Of a stretch of DNA of 64,000 nt, positions 1 through 64,000 are shown in pieces. Origin of the DNA: Niallia taxi (lineage in GTDB: Bacteria; Bacillota; Bacilli; Bacillales; Cytobacillaceae); contig NZ_CP102590.1 in assembly GCF_032818155.1 (NCBI RefSeq), positions 434,001-498,000 of the forward strand, given 5' to 3'. The notes under the pieces are model-generated. The model worked only from the letters and a program-made list of their open reading frames with translations. It was not told the origin of the DNA and did no database searches. The position numbers and the translations under genes are program-made. The stretch's first letter is position 1, and the number at the start of each line of letters is the position of its first letter.

Positions 1-229
1 GACGGTTGTCACCTGCACCCAATCCAATCGATACAGCTTCATCTATTTCTTTCCCATATTCCTTCATTGCTGTGACTGCTTCTTCTACAGTAGAATAATC
101 CTTCGAAAGAACACCAACTAACACATAGCCTTCAGCAGCTTCAAAAACCTCTTTTGCATTCTCAACACTATTTGCTAAAACATTTAAGGCAACACGATTC
201 CTGTAAAAACGGTTTGAGATATTGGACAT
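1..229 (-). CDS. dgaF: DgaF-like KDGP aldolase (3' end outside window)
   Basis: This is the N-terminal 76 codons of an aldolase that splits 2-keto-3-deoxy-6-phosphogluconate into pyruvate and glyceraldehyde-3-phosphate. The translation begins MSNISNRFYRNRVALNVLA and contains VLVGVLSKDYSTVEEAV and VSIGLGAGDNR, the pattern of the DgaF family. The ATG lies one base beyond the stop of the dgaE-like gene, and its ribosome site (GGGAGG) is inside the end of that gene, so the two are translationally linked. The product should act on the DgaE product in the cytosol. Only the start is visible, so the catalytic lysine cannot be checked. Confidence 0.8.
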   Translation of the reverse strand, partial: MSNISNRFYRNRVALNVLANSVENAKEVFEAAEGYVLVGVLSKDYSTVEEAVTAMKEYGKEIDEAVSIGLGAGDNR

Positions 230-230
230 T

Positions 231-1334
231 TTATTTTCCTCCCACTATTTCACGTAGCTTAGATTCAATTACCTGAATATCATCATGCTGCAGCGGACGG
301 GGATCGATATCGAAATAGCCCTGTCTCACACCATAATCACGTGTATAAATGGCAATCTCACCCTCTCGCAGTCTTGTATTCACTTCTTTTGCTGTTAATT
401 GAACTTGTTCAGCATCAATTTGAATTCTGGCACGGAAAATGGCACGGCCCGCTTCATCCTGAACAATCGTTACGGTGACGCCATCAAGCTTATTAAGTGA
501 CATTAATATTTGCAATGCTTCTTTCTCTTGTTCGCTTTTGTCTTCTTTATTGCCGTATTCATCAAGTGCCTGAAGTAAGCCGAATGTTGTTTCTTTCCCG
601 ACTTTCATACTTCGTCCAATCCCATGTAATTGTGTCTTTAGCCACTCCATATAGATTCGTTTGCCAGCAACAATTCCTGAAGTTGGTCCTTCGATCGCCT
701 TTGAACCACTGTAGATCGCAAGGTCAGAGAATTTCACATATTTTTGCAGGTCCTCTTCTGCTGCTGCATCAACGATAAGTGGAATTTCATTCCGTTTGGC
801 AACCTCCCATGCTTCCTCAACAGAAATCATATTTTTTTGAACGGCATGATGTGATTTGACATAGAGGATAGCTGCTGTGTTCTCAGAAATGGCATCTTCG
901 ATATGCTCCGCTTTCCCTTCATTGGCATAGCCAACCTCAACAGGCTTTCCACCGCCTAAATAAATCATCGTTTCCACTGGTGCTCCGTACTGTACATTGT
1001 GACCCTTTAGCATGATGATGTCACTTTTCGGAATATTCTCTTGATGAAGTCGCTCACTTTTACGGCGATTGCCCTGTGTTACAATTGCAGCAACAGAAAG
1101 AGCAATCCCGCTTGATGCCGAGTTTACGATTACTGCTGCCTCTGAACCTAGGATTTTTGCAACATAATCACCTGCTTTATCGACTAAATCTGCGATCTCC
1201 ACATAGTTTTGTCCACCATGCTTCATGGCATCCATCACCGTATCAGTTGGTGCTGACACACCTAAGATACTCATTCGCCCACTTGCATTAATTACACGCT
1301 TAAGCCCATATTTAGCATTTAATGAATTCTCCAT
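231..1334 (-). CDS. dgaE: DgaE-type PLP-dependent ammonia-lyase
   Basis: A 367-residue protein of the selenocysteine-synthase-like PLP fold. Family members (Salmonella DgaE) remove ammonia from D-glucosaminate-6-phosphate to give 2-keto-3-deoxy-6-phosphogluconate. The likely PLP lysine sits in AIYSGSKAIEGPTSG near residue 215, after the cofactor-binding IVDAAAEED. Early residues RVINASGRMSILG are typical of the family. The ATG at 1332-1334 has an AAAGGAG site nine bases upstream, and the gene overlaps the preceding amidohydrolase gene by 23 bp. With dgaF it forms the last two steps of the locus. The true substrate may be a related amino-sugar acid phosphate. Confidence 0.85.
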   Translation of the reverse strand: MENSLNAKYGLKRVINASGRMSILGVSAPTDTVMDAMKHGGQNYVEIADLVDKAGDYVAKILGSEAAVIVNSASSGIALSVAAIVTQGNRRKSERLHQENIPKSDIIMLKGHNVQYGAPVETMIYLGGGKPVEVGYANEGKAEHIEDAISENTAAILYVKSHHAVQKNMISVEEAWEVAKRNEIPLIVDAAAEEDLQKYVKFSDLAIYSGSKAIEGPTSGIVAGKRIYMEWLKTQLHGIGRSMKVGKETTFGLLQALDEYGNKEDKSEQEKEALQILMSLNKLDGVTVTIVQDEAGRAIFRARIQIDAEQVQLTAKEVNTRLREGEIAIYTRDYGVRQGYFDIDPRPLQHDDIQVIESKLREIVGGK

Positions 1335-2418
1335 TTATAACCACTCCTTTTGTTTCTATTCTTTGCTTCGCTTCCCGCTTTTCACCTTCAGAATCAGTGA
1401 GGGTAATCTGTTCATTCCGAACAGTAAAAAGGGTCAAATTCGCAACAGCACCAACCTTTATGCAAGCAAGCTCAGGTTTTTTTAGCCAGTTAGCAGCATT
1501 TGTCGTAACTGCCATGATTACTTCCTCCAGCGAATATCCTAGGGAAAGGAATTTTGTTAGAACATTAGCCAAGCTATATACAGGACCGTTTATCCGATTG
1601 TTTCGATAAATATCTGTACTAATTGTATTTAATCCAATGTTATGACGTTTTGCCGATTGTGCAACCTTAAAGGAAAAGCTTGCTGTACCATGCCCAACAT
1701 CCAAATGCACACCGCGTTCAATGGCATTTTTTAACACTTGGAGCGGTTTTCCTTGTGTATCGAAAAGATTATTTTGTTTCCCATTGAGATAATGTGTAAT
1801 GATATCTCTTTTCTCTAGGAGAGGAATAATTTCATCGATGAATGGTGGACCAGAACCGATGTGGACCATTAACGGCAATGCTGTTTCATTTGAAAGTGAC
1901 CGTGCAATCCTTAAGGGTTCAATCCCATTATCACAAACCACGCTTTTACTAATCCGTGCCTTTAAGCCAACGATTAATTCCTTATAATCGTTTACGGCTT
2001 GTAGAACTTTTGCCTTATCGATCCATTCTAATCTGGATAATTCATCTACTCTTTGTAAACCAATAGAGGAGATGTTCAAAAATGCAAATACATTTGTTTT
2101 TGCTTTTTGTCTGCTTGCCGCCATCTCGGAGATTCGATCTGCACCACAGCTACCTGCATCAACAATTGTCGTCACACCTTGATTTACTCCGATTTTATCA
2201 ATTTCATCACCGTACGGATCAAATTCAGGAAATGCATGGACATGTAAATCGATCCAACCACTTGATACGTAAACACCTGAACAATCTATCATATGCTCGC
2301 CAAGTCCAGTTCCTGCAGGCATGAGTTTGGCAATTTTACCGTCATTTATGACAATATCGATTTCCTCTCCGGTTATTCTCTTTACATGATGTAAAACGAA
2401 ATCTTTCATACCATTCAC
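1312..2418 (-). CDS. amidohydrolase/deacetylase family metallohydrolase
   Basis: A 368-residue TIM-barrel amidohydrolase. Metal-binding features visible are DLHVHAF (the HxH pair, about residue 58), the candidate carboxylated lysine in VGLKARISKS (about 152), LMVHIGSGPP (about 185), DVGHGTASF and the late Asp in STDIYRNN. Characterised relatives hydrolyse N-acyl or ester bonds, and this subfamily is commonly found beside DgaE and DgaF. In this operon a plausible role is removing an acyl group from an amino-sugar acid before DgaE acts; that is inference. It is the first gene of a unit whose promoter and operator lie at 2515-2557. Confidence 0.8.
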   Translation of the reverse strand: MNGMKDFVLHHVKRITGEEIDIVINDGKIAKLMPAGTGLGEHMIDCSGVYVSSGWIDLHVHAFPEFDPYGDEIDKIGVNQGVTTIVDAGSCGADRISEMAASRQKAKTNVFAFLNISSIGLQRVDELSRLEWIDKAKVLQAVNDYKELIVGLKARISKSVVCDNGIEPLRIARSLSNETALPLMVHIGSGPPFIDEIIPLLEKRDIITHYLNGKQNNLFDTQGKPLQVLKNAIERGVHLDVGHGTASFSFKVAQSAKRHNIGLNTISTDIYRNNRINGPVYSLANVLTKFLSLGYSLEEVIMAVTTNAANWLKKPELACIKVGAVANLTLFTVRNEQITLTDSEGEKREAKQRIETKGVVINGEFIKC

Positions 2419-2514
2419 CTTTTCCGTACTCTATTTAAAGACGCTTTCAAAAAATATACAGTCACTAAAGTTAAGATAATAGATAAAATTTATAATGATT
2501 TTCCATAAAAACAT

Positions 2515-2528
2515 AACGTTATAATGTT
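2515..2528. promoter_or_regulatory. Candidate operator, site 1 (AACGTTATAATGTT)
   Basis: This 14-bp near-palindrome differs by one base from two perfect copies (AACATTATAATGTT) at 6157-6170 and 6507-6520. It lies directly downstream of the likely -10 of the amidohydrolase-dgaEF unit, where a bound repressor would block transcription. The GntR/UTRA regulator at 2613-3326 is the obvious candidate ligand-responsive binder. Confidence 0.55.
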
Positions 2529-2557
2529 TTAATATGTAATAAATATATATCCTTCAA
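2529..2557 (-). promoter_or_regulatory. Probable sigma-A promoter of amidohydrolase-dgaE-dgaF
   Basis: On the minus strand TTGAAG (2552-2557) is followed 17 bp later by TATTAA (2529-2534). The operator palindrome begins immediately after the -10, consistent with repression. Confidence 0.4.
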
Positions 2558-2571
2558 ATTATTAATCATAT

Positions 2572-2603
2572 AAAGCTAAGTACAAATGTAGTAACTTAGC
2601 TTT
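2572..2603 (-). terminator. Hairpin downstream of the GntR gene
   Basis: A perfect 10-bp stem (AAAGCTAAGT / ACTTAGCTTT) with a 12-nt loop lies 10 bp past the GntR stop codon. The following tract is only moderately T-rich, so termination may be leaky. Confidence 0.5.
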
Positions 2604-2612
2604 ATATCTAGA

Positions 2613-3326
2613 CTATATATTTAAGTTCACAACATATTTATGAATATCCGTATTATAGTAGCCAATCGAATATTCGATTATTTGTTCATTGATGTCATAC
2701 GAAAAACGTGTTCTTTGAAATAATGGCTGCGGCTCAATATTTAGCAACCGAGCAATTTTTCCACTTGGAATTTCCACTCCAAATTCATCTTGAAACCGAT
2801 TAAAGTATACTCCCTTTTCATACAGCACTTCATACAGGGAATTTTTAAATGTATCAGGGTCAAGCGAAAGTAAAAAACGACCAGGAATATAGTGAGTAAA
2901 ATGAATGTACGGCTGGTCATTTAACGTAAAAATTCGCTCAATACAATAGCACTCTTTTTCATGAAAAACGTTAGATAAGATTGGATGGTCTGACACAACT
3001 ATTTTAGAAATTGTTACGTTACCCTTTCTTAAGGTATATCCTGTCGATAATAAATATTCAGAAAATCCCTGCCCCTTTGATAGTTTTGAAATGGCTCGAT
3101 TATCTAATACTTTCGTACCGATACCACTATGTTTTTCGACATAGCCTTCAAGGGCTAACTGTTCGACAGCTTTTCGTATCGTGATTTTACTAACACCGAA
3201 TTCCTTTTCCAATTCGGGTTCAGGCGGGATTAACGAATTTTTAGGATAGACTCCTTTTATCATCCGTTCTTTTAATTCATTTTTCACTTGAATATAAAAT
3301 GGTCCCTTTTTCCGTAACAATTTCAT
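2613..3326 (-). CDS. GntR family regulator with UTRA domain
   Basis: A 237-residue repressor of the HutC subfamily. Residues about 8-75 form the winged helix-turn-helix: FYIQVKNELKERMIKG, then EFGVSKITIRKAVEQL and a wing ending in GIGTKV. Residues about 90-235 form the UTRA effector domain, with conserved IERIFTLNDQPYIH and a late EYSIGYYNTD. The ATG has an AAAGGT site eight bases upstream. It sits between the PTS/MupG genes and the amidohydrolase genes. It probably senses a phosphorylated sugar intermediate and binds the repeated AACATTATAATGTT palindrome. Confidence 0.85.
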   Translation of the reverse strand: MKLLRKKGPFYIQVKNELKERMIKGVYPKNSLIPPEPELEKEFGVSKITIRKAVEQLALEGYVEKHSGIGTKVLDNRAISKLSKGQGFSEYLLSTGYTLRKGNVTISKIVVSDHPILSNVFHEKECYCIERIFTLNDQPYIHFTHYIPGRFLLSLDPDTFKNSLYEVLYEKGVYFNRFQDEFGVEIPSGKIARLLNIEPQPLFQRTRFSYDINEQIIEYSIGYYNTDIHKYVVNLNI

Positions 3327-3411
3327 AAAGATCTACCTTTCCAGCGTTTCTCATCTTCGATTAACTTTTTTTCCTTTTATTGTACCAACAAACAATAGGA
3401 AAGTGTAGAAA

Positions 3412-4500
3412 TCATTTTACATTTACCAACTTAAAGGCGCTCCAGGGCTTGATATACTCCATTAGAAAATGCTCATCAGCAACAACTTTTGCGATTTTGT
3501 TTTTCCGATTATCTTCAGGCATATCCTTTAACACAACTTGCAATTCGCCTTTATATTTTCCAAACTGATTATTGCCAATAAAAATATCTCCAGTCGTTTG
3601 CGGCACTGATTGTTTTTCCTCAACAGAATGATCAGCGTATTTTTTTCGTACGTCTACTGAACGAATCATATATTCTGTAATATCACCGCGGCGTATATGT
3701 GTTTCGTTTAAAGCTATATTAGCTTCTAATTCGCTTGCCTCAGGCTCTAATTCAATTTCTAGTTCTAAAATATCCCGATTAAGCTCCCCCAGTATACGAA
3801 GCTCATCCTCACTTGCATAAGCATTGCCAATGATGATGTCATCAATAAGCCCTGTTGCCCATAAATGCTTTGCTTGAATGTTTATTGGCAGATTTCGATG
3901 CTGCTCTAATGTACATAACCCGTCATTAATATCCCATGGCCCTATTTGTCCTACTGAGGATGTTATAAAGGCGGCAGTTCTAATGCCATATTTTTTAAAG
4001 CGTTTCGAACATTCTATAAAGAAGTCATATGGTAAACCGGTATATTTTTGCGGATAAAAATTGTGACATCCAATGATATAATCCTTATTCCCTTGATGTG
4101 TTAAAATATTGGACAGATAATCAACATCATTACTCATATTCAACTCTAATTTTAAACCGTAAGGATTATTTGTCATTTTTGCTTCCTTTAATCCGTCAAA
4201 TCCTAAATCAAGTCTGATTCCATCAGCACCTAGCTCATGGAAAAAACCTAAATCATCATAACTAATAGTTAGTTTGTCAAAGACGGCAGGAGAGACATCT
4301 AAAATAACTTCCATATGTAATGCCTTTGCAAAAGTAATAATCTCGGTAAATTCTCGCATTAATTCCTCTTTCGGCTTTGAAGCTGATAGTAAGCAAGTAA
4401 ATACACGATCAAACCCATAAGCTTTTGCCATTTTCAAATATTGTTTATCCTCTTCCATCATTGATTTTTCTGGATAAATGGATACACCTAAACGCTTCAT
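3412..4500 (-). CDS. MupG-like TIM-barrel 6-phospho-glycosidase (DUF871)
   Basis: A 362-residue protein beginning MKRLGVSIYPEKS and containing the family motifs FDRVFTCLLSA, VILDVSPAVF, DGIRLDLGFDG and CHNFYPQKYTGL. Staphylococcus MupG hydrolyses MurNAc-6-phosphate-GlcNAc taken up by a PTS, so this enzyme probably cuts a phosphorylated beta-linked disaccharide in the cytosol. A C-terminal beta domain follows about residue 250. It starts four bases after the stop of the small membrane protein, with GAGGTG six bases before the ATG. No MurNAc-6-P etherase (MurQ) is nearby, so the substrate may differ from that of MupG. Confidence 0.8.
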   Translation of the reverse strand: MKRLGVSIYPEKSMMEEDKQYLKMAKAYGFDRVFTCLLSASKPKEELMREFTEIITFAKALHMEVILDVSPAVFDKLTISYDDLGFFHELGADGIRLDLGFDGLKEAKMTNNPYGLKLELNMSNDVDYLSNILTHQGNKDYIIGCHNFYPQKYTGLPYDFFIECSKRFKKYGIRTAAFITSSVGQIGPWDINDGLCTLEQHRNLPINIQAKHLWATGLIDDIIIGNAYASEDELRILGELNRDILELEIELEPEASELEANIALNETHIRRGDITEYMIRSVDVRKKYADHSVEEKQSVPQTTGDIFIGNNQFGKYKGELQVVLKDMPEDNRKNKIAKVVADEHFLMEYIKPWSAFKLVNVK

Positions 4501-4503
4501 TCC

Positions 4504-4785
4504 TTACACCTCACGATTTGCATACTTTTCTGCTATTATTTTTTGAACATTGTTTATATACCTTTGAAAACTGACGGTGACAAATACAGCACATATTATG
4601 GTTGGTACGATTACGACTAAATAAAATTTTCCGCCTGTAAAGACAAATAGAAGCATTGATAGCAGGATTACCAGAATGGATAAGCCGATTGATTTCCAAA
4701 TTGTCCACTTTGCTCCAATATTCGTTTTCAAAAATACGATATAGGAAGCAACCAATACTCCCCCTGATAAAATCATCTCCAACAT
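4504..4785 (-). CDS. Small three-helix membrane protein in PTS operon
   Basis: A 93-residue protein of unknown function with three hydrophobic stretches (about residues 3-20, 30-48 and 52-70) and a charged C-terminus (QKIIAEKYANREV). It is tightly packed between the PTS IIC gene (12-bp gap) and the MupG-like gene (3-bp gap), so it is surely co-transcribed. I do not recognise the family. An accessory role in transport is possible but unproven. Confidence 0.7.
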   Translation of the reverse strand: MLEMILSGGVLVASYIVFLKTNIGAKWTIWKSIGLSILVILLSMLLFVFTGGKFYLVVIVPTIICAVFVTVSFQRYINNVQKIIAEKYANREV

Positions 4786-4797
4786 GAAATCATCCCC

Positions 4798-6102
4798 TTA
4801 CGCAGTTTTAGATTGGGATTGTTCTTTTTCTTGCTCTAAGTGCTGCTTTTCGAACATTTTAAAGAATGGAAAATAGATAGCAAGTGAGATACAGAAGTTC
4901 AAAATAACTAATACCCCTGCCATAATCGTCCAATCTGTACTTATAATTGCAGCAATTGGTGCTGGAACCGTAAACGGAAGTTTCGCCATAATCATAGGTA
5001 TTAAATGAAATTGGAAAAATAAGTATGAAACAATTCCATTTACAAGTGGTGCCAAGATAAATGGAATAATCAATATCGGATTCATAACAATCGGAGCACC
5101 GAAAATAATCGGTTCATTAATGTTAAACAACCCAGGCAAGAATGAGAGTTTTCCTAATTCCTTTAAAAATGTTGCTTTTGAGAACATAAACAACACTACG
5201 AGTGCTAATGTTGATCCTGCTCCGCCAATCCAAACAAACCATTGAATGAATTGCTCTGTAAATAAAGTTGGCAGATTATAAGCATCACCAGTTGAAGCAA
5301 ATACTTCCATATTCTCAAGAATACTTGCATCCCACATTGGTCTTATAATTGGTCCCATAATGGCAGGACCATGTATTCCTAGTGCCCAGAAAAAGACAAC
5401 CAAGAAAATCGTTAATAATCCGCCAAACAAACTATTTCCAACTAAAAAGTCTTTTAATGGTGAGATTAGCAGCGTAATGACTGAGTTTATATCAAAATGT
5501 AATACATGTCGTACAAGCCAAAAAAGCACAATAACACAGAGTGTTGGGATTAATGCAGTAAATGAATTTGCAACCATCGGTGGGACACTATCTGGTAATT
5601 TAATCCGAATATCCCTTTTGATAAAAAAGCGAAATATCTCGACAGTTAACAAAGAAGTTACGATTGCACCAAATAATGATTGAGCACTTAAGCTGCTTAT
5701 ATTAAGCCAACGTCCTGCTTCAATTACGCCTGCAACAGGTTCAGTTACTTGTACTGGTACAATGGACGTAATCAGAAAAGCCAAAACTGAAAGTAAAGCA
5801 GTACTTAATTGATCAAGCTTATAATGTCCTGCTAAAGCATATGCAACGCCAAATGAAGCATATAAAGCCATTGCTCCTACAGTGAATCGAAAAGGAATAT
5901 CTAGTACCGGCCTAAAGTCCGCAATAAATTCATCATAACCTGCAATTGGAAAATTCAATAAAATGACAAAAAATGAACCGATGATCGTTAACGGAAGCGT
6001 AGATAGTATTCCATTTCGGATTGCTAAAAGATGATGCTGTGAACCAATTTTTTGTGCGGTTGGCATTACTTTTGTTTCTAAAAACTGCATAACCTTATTC
6101 AT
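4798..6102 (-). CDS. PTS sugar transporter subunit IIC (lactose/cellobiose family)
   Basis: A 434-residue polytopic membrane protein that forms the sugar channel of a phosphotransferase system. Family marks include MNKVMQFLETKVMPTAQKIG at the start, several helices with WALGIHGP, and the FNINEPIIFGAPIVMNP signature of the IIC active region. A GGGGGT ribosome site precedes the ATG. The usual partner IIB just upstream (6184-6429) is a pseudogene and no IIA is seen, so transport needs IIA and IIB from elsewhere. An operator palindrome lies upstream at 6157-6170. Confidence 0.9.
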   Translation of the reverse strand: MNKVMQFLETKVMPTAQKIGSQHHLLAIRNGILSTLPLTIIGSFFVILLNFPIAGYDEFIADFRPVLDIPFRFTVGAMALYASFGVAYALAGHYKLDQLSTALLSVLAFLITSIVPVQVTEPVAGVIEAGRWLNISSLSAQSLFGAIVTSLLTVEIFRFFIKRDIRIKLPDSVPPMVANSFTALIPTLCVIVLFWLVRHVLHFDINSVITLLISPLKDFLVGNSLFGGLLTIFLVVFFWALGIHGPAIMGPIIRPMWDASILENMEVFASTGDAYNLPTLFTEQFIQWFVWIGGAGSTLALVVLFMFSKATFLKELGKLSFLPGLFNINEPIIFGAPIVMNPILIIPFILAPLVNGIVSYLFFQFHLIPMIMAKLPFTVPAPIAAIISTDWTIMAGVLVILNFCISLAIYFPFFKMFEKQHLEQEKEQSQSKTA

Positions 6103-6156
6103 AAAAATACCCCCTCTTTTTATAAATGTTTAATTAATATCAATCTCAAACTTTAT

Positions 6157-6170
6157 AACATTATAATGTT
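6157..6170. promoter_or_regulatory. Candidate operator, site 2 (AACATTATAATGTT)
   Basis: A perfect 14-bp palindrome 55 bp upstream of the PTS IIC start, identical to site 3 (6507-6520), with flanking TAT and TT also shared. It lies just upstream of a weak possible -35 (TTGAGA on the minus strand, 6144-6149). Confidence 0.55.
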
Positions 6171-6183
6171 TGAAGATAAAAAA

Positions 6184-6429
6184 TTATTCCTTACTTAGTA
6201 GACAATACAGAATAACTAATTTTGCATGTGCTAGCTTGTTGTAATTGAATTTACTACGATTAACTTGTGGTCCAAGACGTACGACAGCTGCATCACCAAT
6301 ATAACCTTACACTAAAACGAATATTATCTTAGATATTTGATCCTCCCTTTGTTTCTCCGCTTCCTTTTCCATTTATGTTACTAATAAACTAGCTGCCATA
6401 CCTGCAGCACAACACAATAAAATGCGCAT
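6184..6429 (-). pseudogene. Decayed PTS subunit IIB (lactose/cellobiose family)
   Basis: Starting at an ATG with a good AAGGGAGAGAG site, the frame reads MRILLCCAAGMAASLLVT, then a TAA stop, then MEKEAEKQREDQISKIIFVLV, a second TAA, then GYIGDAAVVRLGPQVN. This matches a IIB protein: the phospho-accepting cysteine loop (ILLxCAAGM) near the start and the LGPQV motif later. Both stops are in the same frame with no frameshift, and at 82 codons it is also shorter than the roughly 100 expected. The original product would have passed phosphate from IIA to the sugar carried by the adjacent IIC. Confidence 0.8.
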
Positions 6430-6474
6430 GAATAACTCTCTCCCTTTTCAAAATGAAATCCTTTTCATAAAGAC

Positions 6475-6503
6475 ATTCTATTACAGTCCCTTGGTATAGT
6501 CAA
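6475..6503 (-). promoter_or_regulatory. Sigma-A promoter of the PTS unit
   Basis: On the minus strand TTGACT (6498-6503) and TAGAAT (6475-6480) are separated by exactly 17 bp. It is placed to transcribe the IIB pseudogene and the IIC gene. The operator palindrome lies four bases upstream of the -35. Confidence 0.55.
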
Positions 6504-6506
6504 TAT

Positions 6507-6520
6507 AACATTATAATGTT
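6507..6520. promoter_or_regulatory. Candidate operator, site 3 (AACATTATAATGTT)
   Basis: A perfect 14-bp palindrome identical to site 2, immediately upstream of the -35 element of the PTS promoter. Its recurrence only at the unit starts of this locus supports an operator role. Confidence 0.55.
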
Positions 6521-6681
6521 TAATTATTATTTTTTATTACTGATGCCTTCTGCTTTTTTGAAGATGGAAAAACTGGTAAATGTGAAGAATGGTTTAATAC
6601 TTACATATTAGGAATTCAAAAATAATGTTGCAAGCAACTTGTAAGATTACTTAACAAAGTTTTTTTGAATGAAAGCTGGAA

Positions 6682-6720
6682 AATAAAAACAGAGCTGCAC
6701 CAATTTTAGTTTCAGCCCTG
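6682..6720 (-). terminator. Rho-independent terminator of a lost transporter gene
   Basis: On the minus strand an 8-bp stem (CAGGGCTG / CAGCTCTG, one mismatch) is followed by TTTTTATT. It sits just after the stop codon of the sugar-transporter remnant at 6734-6848. Confidence 0.6.
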
Positions 6721-6733
6721 TCTATAAAACTCT

Positions 6734-6848
6734 TTAATTTTGTTTAAAATTCTCCTCAATCTGCTCCAATGACAATCCTCTTGTTTCAGGTAAATATTTT
6801 CCTATAAACACAATCCCTGCGATTGCAAATACGGCGAATAGGAAACAC
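6734..6848 (-). pseudogene. C-terminal remnant of sugar-porter MFS transporter
   Basis: The minus strand encodes a tail that includes FAIAGIVFIGKYLPETRGLS and LEQIEENF before its stop. The PETRGLSLEQIE motif is the diagnostic end of sugar-porter MFS proteins after helix 12. Everything before it is missing: at about 6848 the sequence switches to an unrelated gene tail on the other strand. The natural terminator remains downstream. Confidence 0.75.
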
Positions 6849-6969
6849 TGACTTATCTATTCAAGAGATCACCTATGAATGTGGATTTAACAGTGTGCCT
6901 CATTTCATAAAAATTTTTAAAGAGCATACAGAGTTAACTCCAAAGAAATTTAGGAATCTGCCGTTTTAA
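6849..6969 (+). pseudogene. C-terminal remnant of AraC family regulator
   Basis: The plus strand reads LSIQEITYECGFNSVPHF followed by IKIFKEHTELTPKKFRN and a stop. This is the second helix-turn-helix and terminal motif of an AraC/XylS protein. The N-terminal effector domain and first HTH are absent. The fragment abuts, tail to tail, the sugar-transporter remnant, so one deletion appears to have removed the bodies of both genes. Confidence 0.75.
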
Positions 6970-6975
6970 TGAAAT

Positions 6976-7003
6976 AAGGACCAAGTAATGTTCACTTGGT
7001 CCT
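6976..7003. terminator. Hairpin after the sucrose hydrolase gene
   Basis: A 10-bp perfect stem (AGGACCAAGT / ACTTGGTCCT) lies just past the sucrose hydrolase stop (7011). The minus-side tail is TATTTCATT, so termination strength is uncertain. It would also end the AraC remnant on the plus side. Confidence 0.55.
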
Positions 7004-7010
7004 CCACTTA

Positions 7011-8480
7011 TTATCCCCAAATATCCTCCAGCTCCCAATAAGTAAAATCAATTACTTCTGTCTCCCCGCTTTCACTAAACAATTCAAATCCTAATCTTTC
7101 TTCTGTTGGATAAATACGGCTTGTCATCGTTACTTCTCCATCGTTTGCGAATACCTCTATTGAGGATCTGTCGATAAATACTCTTAAGGAAAGCTGCTGG
7201 TCTGCTTTTAGTGCTGTGTGTCTCACTCCATCTTCCCCTTTTCCAGACTTAGAGCAATCTAGCACTAGCTTTTGCTGTTCCACATTAAATTCGAGCTTGG
7301 TTTCGTCTTGATTGGTGCCGCGAATTTTTAATCCTATTGCTTGGGCGGATGTTTTCGTTAAGTCAAAATCGAGCTTTAGTTCGATTAAATCCTGTGTTGC
7401 CTCAACGAGATAGCTTCCAGACAGGCTTTTATCTGTACATACTTTTTGCTGCTGTGTACGCAGTAATGACAGCTCCTCGACAGGCTTCATCAGAATTTTG
7501 TTATTTTCAGAGAGTGTTAATTCTCTTGGCAATGTTAGTGCACCACACCAGCCATCTTCTTTTGTTGGCATGCTGGATTCCCACATATCCATCCAGCCGA
7601 TTGCAATGCGGCGGCCCTTGTCGTCTAAAAGGGTTTGGACTGCATAAAAATCATGGCCATTATCTAATTCCGTGAAGCTGCCTGACTTAAATGCATTTGT
7701 TTTATAATCGTAATCTCCAACCAAATAGCCTGTTTGGAAAAGATTATTATATAAGTCACCTTCTGCTTCCATGCCTTGCGGAGAAAACAGCAAAATATGT
7801 TTGCCCCCAAGCTCAAAGAAGTCTGGACATTCCCACATATATCCTAATGTTCCGTCACTTTCAGCTAATACTCCTACATATTGCCATGCCCGTAAATCCT
7901 GTGATTTATACAGAACAACCTTACCCGTATCCTCCTGTCTTGTACCAATAATCATGTACCAGGAGTCCTCGTGCTTCCATACTTTAGGATCACGGAAGTG
8001 GCCGGAGCCTTCTGCTGGATGCTTAGAGATCACTGGATTTGCTGTTTCCTTTGTGAAAGTAATTCCATCTGTGCTTGTAGCGATACATTGAGATTGGTCG
8101 AGAATATCTTGCTCTTTGTCTAAAAAAATATTGCCCGTATATATTAATGTGAGAACACCATTATCATCGACAGCACTTCCTGAGAAACAGCCATCCTTTT
8201 CATAGGATTCTGTTGGCGCTAGAGCAATCGGCAGGTGCTCCCAATGCACTAAATCCTTACTTTTAACATGCCCCCAATGCATTGGTCCCCAATTTTCATC
8301 ATATGGATGGTGCTGATAGAATGCATGATATTCACCTTTATACTGGACTAAACCATTCGGGTCATTAATCCAGTTGGCTGGTGCCATAATATGAAAGCCT
8401 AGTCTGTATCGTTTATTTAATTGTTGCTTTGCATTTTGGATTGCTTGTTCTGCCTGCTGAAGTTTATTTGTTGTTAACAT
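7011..8480 (-). CDS. GH32 sucrose hydrolase (invertase / sucrose-6-phosphate hydrolase family)
   Basis: A 489-residue glycoside hydrolase family 32 enzyme. The nucleophile aspartate is in WINDPNGL (about residue 41), FRDPKVW supplies the transition-state Asp, and the acid/base glutamate is in WECPDFF. The C-terminal half has the beta-sandwich signature LRVFIDRSSIEVFAND. There is no signal peptide, so it acts in the cytosol. Its partner 12 bp upstream is a non-phosphorylating LacY-type permease, so the real substrate is probably free sucrose (CscA-like) rather than sucrose-6-phosphate. Confidence 0.9.
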   Translation of the reverse strand: MLTTNKLQQAEQAIQNAKQQLNKRYRLGFHIMAPANWINDPNGLVQYKGEYHAFYQHHPYDENWGPMHWGHVKSKDLVHWEHLPIALAPTESYEKDGCFSGSAVDDNGVLTLIYTGNIFLDKEQDILDQSQCIATSTDGITFTKETANPVISKHPAEGSGHFRDPKVWKHEDSWYMIIGTRQEDTGKVVLYKSQDLRAWQYVGVLAESDGTLGYMWECPDFFELGGKHILLFSPQGMEAEGDLYNNLFQTGYLVGDYDYKTNAFKSGSFTELDNGHDFYAVQTLLDDKGRRIAIGWMDMWESSMPTKEDGWCGALTLPRELTLSENNKILMKPVEELSLLRTQQQKVCTDKSLSGSYLVEATQDLIELKLDFDLTKTSAQAIGLKIRGTNQDETKLEFNVEQQKLVLDCSKSGKGEDGVRHTALKADQQLSLRVFIDRSSIEVFANDGEVTMTSRIYPTEERLGFELFSESGETEVIDFTYWELEDIWG

Positions 8481-8492
8481 AAATACGCCCTC

Positions 8493-9728
8493 CTAATTGA
8501 CTACTTGCAGTTTTTTCGGTTTATTAACAGGTGATTTTTTATTATTTAATAAGGTGAAAATGGAGATAACGGAAAAAACAAGAACTAATACTCCCATGAA
8601 AATATACGACTGTCTGAAGCCGATGCTGTCATATAATCTGCCTGCCAATGGGGACAATATGGATGCACCAACCTGTGAGGCAAACTGAAAACCGACTAAA
8701 TATAAAATCGATGAAAGTCTTGTATCAAAATTCGCCGCCAAATATTTAAAGATGGCGATTAACATAATTGGCAGCTCTACTGCATGAATTAACTTCATCG
8801 AAGAAATTCCGACAGGGCCTATTACCACACCTGAGCCGATTATTCTAAATGCCATTAAGAACCCTGCTAGCAGCAAGCTTTTCTTTGCTCCAAGCTTATT
8901 CACAATGAATGGAGCCAAGAACATCATGCCCGCTTCTAGAAATACTTGAAAAGAATTCAAATAGCCAAACACTTGATTTCCAAGTGCCTCTGTCGCAAAA
9001 AGGGATGAATAATAAATCGGAAATTGCTGGTCATAAACACTATAAACGCAAGTAACACCAACTACATACAGCATAAAGAACCAAAAATCTCTTAACAGAA
9101 ATAACTGACCAACATCCTTGAATGTAACTGAATCGGCTCTTTCCATTTCATGATGAGTCATTTCTACCTTTACAGAGATGATGATTGTAACTAGGATTAC
9201 CGCAGAAACGGAAGCAACCCAGAAGTTGATGTTTGGGTTAATGTTGAAAAGCTGTCCAGCAAAGAATGTTGCTGCCGCCCAGCCAAGGGAGCCCCACATT
9301 CTTGATTTTCCATACTCAAATTGATATTTGCGCCCGATTTTTTCAATATATGATTCGATTGCACCAATTCCAGCCAGAAAGGCAGTACCCAAATATAATC
9401 CTCCGACTATTGCCCCTAGCAAAACATTAAATTGTAATAGCGGTCCATACACGAAGATATAAAATGGACCAACTAGCACGAGCAGCAAGCTGATGAAAAA
9501 TAAAATGTTTTTCTTTAGCCCGATTTTGTCGGAAATATATCCATATATCGGCTGCATACATAGTGCGAAGATAGCGTTTACAGAAAAGATAATGCCTGTC
9601 TCTGCTCCATTCAAGTTAATTTCTTGCCCTAACCAAATCGAAAACAATGAATAACTAGAAGACCAAGTGAAAAAGAAAAAGAAAAAATAAGCACTTAATT
9701 GCCAATACAGTCGTTTTGAACCCTTCAT
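8493..9728 (-). CDS. LacY/CscB-type oligosaccharide:H+ symporter (probable sucrose permease)
   Basis: A 411-residue, 12-helix MFS transporter of the oligosaccharide:proton symporter family. The N-terminus (YWQLSAYFFFFFFTWSSSYS), the inter-helix motif GYISDKIGLKKN and the long central loop fit CscB/LacY. It is the first gene of a two-gene operon with the GH32 hydrolase and has the promoter, operators and cre at 9774-9831 in front. It should import sucrose or a related fructoside without phosphorylating it. Confidence 0.85.
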   Translation of the reverse strand: MKGSKRLYWQLSAYFFFFFFTWSSSYSLFSIWLGQEINLNGAETGIIFSVNAIFALCMQPIYGYISDKIGLKKNILFFISLLLVLVGPFYIFVYGPLLQFNVLLGAIVGGLYLGTAFLAGIGAIESYIEKIGRKYQFEYGKSRMWGSLGWAAATFFAGQLFNINPNINFWVASVSAVILVTIIISVKVEMTHHEMERADSVTFKDVGQLFLLRDFWFFMLYVVGVTCVYSVYDQQFPIYYSSLFATEALGNQVFGYLNSFQVFLEAGMMFLAPFIVNKLGAKKSLLLAGFLMAFRIIGSGVVIGPVGISSMKLIHAVELPIMLIAIFKYLAANFDTRLSSILYLVGFQFASQVGASILSPLAGRLYDSIGFRQSYIFMGVLVLVFSVISIFTLLNNKKSPVNKPKKLQVVN

Positions 9729-9773
9729 TTCTATTTCCCCTTTTTAATGTAATAGAGAACAAATTTTAGTAAC

Positions 9774-9787
9774 TGAAAGCACTTTCA
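9774..9787. promoter_or_regulatory. cre-like catabolite control site
   Basis: TGAAAGCACTTTCA matches the CcpA cre consensus except that the central CG is CA. It lies about 6 bp downstream of the -10 of the sucrose operon promoter, where CcpA binding would block initiation. Confidence 0.55.
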
Positions 9788-9792
9788 ACATC

Positions 9793-9831
9793 ATTTTATG
9801 TCAACCGGTTTCATATGTCAACGGGTTGACA
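9793..9831 (-). promoter_or_regulatory. Sucrose operon promoter with two overlapping LacI-type operators
   Basis: On the minus strand TTGACA (9816-9821), a 17-bp spacer and TAAAAT (9793-9798) form a strong promoter. The palindrome TGTCAACGGGTTGACA (9816-9831) covers the -35, and a second copy, TGTCAACCGGTTTCAT (9799-9814), covers the spacer. Both fit operators of the adjacent LacI-family regulator. Confidence 0.75.
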
Positions 9832-9835
9832 TAAA

Positions 9836-9867
9836 AATTAAAAAAAACATTGCGTGAAGGCAATGTT
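9836..9867 (-). terminator. Terminator of the lacI-type gene
   Basis: On the minus strand AAACATTGC and GCAATGTTT form a 9-bp stem followed by a run of T. The stem touches the stop codon of the regulator gene and insulates it from the sucrose operon. Confidence 0.8.
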
Positions 9868-10838
9868 TAAGCTGTCGTTCCCTTTATTAATTGGATAGGA
9901 AGCTTTGTTTCTAAAGGTAAGTCTGGAAATTTCTCTTCTATTTCCTTTATTAATATATCGATTGCTGCTTCCGCTAAGCTCTTAATCGGCTGTTTAATGG
10001 TTGTTAATTCAGGCAACAGGGTACGAAGCGTCTCTGTTCCGTCATAACCGACTACTTTTATGGATTTGTTTCGCTTTTTCGCTTCATTCCATAATGCTGC
10101 GGCAAATAAATCATTTGTCGCAAACACCCCATCTACCTCAGGATGCTCTGTAAATAGGTCATTTAATATAGGTATATAGCTATTTTGCTCAAATACCTCT
10201 GCAATTTCATAAATAATTGGTGTTTGTCCGTGTTGTTCCATTAAATCCATATAAGCTTTTCTCCGCAGTCTTGCTGGTGTTTCTAATTCACCGATACCAT
10301 CAATTAACACAATACATTGACACTGATTATGTATTAATAATTCTGTTGCTGTTTTACCGCCATCGTAATTATCAGAACTGACGACAGGAATGGTTTCTGA
10401 CAAGTAGCGATCAATTGCCACAACTGCTAAGCCTTGCTTATGATAGTCAAGGATTCCACGATTATGTGTGCCGACAATAATACCATCGACTTGATTTCTT
10501 AACAGCATTTCTAAATATTTTTCTTCTTTATCCACTTGATTTAAGCTGTTACAAAGCAGCACCTTATAGCCGAGTGATGCACAAATATTTTCAATATGAA
10601 AGGTCAATTCCCCGAAAAAAGGATTTGCAGTTGTGGGCAATATTAAGCCAATTAAATTGGAACGCTTATTAAATAATGTCCGCGCCACATCATTGGGAAA
10701 ATAGTTCAGCTCATTCATTGCCTCTTGGACCTTATCCCTTGTTTTATCACTTATGTATCCACGGTTGTTTAAAACCCTTGAAACCGTTGTTGGCGATACA
10801 CCAGCCAGTTTCGCCACATCTTCTATTTTAGGCTTCAT
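9867..10838 (-). CDS. LacI family transcriptional regulator (sucrose operon repressor)
   Basis: A 323-residue protein with an N-terminal LacI helix-turn-helix (IEDVAKLAGVSPTTVSRVLN, residues about 5-24), the hinge region, and a periplasmic-binding-protein-like effector domain (GLILPTTANPFF near 62, DGVFATNDLFA near 225). A strong AGGAGG site precedes the ATG. It lies just upstream of the sucrose permease and hydrolase genes on the same strand, with its own terminator between. It probably binds the paired TGTCAAC-GTTGACA palindromes and is released by sucrose, fructose or a phosphate ester. Confidence 0.85.
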   Translation of the reverse strand: MKPKIEDVAKLAGVSPTTVSRVLNNRGYISDKTRDKVQEAMNELNYFPNDVARTLFNKRSNLIGLILPTTANPFFGELTFHIENICASLGYKVLLCNSLNQVDKEEKYLEMLLRNQVDGIIVGTHNRGILDYHKQGLAVVAIDRYLSETIPVVSSDNYDGGKTATELLIHNQCQCIVLIDGIGELETPARLRRKAYMDLMEQHGQTPIIYEIAEVFEQNSYIPILNDLFTEHPEVDGVFATNDLFAAALWNEAKKRNKSIKVVGYDGTETLRTLLPELTTIKQPIKSLAEAAIDILIKEIEEKFPDLPLETKLPIQLIKGTTA

Positions 10839-10898
10839 TTTTTAGATCCTCCTAAAAACCAATTACTTATATTATAGTACAAAAGATAATAGTCTGTT

Positions 10899-11082
10899 TC
10901 ATGCGATTGGTGTTTTTCTTATCTCCTTGTCCAAGAAAGAGGATAACTGTGCTGTAACTACTATCTGCTCTGCTTTTTTAAAAGTTTTTTCAGCATTATG
11001 AGCCTAATACAGGAACAAAGCCCAGCAGAGCAACTATTAATAATTTCCATTTTTTTCTAAAATGACACTTTTTCCTTAACAT
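10899..11082 (-). pseudogene. Possible frameshifted small secreted or membrane protein
   Basis: The stretch from 10839 to 11239 has no intact gene. An ATG at 11080-11082 opens a frame with a signal-peptide-like segment (KKWKLLIVALLGFVPVLGS) that hits a stop. Removing one T would join it to NAEKTFKKAEQIVVTAQLSS and FLDKEIRKTPIA. The second half looks coding, but I do not recognise the family and there is no clear ribosome site. Confidence 0.3.
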
Positions 11083-11203
11083 GTAGAATAACCACAAACA
11101 TTGTCATATCCTGCGATTTCTCAGGAAATACAACATAAAAACCGGAAAATATTTCTCGGCTTGTCGCTCATCCATGATATACCCCGAATAACCGCATAAT
11201 TAA

Positions 11204-11230
11204 AGCCCAATATCTTTTGAGAATTGGGCT
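11204..11230 (-). terminator. Hairpin downstream of the lipoprotein gene
   Basis: AGCCCAA and TTGGGCT form a 7-bp stem ten bases past the lipoprotein stop. The trailing sequence (TTAATTA on the minus strand) is a weak T tract. Confidence 0.5.
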
Positions 11231-11239
11231 TGCAGCTAT

Positions 11240-11869
11240 TTATTGTTCTGTAGTTAAAGCTGAGTCTGCTTCTTCTAATGCATCTGGATAAACGGTCGTA
11301 TCAAACACTTCACCTGTCGCTTCGTCTTTTATATCAATATTTATTTTCATTTTATCCATATCTTCACCGTTAAAAAGATTATACATCATTCCTGTTATGC
11401 CAATGCCGATAACAGACCAAGCATCCATGCTGTTTTCGTATGCAGCTTTGTCTACTGTCATCGTAAACTTAGAAAAGGATTTATTATGATCAATATCCTT
11501 AACTGATGGGAAGGTACCATCTGTTTTTATTTCTTCAAGAGAATCTTCCGCGTTCTTTTTTAAGTCCTTCATCATTTGTTTATGCTCTGATTTAGACATT
11601 TTATACGTTAAAGACCCATCTTCATTTTTTGTTACCTCAATACCTTCTGCTTCCGCTTCTTTAATCGTACTTTCAATATCCTGACCTTCAACAAAGGATG
11701 CTGGCATCGTAATTTCTACATTTAGCAGGCCTTTATCCACTGCAAACTCCTCAGACTCCTCTGTTTCCTTCTCGTCATTAGACGTCTTGCTTGCCTCTTT
11801 TTCCGCACCACATGCAGCAAGAGCCAAAATAGCCATTGCTAAAAGTAGTGAATAACTCCATTTCTTCAT
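11240..11869 (-). CDS. Putative lipoprotein of unknown function
   Basis: A 209-residue protein with a lipoprotein signal peptide: MKKWSYSLLLAMAILALAAC, with the lipobox cysteine at residue 20. An acidic Ser/Glu linker (about 25-45) follows, then a domain with charged helices and a predicted beta region toward the C-terminus (KINIDIKDEATGEVFDTTVY). It should be anchored to the outer face of the membrane. I do not recognise the soluble domain. It appears to be monocistronic. Confidence 0.75.
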   Translation of the reverse strand: MKKWSYSLLLAMAILALAACGAEKEASKTSNDEKETEESEEFAVDKGLLNVEITMPASFVEGQDIESTIKEAEAEGIEVTKNEDGSLTYKMSKSEHKQMMKDLKKNAEDSLEEIKTDGTFPSVKDIDHNKSFSKFTMTVDKAAYENSMDAWSVIGIGITGMMYNLFNGEDMDKMKINIDIKDEATGEVFDTTVYPDALEEADSALTTEQ

Positions 11870-11977
11870 AAGTAAGAATCTCCCCGCTGTACTATATTTT
11901 GTATTTTTACGTACGATAGTACAATACCACTTATTAGGATATTATTCTAGTAATGTACAAATTTAGGAAGCTTTCCT

Positions 11978-12334
11978 TTACTGAAGATATATAACTTTAT
12001 CAAAAGATGAAAGAAATACTTCTGTACCATCTTTTTCGTAAGTAGTCGATGCTCCTTCTCTTTTCTTCTCCTGCCAACCCCATATACGAATTACAAGCCA
12101 ATAATAGGGAGTAATACTATCAGTTTCAGAAGCAGCCCACCACTTATATTCTTCATACCTATTTTCTTGATCTGCTTTAACAAGGTTTGCTGCTAACGGA
12201 ACTGGAAATCCTGCGAACATTTCTGACTCTTGATAGTAGAAGAAAAAGTAATAAACCGAAAAGATAAAAATGGTAGTACAGATAGTGCTTGCTATTTTTC
12301 TCTTTTTTGTTCGAAAAAATGCTGATAATCTCAC
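11978..12334 (-). CDS. Small single-pass membrane protein, unknown
   Basis: I place the start at a GTG (12332-12334) because GGAGAG lies six bases upstream and the longer frame would run into the neighbour's terminator. The 118-residue product (starting MRLSAFFRTKKRKIASTICT) has a positive N-terminus, one hydrophobic segment (about residues 14-36) and an extracellular part rich in aromatic residues with YKWWAASETDSITPYYWLVI. No known function; a role at the cell surface is possible. Confidence 0.6.
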   Translation of the reverse strand: MRLSAFFRTKKRKIASTICTTIFIFSVYYFFFYYQESEMFAGFPVPLAANLVKADQENRYEEYKWWAASETDSITPYYWLVIRIWGWQEKKREGASTTYEKDGTEVFLSSFDKVIYLQ

Positions 12335-12451
12335 GGTAATCTCTCCTATCCCCTTTTCGGTAATAGACGAAAAACCTTCCAAATAGTTACAATAATAACA
12401 TTTATCCCTATTTACTTTTAAACTATATAGAATTCCTTTGTACACTATAAG

Positions 12452-12490
12452 AAAAAACCGGGACAACCATTAGTAGGCAACCCGGTTTTT
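12452..12490. terminator. Terminator of the DHA2 efflux gene
   Basis: AAAAAACCGGG and CCCGGTTTTT form a stem with T tracts on both strands, 13 bp past the efflux gene stop. Confidence 0.8.
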
Positions 12491-12502
12491 CAGTATATTT
12501 AA

Positions 12503-14029
12503 TTACTCTTTCCCTGCTTCAAATTCCTTACTCACCGCTTCTTCTCCCGGCTGATTTTGATAGCTCGGTTTTACTCGTTTGATGAAGAAGGCAAGTATTA
12601 ATGCCAGAACTGCAATCCATGTTGAAACGATAAAGGTAAAGTTAATTCCATGCAGCATTGCTGTGTTCATAATTTGCTGCTTAAATTCTGCTGTATTTTG
12701 GGCTGTACTTGCATCCATATTTGCCATTGCTTTAGCAGCCAAATCCTCAGCTTCTGCTTTTGTTCTGTTTTGCATAACAGTAATCAACAATGCGGAGCCA
12801 ATTGCACCTGACACCTGCTGTAATGTGTTGTTTATTGCTGTTCCGTGTGGGTTGTTTATCGCTGGCAGCTGATTTAAGCCGTTTGTCATTACTGGCATCA
12901 TAACCATTGACATCCCAAACATACGGAAGGTATACAATAGGACAAGTGTAGAATAGGCTGTATCCAAACCAATTTTGCTAAAGAAATAGGATGTTACTAC
13001 TGTAATACTTAAGCCAATTACCGCCAAAACTCTTGCACCATATTTGTCAAACAGCTTTCCTGTAATCGGAGACATAATCCCCATAACAATAGCTCCTGGA
13101 AGCATTAACAAACCAGAGTCCAATGGTGTGATTCCACGAATCGTTTGAACATAAATTGGCAGGAGGATCATTGACGAGAACATTGCTACAGAAATAACGA
13201 TGGAGATAATGGATGACAGTGCAAACATTGGATATTTGTAAACCCGAAACTCAAGCATTGGCTCATCTGTACGGAATTGACGAAGAACAAAGGTAATTAA
13301 GGCAATTGCACCAATGATAATCGTCCCGTACACGTACGGACTGTCCCAGCCTTTTTCTCCGGCAGAGCTGAAGCCATAAAGCAAGCCGCCGAAGCCGATG
13401 CTTGATAAAACCAATGAGATAAAATCCAGCTTAATTTTACGCTGTGCTGTTACATCTTTTAATTTAATGACAGCAAAAATCAACGTGATAACTGCAATTG
13501 GTAGCACAATATCAAATAACATTCTCCAGCTGTAATGCTCAATCAGCCAGCCTGAAAGTGTTGGTCCAATTGCTGGAGCTGTAATCATAACAAGACCAAA
13601 CATCCCCATTGCCGCTCCTCTTTTTTCCACGGGGAATGCAGTAAGCATAACGTTCATTAATAGCGGCATCATGATGGCAGAGCCTGCAGCCTGAACCATA
13701 CGTGCTCCTAATAACACACTAAATGCAGGTGCTAAGCTAGCTAAAAGTGTTCCAAGAGTAAACAATAGCATCGCTGTAATGAATAGCCTTTTATCAGAAA
13801 AACGCTGAATAAAGTACGCGCTCGCTGGAATTAATATCCCGTTAATAAGCATATAGCCTGTAGAAAGCCACTGAACTGCAGTTGCATTTACATCAAATTC
13901 CTCCATGATTGCAGGGAGTGCAACATTCAGCAAGGTTTCATTCAAGATTGCGACAAAGGCTCCAATAAATAAAATTGCTATCATACCATATGGCGGTTTT
14001 TTCTGAACAGAATTAGTTTCTGTCGACAT
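12503..14029 (-). CDS. DHA2 family 14-helix MFS drug exporter (EmrB/QacA type)
   Basis: A 508-residue proton-driven multidrug transporter. The family motifs are visible: LNVALPAIMEEF in helix 1, WLSTGYMLINGILIP, the loop motif RFSDKRLF, and motif C-like MITAPAIGPTLSGWL in helix 5. Hydrophobic segments fit 14 helices. A GGAATG site precedes the ATG. No regulator is adjacent, so inducer and substrate cannot be inferred. The upstream neighbour is helD on the same strand, separated by about 90 bp. Confidence 0.85.
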   Translation of the reverse strand: MSTETNSVQKKPPYGMIAILFIGAFVAILNETLLNVALPAIMEEFDVNATAVQWLSTGYMLINGILIPASAYFIQRFSDKRLFITAMLLFTLGTLLASLAPAFSVLLGARMVQAAGSAIMMPLLMNVMLTAFPVEKRGAAMGMFGLVMITAPAIGPTLSGWLIEHYSWRMLFDIVLPIAVITLIFAVIKLKDVTAQRKIKLDFISLVLSSIGFGGLLYGFSSAGEKGWDSPYVYGTIIIGAIALITFVLRQFRTDEPMLEFRVYKYPMFALSSIISIVISVAMFSSMILLPIYVQTIRGITPLDSGLLMLPGAIVMGIMSPITGKLFDKYGARVLAVIGLSITVVTSYFFSKIGLDTAYSTLVLLYTFRMFGMSMVMMPVMTNGLNQLPAINNPHGTAINNTLQQVSGAIGSALLITVMQNRTKAEAEDLAAKAMANMDASTAQNTAEFKQQIMNTAMLHGINFTFIVSTWIAVLALILAFFIKRVKPSYQNQPGEEAVSKEFEAGKE

Positions 14030-14123
14030 TAGATCATTCCTACTTTCCTTGTTAAATAGAATAAATGAATATGAAGTGCAAAATATTTTTATAAAAAAGC
14101 GATTCTCGTTTTGTGTAAATTAT

Positions 14124-16460
14124 TTAAGCTTCTATAACCCCTGCCGATAATACATCCCTCAAAAATTTGCTTGGTGCACCTACGCTATATAGCTGTAAAT
14201 AGTGCATAGCTCTTGTGCAGGCAGTATAAAAGAGCTTACGTAAGCTTTCATCAGCGTAAACTTGCCCTGATGCATTATAAATGATGACTGCGTCAAACTC
14301 AATGCCCTTTGACATATATGCTGGTACGACAACTACACCTTGTTCATACTCGATTGCATTGCTCTTTACCAGTATTATTTCATCAATGCTTGCAAGAGAT
14401 TCATAAGCTTTAATACTTTCTTCTGCAGATTTGCAGATTATCGCAATACTATGAAAGCCACGAGCCTGCAACTCAGCAACTTTTGCTTTGATGGAGGTGT
14501 GCAACTCAAATGCATCTGTTACCTGCTCCAGCTTTGGACGATTACCGTCACGTTCAAACGGAATAATATTAGCTCCATTCGGAATAAGTCGGCGAGTAAA
14601 TTCAATGATTGGTTTAGTAGAGCGATAGCTTTTCGCCAAATTGATGAGCTCTGTTTCATCTGGTCCATAAAGGCTTGAAAGTGTATGGAAATCGACCTTA
14701 TCGCTTGCATGTGCGAAGATCGCCTGATTAAAGTCTCCTAGCACTGTCATTTTTGCCGACGGAAACAATCTTCGCAAAAACTCAAACTGAAATGGTGAAT
14801 AATCCTGTGCCTCATCAACAACAATATGTTTAATGGCGCTGTTTGACTGAAAGCCTTGTATTAATTCCTGTAAAAGTAAAAAAGGTGTAGCATCCTCATA
14901 AAAAAGCTTATCTTCAGCAAGCATTTCTATCGTTGTTTGACAAATGGCCGCCAATTCCACTGGAGTTTCCCCTTTACTCCATTGTTTAAAAGCTTGAGAA
15001 TCTATAAAAATCTGCTTATAAATACCTTTAAAATCAATGAAACGGAAGTCTTTTATTTGCTTTCGGAACGGCTTGAATTTCCGCTGAATAATAAGGCTGG
15101 CTAGAGCTGCAGGCTCCACTTCGTAGTCGGCAATTTCTTCTCTTTTATAGCCGCGTTTTTTTGCTAAGTATATACGTGCCTTATGGTAATCAGCATCGCT
15201 AAGCAGCTCTATTTCCTCCTGCACCCACGGCTGTTTCCGCTCACCCTTTTGTGTCGCGGTTATTTTTTCCAGCAGCCAGTCTTGCAGCTTTTCCAGTCGA
15301 TTATGAAAGCGAAGTTCTGTATCGTGTTCATAAAACCTTTCTGAAATTGCTTGTGCCGTTACAATTGGTTTCCCTCTGAAGATAATGTCCTTAAATAGCA
15401 TTCCCGATAATTCTAGCGACAGCCTATATGCTTGAATCGCTTCAAAAAAAGCGGTCGATGCTTTATACCGGATACTTGCAAGCCTTACGTTGTATGAAGG
15501 ACTTTTTTCTGCAGTCAGTATATATTCCAATTGCTCATATGGGTTTTCAACATGGAACTTTTTACTCAGATGATGATTTAAATATTCCTGAAATGTAACC
15601 TGCTGCATATTTTCCTCACCAAGCTCTGGGAGCACATTGGAAACATAACTGCTGAACATCGAATTAGGTGAAAACAGAATGATTTGATCCGCATTCAGAC
15701 TATCTCTATATTTGTAAAGCAGATACGCAATTCGCTGAAGAGCTGCAGATGTCTTGCCACTGCCTGCTGCACCGTGCACGATAAGCAGTTTCTTATGATC
15801 AAACCGAATAATCTGGTTTTGCTCCTGTTGAATTGTCGCTACGATATTATGCATCTGTTTGCCTGTACCTTCACCGAGCACCTGCTGTAATATTTCGTCC
15901 CCAATAGTCAGACTTGTATCGAACATAGATTGAAGTTCGCCGCCACGGCAAAGGTATTGCCACTTTTTCTCAAGGGAGCCGTAAACTGTTCCCCCAGGTG
16001 TTTGGTACTGAACAGCTCCAGGCTGATAATCGTAGTAGACACTAGAAATTGGAGCTCTCCAATCGTAAATCAGGAAATCTTCGCCACTAGAATCACTAAG
16101 TGAGGCGATCCCTATATAAATATGTTCCTCAGCTAATTCCCCTTCCTCCATGAAATCGATTCGGCCAAAATAAGGAACCTCCTGCATTCTCCGTAATGTG
16201 GATAAACGCTTTGCAGCATGATTATGAATGCTTTGACTTACTGACAAAACTTGAGCCTCTTGCCGCAGGTTAATTATCGTTTCAAGATAGTCATCAAAGG
16301 TTTCTGTATTCACCTTCACCTCATCCCAAAAATGCCTGCGGATATGAACAACTTCATTTTTGCTTTTTACAGACTCATCCTCCATTTTTTTCATTTCTTC
16401 CGTAATTACCTGTGTCACACTTGCTACCCGTTTTTGTTCCTGCTGAAATTCGGAATTCAT
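14124..16460 (-). CDS. helD: RNA polymerase recycling helicase-like motor HelD
   Basis: A 778-residue superfamily-1 ATPase that frees stalled RNA polymerase from DNA. I start it at MNSEFQQEQKR, which has GAGGAG upstream, rather than the longer frame. The N-terminal coiled-coil arm (about 1-100) is followed by Walker A GAAGSGKTSAALQR (about residue 232), a Walker B-like VVDEAQDYSPFQ, and the late helicase motifs KSYRSTKPI and YTACTRAM. Its length and order match Bacillus HelD rather than UvrD or PcrA. Confidence 0.9.
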   Translation of the reverse strand: MNSEFQQEQKRVASVTQVITEEMKKMEDESVKSKNEVVHIRRHFWDEVKVNTETFDDYLETIINLRQEAQVLSVSQSIHNHAAKRLSTLRRMQEVPYFGRIDFMEEGELAEEHIYIGIASLSDSSGEDFLIYDWRAPISSVYYDYQPGAVQYQTPGGTVYGSLEKKWQYLCRGGELQSMFDTSLTIGDEILQQVLGEGTGKQMHNIVATIQQEQNQIIRFDHKKLLIVHGAAGSGKTSAALQRIAYLLYKYRDSLNADQIILFSPNSMFSSYVSNVLPELGEENMQQVTFQEYLNHHLSKKFHVENPYEQLEYILTAEKSPSYNVRLASIRYKASTAFFEAIQAYRLSLELSGMLFKDIIFRGKPIVTAQAISERFYEHDTELRFHNRLEKLQDWLLEKITATQKGERKQPWVQEEIELLSDADYHKARIYLAKKRGYKREEIADYEVEPAALASLIIQRKFKPFRKQIKDFRFIDFKGIYKQIFIDSQAFKQWSKGETPVELAAICQTTIEMLAEDKLFYEDATPFLLLQELIQGFQSNSAIKHIVVDEAQDYSPFQFEFLRRLFPSAKMTVLGDFNQAIFAHASDKVDFHTLSSLYGPDETELINLAKSYRSTKPIIEFTRRLIPNGANIIPFERDGNRPKLEQVTDAFELHTSIKAKVAELQARGFHSIAIICKSAEESIKAYESLASIDEIILVKSNAIEYEQGVVVVPAYMSKGIEFDAVIIYNASGQVYADESLRKLFYTACTRAMHYLQLYSVGAPSKFLRDVLSAGVIEA

Positions 16461-16784
16461 AGCAACACTCCTCAGAAAAATAATTTTTAATAAAAGGTTG
16501 ACTAATGTCTCGTTCACATCGTATAATTAAAGTAGAAAATAGGATAATTATACGTAAAACCGACTATAAAAAGTGAGCCTTTATAAGATTATCACAGGAT
16601 TAGACCAATTACAATGGGTTTATCTTGGTTTTTGGCTGTCTTTTTTTATTTACACCTCATTTTTCTTTCCGCTTATTACTACTTACCGTTCTAAACTCCA
16701 TACTATTTTTTACTCCCAAACCTTTTTTTGAAATTCTTAAAAACATATTTACTTGTGCTAAACTTCAACTATTAGGAAGCAAAA

Positions 16785-16813
16785 AACGCATAGAATTTTT
16801 CTGTGCGTTTTTT
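16785..16813. terminator. Bidirectional terminator with no gene attached
   Basis: AACGCATAG and CTGTGCGTT form a 9-bp stem (one wobble pair) with T tracts on both sides. It sits within the 580-bp stretch 16461-17041, in which I see no protein gene. It may end a small untranslated RNA or be left from a deleted gene. Confidence 0.6.
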
Positions 16814-17041
16814 TACGTAAACTCCTTTCCCCTTCCTTCCTATTTTGCACTTGTTTGCTACTTCTTTTTAATAAAATAACCGCTAAATCATTAAAAATAG
16901 TAGGAATCTGGCCATAATAATGCAAAAATACTAGTGACTTTTATCATTTTTACTGGTTTAATCACTATGACTAATTAATGACAAATATAATAAGAGAATT
17001 AGAAAATACATAGCAAGAATCATTAATAGGAGGAAAAATAG

Positions 17042-17737
17042 ATGAAACGTATTTCTATATTAATTGCAGATGATGAAAATGAGATTGCCGATTTGGTAGC
17101 TATTCATTTAGAAAAGGAAGGTTATCATGTTCATAAAGTTTATGATGGACAAGAAGCTCTGCGTGTAATCCAAACACTGTCAATCGATTTGCTTATCTTG
17201 GATATAATGATGCCGAAAATGGATGGCCATGAGCTAACTACCCATATTCGCAAACATTATAATATGCCTATCATTTTTTTAAGTGCAAAAGCTTCTGATT
17301 TCGATAAAGTGCACGGACTAGCGATTGGAGCGGATGATTATATAACAAAGCCGTTTACCCCGATTGAATTGGTTGCTCGTGTAAATGCTCATTTGCGACG
17401 GTTTTTAAAGCTCAATCAACAGCAGCAAGAAACACAGACGACACTGGAATTTGGCGGCCTTATTATTACACCAGATCAGCGTTCCGTGACATTATACGGG
17501 GAAAATATTATTTTAACTCCGAAAGAGTTTGATATTCTGTATTTACTGGCAAGCCATCCAAAGAAGGTCTATAGTATCGAAAATATATTTCAGCAAGTTT
17601 GGGGTGAAGCGTATTTCGAAGGTGGGAATACCGTAATGGTACATATACGTACTTTACGGAAAAAAATCCAAGATGATTCACAAAAAAATAAGTGGATTAA
17701 AACTGTTTGGGGTGTTGGGTATGCATTCCATGTTTAA
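17042..17737 (+). CDS. VanR-like OmpR-family response regulator
   Basis: A 231-residue response regulator. The receiver domain has the acidic pair in IADDENE, the phospho-acceptor Asp in LLILDIMMPKMDG (about residue 54) and the conserved Lys in DYITKPFTPIE (about 103). The C-terminal winged helix carries LTPKEFDILYLLASHP and a late TVWGVGYAF. A strong GGAGG site precedes the ATG. It overlaps the downstream sensor kinase gene and, with the VanY-like carboxypeptidase further on, resembles vanRS-vanY. It probably controls cell-wall genes including 19777-20652. Confidence 0.85.
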   Translation: MKRISILIADDENEIADLVAIHLEKEGYHVHKVYDGQEALRVIQTLSIDLLILDIMMPKMDGHELTTHIRKHYNMPIIFLSAKASDFDKVHGLAIGADDYITKPFTPIELVARVNAHLRRFLKLNQQQQETQTTLEFGGLIITPDQRSVTLYGENIILTPKEFDILYLLASHPKKVYSIENIFQQVWGEAYFEGGNTVMVHIRTLRKKIQDDSQKNKWIKTVWGVGYAFHV

Positions 17738-18824
17738 AGTGTTTCGTAGCTTCCGCTCAAGAATGGTGCTGTTATTTAGTTTAAGTATGCTTTTTTCAGG
17801 AATTATTACCTATTTAATCTATAAAGTTCTCCAACTTTTTTATCACAATTTTGCTGAATACGGTGACGGACTAAGTTTATTCCGGCAAATGATTAATAAT
17901 ATTGGTGATATCAAGGTTTTTTTCCTGATTTTCGCCCCCCTGTCTTTTTTGTTTTTTTATTTACTAACAAATCGTTATTCTTTTTATTTCCAAGAGATTT
18001 CCACTGGCATTAATCATCTTGCACAGGGGGATTTCACTTATAGAGTTCATATAAACTCAAACGATGAGTTTCAAGATATAGCCAAGGACATAAATCAGGC
18101 AAATGAACATTTAAAAGAGGCTGTTGAAAGAGGAGATTTCTCGGAAAGCAGCAAAAACCAGCTCGTTATCAATTTGGCACATGATTTACGGACACCACTC
18201 ACCTCTGTTTTAGGATATATTGATTTATTACTAAAAGATGAAAACTTAACTCAAGACCAGATTAACCATTATTTAATGATTGCCTATAAAAAGTCTCAGC
18301 GTTTAGAACGGCTTATAGATGAATTATTTGAGATAACGAGAATGAATTATGGCAAACTGCCAGTCAATAAAAAGAAAATTGATTTATCAGACCTGCTATA
18401 TCAATTAAAGGAAGAATTATTCCCAGTCTTTGAAAAGAATAATTTAATCATTCGAACAGAACTTCCTACCCACTTACCTATAATAGGAGACGGTGAATTA
18501 ATAGCACGTGTATTTGAAAATCTTCTCACGAATGCAAATCGCTATGGATATGATGGTCAGTATGTAGATATAAATGGGTTCCTCGATAACGATGATGTCG
18601 TTATCCAAATCATTAATTATGGAGATTCCATCCCGCAGGAGGAATTACCCTATCTCTTTGATATGTTTTATAAGGGCGATAAAGCTAGAATTCACAAAGA
18701 AGGCAGTACTGGCTTGGGCTTATTCATTGCGAAAAACATTGTCGATCAGCATGATGGAATCATTACTGTGGACAGCAGTTTAATTCGGACAATATTTGAA
18801 GTTCGTTTACCGCAAAATATTTAA
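17721..18824 (+). CDS. VanS-like sensor histidine kinase
   Basis: A membrane histidine kinase of about 367 residues. I choose the ATG at 17721 (another lies at 17730), overlapping the regulator gene by 17 bp, with GGGGTG as ribosome site. Two membrane helices (about 16-36 and 57-78) flank a short outer loop, followed by HAMP. The phospho-histidine is in NLAHDLRTPLTSVLGYI, the N box is ENLLTNANRYG, and the ATP lid ends in STGLGLFIAK. It should phosphorylate the adjacent VanR-like regulator in response to a wall signal. Confidence 0.85.
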   Translation: MHSMFKVFRSFRSRMVLLFSLSMLFSGIITYLIYKVLQLFYHNFAEYGDGLSLFRQMINNIGDIKVFFLIFAPLSFLFFYLLTNRYSFYFQEISTGINHLAQGDFTYRVHINSNDEFQDIAKDINQANEHLKEAVERGDFSESSKNQLVINLAHDLRTPLTSVLGYIDLLLKDENLTQDQINHYLMIAYKKSQRLERLIDELFEITRMNYGKLPVNKKKIDLSDLLYQLKEELFPVFEKNNLIIRTELPTHLPIIGDGELIARVFENLLTNANRYGYDGQYVDINGFLDNDDVVIQIINYGDSIPQEELPYLFDMFYKGDKARIHKEGSTGLGLFIAKNIVDQHDGIITVDSSLIRTIFEVRLPQNI

Positions 18825-19006
18825 TAGTGAAAGAAGTTTGTCTGTTAATCATTATGTAATCAAGTATATTTGAAAGAAATGGATACGTAGGTTCAATGGA
18901 GTTTCTCCCTGTATTGACAATTATATTTAATTTGGTTTCAGATTTTTGACATAAGAAACAGTTAAATCCAGCAAAGCTTTGTATTTTTATCAACCTTGTT
19001 ACTAAA

Positions 19007-19303
19007 AGAGGCTGGGACATAAGTATGTGAATCAGCGTAAAAACCGAACTACTAATCAACTACTGATTAGATAGTTCGGTTTTTTGTTTTTGGTTTTAAT
19101 ACAATAATTAGAAATCATAGTGGAATGGAGCGAAGACGAGGAGGCTCAGCTTCATCCCCGCGGAAAGCGAGTTGGTGCAGCGCAGTGAAACGAACTAACA
19201 TTAACTCAACATTCTATTTAGTCACAACCTTCATTTTTCAAATTTAGTTGTAATTCTATTATTCGTGTTTAGAAAGCTTATCTTTTGTTTTGTCCCAGCC
19301 TCT
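19007..19303. repeat. 297-bp intergenic element with perfect 13-bp terminal inverted repeats
   Basis: The element begins AGAGGCTGGGACA and ends TGTCCCAGCCTCT, an exact inverted repeat. Inside are a strong hairpin (19039-19085: 12- and 7-bp stem blocks around ACCGAACTA...TAGTTCGGT, followed by T-rich sequence) and a GC-rich core around 19119-19190 containing GAGCGAAGACGAGGAGGCTC. No open frame of note. It resembles MITE-like repeats common in intergenic DNA of Bacillaceae. Only one copy is in this window. Together with 18825-19006, where I see nothing clear, it fills the space between vanS-like and the small gene at 19309. Confidence 0.7.
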
Positions 19304-19308
19304 TCAAA

Positions 19309-19548
19309 TCATTCTTCATTATTTTGATTTATACCTATAAAAGAATTAAACCAATTGTCAATAGAATTGATTTTTTCAGCACTTAGAAAAATTGGAGTAA
19401 TTAAGTAAAAACTACTGATAAATAACATCGGCACTAAGATTAAGGAATCGGTAAAATCTATATTTCCATCAACACTAAAAAGTGACCAAAACATTGTTAG
19501 AAACATTACCAAAATCAAAAATCCATCTCTAAAGTATCCTTTTTTCAT
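19309..19548 (-). CDS. Small two-helix membrane protein, unknown
   Basis: A 79-residue protein started at the ATG at 19546-19548, which has GGAGG seven bases upstream; the longer frame has no comparable site. It has two hydrophobic segments (about residues 9-25 and 33-55) and a polar tail ending INQNNEE. Its stop is only 6 bp from the inverted-repeat element. It lies between the vanRS-like and vanY-like genes on the opposite strand. Function unknown. Confidence 0.6.
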   Translation of the reverse strand: MKKGYFRDGFLILVMFLTMFWSLFSVDGNIDFTDSLILVPMLFISSFYLITPIFLSAEKINSIDNWFNSFIGINQNNEE

Positions 19549-19688
19549 TATCTTGCCTCCATAAATTAAACACTTTCCTTTTAATGATATCATAAAATGG
19601 GTAAACATGTTAAAAAATCCCTTTTCTTCATTATCAATCTTAACTTTTAACATAGCGAAAGTTTTCAAAAAAATAATTTACTTTAACA

Positions 19689-19705
19689 TTTAAGAAAAAT
19701 TTAAG
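19689..19705 (+). promoter_or_regulatory. Direct TTTAAG repeats, candidate VanR-like binding site
   Basis: Two TTTAAG half-sites start 11 bp apart (19689 and 19700), the one-helical-turn spacing typical of OmpR-family regulators. They lie about 70 bp upstream of the VanY-like gene. No matching pair was seen upstream of the regulator gene itself. Confidence 0.4.
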
Positions 19706-19776
19706 ATTTACCCCACTCTTTTATTAATCACTTTCTCTTATTCTTTAAGCAAGTAAGATTAAGGAGGAAGCTTTAA

Positions 19777-20652
19777 GTGAAGAAGTGGGGATTTTTTATT
19801 ATTATTGCGATATTATTAAGCGCTTTTACTAAACTACCAAATTTGTTGGAAAAGGATCAAATAAAGGAATACTCTATCGTAAAAAATGGAAATGTAGATC
19901 TGTTTCCTTCTGAAAAGCAAAAAAATTTCAAGCTGACTTCTAAACACATTTATAACGGAGACCTTCTATTGGTTAACAATATGCTTCCTATTCAAGAAAA
20001 TAGTATAAAATCTGATATCGTAAATTTAGCTGAGCATCCTAAATTAACAAAGCAGTATGCATTACTTAATAATGACATAACATTATCAAAGGAAATCGGC
20101 CTTAAGTTTTCTAATATGATTGCCGCAGCAAAAAAAGATGGAGTTAATCACTTTATGATTAGCAGCGGATTCCGAGATTTTGCTGAGCAAGCTAGTCTTT
20201 ACGAGACATTAGGATCAGACTATGCACTCCCAGCCGGATATAGTGAACATAATTTAGGCTTATCACTTGATATTGGTTCAACAAAAAAGACTATGTATGA
20301 AGCAGAAGAAGGAAAATGGATAGAAAACAATGCTTGGAAATACGGTTTTATTTTACGATATCCAAAGGATAAATCAGCTATTACTGGGATTGAGTATGAA
20401 CCATGGCATATTCGTTATGTCGGATTACCACACAGTATTATCATGCACGAAAAAAATTTTGTTTTAGAAGAATATTTGGATTACTTAAAGAAAAAGAAAA
20501 CTATTACCATTACAATTGACCAAAAGGTATATACGCTTTCTTATTATCATGTCACACAAAATTTAACGATCCAAGTACCTGTGAACGGTCAATTTGAAAT
20601 TTCGGGTAATAATATCGATGGTGTAATTGTAACGAGTTATTTATATAAGTGA
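19777..20652 (+). CDS. VanY-like D-alanyl-D-alanine carboxypeptidase
   Basis: A 291-residue zinc carboxypeptidase that trims the terminal D-Ala from peptidoglycan precursors. A single N-terminal membrane anchor (WGFFIIIAILLSAF) is followed by the catalytic domain: FMISSGFRDFAEQ, the zinc His and Asp in SEHNLGLSLDIGS, and the Glu and His in EPWHIRYVG. A C-terminal beta extension (after about residue 235) is like that of VanY of the VanF/VanD groups. An AGGAGG-like site precedes the TTAAGTG(A)A start region at 19777. No vanH, vanA or vanX is in the window. Confidence 0.85.
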   Translation: MKKWGFFIIIAILLSAFTKLPNLLEKDQIKEYSIVKNGNVDLFPSEKQKNFKLTSKHIYNGDLLLVNNMLPIQENSIKSDIVNLAEHPKLTKQYALLNNDITLSKEIGLKFSNMIAAAKKDGVNHFMISSGFRDFAEQASLYETLGSDYALPAGYSEHNLGLSLDIGSTKKTMYEAEEGKWIENNAWKYGFILRYPKDKSAITGIEYEPWHIRYVGLPHSIIMHEKNFVLEEYLDYLKKKKTITITIDQKVYTLSYYHVTQNLTIQVPVNGQFEISGNNIDGVIVTSYLYK

Positions 20653-20678
20653 AACAAAAAGAACAAAAAGAGCGGAAA

Positions 20679-21119
20679 CTATGCAAATTTAGCTTTTCGC
20701 CTTTTATATACAGAAGAATTAGCATGCAGTTCACCATCTACCCCAAGTACCTTTTGCGTAACATACAAAAAATTGCCGTCCTCCGATAATACCCTGCTGG
20801 CTTCATTTAAAAGGAGATTACCTTTGTAAGCGGTTGAAATAAAATTGCCAGCGGAGGTTATTTCATACTTTACAGTGTCCACATGGGGATTATCTTCATA
20901 TGGATACTTTATTCCATCCGGTATTCCTGCAAATTCCACTTGGAACCTTTTACTGTCTTTATCCTCCCAGCTAACATGAAAATGGACATTGTCTCTATCG
21001 AAATTAATTTCATAGGTTCCTGACTTTGGTGGCTCACCATTAGAATAAGAGCATTTTTCACTTATCAGTTCCCAGACTCCACAAAAGCCACTTATTATTT
21101 TTTCTATCTTTTGATTCAA
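20679..21119 (-). CDS. Hypothetical protein, lipocalin-like beta pattern
   Basis: A 146-residue soluble protein with a TTG start preceded by GGGAGG. It alternates short beta segments (GVWELISEKCSYSN, GTYEINFDRDNVHFHVSW, FISTAYKGNLLLNEASRVL, GNFLYVTQKV), suggesting a small beta barrel. No signal peptide or membrane helix. I do not recognise the family. It converges on the VanY-like gene and stands alone. Confidence 0.6.
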   Translation of the reverse strand: MNQKIEKIISGFCGVWELISEKCSYSNGEPPKSGTYEINFDRDNVHFHVSWEDKDSKRFQVEFAGIPDGIKYPYEDNPHVDTVKYEITSAGNFISTAYKGNLLLNEASRVLSEDGNFLYVTQKVLGVDGELHANSSVYKRRKAKFA

Positions 21120-21220
21120 TAGTTTCCTGCCTCCCTCTTAAATTAAGAATATTGCATTTTTCTTAACAGTAGCATACTCTTCAAGCAGAAGCAGCTGAAC
21201 TTTTTGTGAAGAAATAGAAA

Positions 21221-21249
21221 GGCAATAGAGGGATGAGCCATCTATTGCC
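21221..21249. terminator. Terminator of the UvrA-like gene
   Basis: GGCAATAGA and TCTATTGCC form a perfect 9-bp stem 9 bp past the UvrA-like stop. The minus-strand tail is TTTCTATTTC and the plus-strand tail is TTTTCG. Confidence 0.65.
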
Positions 21250-21257
21250 TTTTCGTT

Positions 21258-24200
21258 TTATTTACTCTGCTCAAGATAATGATATACTGCCATTAAATCT
21301 CGTTTATTCAGCTCTCGTATCCGGTTGAAAATTGGTATATCTGCTACTTCCTCCATATTTGCAGCTTCCACCACATCCCTTACCTTGCCTGTCAGCCATG
21401 TTTGTACTTGAATTCCTTCAACCAGCTCTTTACGACCTTCGTCGTTAATGCCGCTCGCATAGCAGCTGACACAAGGAACGGATAATTTATAAACACCATC
21501 ATGCAAATTGTCCTCTGAAATGACTTTTTTTCCTTTGCAGAATGGACATTGATGGCTTGTTTTTATTTTGTTGATTTGCGTTACAAGCTTTTTGTAGCCA
21601 AACGCTTCATATACATAAGTTAGTTTTTTGAATTTACCATTGTTGAAATATTTATCAATAATGGCTTCCCTTGTTTCTTCAATTTTGGCAAAATCACAGA
21701 TTGTCAGCTGATTTTTGCTGCTTATTGCTTCTATATTCCTGTTAATTCGGCCCCAGAATGGCAATGCATTTTGTAGGATTACCTCATAACCAGCAAAGCT
21801 TGCTTGCTCTAACTCAAACATTTTCAACGCTACCTGTGTTTCTCTCGGAAGTAAGGAAACATCTTCTGTAAGAACCATGTCGCCGCCAACGATTGATTGA
21901 AGCTTTTCAAGCTCAGGTACTTGTCCTACTATTTCAATCACTTGATTAATAGGCAGTTGGATTATCTCTCTAATATCAATGTTATCAAAGCTCAATTTTT
22001 TCTTATGGTTTAAAATAGTCCCATTACAAATTGGGCAAGGAATCATTTCCTTTGATTGCTTCATTTGCTCTTTTATTATTGATTTGGAAATAACCATATA
22101 CCGTCCAAGGATAAAGTTAAAGCCTTCCCATTTTTTCGAGGACTTTGTTGCTTTATCATAAAATGACTTTTCCCAATATCCATATAAAAATGTATGTTTT
22201 TCTGCTTCTGTCAAATCATTGTAGCTTTTACTTAAATTCTGGCCAAGTTCATTTTTTATTTCTGCAAACAGGAACTCTATTTTGGCATGCTGATAGAATT
22301 TCAACACCTCCATCACGTCCGGATGTAAAAGCCCGTCCCAAAATGGAACTGTTTTATCTTGAATAACTAATTCAAAATCAAACTTCTCCACTTCCATCCG
22401 ACCTGAACAGCTTGGACAATGATTATCCTGACTGAAAAAATCAAAGCTTCTCGTATCTTTATTTGTTGGATGTGCAGCAACTAGATGATTAATCAATCCG
22501 CCCATTTCATAAAGAAAACTGTATTGACTATATAAGTGTCTTTCTAAATCAATAGCGATAACAGGTGCAATTTTATCTGATTCATATTCACCGTAAATCA
22601 ACCGAGCCATGGAAGATAAGCTTTTTAAAATACCACCTTTATATGTGTTTTCCGCACTTTTAAAGTATTCAATATGGTTTTCTTTTAAGTAAGTAATCCC
22701 GTTTTTATCTTCTAAAGTGGAAGAAATATGTACAGGAGCGCGATCATGTTCAGTAGTATGCTTTGTAAAATAGTTATCATGACCGACGACATCAAGATGT
22801 CTGACAGGCTCCTGCTGCCTTTTGCCAAAATCAATAATAAAATCAGAGCTTTCTAGCATATAGGCATTATGTTCAATCATGATGATTGAAACAGATTCGT
22901 CATTTAAAATAACCCTAACGCTATCAATAAACTGGTTTAATATATTTTGAGATAATCCTTTTGATGGTTCATCGAAAATAAATAATGTATGAGGATTTCT
23001 AGTATTTGCATACAGCTCAGAAACTAAATGAACACATTGAAACTCACCAGTTGATAATGTTTGTGTTTTTCTTTCTAATGTCAAGTAACCTAGTCCAAGT
23101 TTAATAAGCAAGCTCAACCGTTTATGGGCAATATCTTCATTAGGAAGCTCCGCAATAATATCTTCTATGGAACGCTGGAAGATGTCATCAATTTCTTCAC
23201 TGTATTTCGTCAGCTTCTTTTTTATATCAAGGAATGTCGCAATTGTGGACCTGCTTGTAATTGACTGGTTGCGGTCTTGTCCAACCATGACCAGCTTATC
23301 CTTTGGATATCGCTTCATAAAATCCTTTGAGATACATTCGTTTACAAGCGTCGATTTGCCACATCCAGATTCACCTGTAAAGGTAACAAGTCTGTTTTTG
23401 GGGATTTGGATTTCATCCATTTGAATGTTTCGACAGTATAAGTCGTGAAATTGATAGTAATCAGTGGGATCATCTTGTTTACGACTCCAATAAACTGGTT
23501 CAGGCCTAGGTGATTCCTTGACAATTTTCCCGCCGTATTTTCCACTGCCTGGACCGAAAAACAATTGCTCATCTGTCGTATTCAAAACTGTATCAGAGTG
23601 GTCAATAAGCCAAATTTGATTTTTATAACCGAGTTGTTTGATTTGCTCCAAAATTTGCAGCAACGTATTGTGATCAAGCCCAACGGAAATTTCATCAATA
23701 ATGATCACGCTGTTACTGCTGGCTGCCATAAACTCCGCTAAGTACATTCGCGTTAATTCTCCGCCTGATAATGTGCCCATTATGCGGTTTAACGATAAAT
23801 AGCCAATATTCATATTGATGATATTTTGGAGGATTTTTTGTCTTTCGTCGCTTATATTTAATTCGTCTGATAATGAAAGAATTGTTTCCATGCTTAAATC
23901 ATTAATATCAGAAATGCTATGTGGCTGATTAAATAAGGACAGCGTATATTGCTCCACCTCAGGATTGTACCGTCTGCCCTCGCATTTTTTGCATGCAACG
24001 TTTTTTGTAGTTCCGCGCCCCTTACATGCAGGACACCAGCCTAATGCATTATTAAAGGAGAATACTTCTGGTGAAACATGAAAGACTTCACCTAACCGTT
24101 CCCGAATTTCCTTAAAAACACCTGTATGTGTGCCAATCGTTGAGCGTGGATTCGATGAAATCGATGATTTTCCAAGAAAAAGAACTAAAGGCATTTCCTC

Positions 24201-24425
24201 CATCTTGATAGCACTAAAATTCGTTTCCATTATATTAGAAAACAGGTATTGATATTCAGCCTTAGGCAATAAAGAAACGAGCCGTTTTTTTGATTCTTCC
24301 CCTATCGTTTGGCAAAATGTTGTTTTTCCAGAACCGGATAATCCGGCAATTCCTAACGATAAATCCTCAGGCAAAACGGTATTTAAGCGATTAATATTGT
24401 TGGCAATTAATTGATTTATTTTCAT
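21258..24425 (-). CDS. Atypical UvrA-like ABC ATPase with long zinc-cluster C-terminus
   Basis: A protein of about 1,055 residues, started at MKINQLIANN because GGAGAGGAT lies nine bases upstream. It has two UvrA-type ATPase cassettes: Walker A GLSGSGKTTF (about 30) with CPACKGRG...CKKCEGRRYNP and signature TLSGGELTRMYLAE; then Walker A TGESGCGKSTL (about 353) with signature TLSTGEFQCVHL. Both halves carry the RSTIGT/RSTIAT strip typical of the second UvrA domain. A further 450 residues contain CPSC, CPIC and CPFC...CVSC pairs (about 671, 795, 960-985). This is unlike canonical UvrA. It is followed in the same operon by the AlkD-like gene upstream, pointing to DNA-damage or genotoxin tolerance. 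Confidence 0.75.
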   Translation of the reverse strand: MKINQLIANNINRLNTVLPEDLSLGIAGLSGSGKTTFCQTIGEESKKRLVSLLPKAEYQYLFSNIMETNFSAIKMEEMPLVLFLGKSSISSNPRSTIGTHTGVFKEIRERLGEVFHVSPEVFSFNNALGWCPACKGRGTTKNVACKKCEGRRYNPEVEQYTLSLFNQPHSISDINDLSMETILSLSDELNISDERQKILQNIINMNIGYLSLNRIMGTLSGGELTRMYLAEFMAASSNSVIIIDEISVGLDHNTLLQILEQIKQLGYKNQIWLIDHSDTVLNTTDEQLFFGPGSGKYGGKIVKESPRPEPVYWSRKQDDPTDYYQFHDLYCRNIQMDEIQIPKNRLVTFTGESGCGKSTLVNECISKDFMKRYPKDKLVMVGQDRNQSITSRSTIATFLDIKKKLTKYSEEIDDIFQRSIEDIIAELPNEDIAHKRLSLLIKLGLGYLTLERKTQTLSTGEFQCVHLVSELYANTRNPHTLFIFDEPSKGLSQNILNQFIDSVRVILNDESVSIIMIEHNAYMLESSDFIIDFGKRQQEPVRHLDVVGHDNYFTKHTTEHDRAPVHISSTLEDKNGITYLKENHIEYFKSAENTYKGGILKSLSSMARLIYGEYESDKIAPVIAIDLERHLYSQYSFLYEMGGLINHLVAAHPTNKDTRSFDFFSQDNHCPSCSGRMEVEKFDFELVIQDKTVPFWDGLLHPDVMEVLKFYQHAKIEFLFAEIKNELGQNLSKSYNDLTEAEKHTFLYGYWEKSFYDKATKSSKKWEGFNFILGRYMVISKSIIKEQMKQSKEMIPCPICNGTILNHKKKLSFDNIDIREIIQLPINQVIEIVGQVPELEKLQSIVGGDMVLTEDVSLLPRETQVALKMFELEQASFAGYEVILQNALPFWGRINRNIEAISSKNQLTICDFAKIEETREAIIDKYFNNGKFKKLTYVYEAFGYKKLVTQINKIKTSHQCPFCKGKKVISEDNLHDGVYKLSVPCVSCYASGINDEGRKELVEGIQVQTWLTGKVRDVVEAANMEEVADIPIFNRIRELNKRDLMAVYHYLEQSK

Positions 24426-24495
24426 CGGCTTTCTATCCTCTCCATTTTCTACATACATGCAACGAATTCGCTAGTATTTCAACAGCAAGTTGCTG

Positions 24496-25203
24496 TTAAC
24501 ATCTAACATACTTGCGTTTGAAGCCAAGCTTTCCTAAATCCACTTGTTTTTGGATATTTTCAGATGCATTAAGAAAACTGCTTTTTTTGTTATCCCGTTT
24601 CATTTCTACCACACCAATTTGCTTTGCAGTCTCAACTGCTTTTTCATGAAGCGGTTTATAAGAAACGCCAACCGTGTATACAAAATTATTCATCGCTGAT
24701 TTTGTTCGTTCTGGTGCCTCATGAATCGAAGATTTCACCTTATCAAGCATATTGGAAATCTTGTCTTCAGAGAATTCACTGTCCTTACGATTGCCTAAAA
24801 GCCAGCAATAACAGCTCCATCCTGCCGACATTTTCAGCTCTTCTCCGCTTTCAATCCATTTATCTGAAACCTCTTGAGCAATATCTGACTCGGACAATGT
24901 TACCGCTACCACATAATCGGACAGCATATAAAAGTATGCTTTATCAATCCAACGATCAAAATCTGCTTCCGTCATCGCTTTTGGATCGGCAATAACACCT
25001 GCAAAATACATAGCATCATAATTTCCTGTTGCGTATAGCTCTTCTGCCAATGGCTGATTTATTTTTATTTTCCTTTTAATTGGTTTCATCGCACCTGTTG
25101 CTGCCCCAAATAATGGCTCCTGTGCACCATTTGTCATGTACATTTTTTTCATTCTTTCCTTACCAAGTGCTTCTAGCTCTTCCATAACCGTTTTAAATTC
25201 CAA
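24496..25203 (-). CDS. AlkD-like DNA alkylation repair protein
   Basis: A 235-residue all-helical HEAT-repeat-like protein. The start is TTG with an AAAGGAAG site eight bases upstream. Family features are ATGAMKPIKRKIKINQPLAE, DAMYFAGVIADP, the RWIDKAYFYMLSDYV helix and SAGWSCYCWLLGNR. AlkD proteins excise or recognise alkylated bases. It is the first gene of the pair with the UvrA-like ATPase (37-bp gap). Members of this family also serve as self-resistance glycosylases to DNA-alkylating natural products, so protection against a genotoxin is possible. Confidence 0.75.
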   Translation of the reverse strand: MEFKTVMEELEALGKERMKKMYMTNGAQEPLFGAATGAMKPIKRKIKINQPLAEELYATGNYDAMYFAGVIADPKAMTEADFDRWIDKAYFYMLSDYVVAVTLSESDIAQEVSDKWIESGEELKMSAGWSCYCWLLGNRKDSEFSEDKISNMLDKVKSSIHEAPERTKSAMNNFVYTVGVSYKPLHEKAVETAKQIGVVEMKRDNKKSSFLNASENIQKQVDLGKLGFKRKYVRC

Positions 25204-25484
25204 TGCTCATACTTCCTTTCCATATGTATTTTCATTTTATATGTATCCCATACTTGTCCATTTTACCATTAATGCTAGGAAGTATACCGACACAATTTGT
25301 TAAATAAATAAGAAGAAAAAAAAGAAAGAGCATTTTCGGAAACCGCTCTGTAAATATCTTTTTTTATTAAAATTCCGCTTTATATGGTTGATTTACTTAT
25401 AAAAAACATCACATGGGATATAATTCCTCTTGGAAATATGTATAATGTTATATATCAACCAAAGGAAAGAAGGAACAACGAGAA

Positions 25485-26456
25485 ATGAAAGAGTTATTTA
25501 TTCTATTGAAACAGGGAAACAAAGCGGCCTTAACGGCAGGGATTGTCAATGCCATTATTGCCACAATTAGAGGAATTGCGTTTGCCTTTACAGGAAACGT
25601 TGCAATGTTTGCAGAAACCATGCATGGAATCGGGGATGCAGCCAATCAATTCTTTGTTTATATTGGTTCAGCACTTTCTAAAAAGGCTCCAACAGAACGA
25701 TTTCCTAGTGGTTTTGGAAGATTAGTCAACTTAGTATTACTAGGTGCAGTATTAATTGTTGGAATTATGAGTTATGAAACGATTAAAGAAGGCGTTCACC
25801 ATATCATTCATCCAACAGAATCTGCTGGATTTGCGATTGTTGTAAGTGTATTAGCTATTGGAGTCGTTTTAGAGTCTTCTGTGCTATACAAAGCAATGAA
25901 GGAAATCATGCATGAAACAAATTCTTCGGCAAAAGGAATGCAGATCATTTTCAAAAGCTTTCAGTTAGTTGGGAAAGCAAAACCAGCCACAAAATTGGTA
26001 TTCATGGAGGATTTAGTTGCTGCTGGTGGCGGTCTACTAGCTTTAGCTGCTGTTATCATTTCTAAATATACTGGTTTCCATGCATTAGAGGGAATTGCTT
26101 CCGTTATTATCGGAATTATGATGTTTTTTGTTGTTGGAAAGGTATTTCTTGACAATGCCGCAGGTGTAATTGGCGAATCAGATGATGAAATGGAAATCCA
26201 AATTGGTCAGCTTGTCATGCAGGATCCTTTAGTGAAAGATATCCAAGAATTAGTCGTTATTAAAGAGGGCGAACACTTCCATGCGGAAGTAAAAGTGGAG
26301 CTAGCTCCAACTCTTACTATCGCTGAAGCAGATAATGTCAGACTTAGGATAGAGGCTAAAATTGGACAAGTAGAAGGCATTACAGATGTTATTATCGAGT
26401 TTGTTAAAGATGACGGCATTCTTAATTGGAAACCGGAAGAAAATCCGAACATTTAA
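25485..26456 (+). CDS. Cation diffusion facilitator family transporter
   Basis: A 323-residue inner-membrane metal exporter. The first metal site is AETMHGIGDAANQ (HxxxD in helix 2) and the second is FMEDLVAAGGGLLA in helix 5. About six helices span residues 13-215. The C-terminal cytosolic domain (about 220-310) holds EGEHFHAEVKVEL. Likely substrates are Zn, Fe or Mn. A GAAGGAACAACGAG site precedes the ATG. It diverges from the AlkD-like gene; an inverted pair TGGTTGAT / ATCAACCA frames its promoter region (25384-25462) and could be an operator. Confidence 0.85.
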   Translation: MKELFILLKQGNKAALTAGIVNAIIATIRGIAFAFTGNVAMFAETMHGIGDAANQFFVYIGSALSKKAPTERFPSGFGRLVNLVLLGAVLIVGIMSYETIKEGVHHIIHPTESAGFAIVVSVLAIGVVLESSVLYKAMKEIMHETNSSAKGMQIIFKSFQLVGKAKPATKLVFMEDLVAAGGGLLALAAVIISKYTGFHALEGIASVIIGIMMFFVVGKVFLDNAAGVIGESDDEMEIQIGQLVMQDPLVKDIQELVVIKEGEHFHAEVKVELAPTLTIAEADNVRLRIEAKIGQVEGITDVIIEFVKDDGILNWKPEENPNI

Positions 26457-26463
26457 TTTTAGG

Positions 26464-26507
26464 AGAACGATCATGCAGTGGCACGATCGTTCTTTTCTTG
26501 TTTTTTT
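26464..26507 (+). terminator. Terminator of the CDF transporter gene
   Basis: AGAACGATC and GATCGTTCT form a 9-bp stem followed by TTTCTTGTTTTTTT on the plus strand. Confidence 0.85.
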
Positions 26508-26513
26508 GGGGGT

Positions 26514-26546
26514 AAAAAAAAACCTTCCAAATATAACGGAAGGTTT
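26514..26546 (-). terminator. Terminator of the YdeI family gene
   Basis: On the minus strand AAACCTTCC and GGAAGGTTT form a 9-bp stem followed by a run of T. Confidence 0.85.
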
Positions 26547-26560
26547 AATCGCAATTTTAT

Positions 26561-27151
26561 TTACTTATCATTTAAGCCTTTCCCCTCAAGAATATGCGGT
26601 AAATACTTTTCTATTCTTGCCTCTCTTGTTTTCGCCTGTTTTGCTTGCGAAAAATGCAACAGATAGGCTCTTTGTCTCCCAGGTGTTAATGCTTCAAAAG
26701 CTTCTTTAAACGCAGGATTTTCAGCGAATTTTTGCTGAAGCTCTTCTGGTACGCTGTATTCTTCATTCTTTTTAAGCTCTACCTCTAAGCCAGCTTCCTC
26801 GACTGCTATTGCTTCGTGAATATAGGCTTTTATAACTGCTTCCTTTTCCACTATTTCTTGTAAATTAGTAAAGCGAATTTGACGGGCTGCTTGGACATTT
26901 TCTGTTTGTTGAACTAAAATCCCCTCTGGATCCTTTAGCAACGCACCTTTATGAAACAGCAATGCAACATATTCTTTAAAGCCATGTATTAACACAATGT
27001 TTTTGTTATTTAGCGTATAACAGGGATGCATCCACTTAAATTCTTCAGTAAGCTCGCAGTCGCGAATAATGCTTCTCAGCTTAATATATTCCTCCTGCCA
27101 GCTCTTGGCTTTATTTATAAACTCATCAACCTTCGGATTTAATGTTGTCAT
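26561..27151 (-). CDS. YdeI/OmpD-associated family protein
   Basis: A 196-residue cytosolic protein with a DUF1801-like first domain (LRSIIRDCELTEEFKWMHPCY, LIHGFKEYVALLFHKGALL) and the C-terminal YdeI motif (ALTPGRQRAYLLHFSQAKQ, TREARIEKYLPHILEGKGL). Bacillus YdeI-type proteins are stress-associated and of uncertain biochemistry. A GGGGT site precedes the ATG. It is monocistronic with a strong terminator. Confidence 0.8.
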   Translation of the reverse strand: MTTLNPKVDEFINKAKSWQEEYIKLRSIIRDCELTEEFKWMHPCYTLNNKNIVLIHGFKEYVALLFHKGALLKDPEGILVQQTENVQAARQIRFTNLQEIVEKEAVIKAYIHEAIAVEEAGLEVELKKNEEYSVPEELQQKFAENPAFKEAFEALTPGRQRAYLLHFSQAKQAKTREARIEKYLPHILEGKGLNDK

Positions 27152-27318
27152 GACCAGATACCCCTTTATATTTTTTCGATTCTGACAGTGATTCTAATTA
27201 TATAAAATGGCTGCCATTTCAAAATAAGGAAGTACTTGAAATGACAGAATTGTTTTCCGAGTAATAATAGGGCATTAATGGTGCGGTGTCAAGGTGAATA
27301 CCGGCTGGCTCGCCTGTT

Positions 27319-28902
27319 CTACCCTCTTGTTTCAATCCCTTTCAAACAAAATTCAATGGCACATACCTGTTGTTGTTCTAATGCATTTCCATATTTAAAT
27401 AATAAGGTTTTTATAGATTCGATTTGCTGCTTTGTTGGTAATACAAAACTGCGATTATATTGTGCAATCCATCTTTCTAGCTTTCTTTTGCCTAATCTGG
27501 AAATTTTATCGTCCTCGGCATTAACACTGAACTTTATTATATAAATAATTGCCTCCCATTTTGGGAGTGAGCTTAACAACAAAGCTGTATTGTATTTTGT
27601 ATGGTCGTATATAGAATCTTTATAAAGAGTATATAGAGGTTCTTTCAAATTCTCATAATTTAGGGAAGCAATTGCCTTCATTGCTGCTTTAGAAATACCT
27701 CTATGTTTACAATTCAGCAATTCAGCAATGCTCCTTTTATATGTTTCACCGTCTAACATGGTTACTGCACGAATTGCTGCCTTCATGAAGGAAACATTGT
27801 TATGTTTTAAGTAAGGGGTAATTAATTCTGCATGCTCCTGTCTGCCAACTTCACCTAATCCTAAAATTGCTGTTTGTACAGACAGGTTAGCGGTTAACAT
27901 TTGACTGTAAAACATAATGAAATCATATGTTTCATCTTGTTTTTTTATTAAAAATCTAGCAAATGCGCGAATCGCCCTGCTTTTATCTAATAAGGCTGCT
28001 TCCAGCTGTTTAAAACTTTCACTCGGAAAGTAATAATTAACTTTTTCTAATACCTTTAAACGAATTGTCGGAGACTTGTCTCTATTTAATAGAGGGTAAT
28101 AGCTCTCAAAGACATCGACCGTTAAATCTCTCATCCATTCATTAAAAAGAAACAGTCGTAATGACGGCTCTTTTTCTTTGCTATAGTACTTCATAAGGGA
28201 TTCTTTATTAATTACATTCAAAAACATCATCATTTGATAACAAGCTAACCGAATTGTCCTGTCTTTTGATTCTGTGCCCTTATCCAAATAAGGGAATGAC
28301 TGCTTTTCGGTTAAAAGCTGCACAGTCTTTTTAAAAGCGTTGCTGTTTTCGTTGTTTATAATATACGGAAGACACTTAATAATTCCCTTCAAATGCTGTT
28401 CAGTTAACCGAGACTCTACATATTGTTCAGCTGGCTTTCTTAACTCTTGAACCCAATCATTACATCTTAATAGCAAATAAGGTAATTCTTTCCCTGTATT
28501 TTGCTGTGCTAATTTATACAGTGCTTTTTCTCTAAAATATCCATTTGGATGAAAACTGCATAAGCCTAATATAACTGTTTTCTCGTCCTCCGACATAATA
28601 GGTATAAACAGACTTTCCGGGTTTTCCTTTTCCCATCCATAAGACCAATGCTGTGATGTACGTTCTCTAAATAAAGAATCAAGCTTCAATAAATCTAAAA
28701 CATTTAAGGTTGATACACACTTATACAAAACTTGAGCTGCTCTCATTTTCAATTCCGGCGAGCTTGTTAGTAATAGCTCAAAAATCGCAGGGATTTTTGT
28801 TAATAAGCTGCCTCGCGTATAATTAAGCACCTCTTCTATATATTCCTTTGAATAGTTATCTGCAGGATAATAGGATTTCTTATTAAAAAATGGCCATTTC
28901 AA
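27319..28902 (-). CDS. HEAT-repeat protein
   Basis: A 527-residue helical-repeat protein with a TTG start behind GGAGG. Repeated pairs of helices such as LKMRAAQVLYKC, FREKALYKLAQQ, RTIRLACYQMM, TIRLKVLEKVN and SFMKAAIRAVTML are typical HEAT units from about residue 45 to 480. There is no clear signal peptide or membrane helix. HEAT proteins act as scaffolds; no catalytic motif is visible. Related genes in Bacillaceae often stand next to glycosyltransferase genes, but none is adjacent here. Confidence 0.7.
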   Translation of the reverse strand: MKWPFFNKKSYYPADNYSKEYIEEVLNYTRGSLLTKIPAIFELLLTSSPELKMRAAQVLYKCVSTLNVLDLLKLDSLFRERTSQHWSYGWEKENPESLFIPIMSEDEKTVILGLCSFHPNGYFREKALYKLAQQNTGKELPYLLLRCNDWVQELRKPAEQYVESRLTEQHLKGIIKCLPYIINNENSNAFKKTVQLLTEKQSFPYLDKGTESKDRTIRLACYQMMMFLNVINKESLMKYYSKEKEPSLRLFLFNEWMRDLTVDVFESYYPLLNRDKSPTIRLKVLEKVNYYFPSESFKQLEAALLDKSRAIRAFARFLIKKQDETYDFIMFYSQMLTANLSVQTAILGLGEVGRQEHAELITPYLKHNNVSFMKAAIRAVTMLDGETYKRSIAELLNCKHRGISKAAMKAIASLNYENLKEPLYTLYKDSIYDHTKYNTALLLSSLPKWEAIIYIIKFSVNAEDDKISRLGKRKLERWIAQYNRSFVLPTKQQIESIKTLLFKYGNALEQQQVCAIEFCLKGIETRG

Positions 28903-28983
28903 ATTGAAGACATCCTCCGATTCAATAATAGTTTTATTTTACTAGAGTAGCATTAAATTCTCTTGCAGAATTAAAAAATACAA

Positions 28984-29020
28984 ATTAATAAAAAGATAAC
29001 TGCCCGCGGGCAGCTATCTT
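28984..29020 (-). terminator. Terminator of the small membrane protein gene
   Basis: A GC-rich hairpin (AAGATA.CTGCCC / GGGCAG.TATCTT with one internal mismatch) is followed on the minus strand by TTTTTATT. Confidence 0.75.
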
Positions 29021-29142
29021 AAAGGGGAATATTAACTTTTTTATAGCATAACATGGAGATATTTTTCGATTAGCAATTCCAACAGAGAAATTTACATCTT
29101 TAAAAAACTAGTCTATACCAACTTTATTTCGACTCTCCAACT

Positions 29143-29331
29143 TTATAGATATGTAACACCCATTGTTACATAAACAAAAACAGAAATCGCAAGGAAGCCT
29201 ACAAAGAAAAATATTTTACCTCTTTTAGTCCAGCTGTTCATCCAGCCCCATCTTTTCCGATTTTTATCAAGCCAACAAAAATCAACAATCACCACTAAAA
29301 AAACAATAAAGAATACTAGAAAACTACTCAT
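29143..29331 (-). CDS. Small two-helix membrane protein
   Basis: A 62-residue protein with two hydrophobic helices (about 3-21 and 40-59) around a basic loop, KNRKRWGWMNSWTKRGK. AAGGGGGT lies upstream of the ATG, which supports translation. It follows the gene at 29388 in the same orientation, with about 56 bp between them. Function unknown. Confidence 0.6.
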   Translation of the reverse strand: MSSFLVFFIVFLVVIVDFCWLDKNRKRWGWMNSWTKRGKIFFFVGFLAISVFVYVTMGVTYL

Positions 29332-29387
29332 AGTCTCTTTACCCCCTTTGTTATCTTTCTTTTAGTAATCGAATAACGGAGTTCCAG

Positions 29388-29675
29388 CTATCTGTTTTTA
29401 TAAATATCTTCTGATGAGAGCCATTGTGTGAAGTGTTCATACGGATAATAGGTAGTTCCTTTTAACACTAGCTTAGGTGCTTCGGGATACTTTACTAACA
29501 GCTCTTTCACCTCTTCTGGTCTCAAGCCTAAATAAATATATAAGTCTTTTTCTTTAATTAGAGTTGGATGTCCTGACGGGCTTCCTTTTGGATTTTTGAA
29601 ATTTTTCAATCCATCTCCGATAAAATAACCAAACACAGCTAAGCCTGCACCTATCCAGAAAAAATCAATATCCAC
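29388..29675 (-). CDS. Membrane-anchored protein with helix-turn-helix-like tail
   Basis: I start this gene at GTG (29673-29675), which has AAGGG at the right distance, giving 95 residues. An N-terminal hydrophobic helix (FFWIGAGLAVFGYFIGDGL) is followed by a Gly/Pro linker and a soluble segment (KEKDLYIYLGLRPEEVKELL, then KLVLKGTTYYPYEHFTQWL) that looks like an excisionase- or MerR-type winged helix. The longer frame would add 28 residues. A role in DNA binding at the membrane is only a suggestion. Confidence 0.5.
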   Translation of the reverse strand: MDIDFFWIGAGLAVFGYFIGDGLKNFKNPKGSPSGHPTLIKEKDLYIYLGLRPEEVKELLVKYPEAPKLVLKGTTYYPYEHFTQWLSSEDIYKNR

Positions 29676-29778
29676 TTTTTCAGTCCCTTCATCTAATTTA
29701 TATATAATTATACGATAAAAAGGGGTGTAGGTTTCCAAAAATCTTCTATTTTTTAACATTTACTGTATTATAATCAAC

Positions 29779-29818
29779 AAAGGGTTGTTCTTCCTGTAAA
29801 TAGAAAAAACAACCCTTT
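29779..29818. terminator. Terminator downstream of the M24-like gene
   Basis: AAAGGGTTGTT and AACAACCCTTT form a perfect 11-bp stem with an 18-nt loop about 60 bp past the stop of 29879-31279. T tracts are short on both sides. Confidence 0.5.
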
Positions 29819-29878
29819 CTTACTTAGTGTGAAATTCGAATAGCATAAAAGCCATATCGTTCTAACTTTTATTCATTT

Positions 29879-31279
29879 TTAGCTTTTCACCTTAAATGCA
29901 TATTGTTTGTTTAATAGGTATGGTCGCATATAGCCATTAATAGTAGACAGTGGCAGTACTTCTGGCTTGAGATTGATTCCTAATGTATTAATCATATAAT
30001 CCCGTCTTGCTTGAATTCGCTCCCAAACATCTGGATATAGTGCTGCAAGCTCATCTCTTAATTTTTCGTCAGCAATCGCAACACCATCCTCTGCACTAGC
30101 ACCACCATAGCCAGGGATACTTGGAATGATATCCATTTGGAATAGCATTCCACTTTCTACAGGAATTTCAGATCCAGAGTATATTGGGGATGACATCCAT
30201 TCTTCTCCTGCTGTTAAGTGGCCCGGATTCAGCTTCCAGCCATATTCAGCCTTCGGAATAACCTCTTCAATCAATTCATACATTTCATTGCCACGCAAAC
30301 CAATCGCGATATTTTCATACCATGCTACACTTGCAGCATAATATGGCTTGGCTACTGCCTCTAAATAGTCTCTCACCTCTTCTGGAAGATCTTCCTGTGA
30401 TGTGACAGCATAACCAGATCTGCTGCTTAGGCCGCCTCTAAATCCTAATGTTGCGGAAAACTTATCACCAATGCTTACTTTTTTTGCTCGAGGTGCTACG
30501 ACTGCATTTGTAAATCTGTCGCCTGTTGCAACAATCGTCTGCACATTCGTCTGCTGGCCCCAGGCTGCCAGTTCACCAGCAAGCTCCATTTCCGTCATGC
30601 CAGTTTGCAGTTTATTAAGTAAGCGCAGCATGCGGTCTGATGCTAATGAAGCACCAAACTCATAATGGGCTATTTCGTTGGCGTTCATAATGACCCGTGC
30701 CCCGGAGCCTGGATGAATAAATATGGAAGTTGCATTTAGTAATAAGCCTTGCTCTCCAACTACCTCTTTAATTGCTGTAACGATAAAATATGGCACATCA
30801 TAGATTTGCTCATTATCCTCTAATGAACTTGTGAACAGCTTCCATCCGGCAATTCCCACCTTCATCCCCTGTTTTATCCCGGCATCCTCCATCAATCCAG
30901 CCAATGTTTTGCTGGTTTCCATCGGCTGATTAGGCAAAGAGAAATAAGGTGTATGTACTGCTTCCACTTTAATACGACTGTATTGCTGCATCCTTAACGA
31001 TTCATTTCCTAACATCATATAAGCCTTGCCGTCTTTATGAAGTACTAATGCCGCTTCCTCAAATCTCGGTTCAAACCCAGTTAAATAGCCAAAATTCACG
31101 CCATGCTCCCTGTCTGCATATACGACTATTACATCAAGCTGCTTTTCCTGCATGCGCTTCAATATTTTCTGTTTATGCTGTTCGAGTGTTTCATCATTTA
31201 AATCTACCGGCTCATTAGCAGCCGGTGTAGTTGGTTCAGGCACTTTTGTGTACTCGATTGTCTTCCTTGTAATCATCAT
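29879..31279 (-). CDS. M24 (pita-bread) family protein, probable non-canonical peptidase
   Basis: A 466-residue protein with a creatinase-like N-domain (KRMQEKQLDVIVVYADREHG, YLTGFEPRFEEAALVLHKDG) and a C-terminal M24 fold. A histidine is kept in LNPGHLTAGEEW and a glutamate in ASAEDGVAIAD. The strand where M24 peptidases carry two metal-binding aspartates reads FSATLGFRGGLSSRSGY, with none. It may therefore be a metal-independent creatinase-like hydrolase or inactive. GGGAGA precedes the ATG. A 400-bp leader lies upstream. Confidence 0.7.
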   Translation of the reverse strand: MMITRKTIEYTKVPEPTTPAANEPVDLNDETLEQHKQKILKRMQEKQLDVIVVYADREHGVNFGYLTGFEPRFEEAALVLHKDGKAYMMLGNESLRMQQYSRIKVEAVHTPYFSLPNQPMETSKTLAGLMEDAGIKQGMKVGIAGWKLFTSSLEDNEQIYDVPYFIVTAIKEVVGEQGLLLNATSIFIHPGSGARVIMNANEIAHYEFGASLASDRMLRLLNKLQTGMTEMELAGELAAWGQQTNVQTIVATGDRFTNAVVAPRAKKVSIGDKFSATLGFRGGLSSRSGYAVTSQEDLPEEVRDYLEAVAKPYYAASVAWYENIAIGLRGNEMYELIEEVIPKAEYGWKLNPGHLTAGEEWMSSPIYSGSEIPVESGMLFQMDIIPSIPGYGGASAEDGVAIADEKLRDELAALYPDVWERIQARRDYMINTLGINLKPEVLPLSTINGYMRPYLLNKQYAFKVKS

Positions 31280-31299
31280 AAGAATTCTCCCATCTATAT

Positions 31300-31480
31300 T
31301 TTAAATCTGTTAAAAATTTATACTCGAAAGTCACTTCTACCGTGCCTCTCTATTAAAGGCAAAAAGCTTTCTCTCTGCTAGCCATAGAGATTCGCTTCAC
31401 TCTCATCATGTCATACTTCTTGCCATTTAGTCTAGTTGTTTGTAACCGCTATACTTACCTGAATTCTGTCAAATGGTTTG
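31300..31480 (-). other. Structured-looking leader upstream of the M24-like gene
   Basis: The 427-bp space 31280-31706 holds a terminator at its far end and this stretch near the M24-like gene. On the minus strand it contains short complementary blocks (GAGAG/CTCT, GCAGAGAGAAAGC, GGCAAAAAGC/GCTTTTTGCC) suggesting RNA structure. It lacks the TGGNACCGCG core of a T-box and does not match a riboswitch I know. Confidence 0.25.
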
Positions 31481-31638
31481 TAATTGGTATAAAAATGGCT
31501 TTCTGTGTTTTTATTGTTCCGCAACGGCAATTTTAAGTGTAGAGTATCTAATCTGCACCAAATCTAAAGCATATCATCACTATTATATCCCATTCTTTTC
31601 TTTTGCTTTCGGATCATTATTTGCTGAAAATTAACAAA

Positions 31639-31674
31639 AGAAAACCAAGACTTTTCAAATGGTCTTGGTTTTCT
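31639..31674 (-). terminator. Terminator of the GH51 gene
   Basis: AGAAAACCAAGAC and GTCTTGGTTTTCT form a perfect 13-bp stem 33 bp past the stop of the arabinofuranosidase gene. Confidence 0.7.
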
Positions 31675-31706
31675 AATTGGGTTTTATAATAAACGAAATT
31701 TGTAGA

Positions 31707-34700
31707 TTAGCTTAATTTCCTTGTCAATACAAGCACATTAACAGAATTAGCTGCTAATTTAACAACCGCTCCATTTTCCTTCAGACTGATTTGTGTTTCG
31801 ACTGGAACAATTTGCTCGGCATTCTTTTTATTTACGTTTGGAGTATGCACAAGCGATTCTTCTCCTGTAACAGTAATCATTTTGCCTGCTGTATCAACTT
31901 GAAGGTCTTTTATTTCAAGCTTCGTCTCTTTTACAAATGGATCAGCATTAACTAGCTTAACGTATACATGATTATCGTCTTTCGTAACAGAGTGGAAAAT
32001 GTCTCGGTTATAGGCTTCCAATTTATAATCAAGTTCTTTACTTGTGAAGCTTCCATCTGTGTAGGAACAGATTAGACGTTCTCCTTTACTGCCGCCATAA
32101 TTGACTGTGATCGTATAGAGCTTATTATCCTCAAGCTCCTCGTAGCAGCTTGCACGTAAATTGCCTGCTGCGGTGCTTGATGAATAGTCGCCAAGCATAT
32201 AGCCTTCTATTCCTTGCTTATGAACCTTTACTCCTGTTGCGTTACCATTATAGCCGATAGCATATTCTATAACGTCCTTTGTTTCTGGTGAAATATCAGT
32301 CAAGCCGACACCAACATAGATACCGTCATTACCGGAAATCTTTGCGGCAACGACTTCTACTTTATAATTAGTCCAAGCTTCATTTTTTATATATAAGCCG
32401 TTTAGTCCGCCGTTTTGCGGCTGTAATACTAGGCCTCTTTCTTCATCAATTGAGTATCCTGCTGAGCCAGGAATGTTTTCCCAGTCAGGAAGCAAGTCTT
32501 TTCTGAAATCCTGTTCAAACAATATTTCACCACTTATATTACTTATAACCTTGACTGATTTCACTTCGACTTCTGCACTTCCTGCAGCTATTTCAATACC
32601 GCCCTTTGGTGCAAGCTCAGTTAAGCTCCCATTTTGATAAGAAGAAAAGGAAGTTCCTAAAAGCTTTGTTCCAAGATATTTGCCAAACAGCTGCTGCACA
32701 TAGTAGTTTGGTGTGTACCAAACTGTTTCATCGTCAAACCAAATTAAATCAGGTGTCCATCGGTACGTTCCGTCTGTGAGTACTTTATTGAAAAGTGGTG
32801 CATATGCAACTAAACGAACGACATCTGAATTCCTTTCAAATCCGGTCATTACGGCAGCTTCTGCAATTGCACCGGCAAGTGTATTTTTATCTGTTGAGGC
32901 AAATTCGCCAACAAACACTTTAGAAATATCAGTTTCGTTGATACTTCCGTCTTGTTGATATGCTCTGTAGTAATAATTATATCTGTCTGCATTGTTTAAC
33001 AAATACTCATTAGAACGATAATAATGCTCATCGGCAATTGTATCCATGTAATGTGGCTGCTTTTCATACCATGTAATATTTTCTTCTGTTTCGTTCTGTC
33101 CATCTGTGAAGGTAACTGTTGCTGCTTCTGTCAGGTTGCCGCTTAGGAATTTCCAGCCTTCCTGGTACGCATCATCGTCTGCTTGAGCACCAACTGTTGA
33201 AATGATTTGCAAGTGATGGTTTGGATAATTAGTTTTCATATATTCATCAATGGCAGCTTTAAAATATTCAAAGTTAGCAAAGAACTCTGTACCCCAGTTT
33301 TCATTTCCTACCCCTAAATATGGGAGCTCGAATGGTGCTTCATGGCCCATTTGCTTGCGTAATACAGCCCATTCGTTCTCTTGAAAATCTGTGCTGATCG
33401 CAAAATCAATTAAATCTGTAAAGCTCTTAACATAATAATCTCTCAGCTCTCCACCAGCAGGATGGACATAATCAGATCGGGCCTGACAAAGCACACCACA
33501 CGCCATAACAGGCAATGGAATGGCATGTAAATCTTCTGCCAGCTGGAAGTATTCCATATAGCCTAACCCCATTGTCATCATATAGCCCCATACATTAAAG
33601 TTTTCCTTGCGCAGCTCCACAGCTCCAACAGAATCCTTCCATTCATACACATTGTCCCAAATGTAGGAGCCCTCTGAAATACAGCCTCCAGGAAAGCGCA
33701 AGAAGGTTGGATGCAAGTCGACAAGTGCATTCACCAAGTCCTTACGTAAGCGATAGTTTGGATTTCCTTGATAATTAGTGTGGGCCGTAGCTGATCTTAC
33801 TTCCTCACCAGCTCCCCAAACATCCTTTGGTATCAAGGAGACCATATCGATGGAAATTTCACCATCAAAGGATAAGACAAGCTGACCTAATACCGTTTCA
33901 GAACCAGTAAGGACAATCTTTGTATTTCCGCCATATTTCTCCCACGTATTCATTCCATTAACCTCAATAGTTACACTGCTGCTAATTGGGTTCCCATGCT
34001 TATCCTGAAGCTGTGCTGTAATCCTTCCAGCTTCCGTCGCTTTCGCCCATATCGTGAAATGGTAATCGTCTCCTTCTTTAATAAACATCGCACACTGATT
34101 GTTTGAATCGGTGAAGCCTTTATTAATAAGAGTGCTGCCATGTGGGACTGTAATATAATGAGAATTCACCTCTTTATCTGTGATTCCAAAAAACTCATTC
34201 AAGCCTCCTGTATTGTTGACTGTTACAGAATTAGTATCGCCAAACCAAGCATGTAGCGGCTGTCGGTTTCTTCCTGTTGAGCACCCGCAAGCTCCAGAAT
34301 GGTGTGAATATGTATCGAATTCGAAGGATTCAAAGGAGCGGTTTTGAACTAGCTCTGCATAAATCCCGCCATCTGCAGCGTTATTAATATCTTCATAGAA
34401 AAGTCCGTACATTGTTTTGCTTATATCTAAAACCTCGTCATTGCCATCAATCGTTAATAAATGAGATGGAACTCCCTCAGGCAGGACAGTCAGCGGAAAC
34501 TCTTTTTCTGCAGTGTCATGTCCTTTTCTTAAGATAGCTGTCAAGGTAACTCCAATCGGCTTATCAATTTTTCCAACTACACCTTCACTTGTTAGTGCTG
34601 CTGAATCACTGGATTTCCATGTGACAGACACGTTTCCACCCATTAAAAATTTAGTAAGGGCAACATTTTTTGAAACAACCGTTATTGGAAAGGCTAAATA

Positions 34701-35462
34701 CTTATCTTTAGCAAGCTGAACAATTTCTGCATCTGTAAGAGACTCACACATTACCTCAATTACTTCATCCTGTGTCAGTCCAGCCTTATAAATGCGGAAA
34801 TCAGAGACAGAGCCGTTAAAGTCAGCATCTGCTTCAAATTGTGACTTACCGATAAAATTATTGCTGTAGTTGTCCGGATAAGAAAAGGTATCGAACCAAC
34901 TGCGCAGCTTAGCATATGTGCCACTTGACGTTTGGCTGATTGATCCGTCTGCAACAACTTCACCGTTCACGTAAATAACAGGGCCTGCACTGCTTAGCCT
35001 TCCGCCTTCTGTGCCGCTGACACTCATCGCCACATGAAGCCATTCACCTGCAGAGTAAGTTCTGCCTGCATCTGCGATAAGGTCTGAGCCGGAAAAACAA
35101 TTGCCTCTGAAATTCCGAGTCAAAAACAGGTACGGTCCTGTTTCTCCTTTTCCAAAATCAAAAATCCGCTCCCATACATTTGAGCCTTTTCCTAAATAAA
35201 GCCATGTGCTGACAGTTATCCCTGTGTTATCATCAATATCCGCAAAAACCCCTGCAGGTAACCTTAAATAAGATGTGCCAGATTTTCCACCTGACAATGT
35301 AACAGAAGACCTTCCGCCAATTGCTTCTATTACTGGTGGTACAGTTCCTTCAGCAGTAGCTTGATTGCCATTATCGGAAACATCTTTTCCTATATTATTC
35401 GGATCATTAAATGGATATTGAGCAATGATTAGTTCTTGCAGTGAATTGCTGTTTCGATTCAT
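31707..35462 (-). CDS. Multi-domain GH51 alpha-L-arabinofuranosidase
   Basis: A 1,251-residue enzyme that releases arabinose from plant polysaccharides or their fragments. Order: a LamG/concanavalin-like domain (about 10-230), an Ig-like segment (about 250-330), the GH51 catalytic region from about 340 (MYGLFYEDINNAADGGIYAE) with an inserted carbohydrate-binding-like sandwich (about 400-550), then a C-terminal sugar-binding-like domain (about 990-1,180). The acid/base Glu is in YLGVGNENWG (about 719) and the nucleophile in VFVGEFAS (about 849). No signal peptide is visible, which is odd for so large a polysaccharide-binding enzyme. Confidence 0.85.
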   Translation of the reverse strand: MNRNSNSLQELIIAQYPFNDPNNIGKDVSDNGNQATAEGTVPPVIEAIGGRSSVTLSGGKSGTSYLRLPAGVFADIDDNTGITVSTWLYLGKGSNVWERIFDFGKGETGPYLFLTRNFRGNCFSGSDLIADAGRTYSAGEWLHVAMSVSGTEGGRLSSAGPVIYVNGEVVADGSISQTSSGTYAKLRSWFDTFSYPDNYSNNFIGKSQFEADADFNGSVSDFRIYKAGLTQDEVIEVMCESLTDAEIVQLAKDKYLAFPITVVSKNVALTKFLMGGNVSVTWKSSDSAALTSEGVVGKIDKPIGVTLTAILRKGHDTAEKEFPLTVLPEGVPSHLLTIDGNDEVLDISKTMYGLFYEDINNAADGGIYAELVQNRSFESFEFDTYSHHSGACGCSTGRNRQPLHAWFGDTNSVTVNNTGGLNEFFGITDKEVNSHYITVPHGSTLINKGFTDSNNQCAMFIKEGDDYHFTIWAKATEAGRITAQLQDKHGNPISSSVTIEVNGMNTWEKYGGNTKIVLTGSETVLGQLVLSFDGEISIDMVSLIPKDVWGAGEEVRSATAHTNYQGNPNYRLRKDLVNALVDLHPTFLRFPGGCISEGSYIWDNVYEWKDSVGAVELRKENFNVWGYMMTMGLGYMEYFQLAEDLHAIPLPVMACGVLCQARSDYVHPAGGELRDYYVKSFTDLIDFAISTDFQENEWAVLRKQMGHEAPFELPYLGVGNENWGTEFFANFEYFKAAIDEYMKTNYPNHHLQIISTVGAQADDDAYQEGWKFLSGNLTEAATVTFTDGQNETEENITWYEKQPHYMDTIADEHYYRSNEYLLNNADRYNYYYRAYQQDGSINETDISKVFVGEFASTDKNTLAGAIAEAAVMTGFERNSDVVRLVAYAPLFNKVLTDGTYRWTPDLIWFDDETVWYTPNYYVQQLFGKYLGTKLLGTSFSSYQNGSLTELAPKGGIEIAAGSAEVEVKSVKVISNISGEILFEQDFRKDLLPDWENIPGSAGYSIDEERGLVLQPQNGGLNGLYIKNEAWTNYKVEVVAAKISGNDGIYVGVGLTDISPETKDVIEYAIGYNGNATGVKVHKQGIEGYMLGDYSSSTAAGNLRASCYEELEDNKLYTITVNYGGSKGERLICSYTDGSFTSKELDYKLEAYNRDIFHSVTKDDNHVYVKLVNADPFVKETKLEIKDLQVDTAGKMITVTGEESLVHTPNVNKKNAEQIVPVETQISLKENGAVVKLAANSVNVLVLTRKLS

Positions 35463-35487
35463 TTGTATTCTCCTTATTATATATTTA

Positions 35488-35497
35488 TAAGCGCTTA
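35488..35497. promoter_or_regulatory. cre- or LacI-type palindrome before the GH51 gene
   Basis: TAAGCGCTTA is a perfect 10-bp palindrome 26 bp upstream of the GH51 start. In context (TATAAGCGCTTACT) it fits a degenerate CcpA cre or another LacI-family operator, suggesting carbon control. Confidence 0.45.
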
Positions 35498-35643
35498 CTT
35501 TTTATTGAACCTAAACTTGTATGCACCAGATGAGGAATATCACTAACTTATACTTACAACTATTATAATATTGAACTATAATTTTTCCAATGATTTTTTA
35601 TAGAAATTTTCTATAAACTTAAAAACCTTAATCTAAAAAAATA

Positions 35644-35672
35644 AGGTATCGGTTCTAATTTCACCGATACCT
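35644..35672 (-). terminator. Terminator of the uroporphyrinogen-III synthase gene
   Basis: On the minus strand AGGTATCGGT and ACCGATACCT form a 10-bp stem followed by TATTTTTTTAG. Confidence 0.85.
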
Positions 35673-35680
35673 CAAAATAC

Positions 35681-36496
35681 TTATACTCTACTTTTTTCAA
35701 AGTAACGAGAAAGCTCAATAATCATTGCCCCCATACGCTCAAGCTCTGGCACAACAATTCGCTCAATCCCTTCCTCTGATAAAGCCTCTGCCGTCACTTT
35801 CCCGACTGCAACAGCTAGTGTATTGCTTTGAAATGCAGCCAATATTTCTTTCGTTATACCCTTGTCTTTAGCAAACGTAAATAACGATCTTGCTTGAATG
35901 GCGCTAGTAAAGCAAACCGCATCCACTTTCTTTTCTATGATTTCGTCAAATAGTGTTTGAACAGCGTCCCATTCTGGAGCAATATGCTGATATGGCAGGA
36001 TAGTTTGAACACTTGCTCCTTTGCCCTCTAAAAACTCAATCAGCTTAGGAGCAGTTTCTCCATGAAGCTGAACAAGCACTTTTTTCCCTGTAAAATCAAC
36101 ATCTTCAAGAGCGCGTATCAGTCCTCTAGTTGATCCATCCTCATCCAATACAGCAGGCTCAATGTTTATTTTTTTGAGGAAGTTTTTCGTTTTATATCCT
36201 CTTATTGCCACATTCGCCTTGGCGATTTGCTGCAGGTAGGTTTCCTTCACTCCAAGTTTATCAGCGATATTCACTAACGTTTCTGTTCCGATTCCTGTCG
36301 TAAAGATTACCCAGTCCGCACCTTCCTCTACAAACTTAATTAGTTCAGGCTCAACCTCCTTCTCTGCCAAAAACACCGTTCCTTGCAGGGAACGAACAAG
36401 AGGAATGCCTCCCTGATTCTCTATCAATTTGCTCATTTCCTCTGTTTTACGAGAAGCTCCAATTGCTACGCGTTTTCCTTCTAAGCCTTTACCCAT
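35681..36496 (-). CDS. Uroporphyrinogen-III synthase (HemD family)
   Basis: A 271-residue two-lobed enzyme that closes hydroxymethylbilane into uroporphyrinogen III. Features are GKRVAIGASRKTEEMSKLIE at the N-terminus, DWVIFTTGIGTETLV, the crossover region KVLVQLHGETAPKLIEFL, and VDAVCFTSAIQARSLF with a late AVAVGKVTAEAL. It stands alone, outside a hemAXCDBL cluster, so it may be a second copy serving sirohaem or a specialised tetrapyrrole pathway. Strong terminator downstream. Confidence 0.85.
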   Translation of the reverse strand: MGKGLEGKRVAIGASRKTEEMSKLIENQGGIPLVRSLQGTVFLAEKEVEPELIKFVEEGADWVIFTTGIGTETLVNIADKLGVKETYLQQIAKANVAIRGYKTKNFLKKINIEPAVLDEDGSTRGLIRALEDVDFTGKKVLVQLHGETAPKLIEFLEGKGASVQTILPYQHIAPEWDAVQTLFDEIIEKKVDAVCFTSAIQARSLFTFAKDKGITKEILAAFQSNTLAVAVGKVTAEALSEEGIERIVVPELERMGAMIIELSRYFEKSRV

Positions 36497-36642
36497 CCTG
36501 TTACCTCATTTCATTACAATTTAAAGTTTGTTTGTTCTATTAGTTTTTCTACACATATACCTTCTATTATACTAGCAGGCCGCCTTAAATTGGTATTATA
36601 TTATACAATATTCTATTTATTTTGAAGATAAATTATTACACT

Positions 36643-36673
36643 AAAAAAGCCATATAGTGTCACTATAATGGCT
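36643..36673 (-). terminator. Terminator of the yfmQ-like gene
   Basis: On the minus strand AGCCATTATAGTG and CACTATATGGCT pair (one bulge) and are followed by TTTTTTAG. Confidence 0.8.
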
Positions 36674-36693
36674 AATTTGTTTCCTTCTATTTA

Positions 36694-37131
36694 TTAAGCT
36701 TTATTCATTTTGTCGAGATCAAGCTCAAATGGGTATGTGCTATATACGACAATTTTGTTCTTATATTGTTTTACTACATCAATTCTGTCCTTATAACTAG
36801 ACAACAGCAGCTTCCACTCTTTTTTGCCTGCCTTCGTATGAATAGTTAGAGAGTAATCGGCATTTTCCGGATGTAGATAGCTATCTTCACTGCCTGGATA
36901 CAGACTGTATTTTTCTCTGACAATCGCTTGATTAAAATGGTTTAAAATATCGGCTTTCGTATCACCTTCAATTTTTCTGCCATTGTATAGGATATCTGTA
37001 TGATCATTAGAAAGCTTCATATGCAATTTATACTTTCCAAGCAGCCACTCAACGGCGCCTGTCGGCAAGCATGTCATTAAAACCTTCACGATACAAAATA
37101 GAACTAATGCTATGATGGAAATCCAAGTCAT
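36694..37131 (-). CDS. yfmQ: YfmQ family protein
   Basis: A 145-residue protein with one N-terminal membrane helix (ISIIALVLFCIVKVLMTCLP) and a cytosolic or surface domain. The KGRKIEGDTKADI-like region (DILYNGRKIEGDTK), YSLYPGSEDSYLHPE and RIDVVKQYKNKIVVYST fit Bacillus YfmQ. Function is unknown. It is transcribed alone, with its own terminator. Confidence 0.65.
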   Translation of the reverse strand: MTWISIIALVLFCIVKVLMTCLPTGAVEWLLGKYKLHMKLSNDHTDILYNGRKIEGDTKADILNHFNQAIVREKYSLYPGSEDSYLHPENADYSLTIHTKAGKKEWKLLLSSYKDRIDVVKQYKNKIVVYSTYPFELDLDKMNKA

Positions 37132-37279
37132 AAATGCTCACTCCAATATTAAAATCACATCATGATAATTATATCACATTCCTATCATACTGGATTCCCC
37201 ACAAAAGTTAACCATCCAATTAGGGTATTTATTGACCATCCAATTTTTAAAAATAGCGTCTTATCCCATTAATCGCAAA

Positions 37280-37669
37280 CTATTCCATTGTATTGATTAC
37301 CCAATAATGGGTGCTGCTCGTGTCAATCACCTCATTAGAATACTTTGTTTCACTTTTATTATCTGTTAGGAAGTATGTATAAAGAATATAACCCTGCATC
37401 GCAATTTCTTTCAGATTCGTTGTTCTGCCTATCGTCACAAATGGACTGTTTTGTTCCTGAGCGTGTCTTGCTGCAAACTCTGTCACTAATTCATCTTTTT
37501 CATTAATATAGGCGAACACCTCCATAGGATTAGCTCCTTTTGGTAATCTCACCTTTTCTTTTGCAAAAAAATACAGTGTATCATTTAAAATCGTTGTTGC
37601 AAAGTTAGATTTTTTTAATGTTTGTTTTAAATCCTCTATCGTCTCTTCATCCATTTTTAATATCATCAT
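37280..37669 (-). CDS. Hypothetical protein
   Basis: A 129-residue soluble protein with GAGGGG-like purines (AAAGAGGGGT) before the ATG. It has an acidic N-terminal helix (MDEETIEDLKQTLKKS), then alternating strands (TILNDTLYFFAKEKVRLP, MEVFAYINEKDELVTEFA, YILYTYFLTDNKSETKYS). No signal peptide. I do not recognise the family and there is no informative operon partner. Confidence 0.6.
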   Translation of the reverse strand: MMILKMDEETIEDLKQTLKKSNFATTILNDTLYFFAKEKVRLPKGANPMEVFAYINEKDELVTEFAARHAQEQNSPFVTIGRTTNLKEIAMQGYILYTYFLTDNKSETKYSNEVIDTSSTHYWVINTME

Positions 37670-37846
37670 ATACCCCTCTTTCGTCTTAAGTGCCGGTTGA
37701 TTTAGGTTAATTATATAATAGCTTATTCTATTACAAAAGCTTCTCTAATGTTAAGGAGAAGGTTTCATATCCAAATGCAGGAACCAACATACACGAAAAA
37801 GTCCATTCTTGAATTGAATAATACATTCACGACAAGGGGCAATTTC

Positions 37847-38614
37847 TCATTTCATCACTAACCCGCCATCCACATATATGCATTGTCCTGTAATAAATGC
37901 AGCGAGGTCGGATGCTAAAAATAGAGCACTGCCTGCGATATCCTCTGGTTTCGCCAAACGGCCCATTGGTGTCATGTGAATGATCGATTCTCTGACAGAT
38001 TCCTGCGTTTCAGAACTAGAGTCTGTCGGGTATGTCAGGCCAGGCGCAATGGCATTGACTGTTATTCCGAAAACCCCTAGCTCCTTAGCCAAGTTTCTGG
38101 TGAAGCCTAACAGCGCCATTTTTGAGGTTGTATAGTCATGATATGGAATAACGGGAAGTTCTATTAAATTTGTAACAATATTAATGATTCTCCCGTTCGT
38201 TTGCTCTTTCATATAAGGCATTACTGCCTTGCAGACATTATAGGCTCCGTGTACATTACCCTCCCACTGGCTGTTGTAATCCTCCCAGCTGATATTCCAC
38301 GCTGTTTTCCGTGTTTTTGGATTAAAGGTGTAGTGGCTTAGTGCATTATTGACGACAACATCAATTGTGCCAAACAAATCACCAATTTGAGTAATCATAT
38401 TGGCAACTTGTTCCTCTACTTGAACATCTGCTTGTATGGCTGCTGCCTGTCCGCCGTTTGCCTCAATTTCCTTTACCACCGAATCAGCGAGAGTCTTGTT
38501 TTTTAAATAGTTAATAATAACAAAGGCACCTTCTGCAGCAAACTTCTTTGCAATTGCAGCGCCAATGCCTCTGCTTGCACCAGTAACCAGCACGACTTTT
38601 TCCTGAAGATTCAT
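37847..38614 (-). CDS. SDR family oxidoreductase (last gene of TPP-riboswitch operon)
   Basis: A 255-residue short-chain dehydrogenase of the FabG-like group. The NADP-binding motif is VTGASRGIGAAIA (about residue 9), NNAL replaces the usual NNAG, and the catalytic Tyr and Lys are in YHDYTTSKMALLG (about 155). The serine normally before it is replaced (INIVTNLIELP). It follows the LuxC-like gene by 14 bp. In this operon it would reduce an aldehyde made by the LuxC-like enzyme to an alcohol; a fatty-acid role is less likely given the thiamine control. Confidence 0.8.
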   Translation of the reverse strand: MNLQEKVVLVTGASRGIGAAIAKKFAAEGAFVIINYLKNKTLADSVVKEIEANGGQAAAIQADVQVEEQVANMITQIGDLFGTIDVVVNNALSHYTFNPKTRKTAWNISWEDYNSQWEGNVHGAYNVCKAVMPYMKEQTNGRIINIVTNLIELPVIPYHDYTTSKMALLGFTRNLAKELGVFGITVNAIAPGLTYPTDSSSETQESVRESIIHMTPMGRLAKPEDIAGSALFLASDLAAFITGQCIYVDGGLVMK

Positions 38615-38628
38615 CTATACACATCCTT

Positions 38629-40089
38629 TTACTCGACATCCTCGTCGTATTTTTCCATCTCATATTCAAGGTTTCTTTCCATATCAACCATCCGAACAAG
38701 CTCGATAAGATTAAAACCACCGTCATGATGCCAGCCTGGTTTTGCTGAATTCATTTCACCAATCGGGCAAAACCGATTAACACCAACAGCACCTAACAGA
38801 CTTGTAATAGAAAACAATCTGGCCGGTTCAACAGCCAAACCGCACGACTGAAGGTATGTCTCATAAGATTTAAGAAGATCCGCTGCCGCTTCCAGTTTGT
38901 CGATTGCATATACATGAACAGTACGATTTAAAGGGGTTCCGCTAAAGGCTGGTTCTTCCTGATAAATAACTGTCCAAGCTGTATCCTCTTTACTACTGTA
39001 GACCGCTACTTTATCCGAACTTAAGCTTTTCAGATGATATTGATTGCGAATGTTTTGAATGGCCATTGCCTCTTCGCCTGTTAATCTTGCTCTAGGTCTT
39101 TTTAGATGATACCGTTCAAGCTCTCCAGCCAATCCTTGGGCGAATTGCTTCGGGCTTAGCGCCCCATCCTTTTCTACATAGATTACTTGAGGCGAAAGGC
39201 AGCTTTGCTGGTCGTAAATGGACACATCCTCAGCCACCTTATGCAGAGTTTTAGCGAAATGATCGGCTGTTAATGCTTCCTTGCCGATTAACGCCATACT
39301 TATCTTATGTCCATATGACAGCAGCTTCTTATGTACAGGTGTTCTTTTTTTGATTGCCTCTACTGTTTGATTAGATCCATACACAATAACAGCCTCACCC
39401 CAATCAACGGCAGCCTGTTCCAGCTCCACTGTTCCACCCTTCCACGGTATAACTGCCATAGATTCAGCTAAGGCCTCGTCCACTTCTTTCAGTGCCTGCA
39501 GAAATAATACAGGTAAAAGCGGCTCTGATAATGAGGTTTTTCCAATTGCAGCTGATTTAAGCAAAAGACCCATCACTAAACTCCATAGCTGCACACCTGG
39601 CACATTTCCTGAAAAAATATGAAATATCGTGCTTGGACCAAAGGCTCTGCTCATTCCCCCTGACTTTCTTGGGCGAAATTCATCCAGTATTGCAGGCTGA
39701 TCAAATTCCTCATCAAGAAAACGAAGGAGCTCTCTCTTGCGGAATGTCCGCATATATTTTTTTAGCTCGAGGCGTACCATATCGCTATCATAGCCAGTAA
39801 TTGCAGGAACAAGGGATTCGGCTAATTGTCTTAATGCATAATCAGGATTGAGCCAAAGCTGTATTACTTTATCGATTTTAGCCACTATTTCACTTGTCGG
39901 AAGGGTTGCTAAATAAGTCCTTCTATTTTCCTTAACTGCTGCAGCTATTTCCTGAAGCTCCTGTTTCTGAATAACAGGATATCTTAATAGGTAATTTACT
40001 CCGTTTACAAAGATAGGTTTTTCCTGGAAATTTTTCAGTTTAATAGAATTGGGCAGATAAAAGGCATCAACGATTACATGATTGCTCAC
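38629..40089 (-). CDS. LuxC-like acyl-CoA/acyl-enzyme reductase
   Basis: A 486-residue member of the LuxC reductase family, which reduces an activated acyl group to an aldehyde with NADPH. The aldehyde-dehydrogenase-like fold is marked by HIFSGNVPGVQLWSLVMGLL, GKTSLSEPLLPVLFL and the active-site Cys in DQQSCLSPQVIYVE (about residue 295). It overlaps the LuxE-like gene by four bases. No luxA, luxB or luxD is in the window, so light production is excluded. Its substrate is probably a carboxylate linked to thiamine. Confidence 0.85.
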   Translation of the reverse strand: MSNHVIVDAFYLPNSIKLKNFQEKPIFVNGVNYLLRYPVIQKQELQEIAAAVKENRRTYLATLPTSEIVAKIDKVIQLWLNPDYALRQLAESLVPAITGYDSDMVRLELKKYMRTFRKRELLRFLDEEFDQPAILDEFRPRKSGGMSRAFGPSTIFHIFSGNVPGVQLWSLVMGLLLKSAAIGKTSLSEPLLPVLFLQALKEVDEALAESMAVIPWKGGTVELEQAAVDWGEAVIVYGSNQTVEAIKKRTPVHKKLLSYGHKISMALIGKEALTADHFAKTLHKVAEDVSIYDQQSCLSPQVIYVEKDGALSPKQFAQGLAGELERYHLKRPRARLTGEEAMAIQNIRNQYHLKSLSSDKVAVYSSKEDTAWTVIYQEEPAFSGTPLNRTVHVYAIDKLEAAADLLKSYETYLQSCGLAVEPARLFSITSLLGAVGVNRFCPIGEMNSAKPGWHHDGGFNLIELVRMVDMERNLEYEMEKYDEDVE

Positions 40090-41222
40090 GAGAATGATGC
40101 ACCACCCTCGGCTGCCTGCATTAACTGGTCAACAGCAATCGAGCAGCCTCTTGCTTCAGAGCCTTTTATCCTGCCAAGCAGCTGAAACCCTTCGTCTGTT
40201 TGTACACCCTCATCCTGTGTCAAAATTGCTATACATGAATTCCAGTTCGCTAAATCGACATGTGCAATCACACCTTTTGTTCCTTTCTCGACAGGCTTTA
40301 AGGTTTCTGGATCAAGTATGACCGTTCTCACCCAGGCAGGGCCTGCTTTATCATGTATTACTTCACCATTGCAGCTTGACAGTATTGTCTTGTCATAAAG
40401 TTGGGAGCTTAGTTCTGTCATGCCATACATATTGATGCATTTTGATCTGCTGACGTGGAAAAATGCTTGAAAATGCTGATACAGCTCCTCCATTTCTACT
40501 TCACGGGACTGTCCCTTAAACCCGCCTGTATCAAATATCCTGCTTCCTTCTGCGAGCTGAAAGTGCAGATTTTCTTCTTGTAAATAATCAAGAATATGTA
40601 CATATGCAAATGTTGCGCCAATCAATAAAACCGGTTCTTGCTTTTGCTCACATTTCTGCAATTCCTTTATCAATTCTTCCATGTCTAACCCGTTTTCTTT
40701 AAATAATAACTTGCTGTCCTCTGTACCGAAGTTGGCTACAGCATTTGATAAATACCTAGAAAGTGAAGAGTTTTTATTCAAATCCTCTGCAGGTGAAAGT
40801 ACTAACATTGTCAGCTTCTCTTTATCTGGCATAACAAATTGTTTAAATGGATATTTCATAGAAGCATCCCAAACGCGTAATGTCGGGTGATAATTTCGGC
40901 CCTTTTGTTCAGGATTTGTTGTTCCACTTGTCATAAATACTGCTTCTGTCTCATCTGCCGGTTCACAGGATAATGTCAGCTCCTTATAGCCTTGAATCGG
41001 CATTGGTGGAATATGTAACCAATGCTTAACAGTAAGCGGTGTCCTTTTCTTTGTCTGACAGTATTTTTTATATGGCAAGTTATGCTGAAATTGATAGTTA
41101 AATAGCTGCAGTGACAGCGTATTAAAATCTTGTTCATATTCTTCCAGTTCTTGAAAGCCCTCTTTATATTTATCTATAAATAAGAGAATATCATTTGTTA
41201 TTGCCATGGCTCTCTCTTTCAT
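40086..41222 (-). CDS. LuxE-like acyl-adenylating enzyme
   Basis: A 378-residue acyl-protein-synthetase (LuxE) family protein that activates a carboxylic acid with ATP and hands it to the reductase. The AMP-binding loop is FMTSGTTNPEQKGRNYH (about 92), with NMYGMTELSSQLYD (about 265) and a late LLGRIKGSEARGCS. It overlaps the NCS2 permease stop (ATGA). It shares an operon with the LuxC-like and SDR genes, giving a complete acid to aldehyde to alcohol route. Confidence 0.85.
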   Translation of the reverse strand: MKERAMAITNDILLFIDKYKEGFQELEEYEQDFNTLSLQLFNYQFQHNLPYKKYCQTKKRTPLTVKHWLHIPPMPIQGYKELTLSCEPADETEAVFMTSGTTNPEQKGRNYHPTLRVWDASMKYPFKQFVMPDKEKLTMLVLSPAEDLNKNSSLSRYLSNAVANFGTEDSKLLFKENGLDMEELIKELQKCEQKQEPVLLIGATFAYVHILDYLQEENLHFQLAEGSRIFDTGGFKGQSREVEMEELYQHFQAFFHVSRSKCINMYGMTELSSQLYDKTILSSCNGEVIHDKAGPAWVRTVILDPETLKPVEKGTKGVIAHVDLANWNSCIAILTQDEGVQTDEGFQLLGRIKGSEARGCSIAVDQLMQAAEGGASFS

Positions 41223-42541
41223 TTTCCTGTCCCCTTTCTAAACCAATTTGGGATATTAACAAACAATAGCTGCAGAATAATCGAACTGAATGCTCCAATT
41301 AAAATTGTATTAGAAAGGAACGTTCCAGCAGCACCAGTTAGTCCTGTTGCAAAGCTCGGCAATGAAATTGCCAGCAGTATAGATAATCCTATAATCATAT
41401 AGTTACAATCATTTTGTTCTACCTTTGCTAATAGCGAGATTCCGGTAAATATTAATGTTGCAGCAGCAGGCAGAAAAATCCCGCCAACTACTGGACTTGG
41501 TGTTAAAGCAAGCAACGCTCCTGCTTTTGGCACAAATCCGAGGATAAGAAAAATAACTCCTGCAATCATCACTGGATATCTTGAACCAACACCTGTTAAA
41601 CGAAGGAGGCCAACGTTTTGAGCATATGCAGTCGTCGGAAAGCCGCCAATCAGTGAGGAAAGCATGGAACCAGCCGATTCACCAGCAAAGCCATTTCTTA
41701 TCCGCTTTGCATCTATTTCTGTTTTTAATATTGTGGACGATGCTTGATAAACACCCATTGCTTCAATCACTGCCACAATATAAGCAACAAAAAATGTTAT
41801 AAATGTCGTCCATTCAAACTCCAGTCCTCCATACGGCAAGAATGTCGGAAGACCGAACCACGGCTTTTCTGCTATCATCGAATAATCTGCTTTTCCGAGG
41901 AAAATTGCGATAATATCACCAACAACTAATGCAATAAGAAAAGAAAATGATTTCAAATACCCTTTTCCAAATATCGATAGAAGGAGAACGATACATGCCG
42001 TCGGAATCGACATCATTAATATCGCTGGACTGGCAAAACCTTCGTCACCTGGTGCTCCACCAAGGAATTCTGATAGTGTAAAGCCAGACAATGAAATCCC
42101 GACTAAGAAGATAACAGTTCCCGATATCACTGGAGTAAACAGCACCTTTAATCTGCCAAGCAACCCAGTGATTGAGAGGATAAATACGATTATCGCACTC
42201 ACAAGAATTGCTCCGCTCGCTGCAGCAAGCCCATTTGCTTTTCCGGCAGCTATCATGATGGAGTCAAACGCCGCTGACGGACCTTGAACGATTGGCAGCT
42301 TCACAAATCTGGCTGCTTGCAGCAATGTGACAAGCCCTGCTGCAATAAAAATCGAGTTTACTAGATTTGCAGATAAGGCAAAAGGCAGACCAATCATCGC
42401 TGCTACAAAGATAGGATCAAGCCAAACATTGGAAACAAAGACATGCTGCAATCCGTATAGAAAGTTTTTTAATGGTGGGAGCTTTTCTTCAAGCCCCACT
42501 GTTATTTGTTGCTCATCTGTTTTTGGTGTTATTTCTGTCAT
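41219..42541 (-). CDS. NCS2 (uracil/xanthine-type) permease in thiamine-controlled operon
   Basis: A 440-residue, 14-segment nucleobase:cation symporter. The substrate-site motif is VYQASSTILKTE, and the NCS2 signature GGFPTTAYAQNVGLLRLTGVGSRYP-like region includes TTAYAQNVG (about 310). LPIVQGPSAAFDS lies in an early helix. NCS2 carriers move uracil, xanthine or urate, but here the gene is second in a TPP-riboswitch operon. It may carry a pyrimidine fragment of thiamine or an oxidised derivative; that is inference. Confidence 0.85.
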   Translation of the reverse strand: MTEITPKTDEQQITVGLEEKLPPLKNFLYGLQHVFVSNVWLDPIFVAAMIGLPFALSANLVNSIFIAAGLVTLLQAARFVKLPIVQGPSAAFDSIMIAAGKANGLAAASGAILVSAIIVFILSITGLLGRLKVLFTPVISGTVIFLVGISLSGFTLSEFLGGAPGDEGFASPAILMMSIPTACIVLLLSIFGKGYLKSFSFLIALVVGDIIAIFLGKADYSMIAEKPWFGLPTFLPYGGLEFEWTTFITFFVAYIVAVIEAMGVYQASSTILKTEIDAKRIRNGFAGESAGSMLSSLIGGFPTTAYAQNVGLLRLTGVGSRYPVMIAGVIFLILGFVPKAGALLALTPSPVVGGIFLPAAATLIFTGISLLAKVEQNDCNYMIIGLSILLAISLPSFATGLTGAAGTFLSNTILIGAFSSIILQLLFVNIPNWFRKGTGK

Positions 42542-42576
42542 CTTTTTCTCCTTTTATACAAGCAATAGCTTGCCTT

Positions 42577-43086
42577 TTATTTCTTAAGCCAACCTGCATT
42601 TGTTAGCACAATTGATTGTTTTTTTACAAATACACTTAAAATAATGAAGCCTAGCAATGCACCGGCAATCGAGCTGAAGATAAACAGCGGGATGAATCCA
42701 AAAAGTGTCGCTTTTTGCCCAAGCAGCAAGGCAGCTATCGGATATGCCAGCATTGCGCCAAGTACACCTGTACCAACAACCTCCCCAAGAAATGCCATAT
42801 ACAGCTTCCTTGTCTTTAAATACAGGAAGGATGCTAACAATGCACCAACCATGCTTCCTGGGAATGCAAACAGAGAACCTGTTCCCAACATATTTCTTAA
42901 CAGGGAGACGCTAAATGCTTGGAGCACTGCATAATAAGGTCCTAGCATTACTGCTGAAAGTACATTAAGAAAATGCTGGATAGGAAAGACCTTTGTAAAC
43001 CCTATCGGAATAAAAAACAGATTGCTTGTCATTGTTCCAATCGCAACCATCATCGCTGTTAATGTGAGCTTCCTTGTTTTGTCCAT
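42577..43086 (-). CDS. thiW: ThiW, ECF transporter S component
   Basis: A 169-residue membrane protein that binds a thiamine precursor, probably thiazole, and uses a shared ECF module for uptake. I start it at MDKTRKLTLTAMMVAIGTM because GGAGGGA and the riboswitch platform point there. Family marks are FIPIGFTKVFPIQHFLNVLS, GPYYAVLQAFSVSLLRN, GSLFAFPGSMVGALL and GEVVGTGVLGAMLAYP. It is the first gene after the tandem TPP riboswitches and leads a five-gene operon. Confidence 0.85.
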   Translation of the reverse strand: MDKTRKLTLTAMMVAIGTMTSNLFFIPIGFTKVFPIQHFLNVLSAVMLGPYYAVLQAFSVSLLRNMLGTGSLFAFPGSMVGALLASFLYLKTRKLYMAFLGEVVGTGVLGAMLAYPIAALLLGQKATLFGFIPLFIFSSIAGALLGFIILSVFVKKQSIVLTNAGWLKK

Positions 43087-43120
43087 AAAAAAATCCCTCC
43101 AGTAAAATAGCACTGAGGGA
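43087..43120 (-). terminator. Riboswitch expression platform: terminator covering the thiW ribosome site
   Basis: On the minus strand TCCCTCAGT and ACTGGAGGGA pair and are followed by seven T. The 3' arm is the GGAGGG ribosome site of thiW, so the hairpin can both end transcription and hide the start. Confidence 0.75.
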
Positions 43121-43155
43121 AAGGGTAGCCAAAAAAACAGCTATCTCCAAGTGAA

Positions 43156-43246
43156 CACTTTCCTACGCTGGCATTATCCAGTTCAGGTCCAAAAGGGTCA
43201 AGACAAAAATGTCTACTCTCAGCCGATAATTCCGGCTCCCCCAGTG
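43156..43246 (-). ncRNA. TPP riboswitch, gene-proximal copy
   Basis: Read on the minus strand it has the THI-box blocks in order: CACTGGGGGAGCC, GGCTGAGAG, ACCCTTTTGGACCTGA, ACTGGATAATGCCAGCG and TAGGAAAGTG. The closing stem is CACT/AGTG. It should sense thiamine pyrophosphate and control the terminator just downstream. Confidence 0.92.
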
Positions 43247-43281
43247 CGATAAAATTATTTAATTGCCATGCTTACAAACAT

Positions 43282-43313
43282 AAAAAAAGCCAGATCTTAA
43301 AAAGACCTGGCTT
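43282..43313 (-). terminator. Terminator between the two TPP riboswitches
   Basis: On the minus strand AAGCCAGGTCTT and AAGATCTGGCTT form a 12-bp stem (one wobble) followed by seven T. It is the expression platform of the distal riboswitch. Confidence 0.85.
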
Positions 43314-43341
43314 AAATAGCAGTAAACAAATTACTTCACTG

Positions 43342-43435
43342 ACTACTTTCCTACGCTGGCATCACCCAGATCAGGTCCAAAGGGTTAAAAAAATCATTTT
43401 TTCTCTCAGCCCTCTTTCTGGGCACCCCTAGTAGT
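43342..43435 (-). ncRNA. TPP riboswitch, promoter-proximal (distal to gene) copy
   Basis: On the minus strand: ACTACTAGGGGTGCCC, GGGCTGAGAG, AACCCTTTGGACCTGATC, TGGGTGATGCCAGCG and TAGGAAAGTAGT, the full THI-box order with closing stem ACTACT/AGTAGT. Each copy has its own terminator, so the pair should act in series. Confidence 0.92.
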
Positions 43436-43460
43436 TAAATCATATGTAAAATTCAGATTA

Positions 43461-43489
43461 AGCATAAACCTAACTTGTGCTAATGTAAA
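43461..43489 (-). promoter_or_regulatory. Promoter of the thiW-lux-like operon
   Basis: On the minus strand TTTACA (43484-43489) and TATGCT (43461-43466) are 17 bp apart. Transcription would begin near 43453, about 20 bases before the first riboswitch. Confidence 0.6.
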
Positions 43490-43643
43490 GAGAATTTTGA
43501 AATGGACTTTAAAGACTCAAAGAGAAATCTTATCTACCGACTATCTTAATAGCCAAGTAGCATTCATGTCCGAAGTTGCTAAAAATGTGTAAATCATGAC
43601 AGCCTTCTGCTACTAAGGTAGTCAGCAATACTTCTCGTTACAT

Positions 43644-44525
43644 TTATATAAACCTTACTTCGTATTCCGCTTGGAACGTTTCTCCTGTTTCCAGCTTATT
43701 TACACCGAATTTTTCATTCAGTTTGCCTGTTGTATTAAAGGTATCAGCAATTCCGTACCATGGCTCAATGCATACAAATGGGGCCATTTTTCCTTCTGTT
43801 TTGGAATAATTCGACCATATTCCTACATATGGGAAATTAGCAAACCTCACTTCTACCCCATGATTCGAAAGATTTGACGCTAACTTGATTGAATCAATAT
43901 GACTATATATTAAAGCATCTTTTTCAAATAGAGAGTCTTTAATCTGAATGGCATTAATTTCATTAGCGTTACCTTTCTCATGAATAAGGGCATCCTTTAA
44001 CTCATACTCTGTTACACTTTGGTTCTCTGCAGGCGTAAAATACAGTGTATAATCTGCAGCGGTTTCATTTTCTGCCAGCGGCACGTTAAAGGCAGGATGT
44101 GCACCGATAGAAAAGTACATTTCCTCGTTGTTTTCATTCACTATTTCCCAGCCAACAGCCAAAGAATCTTCTTTTAACTTGTAATGAATCAACGCTTTAA
44201 ACTCATATGGATATACATCAAGGAAACGCCCACCAGATTCTACAACAAACGTAACAGCTGTGCTTGTCTGCTCAGCAACCTCAAAAATTACATCACGTAA
44301 AAAGCCATGCTGAGACATTTCATATGTCTTTCCGTTCAGTTCGTATTTATCATCCTTTAAACGTCCGACAATTGGGAATAATACTGGTGACACGCGTCCC
44401 CAATAGGCTTTATCACCTGTCCACATATAATCAAGCTCCGTTTTTTTATGCTTCACCTTGCGTAATTCTGCACCGCTGCTAGCGATTTCCACCTTAAGCA
44501 ACTCATTTTCAATAACAATTGTCAT
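43644..44525 (-). CDS. Aldose 1-epimerase family protein (LacX-like)
   Basis: A 293-residue mutarotase-fold protein. I start it at MTIVIENELLKVEIASSGAE because GAGGGAG precedes that ATG. The fold is marked by LDYMWTGDKAYWGRVSPVLF, the catalytic-region His in YEMSQHGFLRDVIF (about 80), FSIGAHPAFNVPL (about 150) and the late Glu in FVCIEPWYGIAD. It interconverts sugar anomers, possibly of phosphorylated hexoses. It is monocistronic; no sugar operon is adjacent. Confidence 0.8.
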   Translation of the reverse strand: MTIVIENELLKVEIASSGAELRKVKHKKTELDYMWTGDKAYWGRVSPVLFPIVGRLKDDKYELNGKTYEMSQHGFLRDVIFEVAEQTSTAVTFVVESGGRFLDVYPYEFKALIHYKLKEDSLAVGWEIVNENNEEMYFSIGAHPAFNVPLAENETAADYTLYFTPAENQSVTEYELKDALIHEKGNANEINAIQIKDSLFEKDALIYSHIDSIKLASNLSNHGVEVRFANFPYVGIWSNYSKTEGKMAPFVCIEPWYGIADTFNTTGKLNEKFGVNKLETGETFQAEYEVRFI

Positions 44526-44691
44526 GATAACTCCCTCTTTTCTCAAGTGACTTTTTTTATATGAAATACCCATTTATTTACCTACTAACCCAATTTAACA
44601 TAATATCTCCATTCTCAAACATACATTATTTACATTTATTAGATTTTTTGTTATATATTATAATAAAACAAAGCATGAGGACCATTCTAAA

Positions 44692-44844
44692 ATGAACCAG
44701 CTTATAAAAAATGTAAAAACTTATAAAATAATTATTACTTTTGGGTTATTAGCTTCTATTACGTCCATTGGCTTTTGGTTATTTAATATTACTGTCAAGC
44801 TTGGTGAAGCTGTTGGTGAACTTATCTTTCATATTACTCATTAA
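44692..44844 (+). CDS. Small single-helix membrane protein
   Basis: A 50-residue frame starting MNQLIKNVKTYKIIITFG with GAGGA ten bases before the ATG. A basic N-terminus is followed by a hydrophobic helix (about 13-33) and a short tail, VGELIFHITH. The Bacillus-type ribosome site supports expression. No family recognised. Confidence 0.45.
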   Translation: MNQLIKNVKTYKIIITFGLLASITSIGFWLFNITVKLGEAVGELIFHITH

Positions 44845-44890
44845 TACATATGTTAATAATTCATTGTATAACTGATGTAAGCTATGTTTT

Positions 44891-45279
44891 TTAGCTTTCT
44901 GTAACTGTAACCGTTTTTGTAACTAACTCTATTAATTCAGCTAAATCCCCAACACATTTTTTTACTTCTGAAAGATGGTAAAAGGTGCAGGTTGTCTTTA
45001 GATCCTCTATCTCCTTTCCTGGAGTATAAAGAAAAGTTATCTTCCCTTGGCCAAGTGCAATCCCTAATTCTATGTGACTCCCTTTTCCTGCAGGCTGTAA
45101 CATGATTAGAAAATCCGCATCTTTTACCCCTGTTAGTTCTTTCTGACCAATTTCTGTTAAAGCATCAAGTGATGATGCCCTCTTATTTTTTGTCCATATC
45201 CTTTATTGACTAATATTTCACTGACATATTGTACTAAATCTATATTTTTAAAGCATGAAGCAATGTAAAACTTATTCAT
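44891..45279 (-). pseudogene. Frameshifted nucleoside 2-deoxyribosyltransferase-like gene
   Basis: The frame starts MNKFYIASCFKNIDLVQYVS and runs through VNKGY, then shifts: the other frame continues WTKNKRASSLDALTEIG, DADFLIMLQPAGKGSHIELG and a C-terminal tail to a stop at 44891. The break at about 45195-45200 lacks the few codons expected between KGY and WT, so a short deletion shifted the frame. The fold (IAS start, PAGKGSHIELGIALG) fits the deoxyribosyltransferase-like group. Confidence 0.7.
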
Positions 45280-45333
45280 CCAAACCCATCTTTCTATTTG
45301 CTTGTTTCGAACGATGATTTATTAATGACTTGA

Positions 45334-45420
45334 CTACCGTTTTATGAAAATACTATCATAAAGATAGGTTTGTAAAGGATTCGTTTTATCTACATAATCT
45401 GTTAGAGTACGTTTTAACAT
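45334..45420 (-). CDS. Possible 28-residue peptide
   Basis: A short frame (MLKRTLTDYVDKTNPLQTYL, then YDSIFIKR) with GGTGG upstream of the ATG. It lies in the 308-bp space 45280-45587, which otherwise holds only the sigma-B promoter before rsbY. It may be real or the tail of a decayed gene. Confidence 0.25.
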   Translation of the reverse strand: MLKRTLTDYVDKTNPLQTYLYDSIFIKR

Positions 45421-45513
45421 GTTAGTAACCACCTGTTCCTACTGAAATTATAGCATTTTGCCGCTTTTATCTCCTTAAAATCTATCTAGAATTAATTAAA
45501 TTTATTTTTTTAT

Positions 45514-45538
45514 GTTTATTTTAATTTATAAAGGGTAT
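45514..45538 (+). promoter_or_regulatory. Sigma-B type promoter upstream of rsbY
   Basis: GTTTAT (45514-45519) and GGGTAT (45533-45538) are separated by 13 bp. This matches the general-stress consensus GTTTAA-N12-14-GGGTAT with one mismatch and lies 50 bp before the TTG start. Confidence 0.75.
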
Positions 45539-45587
45539 TTAAAAATGTTGTATATAGAAAAACAGAAAGTAAGTGAGGGGACGATAA

Positions 45588-46727
45588 TTGGGAATTCTGA
45601 TTGTTGATGATAATGAGGCTAATTTATTCGTTATCGAAAAGTTGCTTCAGCGTGCCGGGTATATTGATTATCTGTCGTTTACTTCCGCACAGGATATGTT
45701 TAACTACTTATATTCAGATACCCCATACGTTATTGAGAGCCAGGTGGATGCTATCTTAATGGATATCATGATGCCGGAAATTGATGGAATAGAAGCATGC
45801 AAACAACTCCAGCAAGTTGAGCATTTAAAGGATATACCTGTTATTTTTGTAACAGCTTTAGAGGATTCAAGCAAGGTGGTCGAGGCTTTAGATGCAGGTG
45901 GCACAGACTACTTAATGAAACCGATTAACAAAACGGAGCTGCTTGCCAGACTTCGAGTGGCCATCCGCTTAAAATATGAAAAAGATTGGCATAAAAAGCA
46001 GGAGGAAAAAATCCGCAATGAGCTTGAGCTGTCTACACAAGTGCAAACAAGTGTATTAAGCCGTCCAATTTATAAAGAGAACCTGCTAATAAAGGCATCC
46101 TATGTGCCTGCATTTCAATTGGCAGGAGATATGTATTTCTGGTATGAGATAAGTGACCACCGTTATGCCGCCATTCAGCTTGATATGATGGGACATGGAA
46201 TTTCGGCCTCGCTTGTTTGTATGTTCATTTCCTCGGTATTGCGTGATACTATTCAAACAAATCCTGATCCTGAGTATGTTATACAAGATTTAAATCGCAG
46301 GATGAGTACGCTTAACTCAAATCAGAAAATACCTTATTACTTTACAGCAATTTATTTAGTGTTAGATACGAATGAACGAACGATAGAATACATAAACGCC
46401 GGGCATCTCGACGGCTATGCTTTAATTGATGATAATCATATAGCGGAACTAAAAAGCAACACTACAGCTGTCGGTTTCTTTGACGATATAAAAACAAAAA
46501 AGAATATTATTACATACTCTGAATCTATACAGCTTATCCTCTGCACAGATGGTGTACATGAGGCCATTGATAAATATGGTCAAACAGGGATTGATTGTAT
46601 CAAGGAAGCGGCTTCATGCCGACTTGCTGAAGCAAAACTATCTGAACCAATCGACTTAATTACATCTAAGGATCATCAAGACGGTGCCACAGATGATATG
46701 TGTGTAGTTCTTATTCAAGCAAATTAA
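45588..46727 (+). CDS. rsbY: RsbY-like response regulator with PP2C phosphatase domain
   Basis: A 379-residue protein with a TTG start behind GAGGGG. Residues about 1-125 are a receiver (LIVDDNEANLF, phospho-Asp in AILMDIMMPEIDG, Lys in YLMKPINKTE). Residues about 165-378 are a SpoIIE/PP2C phosphatase (LAGDMYFWYEI, AIQLDMMGHGISASL, LILCTDGVHEA, GATDDMCVVL). In the B. cereus group RsbY dephosphorylates the anti-anti-sigma factor RsbV and so frees sigma-B. The kinase and methyltransferase partners are convergent at 46745-50370. Confidence 0.85.
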   Translation: MGILIVDDNEANLFVIEKLLQRAGYIDYLSFTSAQDMFNYLYSDTPYVIESQVDAILMDIMMPEIDGIEACKQLQQVEHLKDIPVIFVTALEDSSKVVEALDAGGTDYLMKPINKTELLARLRVAIRLKYEKDWHKKQEEKIRNELELSTQVQTSVLSRPIYKENLLIKASYVPAFQLAGDMYFWYEISDHRYAAIQLDMMGHGISASLVCMFISSVLRDTIQTNPDPEYVIQDLNRRMSTLNSNQKIPYYFTAIYLVLDTNERTIEYINAGHLDGYALIDDNHIAELKSNTTAVGFFDDIKTKKNIITYSESIQLILCTDGVHEAIDKYGQTGIDCIKEAASCRLAEAKLSEPIDLITSKDHQDGATDDMCVVLIQAN

Positions 46728-46733
46728 AAATTT

Positions 46734-46767
46734 AAAGCAGTGTCCTAATAAGGAACACTGCTTTTTT
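46734..46767. terminator. Shared bidirectional terminator of rsbY and rsbM
   Basis: AAAGCAGTGT and ACACTGCTTT form a 10-bp stem with T tracts on the plus strand. The stop codon of the minus-strand rsbM-like gene lies within the loop. Confidence 0.85.
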
Positions 46768-47566
46768 TGCGGAATAATTTTTCCTGGATGTTAAAATTTT
46801 CAAAGTAGGCAGAATCACTGCGTATTGTCTCTTTGCTGCCTAATCCAAGAAAACCTCCTGCACTCAGGCTTTCATTAAATAAGTTGTATACTTGCTGCTG
46901 TAATTCAAAATTAAAGTAAATCAGCACATTACGGCATATAATTACATGAAATTCATTAAACGACCTGTCCGTTACTAGGTTATGCTGTGCGAACACGATA
47001 TTTTTTAGCAATGTAGAATGTAACACCGCTCCATTGCTGTCTGCTGTGTAATATTCAGAGAAGGATCTTTTCCCGCCTGCAGCAAGATAGTTTTTCGTAT
47101 ATGCCTGCATTTTCGGGAGTGGAATCACTCCCCCAGCAGCTTTTTCCAATACAATGTCATTCATGTCTGTTGCATATATCTTTGTTTTGTTAGCCAAGCC
47201 CTCTTCCTCTAGCAGGATTGCCATGGAATATGCTTCCTCCCCAGTAGAACAGCCTGCATGCCATACTCGGATTTCAGGCAGCTTTCTTAAAACAGGAACT
47301 ACCTCTTCCCGAAATGCCTTAAAAAAGGATGGATCTCTGAACATTTCCGTAACATTTATGGAAAAGTCTCGCAGCAGCTTGTGCAGCACGTCTTCATCAT
47401 AGATAATCCTTTCTGTTAGGCCAGTAATAGTAAGCAGCTTCTCTCTGCTTAAGCGATTCTGAACACGACGCATCAAGGAGGAACGCATATATTGCCTAAA
47501 GTCATAGCCAGTAAGTCTGTAAACAGCTGTTAAAAGTAAGTCTAATTCAATTTCTTCTTTTTCCAT
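46745..47566 (-). CDS. rsbM: RsbM-like CheR-type methyltransferase
   Basis: A 273-residue SAM-dependent methyltransferase. The CheR N-domain (LLLTAVYRLTGYDFRQYMRS, residues about 9-28) is followed by the SAM motif VWHAGCSTGEEAYSMAILL (about 100), KIYATDMND and VIICRNVLIYFN (about 210). There are no chemotaxis genes around it. It lies between the RsbY-like and RsbK-like genes, as in the B. cereus group, where RsbM methylates RsbK and dampens sigma-B activation. Confidence 0.85.
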   Translation of the reverse strand: MEKEEIELDLLLTAVYRLTGYDFRQYMRSSLMRRVQNRLSREKLLTITGLTERIIYDEDVLHKLLRDFSINVTEMFRDPSFFKAFREEVVPVLRKLPEIRVWHAGCSTGEEAYSMAILLEEEGLANKTKIYATDMNDIVLEKAAGGVIPLPKMQAYTKNYLAAGGKRSFSEYYTADSNGAVLHSTLLKNIVFAQHNLVTDRSFNEFHVIICRNVLIYFNFELQQQVYNLFNESLSAGGFLGLGSKETIRSDSAYFENFNIQEKLFRKKSSVPY

Positions 47567-47607
47567 GCAATCATTTCCTTAATTTTTTACTTGAGACTAT
47601 TCCAAGC

Positions 47608-50370
47608 TTAGGACAGCCATACACGCATTGCAGATAATAATTGATCTAGCTTCAGAGGCTTACTGATATAATCTGACGCCCCTGCTTCTATACATTTATC
47701 CCTGTCGCCCTTCATCGCTTTTGCTGTTAATGCAATGATAGGAATATCATTATGTGTTTCCATGGTCCTAATTCGTTTGATTGTCTCATAACCATCCATA
47801 ACAGGCATCATAATATCCATTAAAACAATATCAAAATGCTCCAATTCTTTCATCTTCTCAAGACATTCAGCACCATTATCAGCGGTAATAACGTTCATAC
47901 CTTCTTTCGCTAACGCGTTTTTTAATGCATAGATATTCCGATAATCATCGTCCGCCACAATCACTGTTTTCCCTTGTAAAACAGTTGATGGAGTCTGCGG
48001 TGTGCTTTCCTCTGCACTGACAGCAGATTCATTCAGCTCATATTCAGGCACTTCTGTTCCTGTTGTTGAAGCTTGCTCTTCTTCTGTGTTATCTATCCCT
48101 ATTAAAGGAATACCTCCTGGCAAATTAGGAATGTAAATAGTGAAGGTACTGCCTTCGCCTTCCTGACTTTCTACTTTGCACATACCGCCAAGGAGCTGCG
48201 AAAATTCTCTAGATATGGATAACCCCAGACCTGTGCCACCATACTTCCTCATTGTAGCTCCATCAACCTGCTGGAATGCCTCAAATATCATCATATGTTT
48301 ATCTGCAGGTATCCCAATTCCTGTATCTGAAACAGACATTTTCACCCATATATCTGCATAGTTAGAAAGCGGCAGCTGCGATACTTCCTCCGCATTTGCT
48401 TTATTAACATTAATAGATACTTTGCCTTCTTTTGTGAATTTGAATGCGTTCGACAATAGGTTTTTCATGATTTGCTGTAATCTTTGTTCATCTGTGTAAA
48501 TAATTGGCGGAACATCATCTGCGTAATTAATGTCGAAGTCTAGCTCTTTGCTTTTTGCAATTTGCGTAAAGTTACGCTTCAGCCTATCGACGAATTCACT
48601 TAAGTACACTTCTTCAAAGCTAATTTCAAGTTTTCCTGCTTCCACCTTGGAAAGGTCAAGAATATCATTGATTAAATTTAATAAATCATTACCAGAAGAA
48701 TTAATAACTTTCGCAAATTCTTTTTGTTCTGGAGATAATTCTACATCAAGGTCATCTGCAAGCATTTCAGAAAGCAGCAAAATGCTGTTAAGTGGTGTGC
48801 GAAGCTCATGAGACATATTAGCCAAGAATTCAGATTTATATTTCGAGCTAAGCTGAAGCTGTTTCGCCTGCTCCTCTAATTCTTCTTTAACAGTCACAAG
48901 TTCCTCTGTTTTAAACTCTGCATCATTTGTGCGTTCTTCCAGCTGTTCATTTATCATTCGCAGCTCTTCTGTCTGTGTTTGCAGTTCTTCTGATTGCGCT
49001 TGTAATTCTTCTGATTGTGTTTGCAGCTCTTCTGTTTGGGCTTGTGATTCAAGCAATAAGCGCTCGACTTCCATTCTCCCCAGAATATTCATAATACCGA
49101 TTCCCAATGTTTCCAGGACATTTTCGATAAGCTTCTGATCAGCTTTAGTGAATTCCTTAATACTCGCTATCTCCAAAACAGCAACAACATCGTCCTTCAC
49201 TAATATTGGTGCAATCAGTACAGATTTCGGCTTAACCTCTCCTAAGCCAGTAGAGATTAAACGATAGTCCTCAGGAACATTATTCAAAACAATCATTTTC
49301 TTGTCGTGCACAGTTTGACCAATAAGACCTTCGCCTGCAGTAAATGCTTGTCTTCCAGTCTCTGAATCTGCATATGCAGCGACTTTTTTAAACACAGCCT
49401 CTTTGCCTGTTTCATCCATAACGTAAAATGCACCAAAACTAGCTTTTGTAGCAGTTACTACCTTCTTAATAAATTGCTCTGAAAGTGTGGATATGGAAAC
49501 GTGGCGGCCATATAATTTGATGATTTCAGCAGAATTAGATTGAACCCAGTTTTGTTCGGAAATTTCGTCGACAAATTGTTTTTCCTTTGATGTGTAATTT
49601 TCAAGGGACGCAGCCATTGAATTAAATGATCTTGCAATATCACCAATTTCATCATTACTGTCCAATTGAATGCGAGGAACTTCAGCCAAATTATTAAAGT
49701 CAACATCTTTAATGACATCAACGATGGAATTAATATTTCTTGTAGTACTTCTAATAACCCATAGCATGACAGAAACAATTAGTATAAGTGCAACGGAAAC
49801 AACCGAAATAAGTGCAATAACAAGCTGTTTGTATGTAGCATTGGCACCACTTAAAGCGTCACCCATTAAGGATTCCTGATAATCCTTGAACTCATCAATT
49901 TTGCTTAATAGCACCGTTCGATTTGCTGCGCCATCATTATAAATGGCTTGCAGCTCTTGTGTAGAGCCATTATTGTTGTACACAGTTAAAATCTCTGTTT
50001 CCATTTTGGCAAACTCTGTGTAACCATTACTAATTTCTTTAATTAGCGATTTTGCCTTATTTGTATTCAATATTACTTCAAGATCAGCTATTTTAGTATT
50101 AAGAAGGGTAATATCCTCCGCAGATGATTCAGCAAAATCTTTATTGATATTCGCACTTCTTCCGTTCATCAGGTTAAGCATATTACGGTCTTCCAAATAA
50201 ATCTGCTGCCTGATTTCAGTAGCCTCATTCACCTTATGATAGCGGTCCTGCACAATCTCCAGCATATTATCTTTAATGGATTGCATCATAATAAGAACGA
50301 TTCCCATTAAGAGAACCATACATAAGACAGTCAATCCTAATCCAAAATATTGCTTCCTTTTGTATCCCAC
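47608..50370 (-). CDS. rsbK: RsbK-like hybrid sensor histidine kinase
   Basis: A 920-residue hybrid kinase. Order: membrane helix (about 10-30), helical extracytoplasmic sensor (about 31-185, CHASE3-like), helix (about 186-208), HAMP, GAF (about 290-430), a coiled coil of repeated EELQTQSEELQ heptads (about 440-505), HisKA with His about 520 (LANMSHELRTPLNSILLL), HATPase (DTGIGIP, GGTGLGLSIS) and a C-terminal receiver with Asp about 851 (IVLMDIMMPVMDG). It should pass phosphate to RsbY under stress. The neighbouring methyltransferase may modify its coiled-coil glutamates or glutamines. Confidence 0.85.
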   Translation of the reverse strand: MGYKRKQYFGLGLTVLCMVLLMGIVLIMMQSIKDNMLEIVQDRYHKVNEATEIRQQIYLEDRNMLNLMNGRSANINKDFAESSAEDITLLNTKIADLEVILNTNKAKSLIKEISNGYTEFAKMETEILTVYNNNGSTQELQAIYNDGAANRTVLLSKIDEFKDYQESLMGDALSGANATYKQLVIALISVVSVALILIVSVMLWVIRSTTRNINSIVDVIKDVDFNNLAEVPRIQLDSNDEIGDIARSFNSMAASLENYTSKEKQFVDEISEQNWVQSNSAEIIKLYGRHVSISTLSEQFIKKVVTATKASFGAFYVMDETGKEAVFKKVAAYADSETGRQAFTAGEGLIGQTVHDKKMIVLNNVPEDYRLISTGLGEVKPKSVLIAPILVKDDVVAVLEIASIKEFTKADQKLIENVLETLGIGIMNILGRMEVERLLLESQAQTEELQTQSEELQAQSEELQTQTEELRMINEQLEERTNDAEFKTEELVTVKEELEEQAKQLQLSSKYKSEFLANMSHELRTPLNSILLLSEMLADDLDVELSPEQKEFAKVINSSGNDLLNLINDILDLSKVEAGKLEISFEEVYLSEFVDRLKRNFTQIAKSKELDFDINYADDVPPIIYTDEQRLQQIMKNLLSNAFKFTKEGKVSINVNKANAEEVSQLPLSNYADIWVKMSVSDTGIGIPADKHMMIFEAFQQVDGATMRKYGGTGLGLSISREFSQLLGGMCKVESQEGEGSTFTIYIPNLPGGIPLIGIDNTEEEQASTTGTEVPEYELNESAVSAEESTPQTPSTVLQGKTVIVADDDYRNIYALKNALAKEGMNVITADNGAECLEKMKELEHFDIVLMDIMMPVMDGYETIKRIRTMETHNDIPIIALTAKAMKGDRDKCIEAGASDYISKPLKLDQLLSAMRVWLS

Positions 50371-50605
50371 AACTGTTCCTTCTTTCTACTTGTCAATACT
50401 TCAACTATAACAAACATTTTGCTAGTTTACTATTTTACTTCCTTAGTGTTATGTAAGCAGGAGAAATATAGTTATTTTTAATAGATTGATAATAATAGTA
50501 TTTTAAAAAAGTAAATTGTTATATATCTATAATCGCTTATTAATTAATTATATCATAATAACAGATGTTTTTAATTGAATTCCCTTTATATCTTTAAGGG
50601 AAAAA

Positions 50606-50632
50606 GAACCTAAGCTGAAATTGCTTTGGTTC
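50606..50632 (-). terminator. Terminator after the 50657 membrane protein gene
   Basis: On the minus strand GAACCAAAGC and GCTTAGGTTC pair with one mismatch and are followed by TTTTTCCC. Confidence 0.65.
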
Positions 50633-50656
50633 GGTTGGCTTTACTAACATGAAACT

Positions 50657-51097
50657 TTAGTCTTTTCTCATTATTTTTAAATGTAAAGGAAAAAAGAAAA
50701 GGAAAACAAAAATATATACTGGAATGGAATACCATGTATGCCAGCCTTTACTTATCATGTATCCTGATGCTACCGCTCCCCATTCTAACACGAACGAAGC
50801 TACTGCAAAAATCCATCTGTATAAAATAGATTTAGTAACTGTTAAAAAGTTCAAATAGATTATGCCGATTGCTGGTGGAACAAATGCCACAAATATATAG
50901 TCGATTGGAGAAGTGACAGGCGAAGGTCCAATTTGAAATCCCTTAAAAACGTCCCCTACCAACACATCTCCAAGCCAAGTGCCAAAGCCAAAGACTCCAG
51001 CACTATAATACATCTCCTTGAATGTCAGCTTTTTTGGCATAGTAATTAGGATGAGTAGAAAAATCCCTATTATCGTGTATGGATACCACATTTTCAA
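50657..51097 (-). CDS. Polytopic membrane protein, possibly CBO0543 family
   Basis: About 146 residues with four or five hydrophobic helices (WYPYTIIGIFLLILITMP first, then FVAFVPPAIGIIYLNFL, FAVASFVLEWGAVASGYM and YSIPVYIFVFLFFFPLHL). I prefer the TTG at 51095-51097 because AGGA lies eight bases upstream; an ATG six bases later and a GTG six bases earlier are alternatives. The pattern resembles the CBO0543 family of small Firmicute membrane proteins. Function unknown. Confidence 0.6.
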   Translation of the reverse strand: MKMWYPYTIIGIFLLILITMPKKLTFKEMYYSAGVFGFGTWLGDVLVGDVFKGFQIGPSPVTSPIDYIFVAFVPPAIGIIYLNFLTVTKSILYRWIFAVASFVLEWGAVASGYMISKGWHTWYSIPVYIFVFLFFFPLHLKIMRKD

Positions 51098-51198
51098 GCC
51101 CACAATCCTTTCACAGAATCCTTTTAGCCTTTATCCATAAAATATCCTAATTTCTTTATCGCTATACTGCCGCAAGGAACCATGGCTTACTTTTTTGT

Positions 51199-51229
51199 AA
51201 AAAAACAGCTGACTCTCAGCCAGCTGTTT
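51199..51229 (-). terminator. Terminator of the NAD(P)H oxidoreductase gene
   Basis: AAACAGCTG and CAGCTGTTT form a 9-bp stem followed on the minus strand by TTTTTTTACAAAAAAG. Confidence 0.8.
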
Positions 51230-51264
51230 GAAAATTAAATAATATACGTATAATACAAAGATAT

Positions 51265-51858
51265 TCATTTGTCTATTTTCTGGAAATATCGATAAATCTT
51301 TGCTAATTTCTTGCTGTGATTTCCTTTAGGACTTTCCATATTTCCGAATTCAAAAAACTTCACCTTTTTTATTCCGACAAAATTAAATAGCGCTTTTTTC
51401 ATAAGAATTTTGTGGGCGTTATTAAGCCACAGCATCGGATAATTAGTCGGCCCCTTCATTGTCGATATGCAGACAACAGATTTCCCTTTCAAAAGACCCT
51501 CCGGAAAAAGTCCTTTTTTATCTTTATAGGCAAAATTCGAGGCAAACATTTGATCAATATATCCTAGTAGCATGGCAGGTGGTCTTCCCCACCAAATAGG
51601 ATAAATAAACACTAGCTTGTCAGCCCACTTTATTTGTTCTCTATATTTTTCTAACTCCGGATTAATATGCATATCACGTCTTCGCTTTTGTTCATTGAAT
51701 ACTAACAAGGGATTAAAGCCCTCTTCGTATAAGTCAAGCATTTGAATTCCCTTTATATTGGCGTTTTCTTTGCTCCCCTTCATTACTTGTTGGGAAAAAG
51801 CATAATTTAAGCTTTTATGATTTGGATATGTATAAACGACTAACATTTTCATCTGCAC
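51265..51858 (-). CDS. NAD(P)H-dependent flavin oxidoreductase (flavodoxin-like fold)
   Basis: A 197-residue quinone- or flavin-reductase-type protein. The FMN-binding N-terminus is MLVVYTYPNHKSLNYAFSQ, and the active-site loop is FIYPIWWGRPPAMLLGYIDQ (about residues 85-104), with FASNFAYKDKKGL after it. Relatives (KefF, MdaB, YrkL) carry out two-electron reduction of quinones. AAGGAGGTG precedes the start region. It has its own terminator, and neighbours do not indicate the substrate. Confidence 0.8.
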   Translation of the reverse strand: MQMKMLVVYTYPNHKSLNYAFSQQVMKGSKENANIKGIQMLDLYEEGFNPLLVFNEQKRRRDMHINPELEKYREQIKWADKLVFIYPIWWGRPPAMLLGYIDQMFASNFAYKDKKGLFPEGLLKGKSVVCISTMKGPTNYPMLWLNNAHKILMKKALFNFVGIKKVKFFEFGNMESPKGNHSKKLAKIYRYFQKIDK

Positions 51859-52086
51859 ACCTCCTTATCTATTAAAAAATGTTCAGTAATTCATTAAGAA
51901 TTCTGATATAGATTAGTCATCCCATTAATATTCTCCCATGTGCTTAAAAACCCTCTATTCTTGTCAGTATTCGGATGCATATACATATGTGTTTTTCTTT
52001 TTTCCAAGGGCTTTCCGCCTCACAATCTAAGTTTATGCAAATAAAATATAAAGACCTAAAAGCGAATGTTGTAAAGGAGGGGACAA

Positions 52087-52875
52087 ATGTCTGTTTATGC
52101 AGTTGAGTATATAAAGGATGTAGAAGAGGGCGAAATGGCTGCAAAGCTATTCCTGTGCAGTGATGGGAATATATATATTGTAAAATTGATGTCCAACCCA
52201 AATGGCAAGAGATCGTTATTTAATGAATTAGTGGCATATCGACTAGGAACGCTATTACATCTTCCTATAGCAACTGGTCAAATAATAATCTTTTCAAAAC
52301 ATAAACTTAAAGATCCAAAATTATTAAAGAGAATGGCTATAGAAGAAGGACCACATTTCGGAAGCTTACTTATTAATAATGCCAGTATGTATACACCCGG
52401 AAAGCTTAATCATTGTAAAAACATTTCCACACTCCCAGAAATTATTGTATTTGATCACTGGATATCGAATTATGACAGAAAAGATGAGCCGCAAAACATT
52501 TTGATATCTGGCCAAAAACCTTACCAGCTTGCCTATATCGATCACGCTGATGCTTTTCATGGCCCTGGATGGACTATTGAGAGTCTTAACTATTATACAT
52601 GGAACAGTCAGGTCTTCTGGGGTTCCACTTATGATGAATTTGTACCTTTCATTGATAATGCAGACCCCTTCGGATTAGCTTTGATTAAGCTTGAATCAAT
52701 AAAAGATGAGGAGCTTGCTGCTGCCTTCGGGAGGGATATTCCATCGGAATGGCAAGTATCAAAAGAAGAAGTAAAAACATTGTTGTTCCATTTGATTATA
52801 AGAAAACGGCAGATGAAAAAACTTATTGCTGAGTTAAGAAGGTACTTCCCTATTTGGAATTCTTCGAAAGTCTAA
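52087..52875 (+). CDS. HipA-like kinase family protein
   Basis: A 262-residue protein with the HipA-type kinase layout: IYIVKLMSNPNGKRSLFNEL near residue 38, the catalytic segment VFDHWISNYDRKDEPQNIL (about 128-146) and the metal-binding Asp in LAYIDHADAFHGP (about 157). GGAGGGG precedes the ATG. No HipB-type antitoxin is next to it, so this is not a toxin-antitoxin pair. It precedes a collagen-like gene and glycosylation genes, which suggests a link to the spore surface. Substrate unknown. Confidence 0.7.
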   Translation: MSVYAVEYIKDVEEGEMAAKLFLCSDGNIYIVKLMSNPNGKRSLFNELVAYRLGTLLHLPIATGQIIIFSKHKLKDPKLLKRMAIEEGPHFGSLLINNASMYTPGKLNHCKNISTLPEIIVFDHWISNYDRKDEPQNILISGQKPYQLAYIDHADAFHGPGWTIESLNYYTWNSQVFWGSTYDEFVPFIDNADPFGLALIKLESIKDEELAAAFGRDIPSEWQVSKEEVKTLLFHLIIRKRQMKKLIAELRRYFPIWNSSKV

Positions 52876-52907
52876 AAACACCATTTCATATACAAATATA
52901 CAAATAT

Positions 52908-52935
52908 ACAAAAATCTAATGAAAAACATACGCTT
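52908..52935 (+). promoter_or_regulatory. Sigma-K-like promoter before the collagen-like gene
   Basis: AC (52908-52909), 17 bp, then CATACGCTT fits the mother-cell consensus AC-N16-17-CATANNNTA with the last base differing. It would place the collagen-like gene among late spore-coat genes. Confidence 0.4.
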
Positions 52936-53010
52936 TGTTATATTTGTCCTAGAACTATTTTCTTGTTAACGTAATATTTTATAGTAACTTACAAAATGGA
53001 GTTGATGAAT

Positions 53011-53334
53011 ATGCCACCAAAACCTCCTAAAGGTCCAAAAGGTCCTAAAGGTCCCCATAAAAAACACCTTCTTCCACACGAGTTAAAAAAGCTTAAGGGA
53101 GTTACCGGGTTAACTGGGGTTACTGGAATTACTGGGATTACTGGGATTACTGGGATTACTGGAATTACTGGAATTACTGGGATTACTGGGATTACTGGGA
53201 TTACTGGGATTACTGGGATTACTGGCACGACTGGAGTTACGGTTTCACAGAATCAAAATCCGATGACAAATGATCAAGATTATCAAACTTGGATTGAAGA
53301 TTTGTACAACCAGTATATTAATCCAGAAGGCTAA
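53011..53334 (+). CDS. Short collagen-like Gly-X-Thr repeat protein
   Basis: A 107-residue protein started at [15 protein letters not shown], nine bases after GGAG. Order: a Pro/Lys/Gly-rich head with [12 protein letters not shown], a linker, 16 consecutive Gly-X-Thr triplets (11 of them GIT), and an acidic tail ([20 protein letters not shown]). GXT triplets of this kind occur in BclA-type exosporium filaments, where threonines carry glycans. It lacks the BclA C-terminal globular domain. Glycosyltransferase and CgeB genes follow, so it is a likely spore-surface glycoprotein. Confidence 0.75.
53125..53223 (+). repeat. Eleven tandem 9-bp units encoding Gly-Ile-Thr
   Basis: Eleven copies of GGRATTACT (eight GGG, three GGA codons) lie in a row inside the collagen-like gene, flanked by five more divergent Gly-X-Thr codons. 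Near-identical units suggest expansion by slipped replication, so copy number may vary between strains. Confidence 0.9.
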
Positions 53335-53345
53335 ACAAGATGATT

Positions 53346-53372
53346 GTCTGCATCCTGCCACAGGATGCAGAC
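53346..53372 (+). terminator. Perfect hairpin between collagen-like and glycosyltransferase genes
   Basis: GTCTGCATCCTG and CAGGATGCAGAC form a 12-bp stem with a 3-nt loop. The following ATATTTATAT is a poor T tract, so it may attenuate or stabilise mRNA rather than terminate fully. Confidence 0.55.
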
Positions 53373-53392
53373 ATATTTATATGGAGGAATGT

Positions 53393-54451
53393 ATGATTTC
53401 AATTAGCTTATGCATGATTGTCAAAAATGAAGAGAATACACTTGCCAGATGTTTAGATTCCGTAAAGGATATAGTGGATGAAATCATTATTGTTGATACA
53501 GGTTCAACTGACCGCACAATAGATATCGCCCGAAAATATACGAATAATATTTACCAGTTTAAATGGATTGATGATTTTTCAGCTGCCCGGAATTTTGCCT
53601 TTCAGCATGCCAGCAAGGACTATGTTTTGACGATGGATGCTGATGATACCTTTCAAGATAAAGAAAAATTATTACGTTTAAAAGAAACCCTTCCATCATA
53701 CGTCAATGCAATTACAATGAAATACCATGCAGCGTTTGATGAAGGAGGCAATGTTTTAGCAAGCTTGAGGCAAGTTAGACTTGTCAAACGATCCAAACAA
53801 TTTAAATGGCACGGAGCAGTCCATGAATTCCTTGATGTGAGCGGTGAGGTATTGCATAGTGATATTATTATTTGCCATAAAAGAATACACCAAAATAATA
53901 ACAGAAACCTGCTTATATACAGAAAGAGATTAAATGAAGGAATTCCCTTTACCCCTCGCGACCTCTTCTATTATGGCAATGAACTTTATGATAATTCCTA
54001 TTACGTGGAAGCCATTCCTGTTTATAAGGATTTTATTAAGACTGAAAATCATTGGCTGGAGGATGAAAGAACAGCTTATCGTAAATTATCTGATTGTCAC
54101 TCAGAAATGGGAGATGTAGACAATGCAATCCATTACATCTTAAAAACATTCCAATGTGGCTCTCCCCGTTCTGAAGACTGTTGTCGACTCGGATTTCTTT
54201 TCATGCAAAAGAATGAACCGAGAACGGCACTTCATTGGTTTCAGTATGCGACAATTCTTCCTGAAATAGATGATGGCAGTATCATAAACCATGGCTGTTC
54301 TACATGGATTCCTCATTTGCAGTTGTGCGTCTGTCATTCGATGCTGGGTAATAGCCATAAAGCCTACCAGCATATTGTTATCGCTTATAAATTCAACCCT
54401 ACCAACAAATTAATCCTAGAAAACAAATATTTGTTGGAAGCGCATATTTAA
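53393..54451 (+). CDS. Family 2 glycosyltransferase with TPR-like C-terminus
   Basis: A 352-residue enzyme started at MISISLCMIVKNEENTLARC, five bases after GGAGG. The GT-A domain shows EIIIVDTGSTDRT (about 33), DDFSAARNFAF and the metal-binding DADDTF (about 82). Residues after about 190 form helical repeats (LFYYGNELYDNSYYVEAIPV, DVDNAIHYIL). Relatives glycosylate proteins or spore-coat components. It follows the collagen-like gene by about 60 bp, which may be its substrate. Confidence 0.8.
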   Translation: MISISLCMIVKNEENTLARCLDSVKDIVDEIIIVDTGSTDRTIDIARKYTNNIYQFKWIDDFSAARNFAFQHASKDYVLTMDADDTFQDKEKLLRLKETLPSYVNAITMKYHAAFDEGGNVLASLRQVRLVKRSKQFKWHGAVHEFLDVSGEVLHSDIIICHKRIHQNNNRNLLIYRKRLNEGIPFTPRDLFYYGNELYDNSYYVEAIPVYKDFIKTENHWLEDERTAYRKLSDCHSEMGDVDNAIHYILKTFQCGSPRSEDCCRLGFLFMQKNEPRTALHWFQYATILPEIDDGSIINHGCSTWIPHLQLCVCHSMLGNSHKAYQHIVIAYKFNPTNKLILENKYLLEAHI

Positions 54452-54485
54452 AAAACTCCCCGCTATTAATTGGAGGAGTTTTTTT
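54451..54485. terminator. Bidirectional terminator between glycosyltransferase and deacetylase
   Basis: AAAAACTCC and GGAGTTTTT form a stem with long A and T flanks, serving both convergent genes. Confidence 0.8.
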
Positions 54486-54493
54486 CCAGTCAC

Positions 54494-55105
54494 TTATGAT
54501 TTTATATTATATACATGATAAAAGTACTCAGGCATTGTCAAAAACTGATAACCTTTTTGTCTTAACTTTTCAATTATCCTAGGCAATGCCTGCACAGTTC
54601 TTTCCCTAGGACCTCCCCCATCATGCATGAGGATGATTTTATATTCCTTTTCGCCTCTGATTCCATCCATTACACGATTTTCTATTTGGTCTTCCTGTGA
54701 TAAATCCCAATCATTTGTATCGATATCCCATAACACCGGTATTATACCAAGTTCATGTAATATCTGGTATGTCTCCTCATTAATTGCTCCATAGGGAGGT
54801 CGGAAGAACTTTATATCATGAACAGCAGATTTCTTGAGCTCCAAATTAAGTGTATGAATTTCCTCCAGCAATACATCTCTTGATATTTGTGTAATATCTG
54901 GATGGTTCATGGTATGGTTTGCCACCGAATGCCCATCCTCCACTATTGCTTGAAGAATTCCGGGATATTTGTCTAGACTTTCACCTAGGATAAAAAAAGT
55001 TGCTTTTACTTGAAGGGTTTTAAGGATTTTAAGAATCTCCAGTGTATAGGGTGATGGTCCATCATCAAATGTTAAAGCGATAAAGCGTTTAGAGTCATTT
55101 CTCAA
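54494..55105 (-). CDS. Polysaccharide deacetylase (NodB domain)
   Basis: A 203-residue metal-dependent deacetylase. The catalytic base and metal Asp lie in ALTFDDGPSPYT (about 13), the metal histidines in SVANHTMNHPD (about 68), FFRPPYGAINEETYQIL follows (about 105) and the late His is in KIILMHDGGGPRE. There is no signal peptide, so it may act in the mother cell or cytosol. It stands between two glycosyltransferase-type genes, suggesting removal of acetyl groups from a spore or wall glycan. Confidence 0.85.
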   Translation of the reverse strand: MRNDSKRFIALTFDDGPSPYTLEILKILKTLQVKATFFILGESLDKYPGILQAIVEDGHSVANHTMNHPDITQISRDVLLEEIHTLNLELKKSAVHDIKFFRPPYGAINEETYQILHELGIIPVLWDIDTNDWDLSQEDQIENRVMDGIRGEKEYKIILMHDGGGPRERTVQALPRIIEKLRQKGYQFLTMPEYFYHVYNIKS

Positions 55106-55260
55106 AATTATCCCCTTTCTTTTGCAATAAGAGTTTTATTTATTTATAAAATATGCCAATGTTTTTCTATTTGTACCATATTTAAAATTATTTCATTCAA
55201 GCCGTTTCATGTTTGTCCATCTTTTCATATATTATTAAAAATTGCTGGTGGTGACTCCTT

Positions 55261-56241
55261 TTGAGAATACTCTTTATTGATAGTAATGAACTTTTAATGT
55301 TTGGGTTAGCAGCCGGGTTTAAGGATGCGGGTCATGAGGTTTTGGTTTCAGGAAAAATAGACGAAAAGACAATTCCTAATCTAATTGCGAGCTTCCGGCC
55401 TCACCTTATTTTTACCGAGGGATGGTCTGAAGAAAATGATAGTCCGTGGAAACAGAAATTAATAAGTTCACAAATAAAGGCTTCGGGTATCCCCCATATA
55501 TATTGGGCTGTAGAGGATCCCCATTTTACACTTAACTTTACCCTTCCTCTGATTGCCAGAATGAAGCCAGACTTTGTTTTCACATTAAGTACAAGTTTAG
55601 TGGATTTCTATAAAAAGTTAAAAATACCTGCAGCTCATCTTGATTTCGGCTTTGAGCCTAGCATTCATTATCCGGTTTCTAATGCTCAAAATAAATATGA
55701 TATTGTAGTAGTAGCAAACGCTTACCCTCATATTCTTACAGAATCTCCTGAGCATTATCGGAATAAATCCCTTCAAATGCTGATAAAGCCATTGATAGAA
55801 GAAGGAATCCGTATTGACTTTTGGGGAGCAGATTGGGATAAGATGGGCAATGTACTCGGCGTAAATATCCCAAGTGATTGGATACACGGTTATTTGCCAT
55901 ACAGAGATGCTTATAAAGTATACAATAGCGCAAAAATAATTATCGGCCCGCAAAATTACAAATCACAGGTGACACAACGTACCTATGAGATATTAGGTTC
56001 GGGAGGTTTCTTACTCACTTCTGACACTCCAGGTGTTAGAGATTTATTCACTCCAGGAAAAGATTTAGTTGTATCTAATAATAAGCAACAAACCCTTAGC
56101 TTAGTCGATTATTATTTAAACCATCCACAAGAAAGAACCAAAATCAAAACACAAGGACATAATACTGTGTCTGATCACTCCTATGTAAAAAGAGCTAAAC
56201 AGGCTATCCAAACACTTATTAACGAAGGCATTATTAAATAA
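55261..56241 (+). CDS. cgeB: CgeB-like spore maturation glycosyltransferase
   Basis: A 326-residue GT-B-like protein with a TTG start. CgeB features are LIFTEGWSEENDSPW, IPHIYWAVEDPHFT (about 82), LDFGFEPSIHYPV (about 128), IDFWGADWDK, and the C-terminal VTQRTYEILGSGGFLLTSDT (about 240). In B. subtilis cgeB is in a late sporulation operon affecting the outer spore layer. Here it is near a collagen-like gene and a family 2 glycosyltransferase, fitting spore-surface glycosylation. Confidence 0.8.
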   Translation: MRILFIDSNELLMFGLAAGFKDAGHEVLVSGKIDEKTIPNLIASFRPHLIFTEGWSEENDSPWKQKLISSQIKASGIPHIYWAVEDPHFTLNFTLPLIARMKPDFVFTLSTSLVDFYKKLKIPAAHLDFGFEPSIHYPVSNAQNKYDIVVVANAYPHILTESPEHYRNKSLQMLIKPLIEEGIRIDFWGADWDKMGNVLGVNIPSDWIHGYLPYRDAYKVYNSAKIIIGPQNYKSQVTQRTYEILGSGGFLLTSDTPGVRDLFTPGKDLVVSNNKQQTLSLVDYYLNHPQERTKIKTQGHNTVSDHSYVKRAKQAIQTLINEGIIK

Positions 56242-56492
56242 TTCAGGGTGCCTTAGAAATAACATGTTATTAATGAATATTTCAGAAGGTATTTTATAGT
56301 TTCCAACACATGTAACCTGCATGCTCTTTGAAATTCTGGATCAACAGCTCGAATGGTTCAGTCTCATTACTTTATAGCCAAATTCCAGTATCCTCAGTAA
56401 ATATATGTATCACATACGTTAGGATATCCATTTTATTTTTTAGGAATGAAATCCTCAGATGTTAAATAGCATTAAAGCAGGAGGTGTTTCCA

Positions 56493-56972
56493 TTGCTAAA
56501 AATCTTTAAAAAACGGTGGATACTCTTTGATCAAGCGGTCAGCCCTTATAAACCATATGTAACGGTTGATTATGGCGTCACTTCCGTTTCACCTAGAGAT
56601 ATCATTGGCTTAAGCCACACACCTAAAGAAATAAAAAATGACGAAAAAATGATTGAACTACGTAAATCAGTTGAAACACAAGGCTGGGATGATGACGAAT
56701 TGATAGCTGATTTACATTTAGTTCGCCTGCCTAATGGTAAGTACACAGCAATTGGTGAAGGAAATCATCTGTCATACCTTTCTGATCAATTAGATATCCC
56801 GAGAGTAAATGCTTTTGTTTCAATCCTTATTCCTGAGGAGTATATACCAGAAAACATAAAAGCAGAGATGGCCGAATACTCCACTAAGGAATATTTATTT
56901 GAGAAAAGAGCTTCAACATTGCTTTCATTAGCAAAATTTCTTAATTTACTCCCTAAGACAGGGAAAGATTAA
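56493..56972 (+). CDS. ParB/sulfiredoxin-fold-like protein of unknown role
   Basis: A 159-residue protein with a TTG start seven bases after GGAGGT. A segment resembles the ParB-N fold: VSPRDIIGLSHTPKEIKN, MIELRKSVETQGWDDDELIA, then NGKYTAIGEGNHLSYLSDQL and IPRVNAFVSIL (about residues 25-115). In ParB-like domains the GxHR motif binds nucleotide; here it is GEGNHLSYL, so the activity may differ. It stands alone between cgeB and the NlpC/P60 gene. Confidence 0.55.
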   Translation: MLKIFKKRWILFDQAVSPYKPYVTVDYGVTSVSPRDIIGLSHTPKEIKNDEKMIELRKSVETQGWDDDELIADLHLVRLPNGKYTAIGEGNHLSYLSDQLDIPRVNAFVSILIPEEYIPENIKAEMAEYSTKEYLFEKRASTLLSLAKFLNLLPKTGKD

Positions 56973-57051
56973 TTTCTACTATTCATTGTATATTTCCCCT
57001 CTTAAGTTCACTAATTTTCCCTCTTACCATTCCCAATCAAACACGTTAAAA

Positions 57052-57075
57052 AACAGAGCACCAAGGTGCTCTGTT
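57052..57075. terminator. Bidirectional terminator beside the NlpC/P60 gene
   Basis: AACAGAGCACC and GGTGCTCTGTT form an 11-bp stem with a 2-nt loop and a T tract on the minus strand, 36 bp past the hydrolase stop. Confidence 0.8.
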
Positions 57076-57111
57076 CCTAAAAGTAATGGCATTGTTGCAA
57101 GTTAATTTAAT

Positions 57112-57579
57112 TTAAATTCGCTTTGCACTATAGTATGCTGATTTCCAGTAGCTATTATTTAAGCTCGTAATAGTAACACCTTTAGTGGAGTCTGCATGAA
57201 TGAATTTATTGTCGCCTATGTATATACCTACATGGGATGCGCCTTTTTTATATGTTTCGAAAAACACCATGTCTCCCTTTTTCAATTTGCTTTTAGAGAC
57301 TTTTTGGCCTTTTTTATAAAGCTCTGTAGTTGTTCTAGGCAAGCTTTTACCTGCCTTTTTATAGGCATAGTTGACAAAACCTGAGCAATCAAACCCTGCT
57401 TTTGTTGTTCCGCCCCATTTATATTTTGTCCCAACGACCTTTTTGCCTTCTTTAACCGCTTTATCTTTATATGAAGTAGAAGATGCAGCTTCTACCTTTC
57501 CTGAATCGATAGGTGAAGGAGCTAATACTCCTGCGAATAAACTTAAACTTGCCAATCCTGCGATAATGGCCTTTTTCAT
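57112..57579 (-). CDS. Secreted NlpC/P60 peptidoglycan hydrolase
   Basis: A 155-residue D,L-endopeptidase-type enzyme. The signal peptide (MKKAIIAGLASLSLFAGVLA, cleavage near VEA-AS) is followed directly by an NlpC/P60 domain with catalytic Cys in GFDCSGFVNYAYKKAG (about 66), His in ASHVGIYIGDN (about 115) and a third residue in FIHADST (about 128). There are no LysM or SH3 binding modules, making it a minimal form. GGAGGTTACC lies before the ATG. Confidence 0.85.
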   Translation of the reverse strand: MKKAIIAGLASLSLFAGVLAPSPIDSGKVEAASSTSYKDKAVKEGKKVVGTKYKWGGTTKAGFDCSGFVNYAYKKAGKSLPRTTTELYKKGQKVSKSKLKKGDMVFFETYKKGASHVGIYIGDNKFIHADSTKGVTITSLNNSYWKSAYYSAKRI

Positions 57580-57785
57580 ATGATGGTAACCTCCAAAATT
57601 TATGTGTTTTCCATTGGCTATGTATCTCGACGTTTTAACTATCTCAGTATATCAATATTTTCAGAAAAATATAGTTAATTCTCATTACACTTATATTAAA
57701 AAATATTACTAGTATTACAGAAAATGCTAGATTTTGAAAAAATAGAGGAATATTAAGGAAAGAATTATCTTTTAGGAGATTAAAT

Positions 57786-57809
57786 AAAAAAAACCGCCAA
57801 AATTGGCGG
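57786..57809 (-). terminator. Terminator of the PAS chemoreceptor gene
   Basis: CCGCCAA and TTGGCGG form a GC-rich stem with a 2-nt loop, followed on the minus strand by eight T. Confidence 0.9.
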
Positions 57810-57833
57810 CAAAAAAAACTATATTAGGGTAGC

Positions 57834-58664
57834 TTATTTACGATTATTTAATCCTTCAAACTCATCCATCTTTCCACAAATCTCCGTTTGTGTGGTTTTA
57901 ACGACTTCCTGTGAATTTTTCGTTACATCACTTACTCTAGTTACTTCTTTTGAAATGTTTTCAATGTTATTATTTATTTTTTTAATAGCTTCTTCTACAC
58001 TACCGGCTAATTTTCGTACTTCCTTCGCAACAACATTAAAGCCTCGTCCATGCTCACCAGCACGGGCAGCCTCGATTCCTGCATTAAGCGCCAGAATATT
58101 TGTTTGTAAGGAAATATTTTGAATGGATTTAGACAGATGTCTGATTAATTCAGTTTGTTCCTCTAATGAATGAATCGCAATCATATTTTCCTTTGCTGTT
58201 TCTGTGACGATTTCTCCTAAATCAAATGATAGATTCTTTAATAATGAAACAAGCTCTAATGTTTGATTTTCACGTTCTGTAATATCTGTTGCTATCTTAA
58301 GAACATTTGTCACTTCACCTTCGTCTGATAAGACAGGAATGTATGTTGCTTCAAGCCATAATAAGTTGCCTTGCTTACAAACACGTTGGATTTTCTCCTG
58401 AAACTTTAGGCCCTTTCTTAAATTAGTCCAAAGCTCTTCATATTCCTTGCTAGCTTGTAATTCCTCCGTACAGAATTGCTTATGCATCATATCCTTTAAT
58501 ACATGAACATTATAACCAAGTGTTTTCGCAAAATTTTCATTTGCCCAAATGACCCTACCGTTCAAATCAAATTCAACAATAGCCAAATTCGACTCTAATG
58601 CAGCTAAAACAGCATTTCCTTCTAATACTTGAGTACTTATGTTAATTCCAGCAGTTGTGTTCAA
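57834..58664 (-). CDS. Soluble PAS-domain methyl-accepting chemotaxis protein
   Basis: A 276-residue cytosolic receptor with a TTG start behind AAAGGAAG. Residues about 20-130 are a PAS domain ([40 protein letters not shown]) and PAC segment. Residues about 140-265 form a short signalling hairpin ([35 protein letters not shown]). No membrane helix is present. It would couple a small ligand, oxygen or redox to CheA. It is preceded by a sigma-D promoter and a c-di-GMP riboswitch, so it is tied to the motile state. Confidence 0.85.
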
Positions 58665-58802
58665 GTTTCTTCTTCCTTTTTTTCATATATTAGGATACTC
58701 TATATATCCTTAAATATCTCTATTACTAACAACGACGACCAATTCACAGTTAAGCTGATAATATATACATTTATATTAAATTTCTAACTCATAAATATCC
58801 CT

Positions 58803-58878
58803 TTGGTAACCAAGCCATCAAAGCAAAAGCCCAGACCTGCAGTTTTTTAGTCCCTACCCTTCGATAGGTTTGCCTTTT
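58803..58878 (-). ncRNA. Cyclic di-GMP-I (GEMM) riboswitch
   Basis: On the minus strand the order is AAAAGGCAAACC, TATCGAAGGGTAGGGAC, an A-rich stretch, CTGCAGGTCTGGGC, then GATGGCTTGGTTACC. These blocks match the GEMM-I aptamer (GGCAAACC, CGAA loop, GGGAC, late GGTTACC pairing with the 5' arm). The CGCAAAG segment usual after GGGA is changed to CTAAAAAAC. It lies in the leader of the PAS chemoreceptor gene, 140 bp from its start. No classic terminator follows, so control may be translational. Confidence 0.7.
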
Positions 58879-58914
58879 TCATGAATTACTTTTCTATTAT
58901 CCTGTATATACTTT

Positions 58915-58941
58915 ATAACGGCTGAAAAAGCAGGATTTTTA
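58915..58941 (-). promoter_or_regulatory. Sigma-D (motility) promoter
   Basis: On the minus strand TAAA (58938-58941), exactly 15 bp, then GCCGTTAT (58915-58922) matches the sigma-D consensus TAAA-N15-GCCGATAT with one mismatch. It sits upstream of the c-di-GMP riboswitch and chemoreceptor gene. The rest of 58665-59090 shows no gene. Confidence 0.75.
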
Positions 58942-59090
58942 GTAGGAAAATATGACTAAATTTTAGTTTGTTAAAGGATGAAAATATAAGTAGATAGAAA
59001 TCTTAGAATAAAGGGGAACATTCACAAACAATCCTAAACTTTTTTTAATAAAATTAGATTAATAGGAAGAATTTGAAGCTGAGGAGTATA

Positions 59091-59278
59091 ATGAATAATC
59101 CTATAACGAATAAAATCGGGGCTGTTTTTATTCGTTATAGGATTATTGAGCGGGCAAGAAATTAGAAGCAGCATTTGATTTCATTAAACAAAAGCAAATC
59201 GAAATTGTTACCCCGATACAGCATGGACACTATTTTCATTTTAAAGATGGAAATGCACTTATGGATTGTAAGTGTTGA
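59091..59278 (+). pseudogene. Internally deleted VOC (glyoxalase-like) family gene
   Basis: After GAGGAG, the frame starts MNNPITNKIGAVFIRYRIIE and runs RARN to a stop. In the next frame KKLEAAFDFIKQKQIEIVTP and IQHGHYFHFKDGNALMDCKC follow to a stop. Together they are the two ends of a VOC protein of about 125 residues; roughly half is missing at the join near 59156. The N-terminal part contains a perfect inverted repeat. Confidence 0.75.
59094..59147. repeat. Perfect 22-bp inverted repeat with 10-bp loop
   Basis: The arms 59094-59115 and 59126-59147 are exact reverse complements. The left arm is the start of the VOC remnant and the right arm replaces where codons for the usual V-R-D-I-E region would be. 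The loop is TCGGGGCTGT. Confidence 0.9.
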
Positions 59279-59330
59279 TTTCTTCAATTCAAGTATTAAC
59301 AGCTATTAATTAACAAATGAGTGTTAAATA

Positions 59331-59368
59331 AAAATGCCAAAGACTTCAAACCTTTGGCATTTTTATTT
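59331..59368 (+). terminator. Terminator downstream of the VOC remnant
   Basis: AAAATGCCAAAG and CTTTGGCATTTT form a 12-bp stem followed by TATTTTAT on the plus strand. Confidence 0.75.
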
Positions 59369-59526
59369 TATGTTTTTTATATGGGCAGTGCTTACTAAGA
59401 ATTAGCACAGCAATACATTCAACTTTATCAACAGATATAATAAGTACCAACGTATATAAATTCCAATCCCATTCATTGATAACACAGCTTTTATTGTTTT
59501 TCTTTCATAATCATTCCATAATTTTA

Positions 59527-60618
59527 TTAAGTAGTAGTCAACTTAGCATACACAATGAAAAAGAATGTCATCTCTCCGACGATAACAATTGAAGGTACTG
59601 GGACTAGTAAATTAAAGATAAAAAATACTCCGAGAATCCCTAAAAATATTCCCAAATGATATATTTTCAAGCGATGGTGCACATGTCTGTATTGATGGAA
59701 TACAAACGTAGTTGCGAAAAAATAAAGTAGTACGGAACCGAAAATAAAGAACAAGCTGAAGAAATATTCTACTTCATGTAAAACCAAAAGTCTGATTGAT
59801 GCTGCTACGGCACTTAATGACATTAAGATAAAGAGATGTCCATAGATGATTGTTTGCCCAGCGGTTTGGATTGATTTATCTACTTTCTTCTCCACGTTAT
59901 CGAAGTATTGCCACCACATTGCGATAATCAGTACAAACGATATGACTGCAAAGCCTATCGAGTGCCAATCTCCTTGGGTAGGCTGAATAACTGCCAGTGT
60001 ACTGACAAGAGATTCACCAAAAAGGATAATCGTAAATAAGCCAAATCGCTCCAGCAAATGGGCGGTATTAGTTGGGACTTTAACTAAGTATTTTCGACCA
60101 AGCATTGGCACGATAATATCAATCATAATACCTAAATATAGAATAAAATAGCGAATCCACGAATCGAAGAACAGTGAAAATAAGGAGATAATAATTCCTA
60201 TCCAAAAATACTTTCCTAAGTACCGTGCTGCTTCCTTTCGCGCTCCCTCTTCAATGCGCTGGACAACAAGGTACTGAATAGCAGTTACTGTTCTTAAGCC
60301 AATATAACCTATTAAAAAGGTAAGATAATATGGATCAAAATCGACATTTAAACTGGAGGTCATTACTAATGCAAAAAACATTTGCAGAATTAAAAACAGA
60401 CGTTGATGAAACAAATCCTGTCCAAAGCGGTTAACAAACATAGTTTGTCCTACCCATGCCCACCAGATTGGAACAAAAATCAATACAAATTTAAATAAAT
60501 ATTCGGTATGAATGTGTCCGTCTTCTACATGTATCAATACATGTGTGGCAACTGCGACGGACGCCACAAATAATAAATCATAAAAAAGCTCTAACCAAGT
60601 TACTTTCTTTTCAAACAC
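59527..60618 (-). CDS. Low temperature requirement protein A (LtrA) family membrane protein
   Basis: A 363-residue polytopic protein with about 10 helices. LtrA family marks are KVTWLELFYDLLFVASVAVA at the N-terminus, WWAWVGQTMFVNRFGQDLFHQ, HLLERFGLFTIILFGESLVS (about 187-206) and MWWQYFDNVEKK. The family is named from Listeria growth at low temperature; its molecular role is unknown. It is monocistronic. Confidence 0.85.
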   Translation of the reverse strand: MFEKKVTWLELFYDLLFVASVAVATHVLIHVEDGHIHTEYLFKFVLIFVPIWWAWVGQTMFVNRFGQDLFHQRLFLILQMFFALVMTSSLNVDFDPYYLTFLIGYIGLRTVTAIQYLVVQRIEEGARKEAARYLGKYFWIGIIISLFSLFFDSWIRYFILYLGIMIDIIVPMLGRKYLVKVPTNTAHLLERFGLFTIILFGESLVSTLAVIQPTQGDWHSIGFAVISFVLIIAMWWQYFDNVEKKVDKSIQTAGQTIIYGHLFILMSLSAVAASIRLLVLHEVEYFFSLFFIFGSVLLYFFATTFVFHQYRHVHHRLKIYHLGIFLGILGVFFIFNLLVPVPSIVIVGEMTFFFIVYAKLTTT

Positions 60619-60842
60619 TTTTGTATTCCTCCCATTTCCCCTCTAATTATTTATCTCTTTTGACTTAATATTCAGAACACTCTATTGACAGCAAATAGTG
60701 AAAAATCTCGAAATAAAGGTATTGATTTTAGGTTTGGATAAAAATATCTTTGATTACCCCCTCCCTTTATCTCTATGATTTCATTGTTGTAAAGAATGCC
60801 TAACATAACATATTTTAACAGAATAAATACGTTATAAATAGT

Positions 60843-60877
60843 AAAAAAAACAAAGCTGCCAATCGGCAGCTTTGTTT
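60843..60877. terminator. Terminator of the DUF4085 gene
   Basis: AAACAAAGCTGCC and GGCAGCTTTGTTT form a perfect 13-bp stem with A and T runs on both sides. Confidence 0.85.
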
Positions 60878-60892
60878 AAAGTCTGGAAACAG

Positions 60893-62089
60893 CTAATCAA
60901 TCATTGCTTGAAACTTTTGGATCACTTCATCTGTAAGGATGCCTTTTTCATTAAAATCACTGATAAATACAGCAAGCAGCATTTCATTTTCTTCTGAAAT
61001 CTCTGTCTGAAGTAATACATTGTTAATCAAGTCGACATGATTCATAGGATTGGCAAACAATGTATTCCATGCACGCACCTGCAATTCCAAATCAGAGCCT
61101 AAAATGGCGGATTCTATTTCTTCCTGAGGTAAAGGTTCATTATTTTGAGCATATGGATCTTCGTACGTTTCAGAAAAGATAAAGTTGATTGGATGATATT
61201 CCTCCATGTTGTATTCATAACGACTGTTCCCGACTGAAATAATTATTTTGTCCTCTTCTAAGGACATTTTGCCATTTTCTAAAATGACTTTATTGGAATC
61301 AAACTTTATCGGACAGCTAACATCAGGGGTTATTAGCCAATAATTATGGTCAGGATTTAACTGCTGCATATAATCTTCAAAGGATAATTCTTCCGCCATC
61401 TCTTCATTATAATATATAGTGTAAAAAGCCGGTCGGTAATAGCAAGAGGCTTCTATACCCTCCATGCTTATGGTCCATTCTGATTCCGGTGCATCGAATA
61501 ACACACGAAGAGCATAGCCATCCTTTATTCTCACTAGCTCATCATATATCATATACTGCCCTGTTTGCAGCGGCATGTCTGCAATTTCGGTTAATACATT
61601 CTGAAAGACTAAGTGTACATATGACTTATTATAAAAGCCGCTTTCTGTATTAATAAAAAGATGAAGGTTTTCCCCCTCTCTTTCCACACGCTCTATAATC
61701 GCGTCATGAAATCCTTCTGTCAGAACAGCTTGAGCTGTTGGCGGTAAGTTCGCTGCAGCCTTCTCTGATTGATCATAGGCAGCCTCTAATAGCTTTTCAA
61801 AAATTTCTTCCTGCTTTCTAACCCACTGTAAATAATCGTTACGCACATCCTTAGGGAGGACCGGCTGATTCAACGTACCATTTTCTAAAAATGGGATAAA
61901 GCGGCTTGGCAAAACTTGCAGTAATTCCGCTTTTGCTTCCTCTAGCTCAGCTTTAAGAGTTGTATGTATATCTTCTCCTTCTTCTTTTGCTTCCCTTAAC
62001 GTTATCTCCCAATCCTCATCTGTTTCATGTATCGGCAGGGCTGTACATGTCGAAAAAGCCTTTTTTGCATCAATTGAAATATTCCACAT
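60893..62089 (-). CDS. DUF4085 family protein
   Basis: A 398-residue soluble protein, started at MWNISIDAKKAFSTCTALPI because GAGG precedes that ATG by seven bases. Conserved family stretches include LPSRFIPFLENGTLNQPVLP (about 58) and VRNDYLQWVRKQEEIFEKLL. The second half is rich in Asp/Glu and aromatic residues. No catalytic motif or membrane helix is visible. Function unknown; it is found mainly in Bacillaceae. Confidence 0.8.
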   Translation of the reverse strand: MWNISIDAKKAFSTCTALPIHETDEDWEITLREAKEEGEDIHTTLKAELEEAKAELLQVLPSRFIPFLENGTLNQPVLPKDVRNDYLQWVRKQEEIFEKLLEAAYDQSEKAAANLPPTAQAVLTEGFHDAIIERVEREGENLHLFINTESGFYNKSYVHLVFQNVLTEIADMPLQTGQYMIYDELVRIKDGYALRVLFDAPESEWTISMEGIEASCYYRPAFYTIYYNEEMAEELSFEDYMQQLNPDHNYWLITPDVSCPIKFDSNKVILENGKMSLEEDKIIISVGNSRYEYNMEEYHPINFIFSETYEDPYAQNNEPLPQEEIESAILGSDLELQVRAWNTLFANPMNHVDLINNVLLQTEISEENEMLLAVFISDFNEKGILTDEVIQKFQAMID

Positions 62090-62241
62090 ATTATGACCTC
62101 GTTTTTTATTAATGGGATTGCCGCAAAATACTATACATTCTACGGTCATATAAGGATAAAGTTTCTAGTATTCGGAAATTTTACATAAATTATTGTTTAT
62201 CCACTTAAGTTAACTATAAAATAATTATGTAAACTTTCAAT

Positions 62242-62280
62242 ATCTATCACCCCAATAATCGTAACATTGGGGTGATAGAT
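62242..62280. other. Perfect 15-bp stem hairpin without T tract
   Basis: ATCTATCACCCCAAT and ATTGGGGTGATAGAT pair around a 9-nt loop. Neither side has a run of T, so it is not a standard terminator. It lies in the 625-bp space 62090-62714, in which the only frame is the doubtful one at 62344. Confidence 0.6.
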
Positions 62281-62343
62281 CACTTTGTCAGTCGTAATTC
62301 TCGTTTACTTTCATTCTTAAACTTAGGCTTTTTTAAGACACTT

Positions 62344-62574
62344 TTACTGTCCTGGCTGCTTTCTGCTGAAGCCCTTTATTTCATTCGTTTCCCATATCAA
62401 ACGTGTTTCTTTCTCTCCGTCACTTAAGTAATAGACATTGTTGTTGATTATATTGCCGTTGCTTTGTTTAAAAGGGTTGCTGATAAGAAGCTTAGAGCTT
62501 CCTGCTACCATTGTATTTTTTTCCATTTTATTTTGCTTTATTTTGTATTGGATGAGCAGCTGTCCACCATCCAA
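62344..62574 (-). CDS. Doubtful 76-residue frame, possibly a gene remnant
   Basis: The frame (NTMVAGSSKLLISNPFKQSN ... VYYLSDGEKETRLIWETNE) looks partly protein-like, but there is no ribosome site at its ATG. A GGAGGAG lies upstream of a different frame (MSLNFGWWTAAHPIQNK), which stops after 19 codons. It may be the end of a broken gene. I do not recognise it. Confidence 0.25.
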   Translation of the reverse strand: MDGGQLLIQYKIKQNKMEKNTMVAGSSKLLISNPFKQSNGNIINNNVYYLSDGEKETRLIWETNEIKGFSRKQPGQ

Positions 62575-62669
62575 AATTTAGTGACATTTTTATATGACAC
62601 TCCTCCATGTTATACATTTCAGTTATTCTCCCGAATTTTTCATATTGCACCTAATTAAACTGAACTCAC

Positions 62670-62708
62670 AAAAAAACGGCGCCATAAGCTGCTTAAGCTT
62701 ATAACGCC
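62670..62708 (-). terminator. Terminator of the aroM-like/aminopeptidase operon
   Basis: On the minus strand GGCGTTATAAGC and GCTTATGGCGCC pair with two wobbles and are followed by seven T, just past the aminopeptidase stop. Confidence 0.8.
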
Positions 62709-62714
62709 TGTAAA

Positions 62715-63659
62715 TTAGTTTAGTTCCCCATTATCAATTATTCCGTTATCATCTATATAAACTGTTGGCTTCGTGACAACTCCATCAATATGTACACCTG
62801 CAGCTATTGTTCCTCCGAATGTATTGTTACTGCCAAACGCTACATGGATGGTGCCATACACCTTTTCATCCTCAAGAACAACTCCTGTAATTCTGGCTTT
62901 ATCATTTGTACCAATTCCAAATTCACATAGCAGTTTGCCATCTTCTTCCCCTAAAATGGCGAGGAGCTTTTCACTTTGTTCTCCCTCGGCCTTTATAATT
63001 CGACCATTTTCAATTGTCAGCAGGACAGGTGAGTCTAATCGGCCAATTCCTGCAATGGAGCCATCAATTAAAATTTGGCCAGCTGCACTTCCTTCTATTG
63101 GTGCAATATACGCTTCTCCTGATGGCAGATTACCTGATTCACCACTGTTTACATACATCCCAGTACTCGGAATCCCTTCGCGACCGTTTATGGAAAAGGA
63201 AAGGACATATCCGCCCTTTTCTATTTTGATACTATTCCCTTTTGACAATATGTCTGTATACTTTTCTGTTAGTGCTTTTACTTTTACATAATCTGCAGCG
63301 ATTGCACCCTCCAAAAACATGTCTTCTGTTATACCTGGCATTGTTGCAAGTCGTGCTCCTGCAGCTGCTGCATTTTTTCTTGCCTGTGTATGTGTCAAGG
63401 AATGCTGGGTCACACACACTACAACATCCGACCTGCTCATAGCTAGAGCAATCGGGGCTGGCGGTTCCTGTCCAGACTTGTCCCTTTCTTTCATCACAAC
63501 AAGCATAGCTTCTGCACCGAGTAATTTACCAGCTTCATATAAGGATTCAGCTAATTCCTTTTTTACATCATCAGCCACGACAAGGAAGCTTTCTCCCTTT
63601 CGTAAACCAAGACAGTTCACTAATACATTTTTACTGATTTCTACTAATCTTTCGCTCAT
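62715..63659 (-). CDS. M29/NicX-like aminopeptidase family protein
   Basis: A 314-residue protein started at MSERLVEISKNVLVNCLGLR, with AGGAGG six bases before the ATG. It resembles the M29 aminopeptidase superfamily: KGESFLVVADDVKKELAESL, DVVVCVTQHSLTHTQARKNA, NLPSGEAYIAPIEGSAAGQI (about 195) and HVAFGSNNTFGGTIAAGVHI (about 280) with metal-type His and Glu residues. Relatives include peptidases and ring-cleaving dioxygenases. It follows the AroM-like gene by 13 bp in one operon. Confidence 0.75.
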   Translation of the reverse strand: MSERLVEISKNVLVNCLGLRKGESFLVVADDVKKELAESLYEAGKLLGAEAMLVVMKERDKSGQEPPAPIALAMSRSDVVVCVTQHSLTHTQARKNAAAAGARLATMPGITEDMFLEGAIAADYVKVKALTEKYTDILSKGNSIKIEKGGYVLSFSINGREGIPSTGMYVNSGESGNLPSGEAYIAPIEGSAAGQILIDGSIAGIGRLDSPVLLTIENGRIIKAEGEQSEKLLAILGEEDGKLLCEFGIGTNDKARITGVVLEDEKVYGTIHVAFGSNNTFGGTIAAGVHIDGVVTKPTVYIDDNGIIDNGELN

Positions 63660-63672
63660 TGTAATCCTCCTA

Positions 63673-64000
63673 TTAAACAAGTTCTGCAACTAGCTTTGCC
63701 ATAATCGCATTAGACAATATAACTGGTAATCCAGTTGTATTTGCGACAATATCCCGTGCTTGCTCTGTATATCCCATACAATCGAGCAGGATAACGTCTA
63801 CATTGTCTTTTAATTCATTGGCAGCATGCACAAAGCTCTCTGTATCGCCTTCATATGGAGAAGCAACAGCAAAAGATGGATTCAATCCATATAGTGAGTA
63901 TTTCGGCTTTAAGTTCGTCTTTTGTTCTGGCAATGGAACAATTACGCCAAAACGTCTATGACCTACTAATGCTTTTGCTGTCGGCGGGATTATGTGATCT
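63673..64000 (-). CDS. AroM family protein (5' end outside window)
   Basis: The visible C-terminal 108 codons read through the window edge: IIPPTAKALVGHRRFGVIVP, then SPYEGDTESFVHAANELK, DVILLDCMGYTEQARDIVAN and GLPVILSNAIMAKLVAEL. These are typical of AroM proteins, an Asp/Glu-racemase-like fold of unknown activity. It is upstream of the M29-like aminopeptidase gene on the same strand and likely in a peptide or amino-acid catabolic operon that continues beyond the window. Confidence 0.75.
   Translation of the reverse strand, partial: DHIIPPTAKALVGHRRFGVIVPLPEQKTNLKPKYSLYGLNPSFAVASPYEGDTESFVHAANELKDNVDVILLDCMGYTEQARDIVANTTGLPVILSNAIMAKLVAELV

Follow-up and report, generated by a model that had tools for sequence, protein, structure and literature searches.

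What are LuxE-like and LuxC-like proteins doing under the control of TPP riboswitches? The question is raised by a 64,000-nucleotide stretch of the Niallia taxi genome (henceforth the window; contig NZ_CP102590.1, positions 434,001 to 498,000), in which two TPP riboswitches stand ahead of a tight minus-strand operon of five genes encoding ThiW, an NCS2 permease, a LuxE-like protein, a LuxC-like protein and an SDR (Table 1). This arrangement, without luciferase genes, had been read from the DNA letters in the original prediction and is confirmed here by matches to protein profiles and to RF00059.

Five genes behind two TPP riboswitches

The genes follow one another, from thiW to the SDR gene, at spacings of +35, -4, -4 and +14 bp (negative values denote overlaps). 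The listed thiW ORF begins at 43113, but our reading of the sequence favors the ATG at 43086, just ahead of which lies GGAGGG. ThiW matches PF09512 (189 bits) and scores 175.2 against TIGR02359, well above the curated cut-off of 84.35, which identifies it as an ECF-transporter S component of the ThiW family. The LuxC and LuxE domains, PF05893 and PF04443, are likewise both above cut-off, assigning the two proteins to acid-reductase domain superfamilies. By contrast, neither protein reaches the corresponding luminescence equivalog of NCBIfam: the LuxC-like protein scores 124.3 against a cut-off of 750 (NF052251) and the LuxE-like protein 87.1 against 550 (NF052244). No luciferase family matched any of the six proteins tested between 37847 and 44573 (the operon and the next gene upstream), and the locus thus does not qualify as a lux operon.

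Table 1. Features of the operon in the window, listed in the direction of transcription.
Feature	Position	Strand	Remarks
TPP riboswitch aptamer 1	43331..43439	-	RF00059, 85 bits
Intrinsic terminator hairpin after aptamer 1	43287..43313	-	12-pair stem, then T-run; fold z -5.63; putative expression platform
TPP riboswitch aptamer 2	43143..43252	-	RF00059, 72.9 bits
Hairpin after aptamer 2	43094..43120	-	Would mask the thiW ribosome-binding site GGAGGG; putative expression platform
thiW	42577..43086	-	S component of ECF transporter, predicted thiazole carrier; listed ORF 42577-43113
NCS2 permease	41219..42541	-	PF00860, 256 bits; predicted pyrimidine-acid carrier
LuxE-like acyl adenylate synthetase / acyl-protein synthetase	40086..41222	-	PF04443, 103.9 bits; acyl-acceptor Cys360
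LuxC-like acyl-thioester reductase	38629..40089	-	PF05893, 391.2 bits; catalytic Cys297
SDR oxidoreductase	37847..38614	-	PF13561, NF006393; predicted aldehyde reductase, yielding an alcohol

Both aptamers exceed the RF00059 gathering score of 54.3, placing the operon in the TPP regulon. Since the entire 5.29-Mb N. taxi genome gives seven TPP matches, six of them above cut-off, it is very unlikely that two came to lie before this operon by chance. The hairpin after aptamer 2 folds with a z of -3.23 in a 40-nt piece (43083-43122) and of -2.10 in a 60-nt piece. A promoter scan performed no better than shuffles (14 found versus a shuffle mean of 13.8).

Constant enzymes and variable carriers

The coupling of LuxE, LuxC and TPP riboswitches is not a local accident. 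Our comparison set comprised 80 named loci, retained for the closest relatives of the LuxE-like protein, with hosts that include Bacillota, Bifidobacterium, Pseudomonadota and Methylomirabilota. LuxC follows LuxE in every one of them. Model R1 places a TPP riboswitch ahead of the genes, on their strand, in 77; the other three are cut by a contig end. Rfam's own TPP model concurs in all eight loci tested, the same eight having contributed to the building of model R1. The cysteines predicted to carry the acyl group are conserved, Cys360 of LuxE being present in all 81 alignment rows and Cys297 of LuxC in all 80 rows having a letter; Y161 and K165 of the SDR are present in 70 out of 70. LuxE and LuxC both match PDB entry 7xc6 (E 2.6e-19 and 4e-26, respectively), with the acyl cysteines aligned. 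A search of viral contigs gave 36 pattern matches, with no relative among them.

While the enzymes are constant across loci, the carrier is variable. It is an NCS2 permease in 39 loci (encoded before LuxE), an ABC transporter in 32 and ThiW in five; no carrier was seen in four loci with uncut gene sets (L102, L105, L107 and L109). The ABC version has a binding protein of the NMT1/THI5 type. That of L099 matches the FAMP-binding ThiY (3ix1, 1.7e-10) and yeast THI5, and 3ix1 is absent among the PDB matches of the L085 binding protein. The NMT1-type family of binding proteins is broad, and the best PDB matches carry no assigned function. At the other end of the module, one locus (L077), in which no SDR was found, has a Zn-alcohol dehydrogenase ahead of LuxE, an arrangement that fits an aldehyde-to-alcohol step.

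The comparison supports the original prediction as to a carboxylate-reduction set under TPP control and linked to a carrier, but not as to the weight placed on ThiW and on a thiazole acid. Separation of the lux-like genes from thiW in all relatives, named there as counting against the proposal, is not what we see, but it is close: thiW is usually absent, and the conserved partner is the TPP riboswitch.

Thiamine genes in the hosts and the choice of substrate

We consider it probable that the operon is a pyrimidine-salvage device of thiamine metabolism, in which a pyrimidine carboxylate, probably 4-amino-2-methylpyrimidine-5-carboxylate, would be reduced to HMP. Hosts of a module supplying HMP are expected to retain the thiazole branch, while ThiC may be lost, and this is the pattern found: ThiG, of thiazole synthesis, is present in 47 of 50 module genomes and ThiC, of pyrimidine synthesis, in 33, leaving 17 without it; 14 genomes carry ThiG without ThiC, and none the reverse. 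The pyrimidine carboxylate, the other option of the original prediction, is the substrate that fits these profiles best. Two genomes of the family set are exceptions with ThiC and no ThiG, G058 (88% complete) and G147; the latter, called 100% complete and bearing thiM, thiD and thiE beside the module, speaks against the pyrimidine reading.

Loss of ThiC alone was rejected as proof of the module's role, because genomes with ThiG and without ThiC are also common in the window's family where the module is missing (29 of 128, versus 9 of 23 with it). In that family, the ratio of ThiG+ ThiC- to ThiG- ThiC+ genomes shows no contrast between module genomes and module-free relatives. Moreover, many hosts have other pyrimidine routes, since TenA occurs in 11 of the 17 module genomes lacking ThiC, N. 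taxi itself carries tenA and a ThiY-type protein, and a further TPP operon, encoding an ABC system of the ThiY type, is present in Paenibacillus nasutitermitis. Neither ThiC nor ThiM nor TenA was found in P. nasutitermitis or in four Comamonadaceae (two of them MAGs, in which gene absence is weak evidence), all of which have ThiG. The four Comamonadaceae yield merely one or two TPP matches per genome, and in the three of their loci that were examined thiD, thiO, thiG and thiE adjoin the module (thiS was read in one). In P. nasutitermitis, a single strand bears, in this order, a TPP riboswitch, a TenI/ThiE-like gene, thiO, thiS, thiG, thiF, the NCS2 gene, LuxE, LuxC, SDR, thiD and thiE.

Might the module instead reduce 4-methylthiazole-5-acetate, imported by ThiW or other carriers, to hydroxyethylthiazole for phosphorylation by ThiM? 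This acid, an example given in the original prediction, would account for the presence of ThiW in the N. taxi operon and in the five loci above, for thiM inside or adjoining the module at six loci out of 80 (L042, L045, L049, L053, L069 and L099) and in L146, and for the gene content of G147. The ThiG and ThiM profiles weaken it, however: thiazole synthesis is retained in the 47 genomes with ThiG, and ThiM, which thiazole salvage would call for in every host, is above cut-off in 41 of 50, the other nine all having ThiG and five of these also lacking ThiC. In Leuconostoc (L062), ThiW and ThiM share a riboswitch of their own while NCS2, LuxE, LuxC and SDR lie apart under another, and carriers of the NCS2 and NMT1 types point to a pyrimidine. 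In Tuberibacillus (L042), ThiW also lies apart, and ThiM, ThiD and ThiE are within the module operon. The thiazole acid therefore fits poorly, and we regard it as unlikely.

Equally unlikely, in our estimation, is a different pyrimidine-5 carboxylate or a conjugate in place of the free 4-amino-2-methyl acid. An alpha/beta hydrolase encoded after the SDR in Erwinia and Enterobacter (L102 and L107) may first release the acid, and this reading would also be in keeping with the four loci in which no carrier was seen; yet the hydrolase was matched in just these two of the 80 loci, and its operon membership is guessed from spacing. Thiamine acetic acid, a known oxidation product in which the side chain of intact thiamine is oxidized, would suit both the carboxylate-to-alcohol chemistry and the TPP control, but its reduction to thiamine is made improbable by the retention of ThiG (47 of 50) and by the presence of thiD and thiE next to the module at several loci, genes which salvage of intact thiamine would render superfluous. 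Least probable of all is a fatty or other unrelated acid, with TPP control mirroring the need for a different product, since the luminescence long-chain acid reductase among the Pfam and PDB relatives is set against equivalog scores far under cut-off (124 against 750 and 87 against 550) and against the cross-phylum coupling to TPP riboswitches, to carriers of the NCS2 or NMT1 type and, at some loci, to thiD, thiE or thiG.

A predicted route to HMP and its known counterparts

How would reduction of the pyrimidine acid proceed? The identity of the substrate, the direction of the reaction and each of the enzymatic steps are predicted from genomic evidence. When TPP is low, both riboswitches would permit expression of the operon, and the NCS2 permease would import an oxidized thiamine pyrimidine, most likely 4-amino-2-methylpyrimidine-5-carboxylate, a task that would fall in other lineages to the ABC transporter with its NMT1/THI5-type binding protein. 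LuxE would use ATP to form the carboxylate adenylate and hand the acyl group via Cys360 to Cys297 of LuxC, which would reduce it to the aldehyde, and the SDR, as the predicted aldehyde reductase, would yield the alcohol, HMP. In the established pathway, ThiD phosphorylates HMP and ThiE couples it to the thiazole, the other half of thiamine, which in the window ThiW probably imports.

4-Amino-2-methylpyrimidine-5-carboxylate is a known thiamine waste product of the rat and, to our knowledge, is not routinely measured. Whether its recovery by a LuxE-LuxC-SDR relay amounts to a new B1 salvage route, present in at least four bacterial phyla, carried by plasmids and having replaced ThiC in some bacteria as the only visible TPP-controlled pyrimidine source, we judge to be evenly balanced. 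Among the open-access papers listed in searches for this pathway or its substrate, no title or abstract opening describes LuxE or LuxC in thiamine metabolism. If an oxidized pyrimidine can serve as a B1 source, bacteria with ThiG and without ThiC, among them Limnohabitans, some lactobacilli and Niallia, could live on it. Limnohabitans are termed HMP auxotrophs without thiC in PMC12637900, and PMC11452348 describes HMP auxotrophy as the commonest form of B1 auxotrophy among marine microorganisms. The pathway, if true, would also give a function to LuxE-like and LuxC-like genes whose current names are misleading ("CoF synthetase," "long-chain fatty acid--CoA ligase" and "acyl-CoA reductase," the last carrying the GO term bioluminescence), and a LuxC/LuxE pair acting on small aromatic acids would be of interest to biocatalysis.

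The proposed device has counterparts in known systems. In TenA/ThiY/YlmB salvage, as described in PMC5627462, the pyrimidine of base-degraded thiamine is converted to HMP with NMT1-type uptake under TPP control. The operon would likewise bring the pyrimidine half to HMP, but by carboxylate reduction at the expense of ATP and NAD(P)H rather than by hydrolyzing an amine. With ThiW-ThiM thiazole salvage it shares ThiW and the TPP riboswitch, and it differs in that ThiW is present in so few modules and that ThiM is below cut-off in nine of the 50 module genomes. Carboxylic acid reductase (CAR), a single A-PCP-R chain, activates an acid with ATP and then reduces it to the aldehyde with NADPH; the same chemistry is predicted for the operon, which, unlike CAR, has two separate proteins with cysteine carriers. 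The LuxC/LuxE acid reductase of luminescence (7xc6) has the same two families, adjacent genes and cysteines that align in both proteins, whereas the operon proteins fall short of the equivalog cut-offs, are accompanied by neither luciferase nor the LuxD family, are under the control of TPP riboswitches and are joined by an SDR and a carrier of the nucleobase type.

The operon of the window and its riboswitches

On the minus strand of the window, two TPP riboswitches precede thiW and genes for an NCS2 permease, a LuxE-like protein, a LuxC-like protein and an SDR. Their spacing of +35, -4, -4 and +14 bp (gaps positive, overlaps negative) bears out the original prediction of five closely spaced genes behind both riboswitches. 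A 12-pair terminator hairpin comes after aptamer 1 and a hairpin 3' of aptamer 2 is predicted to mask the thiW ribosome-binding site; the two aptamers probably act serially, one at transcription and the other at translation. The encoded LuxE is 95% identical to Niallia taxi LuxE. No ThiC was found in the source genome (G000, 5.29 Mb), where other TPP matches precede tenA and a ykoE-type permease gene; a gene encoding a binding protein of the ThiY type; a gene of the TenI/ThiE family and then an ORF judged by eye to encode a ThiO-like FAD enzyme, ThiG being close by; the YuaJ/ThiT thiamine transporter gene; and thiM with thiD, this last riboswitch scoring slightly under the cut-off.

Features with coordinates in the window and in loci of module relatives
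Source	Position	Strand	Feature
Window	58802-58884	-	c-di-GMP-I riboswitch, 39 bits (gathering score 35)
Window	57834-58664		ORF downstream of this riboswitch, 276 aa
Window	31707-35462	-	Alpha-L-arabinofuranosidase, 1251 aa, with lectin-like and Ig-like domains
Window	45588-46727, 46745-47566	+, -	Response regulator with SpoIIE-type phosphatase, adjoining CheR methyltransferase
L044	1-312		Upstream ORF, cut by contig start
L077 (Methylomirabilota)	6350-7636		Zn-alcohol dehydrogenase ahead of LuxE; no SDR in locus
L071 (Methylomirabilota)	251-1276		Same Zn-alcohol dehydrogenase as relative L077; locus cut
L102, L107 (Erwinia, Enterobacter)	11415-12356		Alpha/beta hydrolase past SDR; no carrier seen there
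L147 (10.3 kb Lactiplantibacillus plantarum plasmid)	1390-6321		TPP, permease, LuxE, LuxC, SDR; plasmid also bears a YafQ-type toxin-antitoxin pair and an integrase
L148 (655 kb Pantoea dispersa plasmid)	6734-10279		TPP-LuxE-LuxC-SDR, annotated as long-chain fatty acid CoA ligase, acyl-CoA reductase (GO bioluminescence), SDR

Conservation of the module and variation of its carriers

A LuxE profile of 23 sequences (A1) gave at least 419 confirmed relatives in named genomes, and all locus counts cover the best 80 of these. Among these 80 loci, LuxE is followed by LuxC in all (80/80), and a covariance model built on 13 aptamers, from the window and eight of the 80 loci, placed a same-strand TPP riboswitch upstream in 77/80. 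The remaining three (L057, L088 and L044) had none even at E up to 10, and all are cut: the contig begins within the first gene in L057 and L088, and in L044 within an ORF judged by eye to be similar to the end of ThiF (compare L052). With this ORF upstream and thiD and thiE after the SDR, the L044 operon may match the Paenibacillus nasutitermitis layout described below. The weakest matches were those of L080 (25.7 bits, E 0.015), L086 (31.6 bits) and L111 (36.1 bits, truncated where the contig ends). With the TPP model of Rfam, matches exceeded the gathering score in 8/8 loci tested, the same eight that feed the covariance model, and L052, L143, L146 and three plasmid loci were positive too. 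Between riboswitch and module lie thiM, thiD and thiE in L042, L049 and L053, and thiO, thiG and others in L052. An SDR was found in 69/80 loci; ten of the 11 others stop at a contig edge, the last being L077. Eight loci (L032, L038, L039, L051, L062, L072, L076 and L099) have paired same-strand TPP riboswitches upstream, one ahead of thiM and the other ahead of thiW in L099.

The expectation that thiW, too, would co-occur across genomes with the lux-like genes and TPP riboswitches held for only five of the 80 loci: ThiW accompanies NCS2 in three loci and ABC-transporter genes in one, and is the sole carrier in one. NCS2 lies ahead of LuxE in 39/80 loci, and ABC-transporter genes come after LuxC in 31 and before LuxE in one; 27 of these 32 ABC loci encode an NMT1-type binding protein, the contig stopping short in the other five. 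Eight loci showed no carrier, four of them cut (L071, L080, L095 and L110) and four with uncut gene sets (L102, L105, L107 and L109). One half of the LuxE tree, including the Methylomirabilota pair, is largely NCS2-linked and the other ABC-linked, with a swap at L045. We conclude that the constant part of the module is the enzymes. Of the NMT1-type proteins, the one in L099 has matches to ThiY (3ix1) and yeast THI5, and the one in L085 to THI5 and 2x7p, also a protein related to thiamine, with 3ix1 absent from its PDB matches; for both, the best PDB matches are unassigned entries.

Relatives occur in 26 of 72,556 plasmid records. Besides the two tabulated plasmid loci, an unannotated Azospirillum plasmid has a TPP riboswitch and LuxE, and the module is probably able to move as a cassette.

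Thiamine genes of the host genomes

We favour the reading that the module reduces a pyrimidine carboxylate to HMP; one rival is that it reduces 4-methylthiazole-5-acetate for the thiazole kinase ThiM. We profiled the genomes of 50 of the 80 loci. ThiC (pyrimidine synthesis) is present in 33/50 and ThiG (thiazole synthesis) is clear (E < 1e-90) in 47/50. The three without ThiG (Tuberibacillus calidus, Leuconostoc carnosum and Fructobacillus broussonetiae) also lack ThiC, so that 14 genomes have ThiG without ThiC and none the reverse. ThiM exceeded the cut-off in 41/50, all nine others having ThiG, and TenA was not found in 6/17 ThiC-less genomes. Together, these profiles leave five genomes with ThiG in which none of ThiC, ThiM and TenA was found, namely P. 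nasutitermitis, two Limnohabitans and two Comamonadaceae MAGs. In these hosts the missing thiamine half is the pyrimidine.

P. nasutitermitis carries on a single strand a TPP riboswitch, a TenI/ThiE-like gene, thiO, thiS, thiG, thiF, NCS2, LuxE, LuxC, SDR, thiD and thiE, an order in which the module occupies the place where a pyrimidine source is needed. Its second TPP riboswitch precedes genes for a ThiY-type binding protein, a permease and an ATPase (named by sequence). The four Comamonadaceae genomes hold 1, 1, 2 and 1 TPP matches, the sole match of G200 falling below the gathering score. Past the module, the three of their loci examined have thiD on the opposite strand, then thiO, thiG and thiE; thiS was seen in L143. 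PMC12637900 describes Limnohabitans as lacking thiC and needing pyrimidine, and names TenA as a possible route; TenA was not found in the four Comamonadaceae genomes.

Our control was 151 genomes of the window's family, with G027 (a weak, different LuxC match) counted as module-free. The 23 module-bearing genomes comprise 12 with both ThiG and ThiC, nine with ThiG only and two with ThiC only; the 128 module-free genomes comprise 57 with neither, 36 with both, 29 with ThiG only and six with ThiC only. Across these related, non-independent genomes the module is associated with ThiG (21/23 versus 65/128, Fisher p 1.9e-4) and, to a lesser degree, with ThiC (14/23 versus 42/128, p 0.018), and the ratio of ThiG-only to ThiC-only genomes is similar with the module (9:2) and without it (29:6). 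The pyrimidine case therefore rests less on ThiC loss than on the hosts without ThiM and TenA, the P. nasutitermitis operon and the carriers. Reduction of the thiazole acid would easily account for G147, which has ThiC, lacks ThiG and bears thiM by the module (TPP-thiM-thiD-thiE-TPP-thiW-LuxE-LuxC-ABC-SDR), but ThiW together with ThiM can also explain this pattern. The second ThiC-only module genome, G058, is 88% complete. Within or adjoining the module, thiM occurs in L042, L045, L049, L053, L069 and L099, with thiD and thiE too in five of the six.

A proposed route and its known components

For pyrimidine salvage, the carrier would import the acid, which LuxE would adenylate and hand over as a cysteine thioester; LuxC would yield the aldehyde, the SDR would convert it to HMP, and ThiD, then ThiE, would act on HMP. 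The acid is likely 4-amino-2-methylpyrimidine-5-carboxylate, which a 1964 paper by Neal and Pearson (cited in PMC7780320) names in its title as a metabolite of thiamine in the urine of rats. Among the titles and abstract openings listed in searches of openly licensed papers, none describes a LuxE/LuxC-type thiamine salvage pathway such as these components appear to form; the components themselves are known already. Cys360 of LuxE is invariant (81/81 alignment rows), as are Cys297 of LuxC (80/80 rows with a letter) and Tyr161 and Lys165 of the SDR (70/70 rows). Aligned with the LuxE/LuxC complex 7xc6, the two cysteines coincide with its 'GCS' and 'QQAC' motifs, respectively, and it is these LuxE and LuxC cysteines that carry the acyl group in luminescence.
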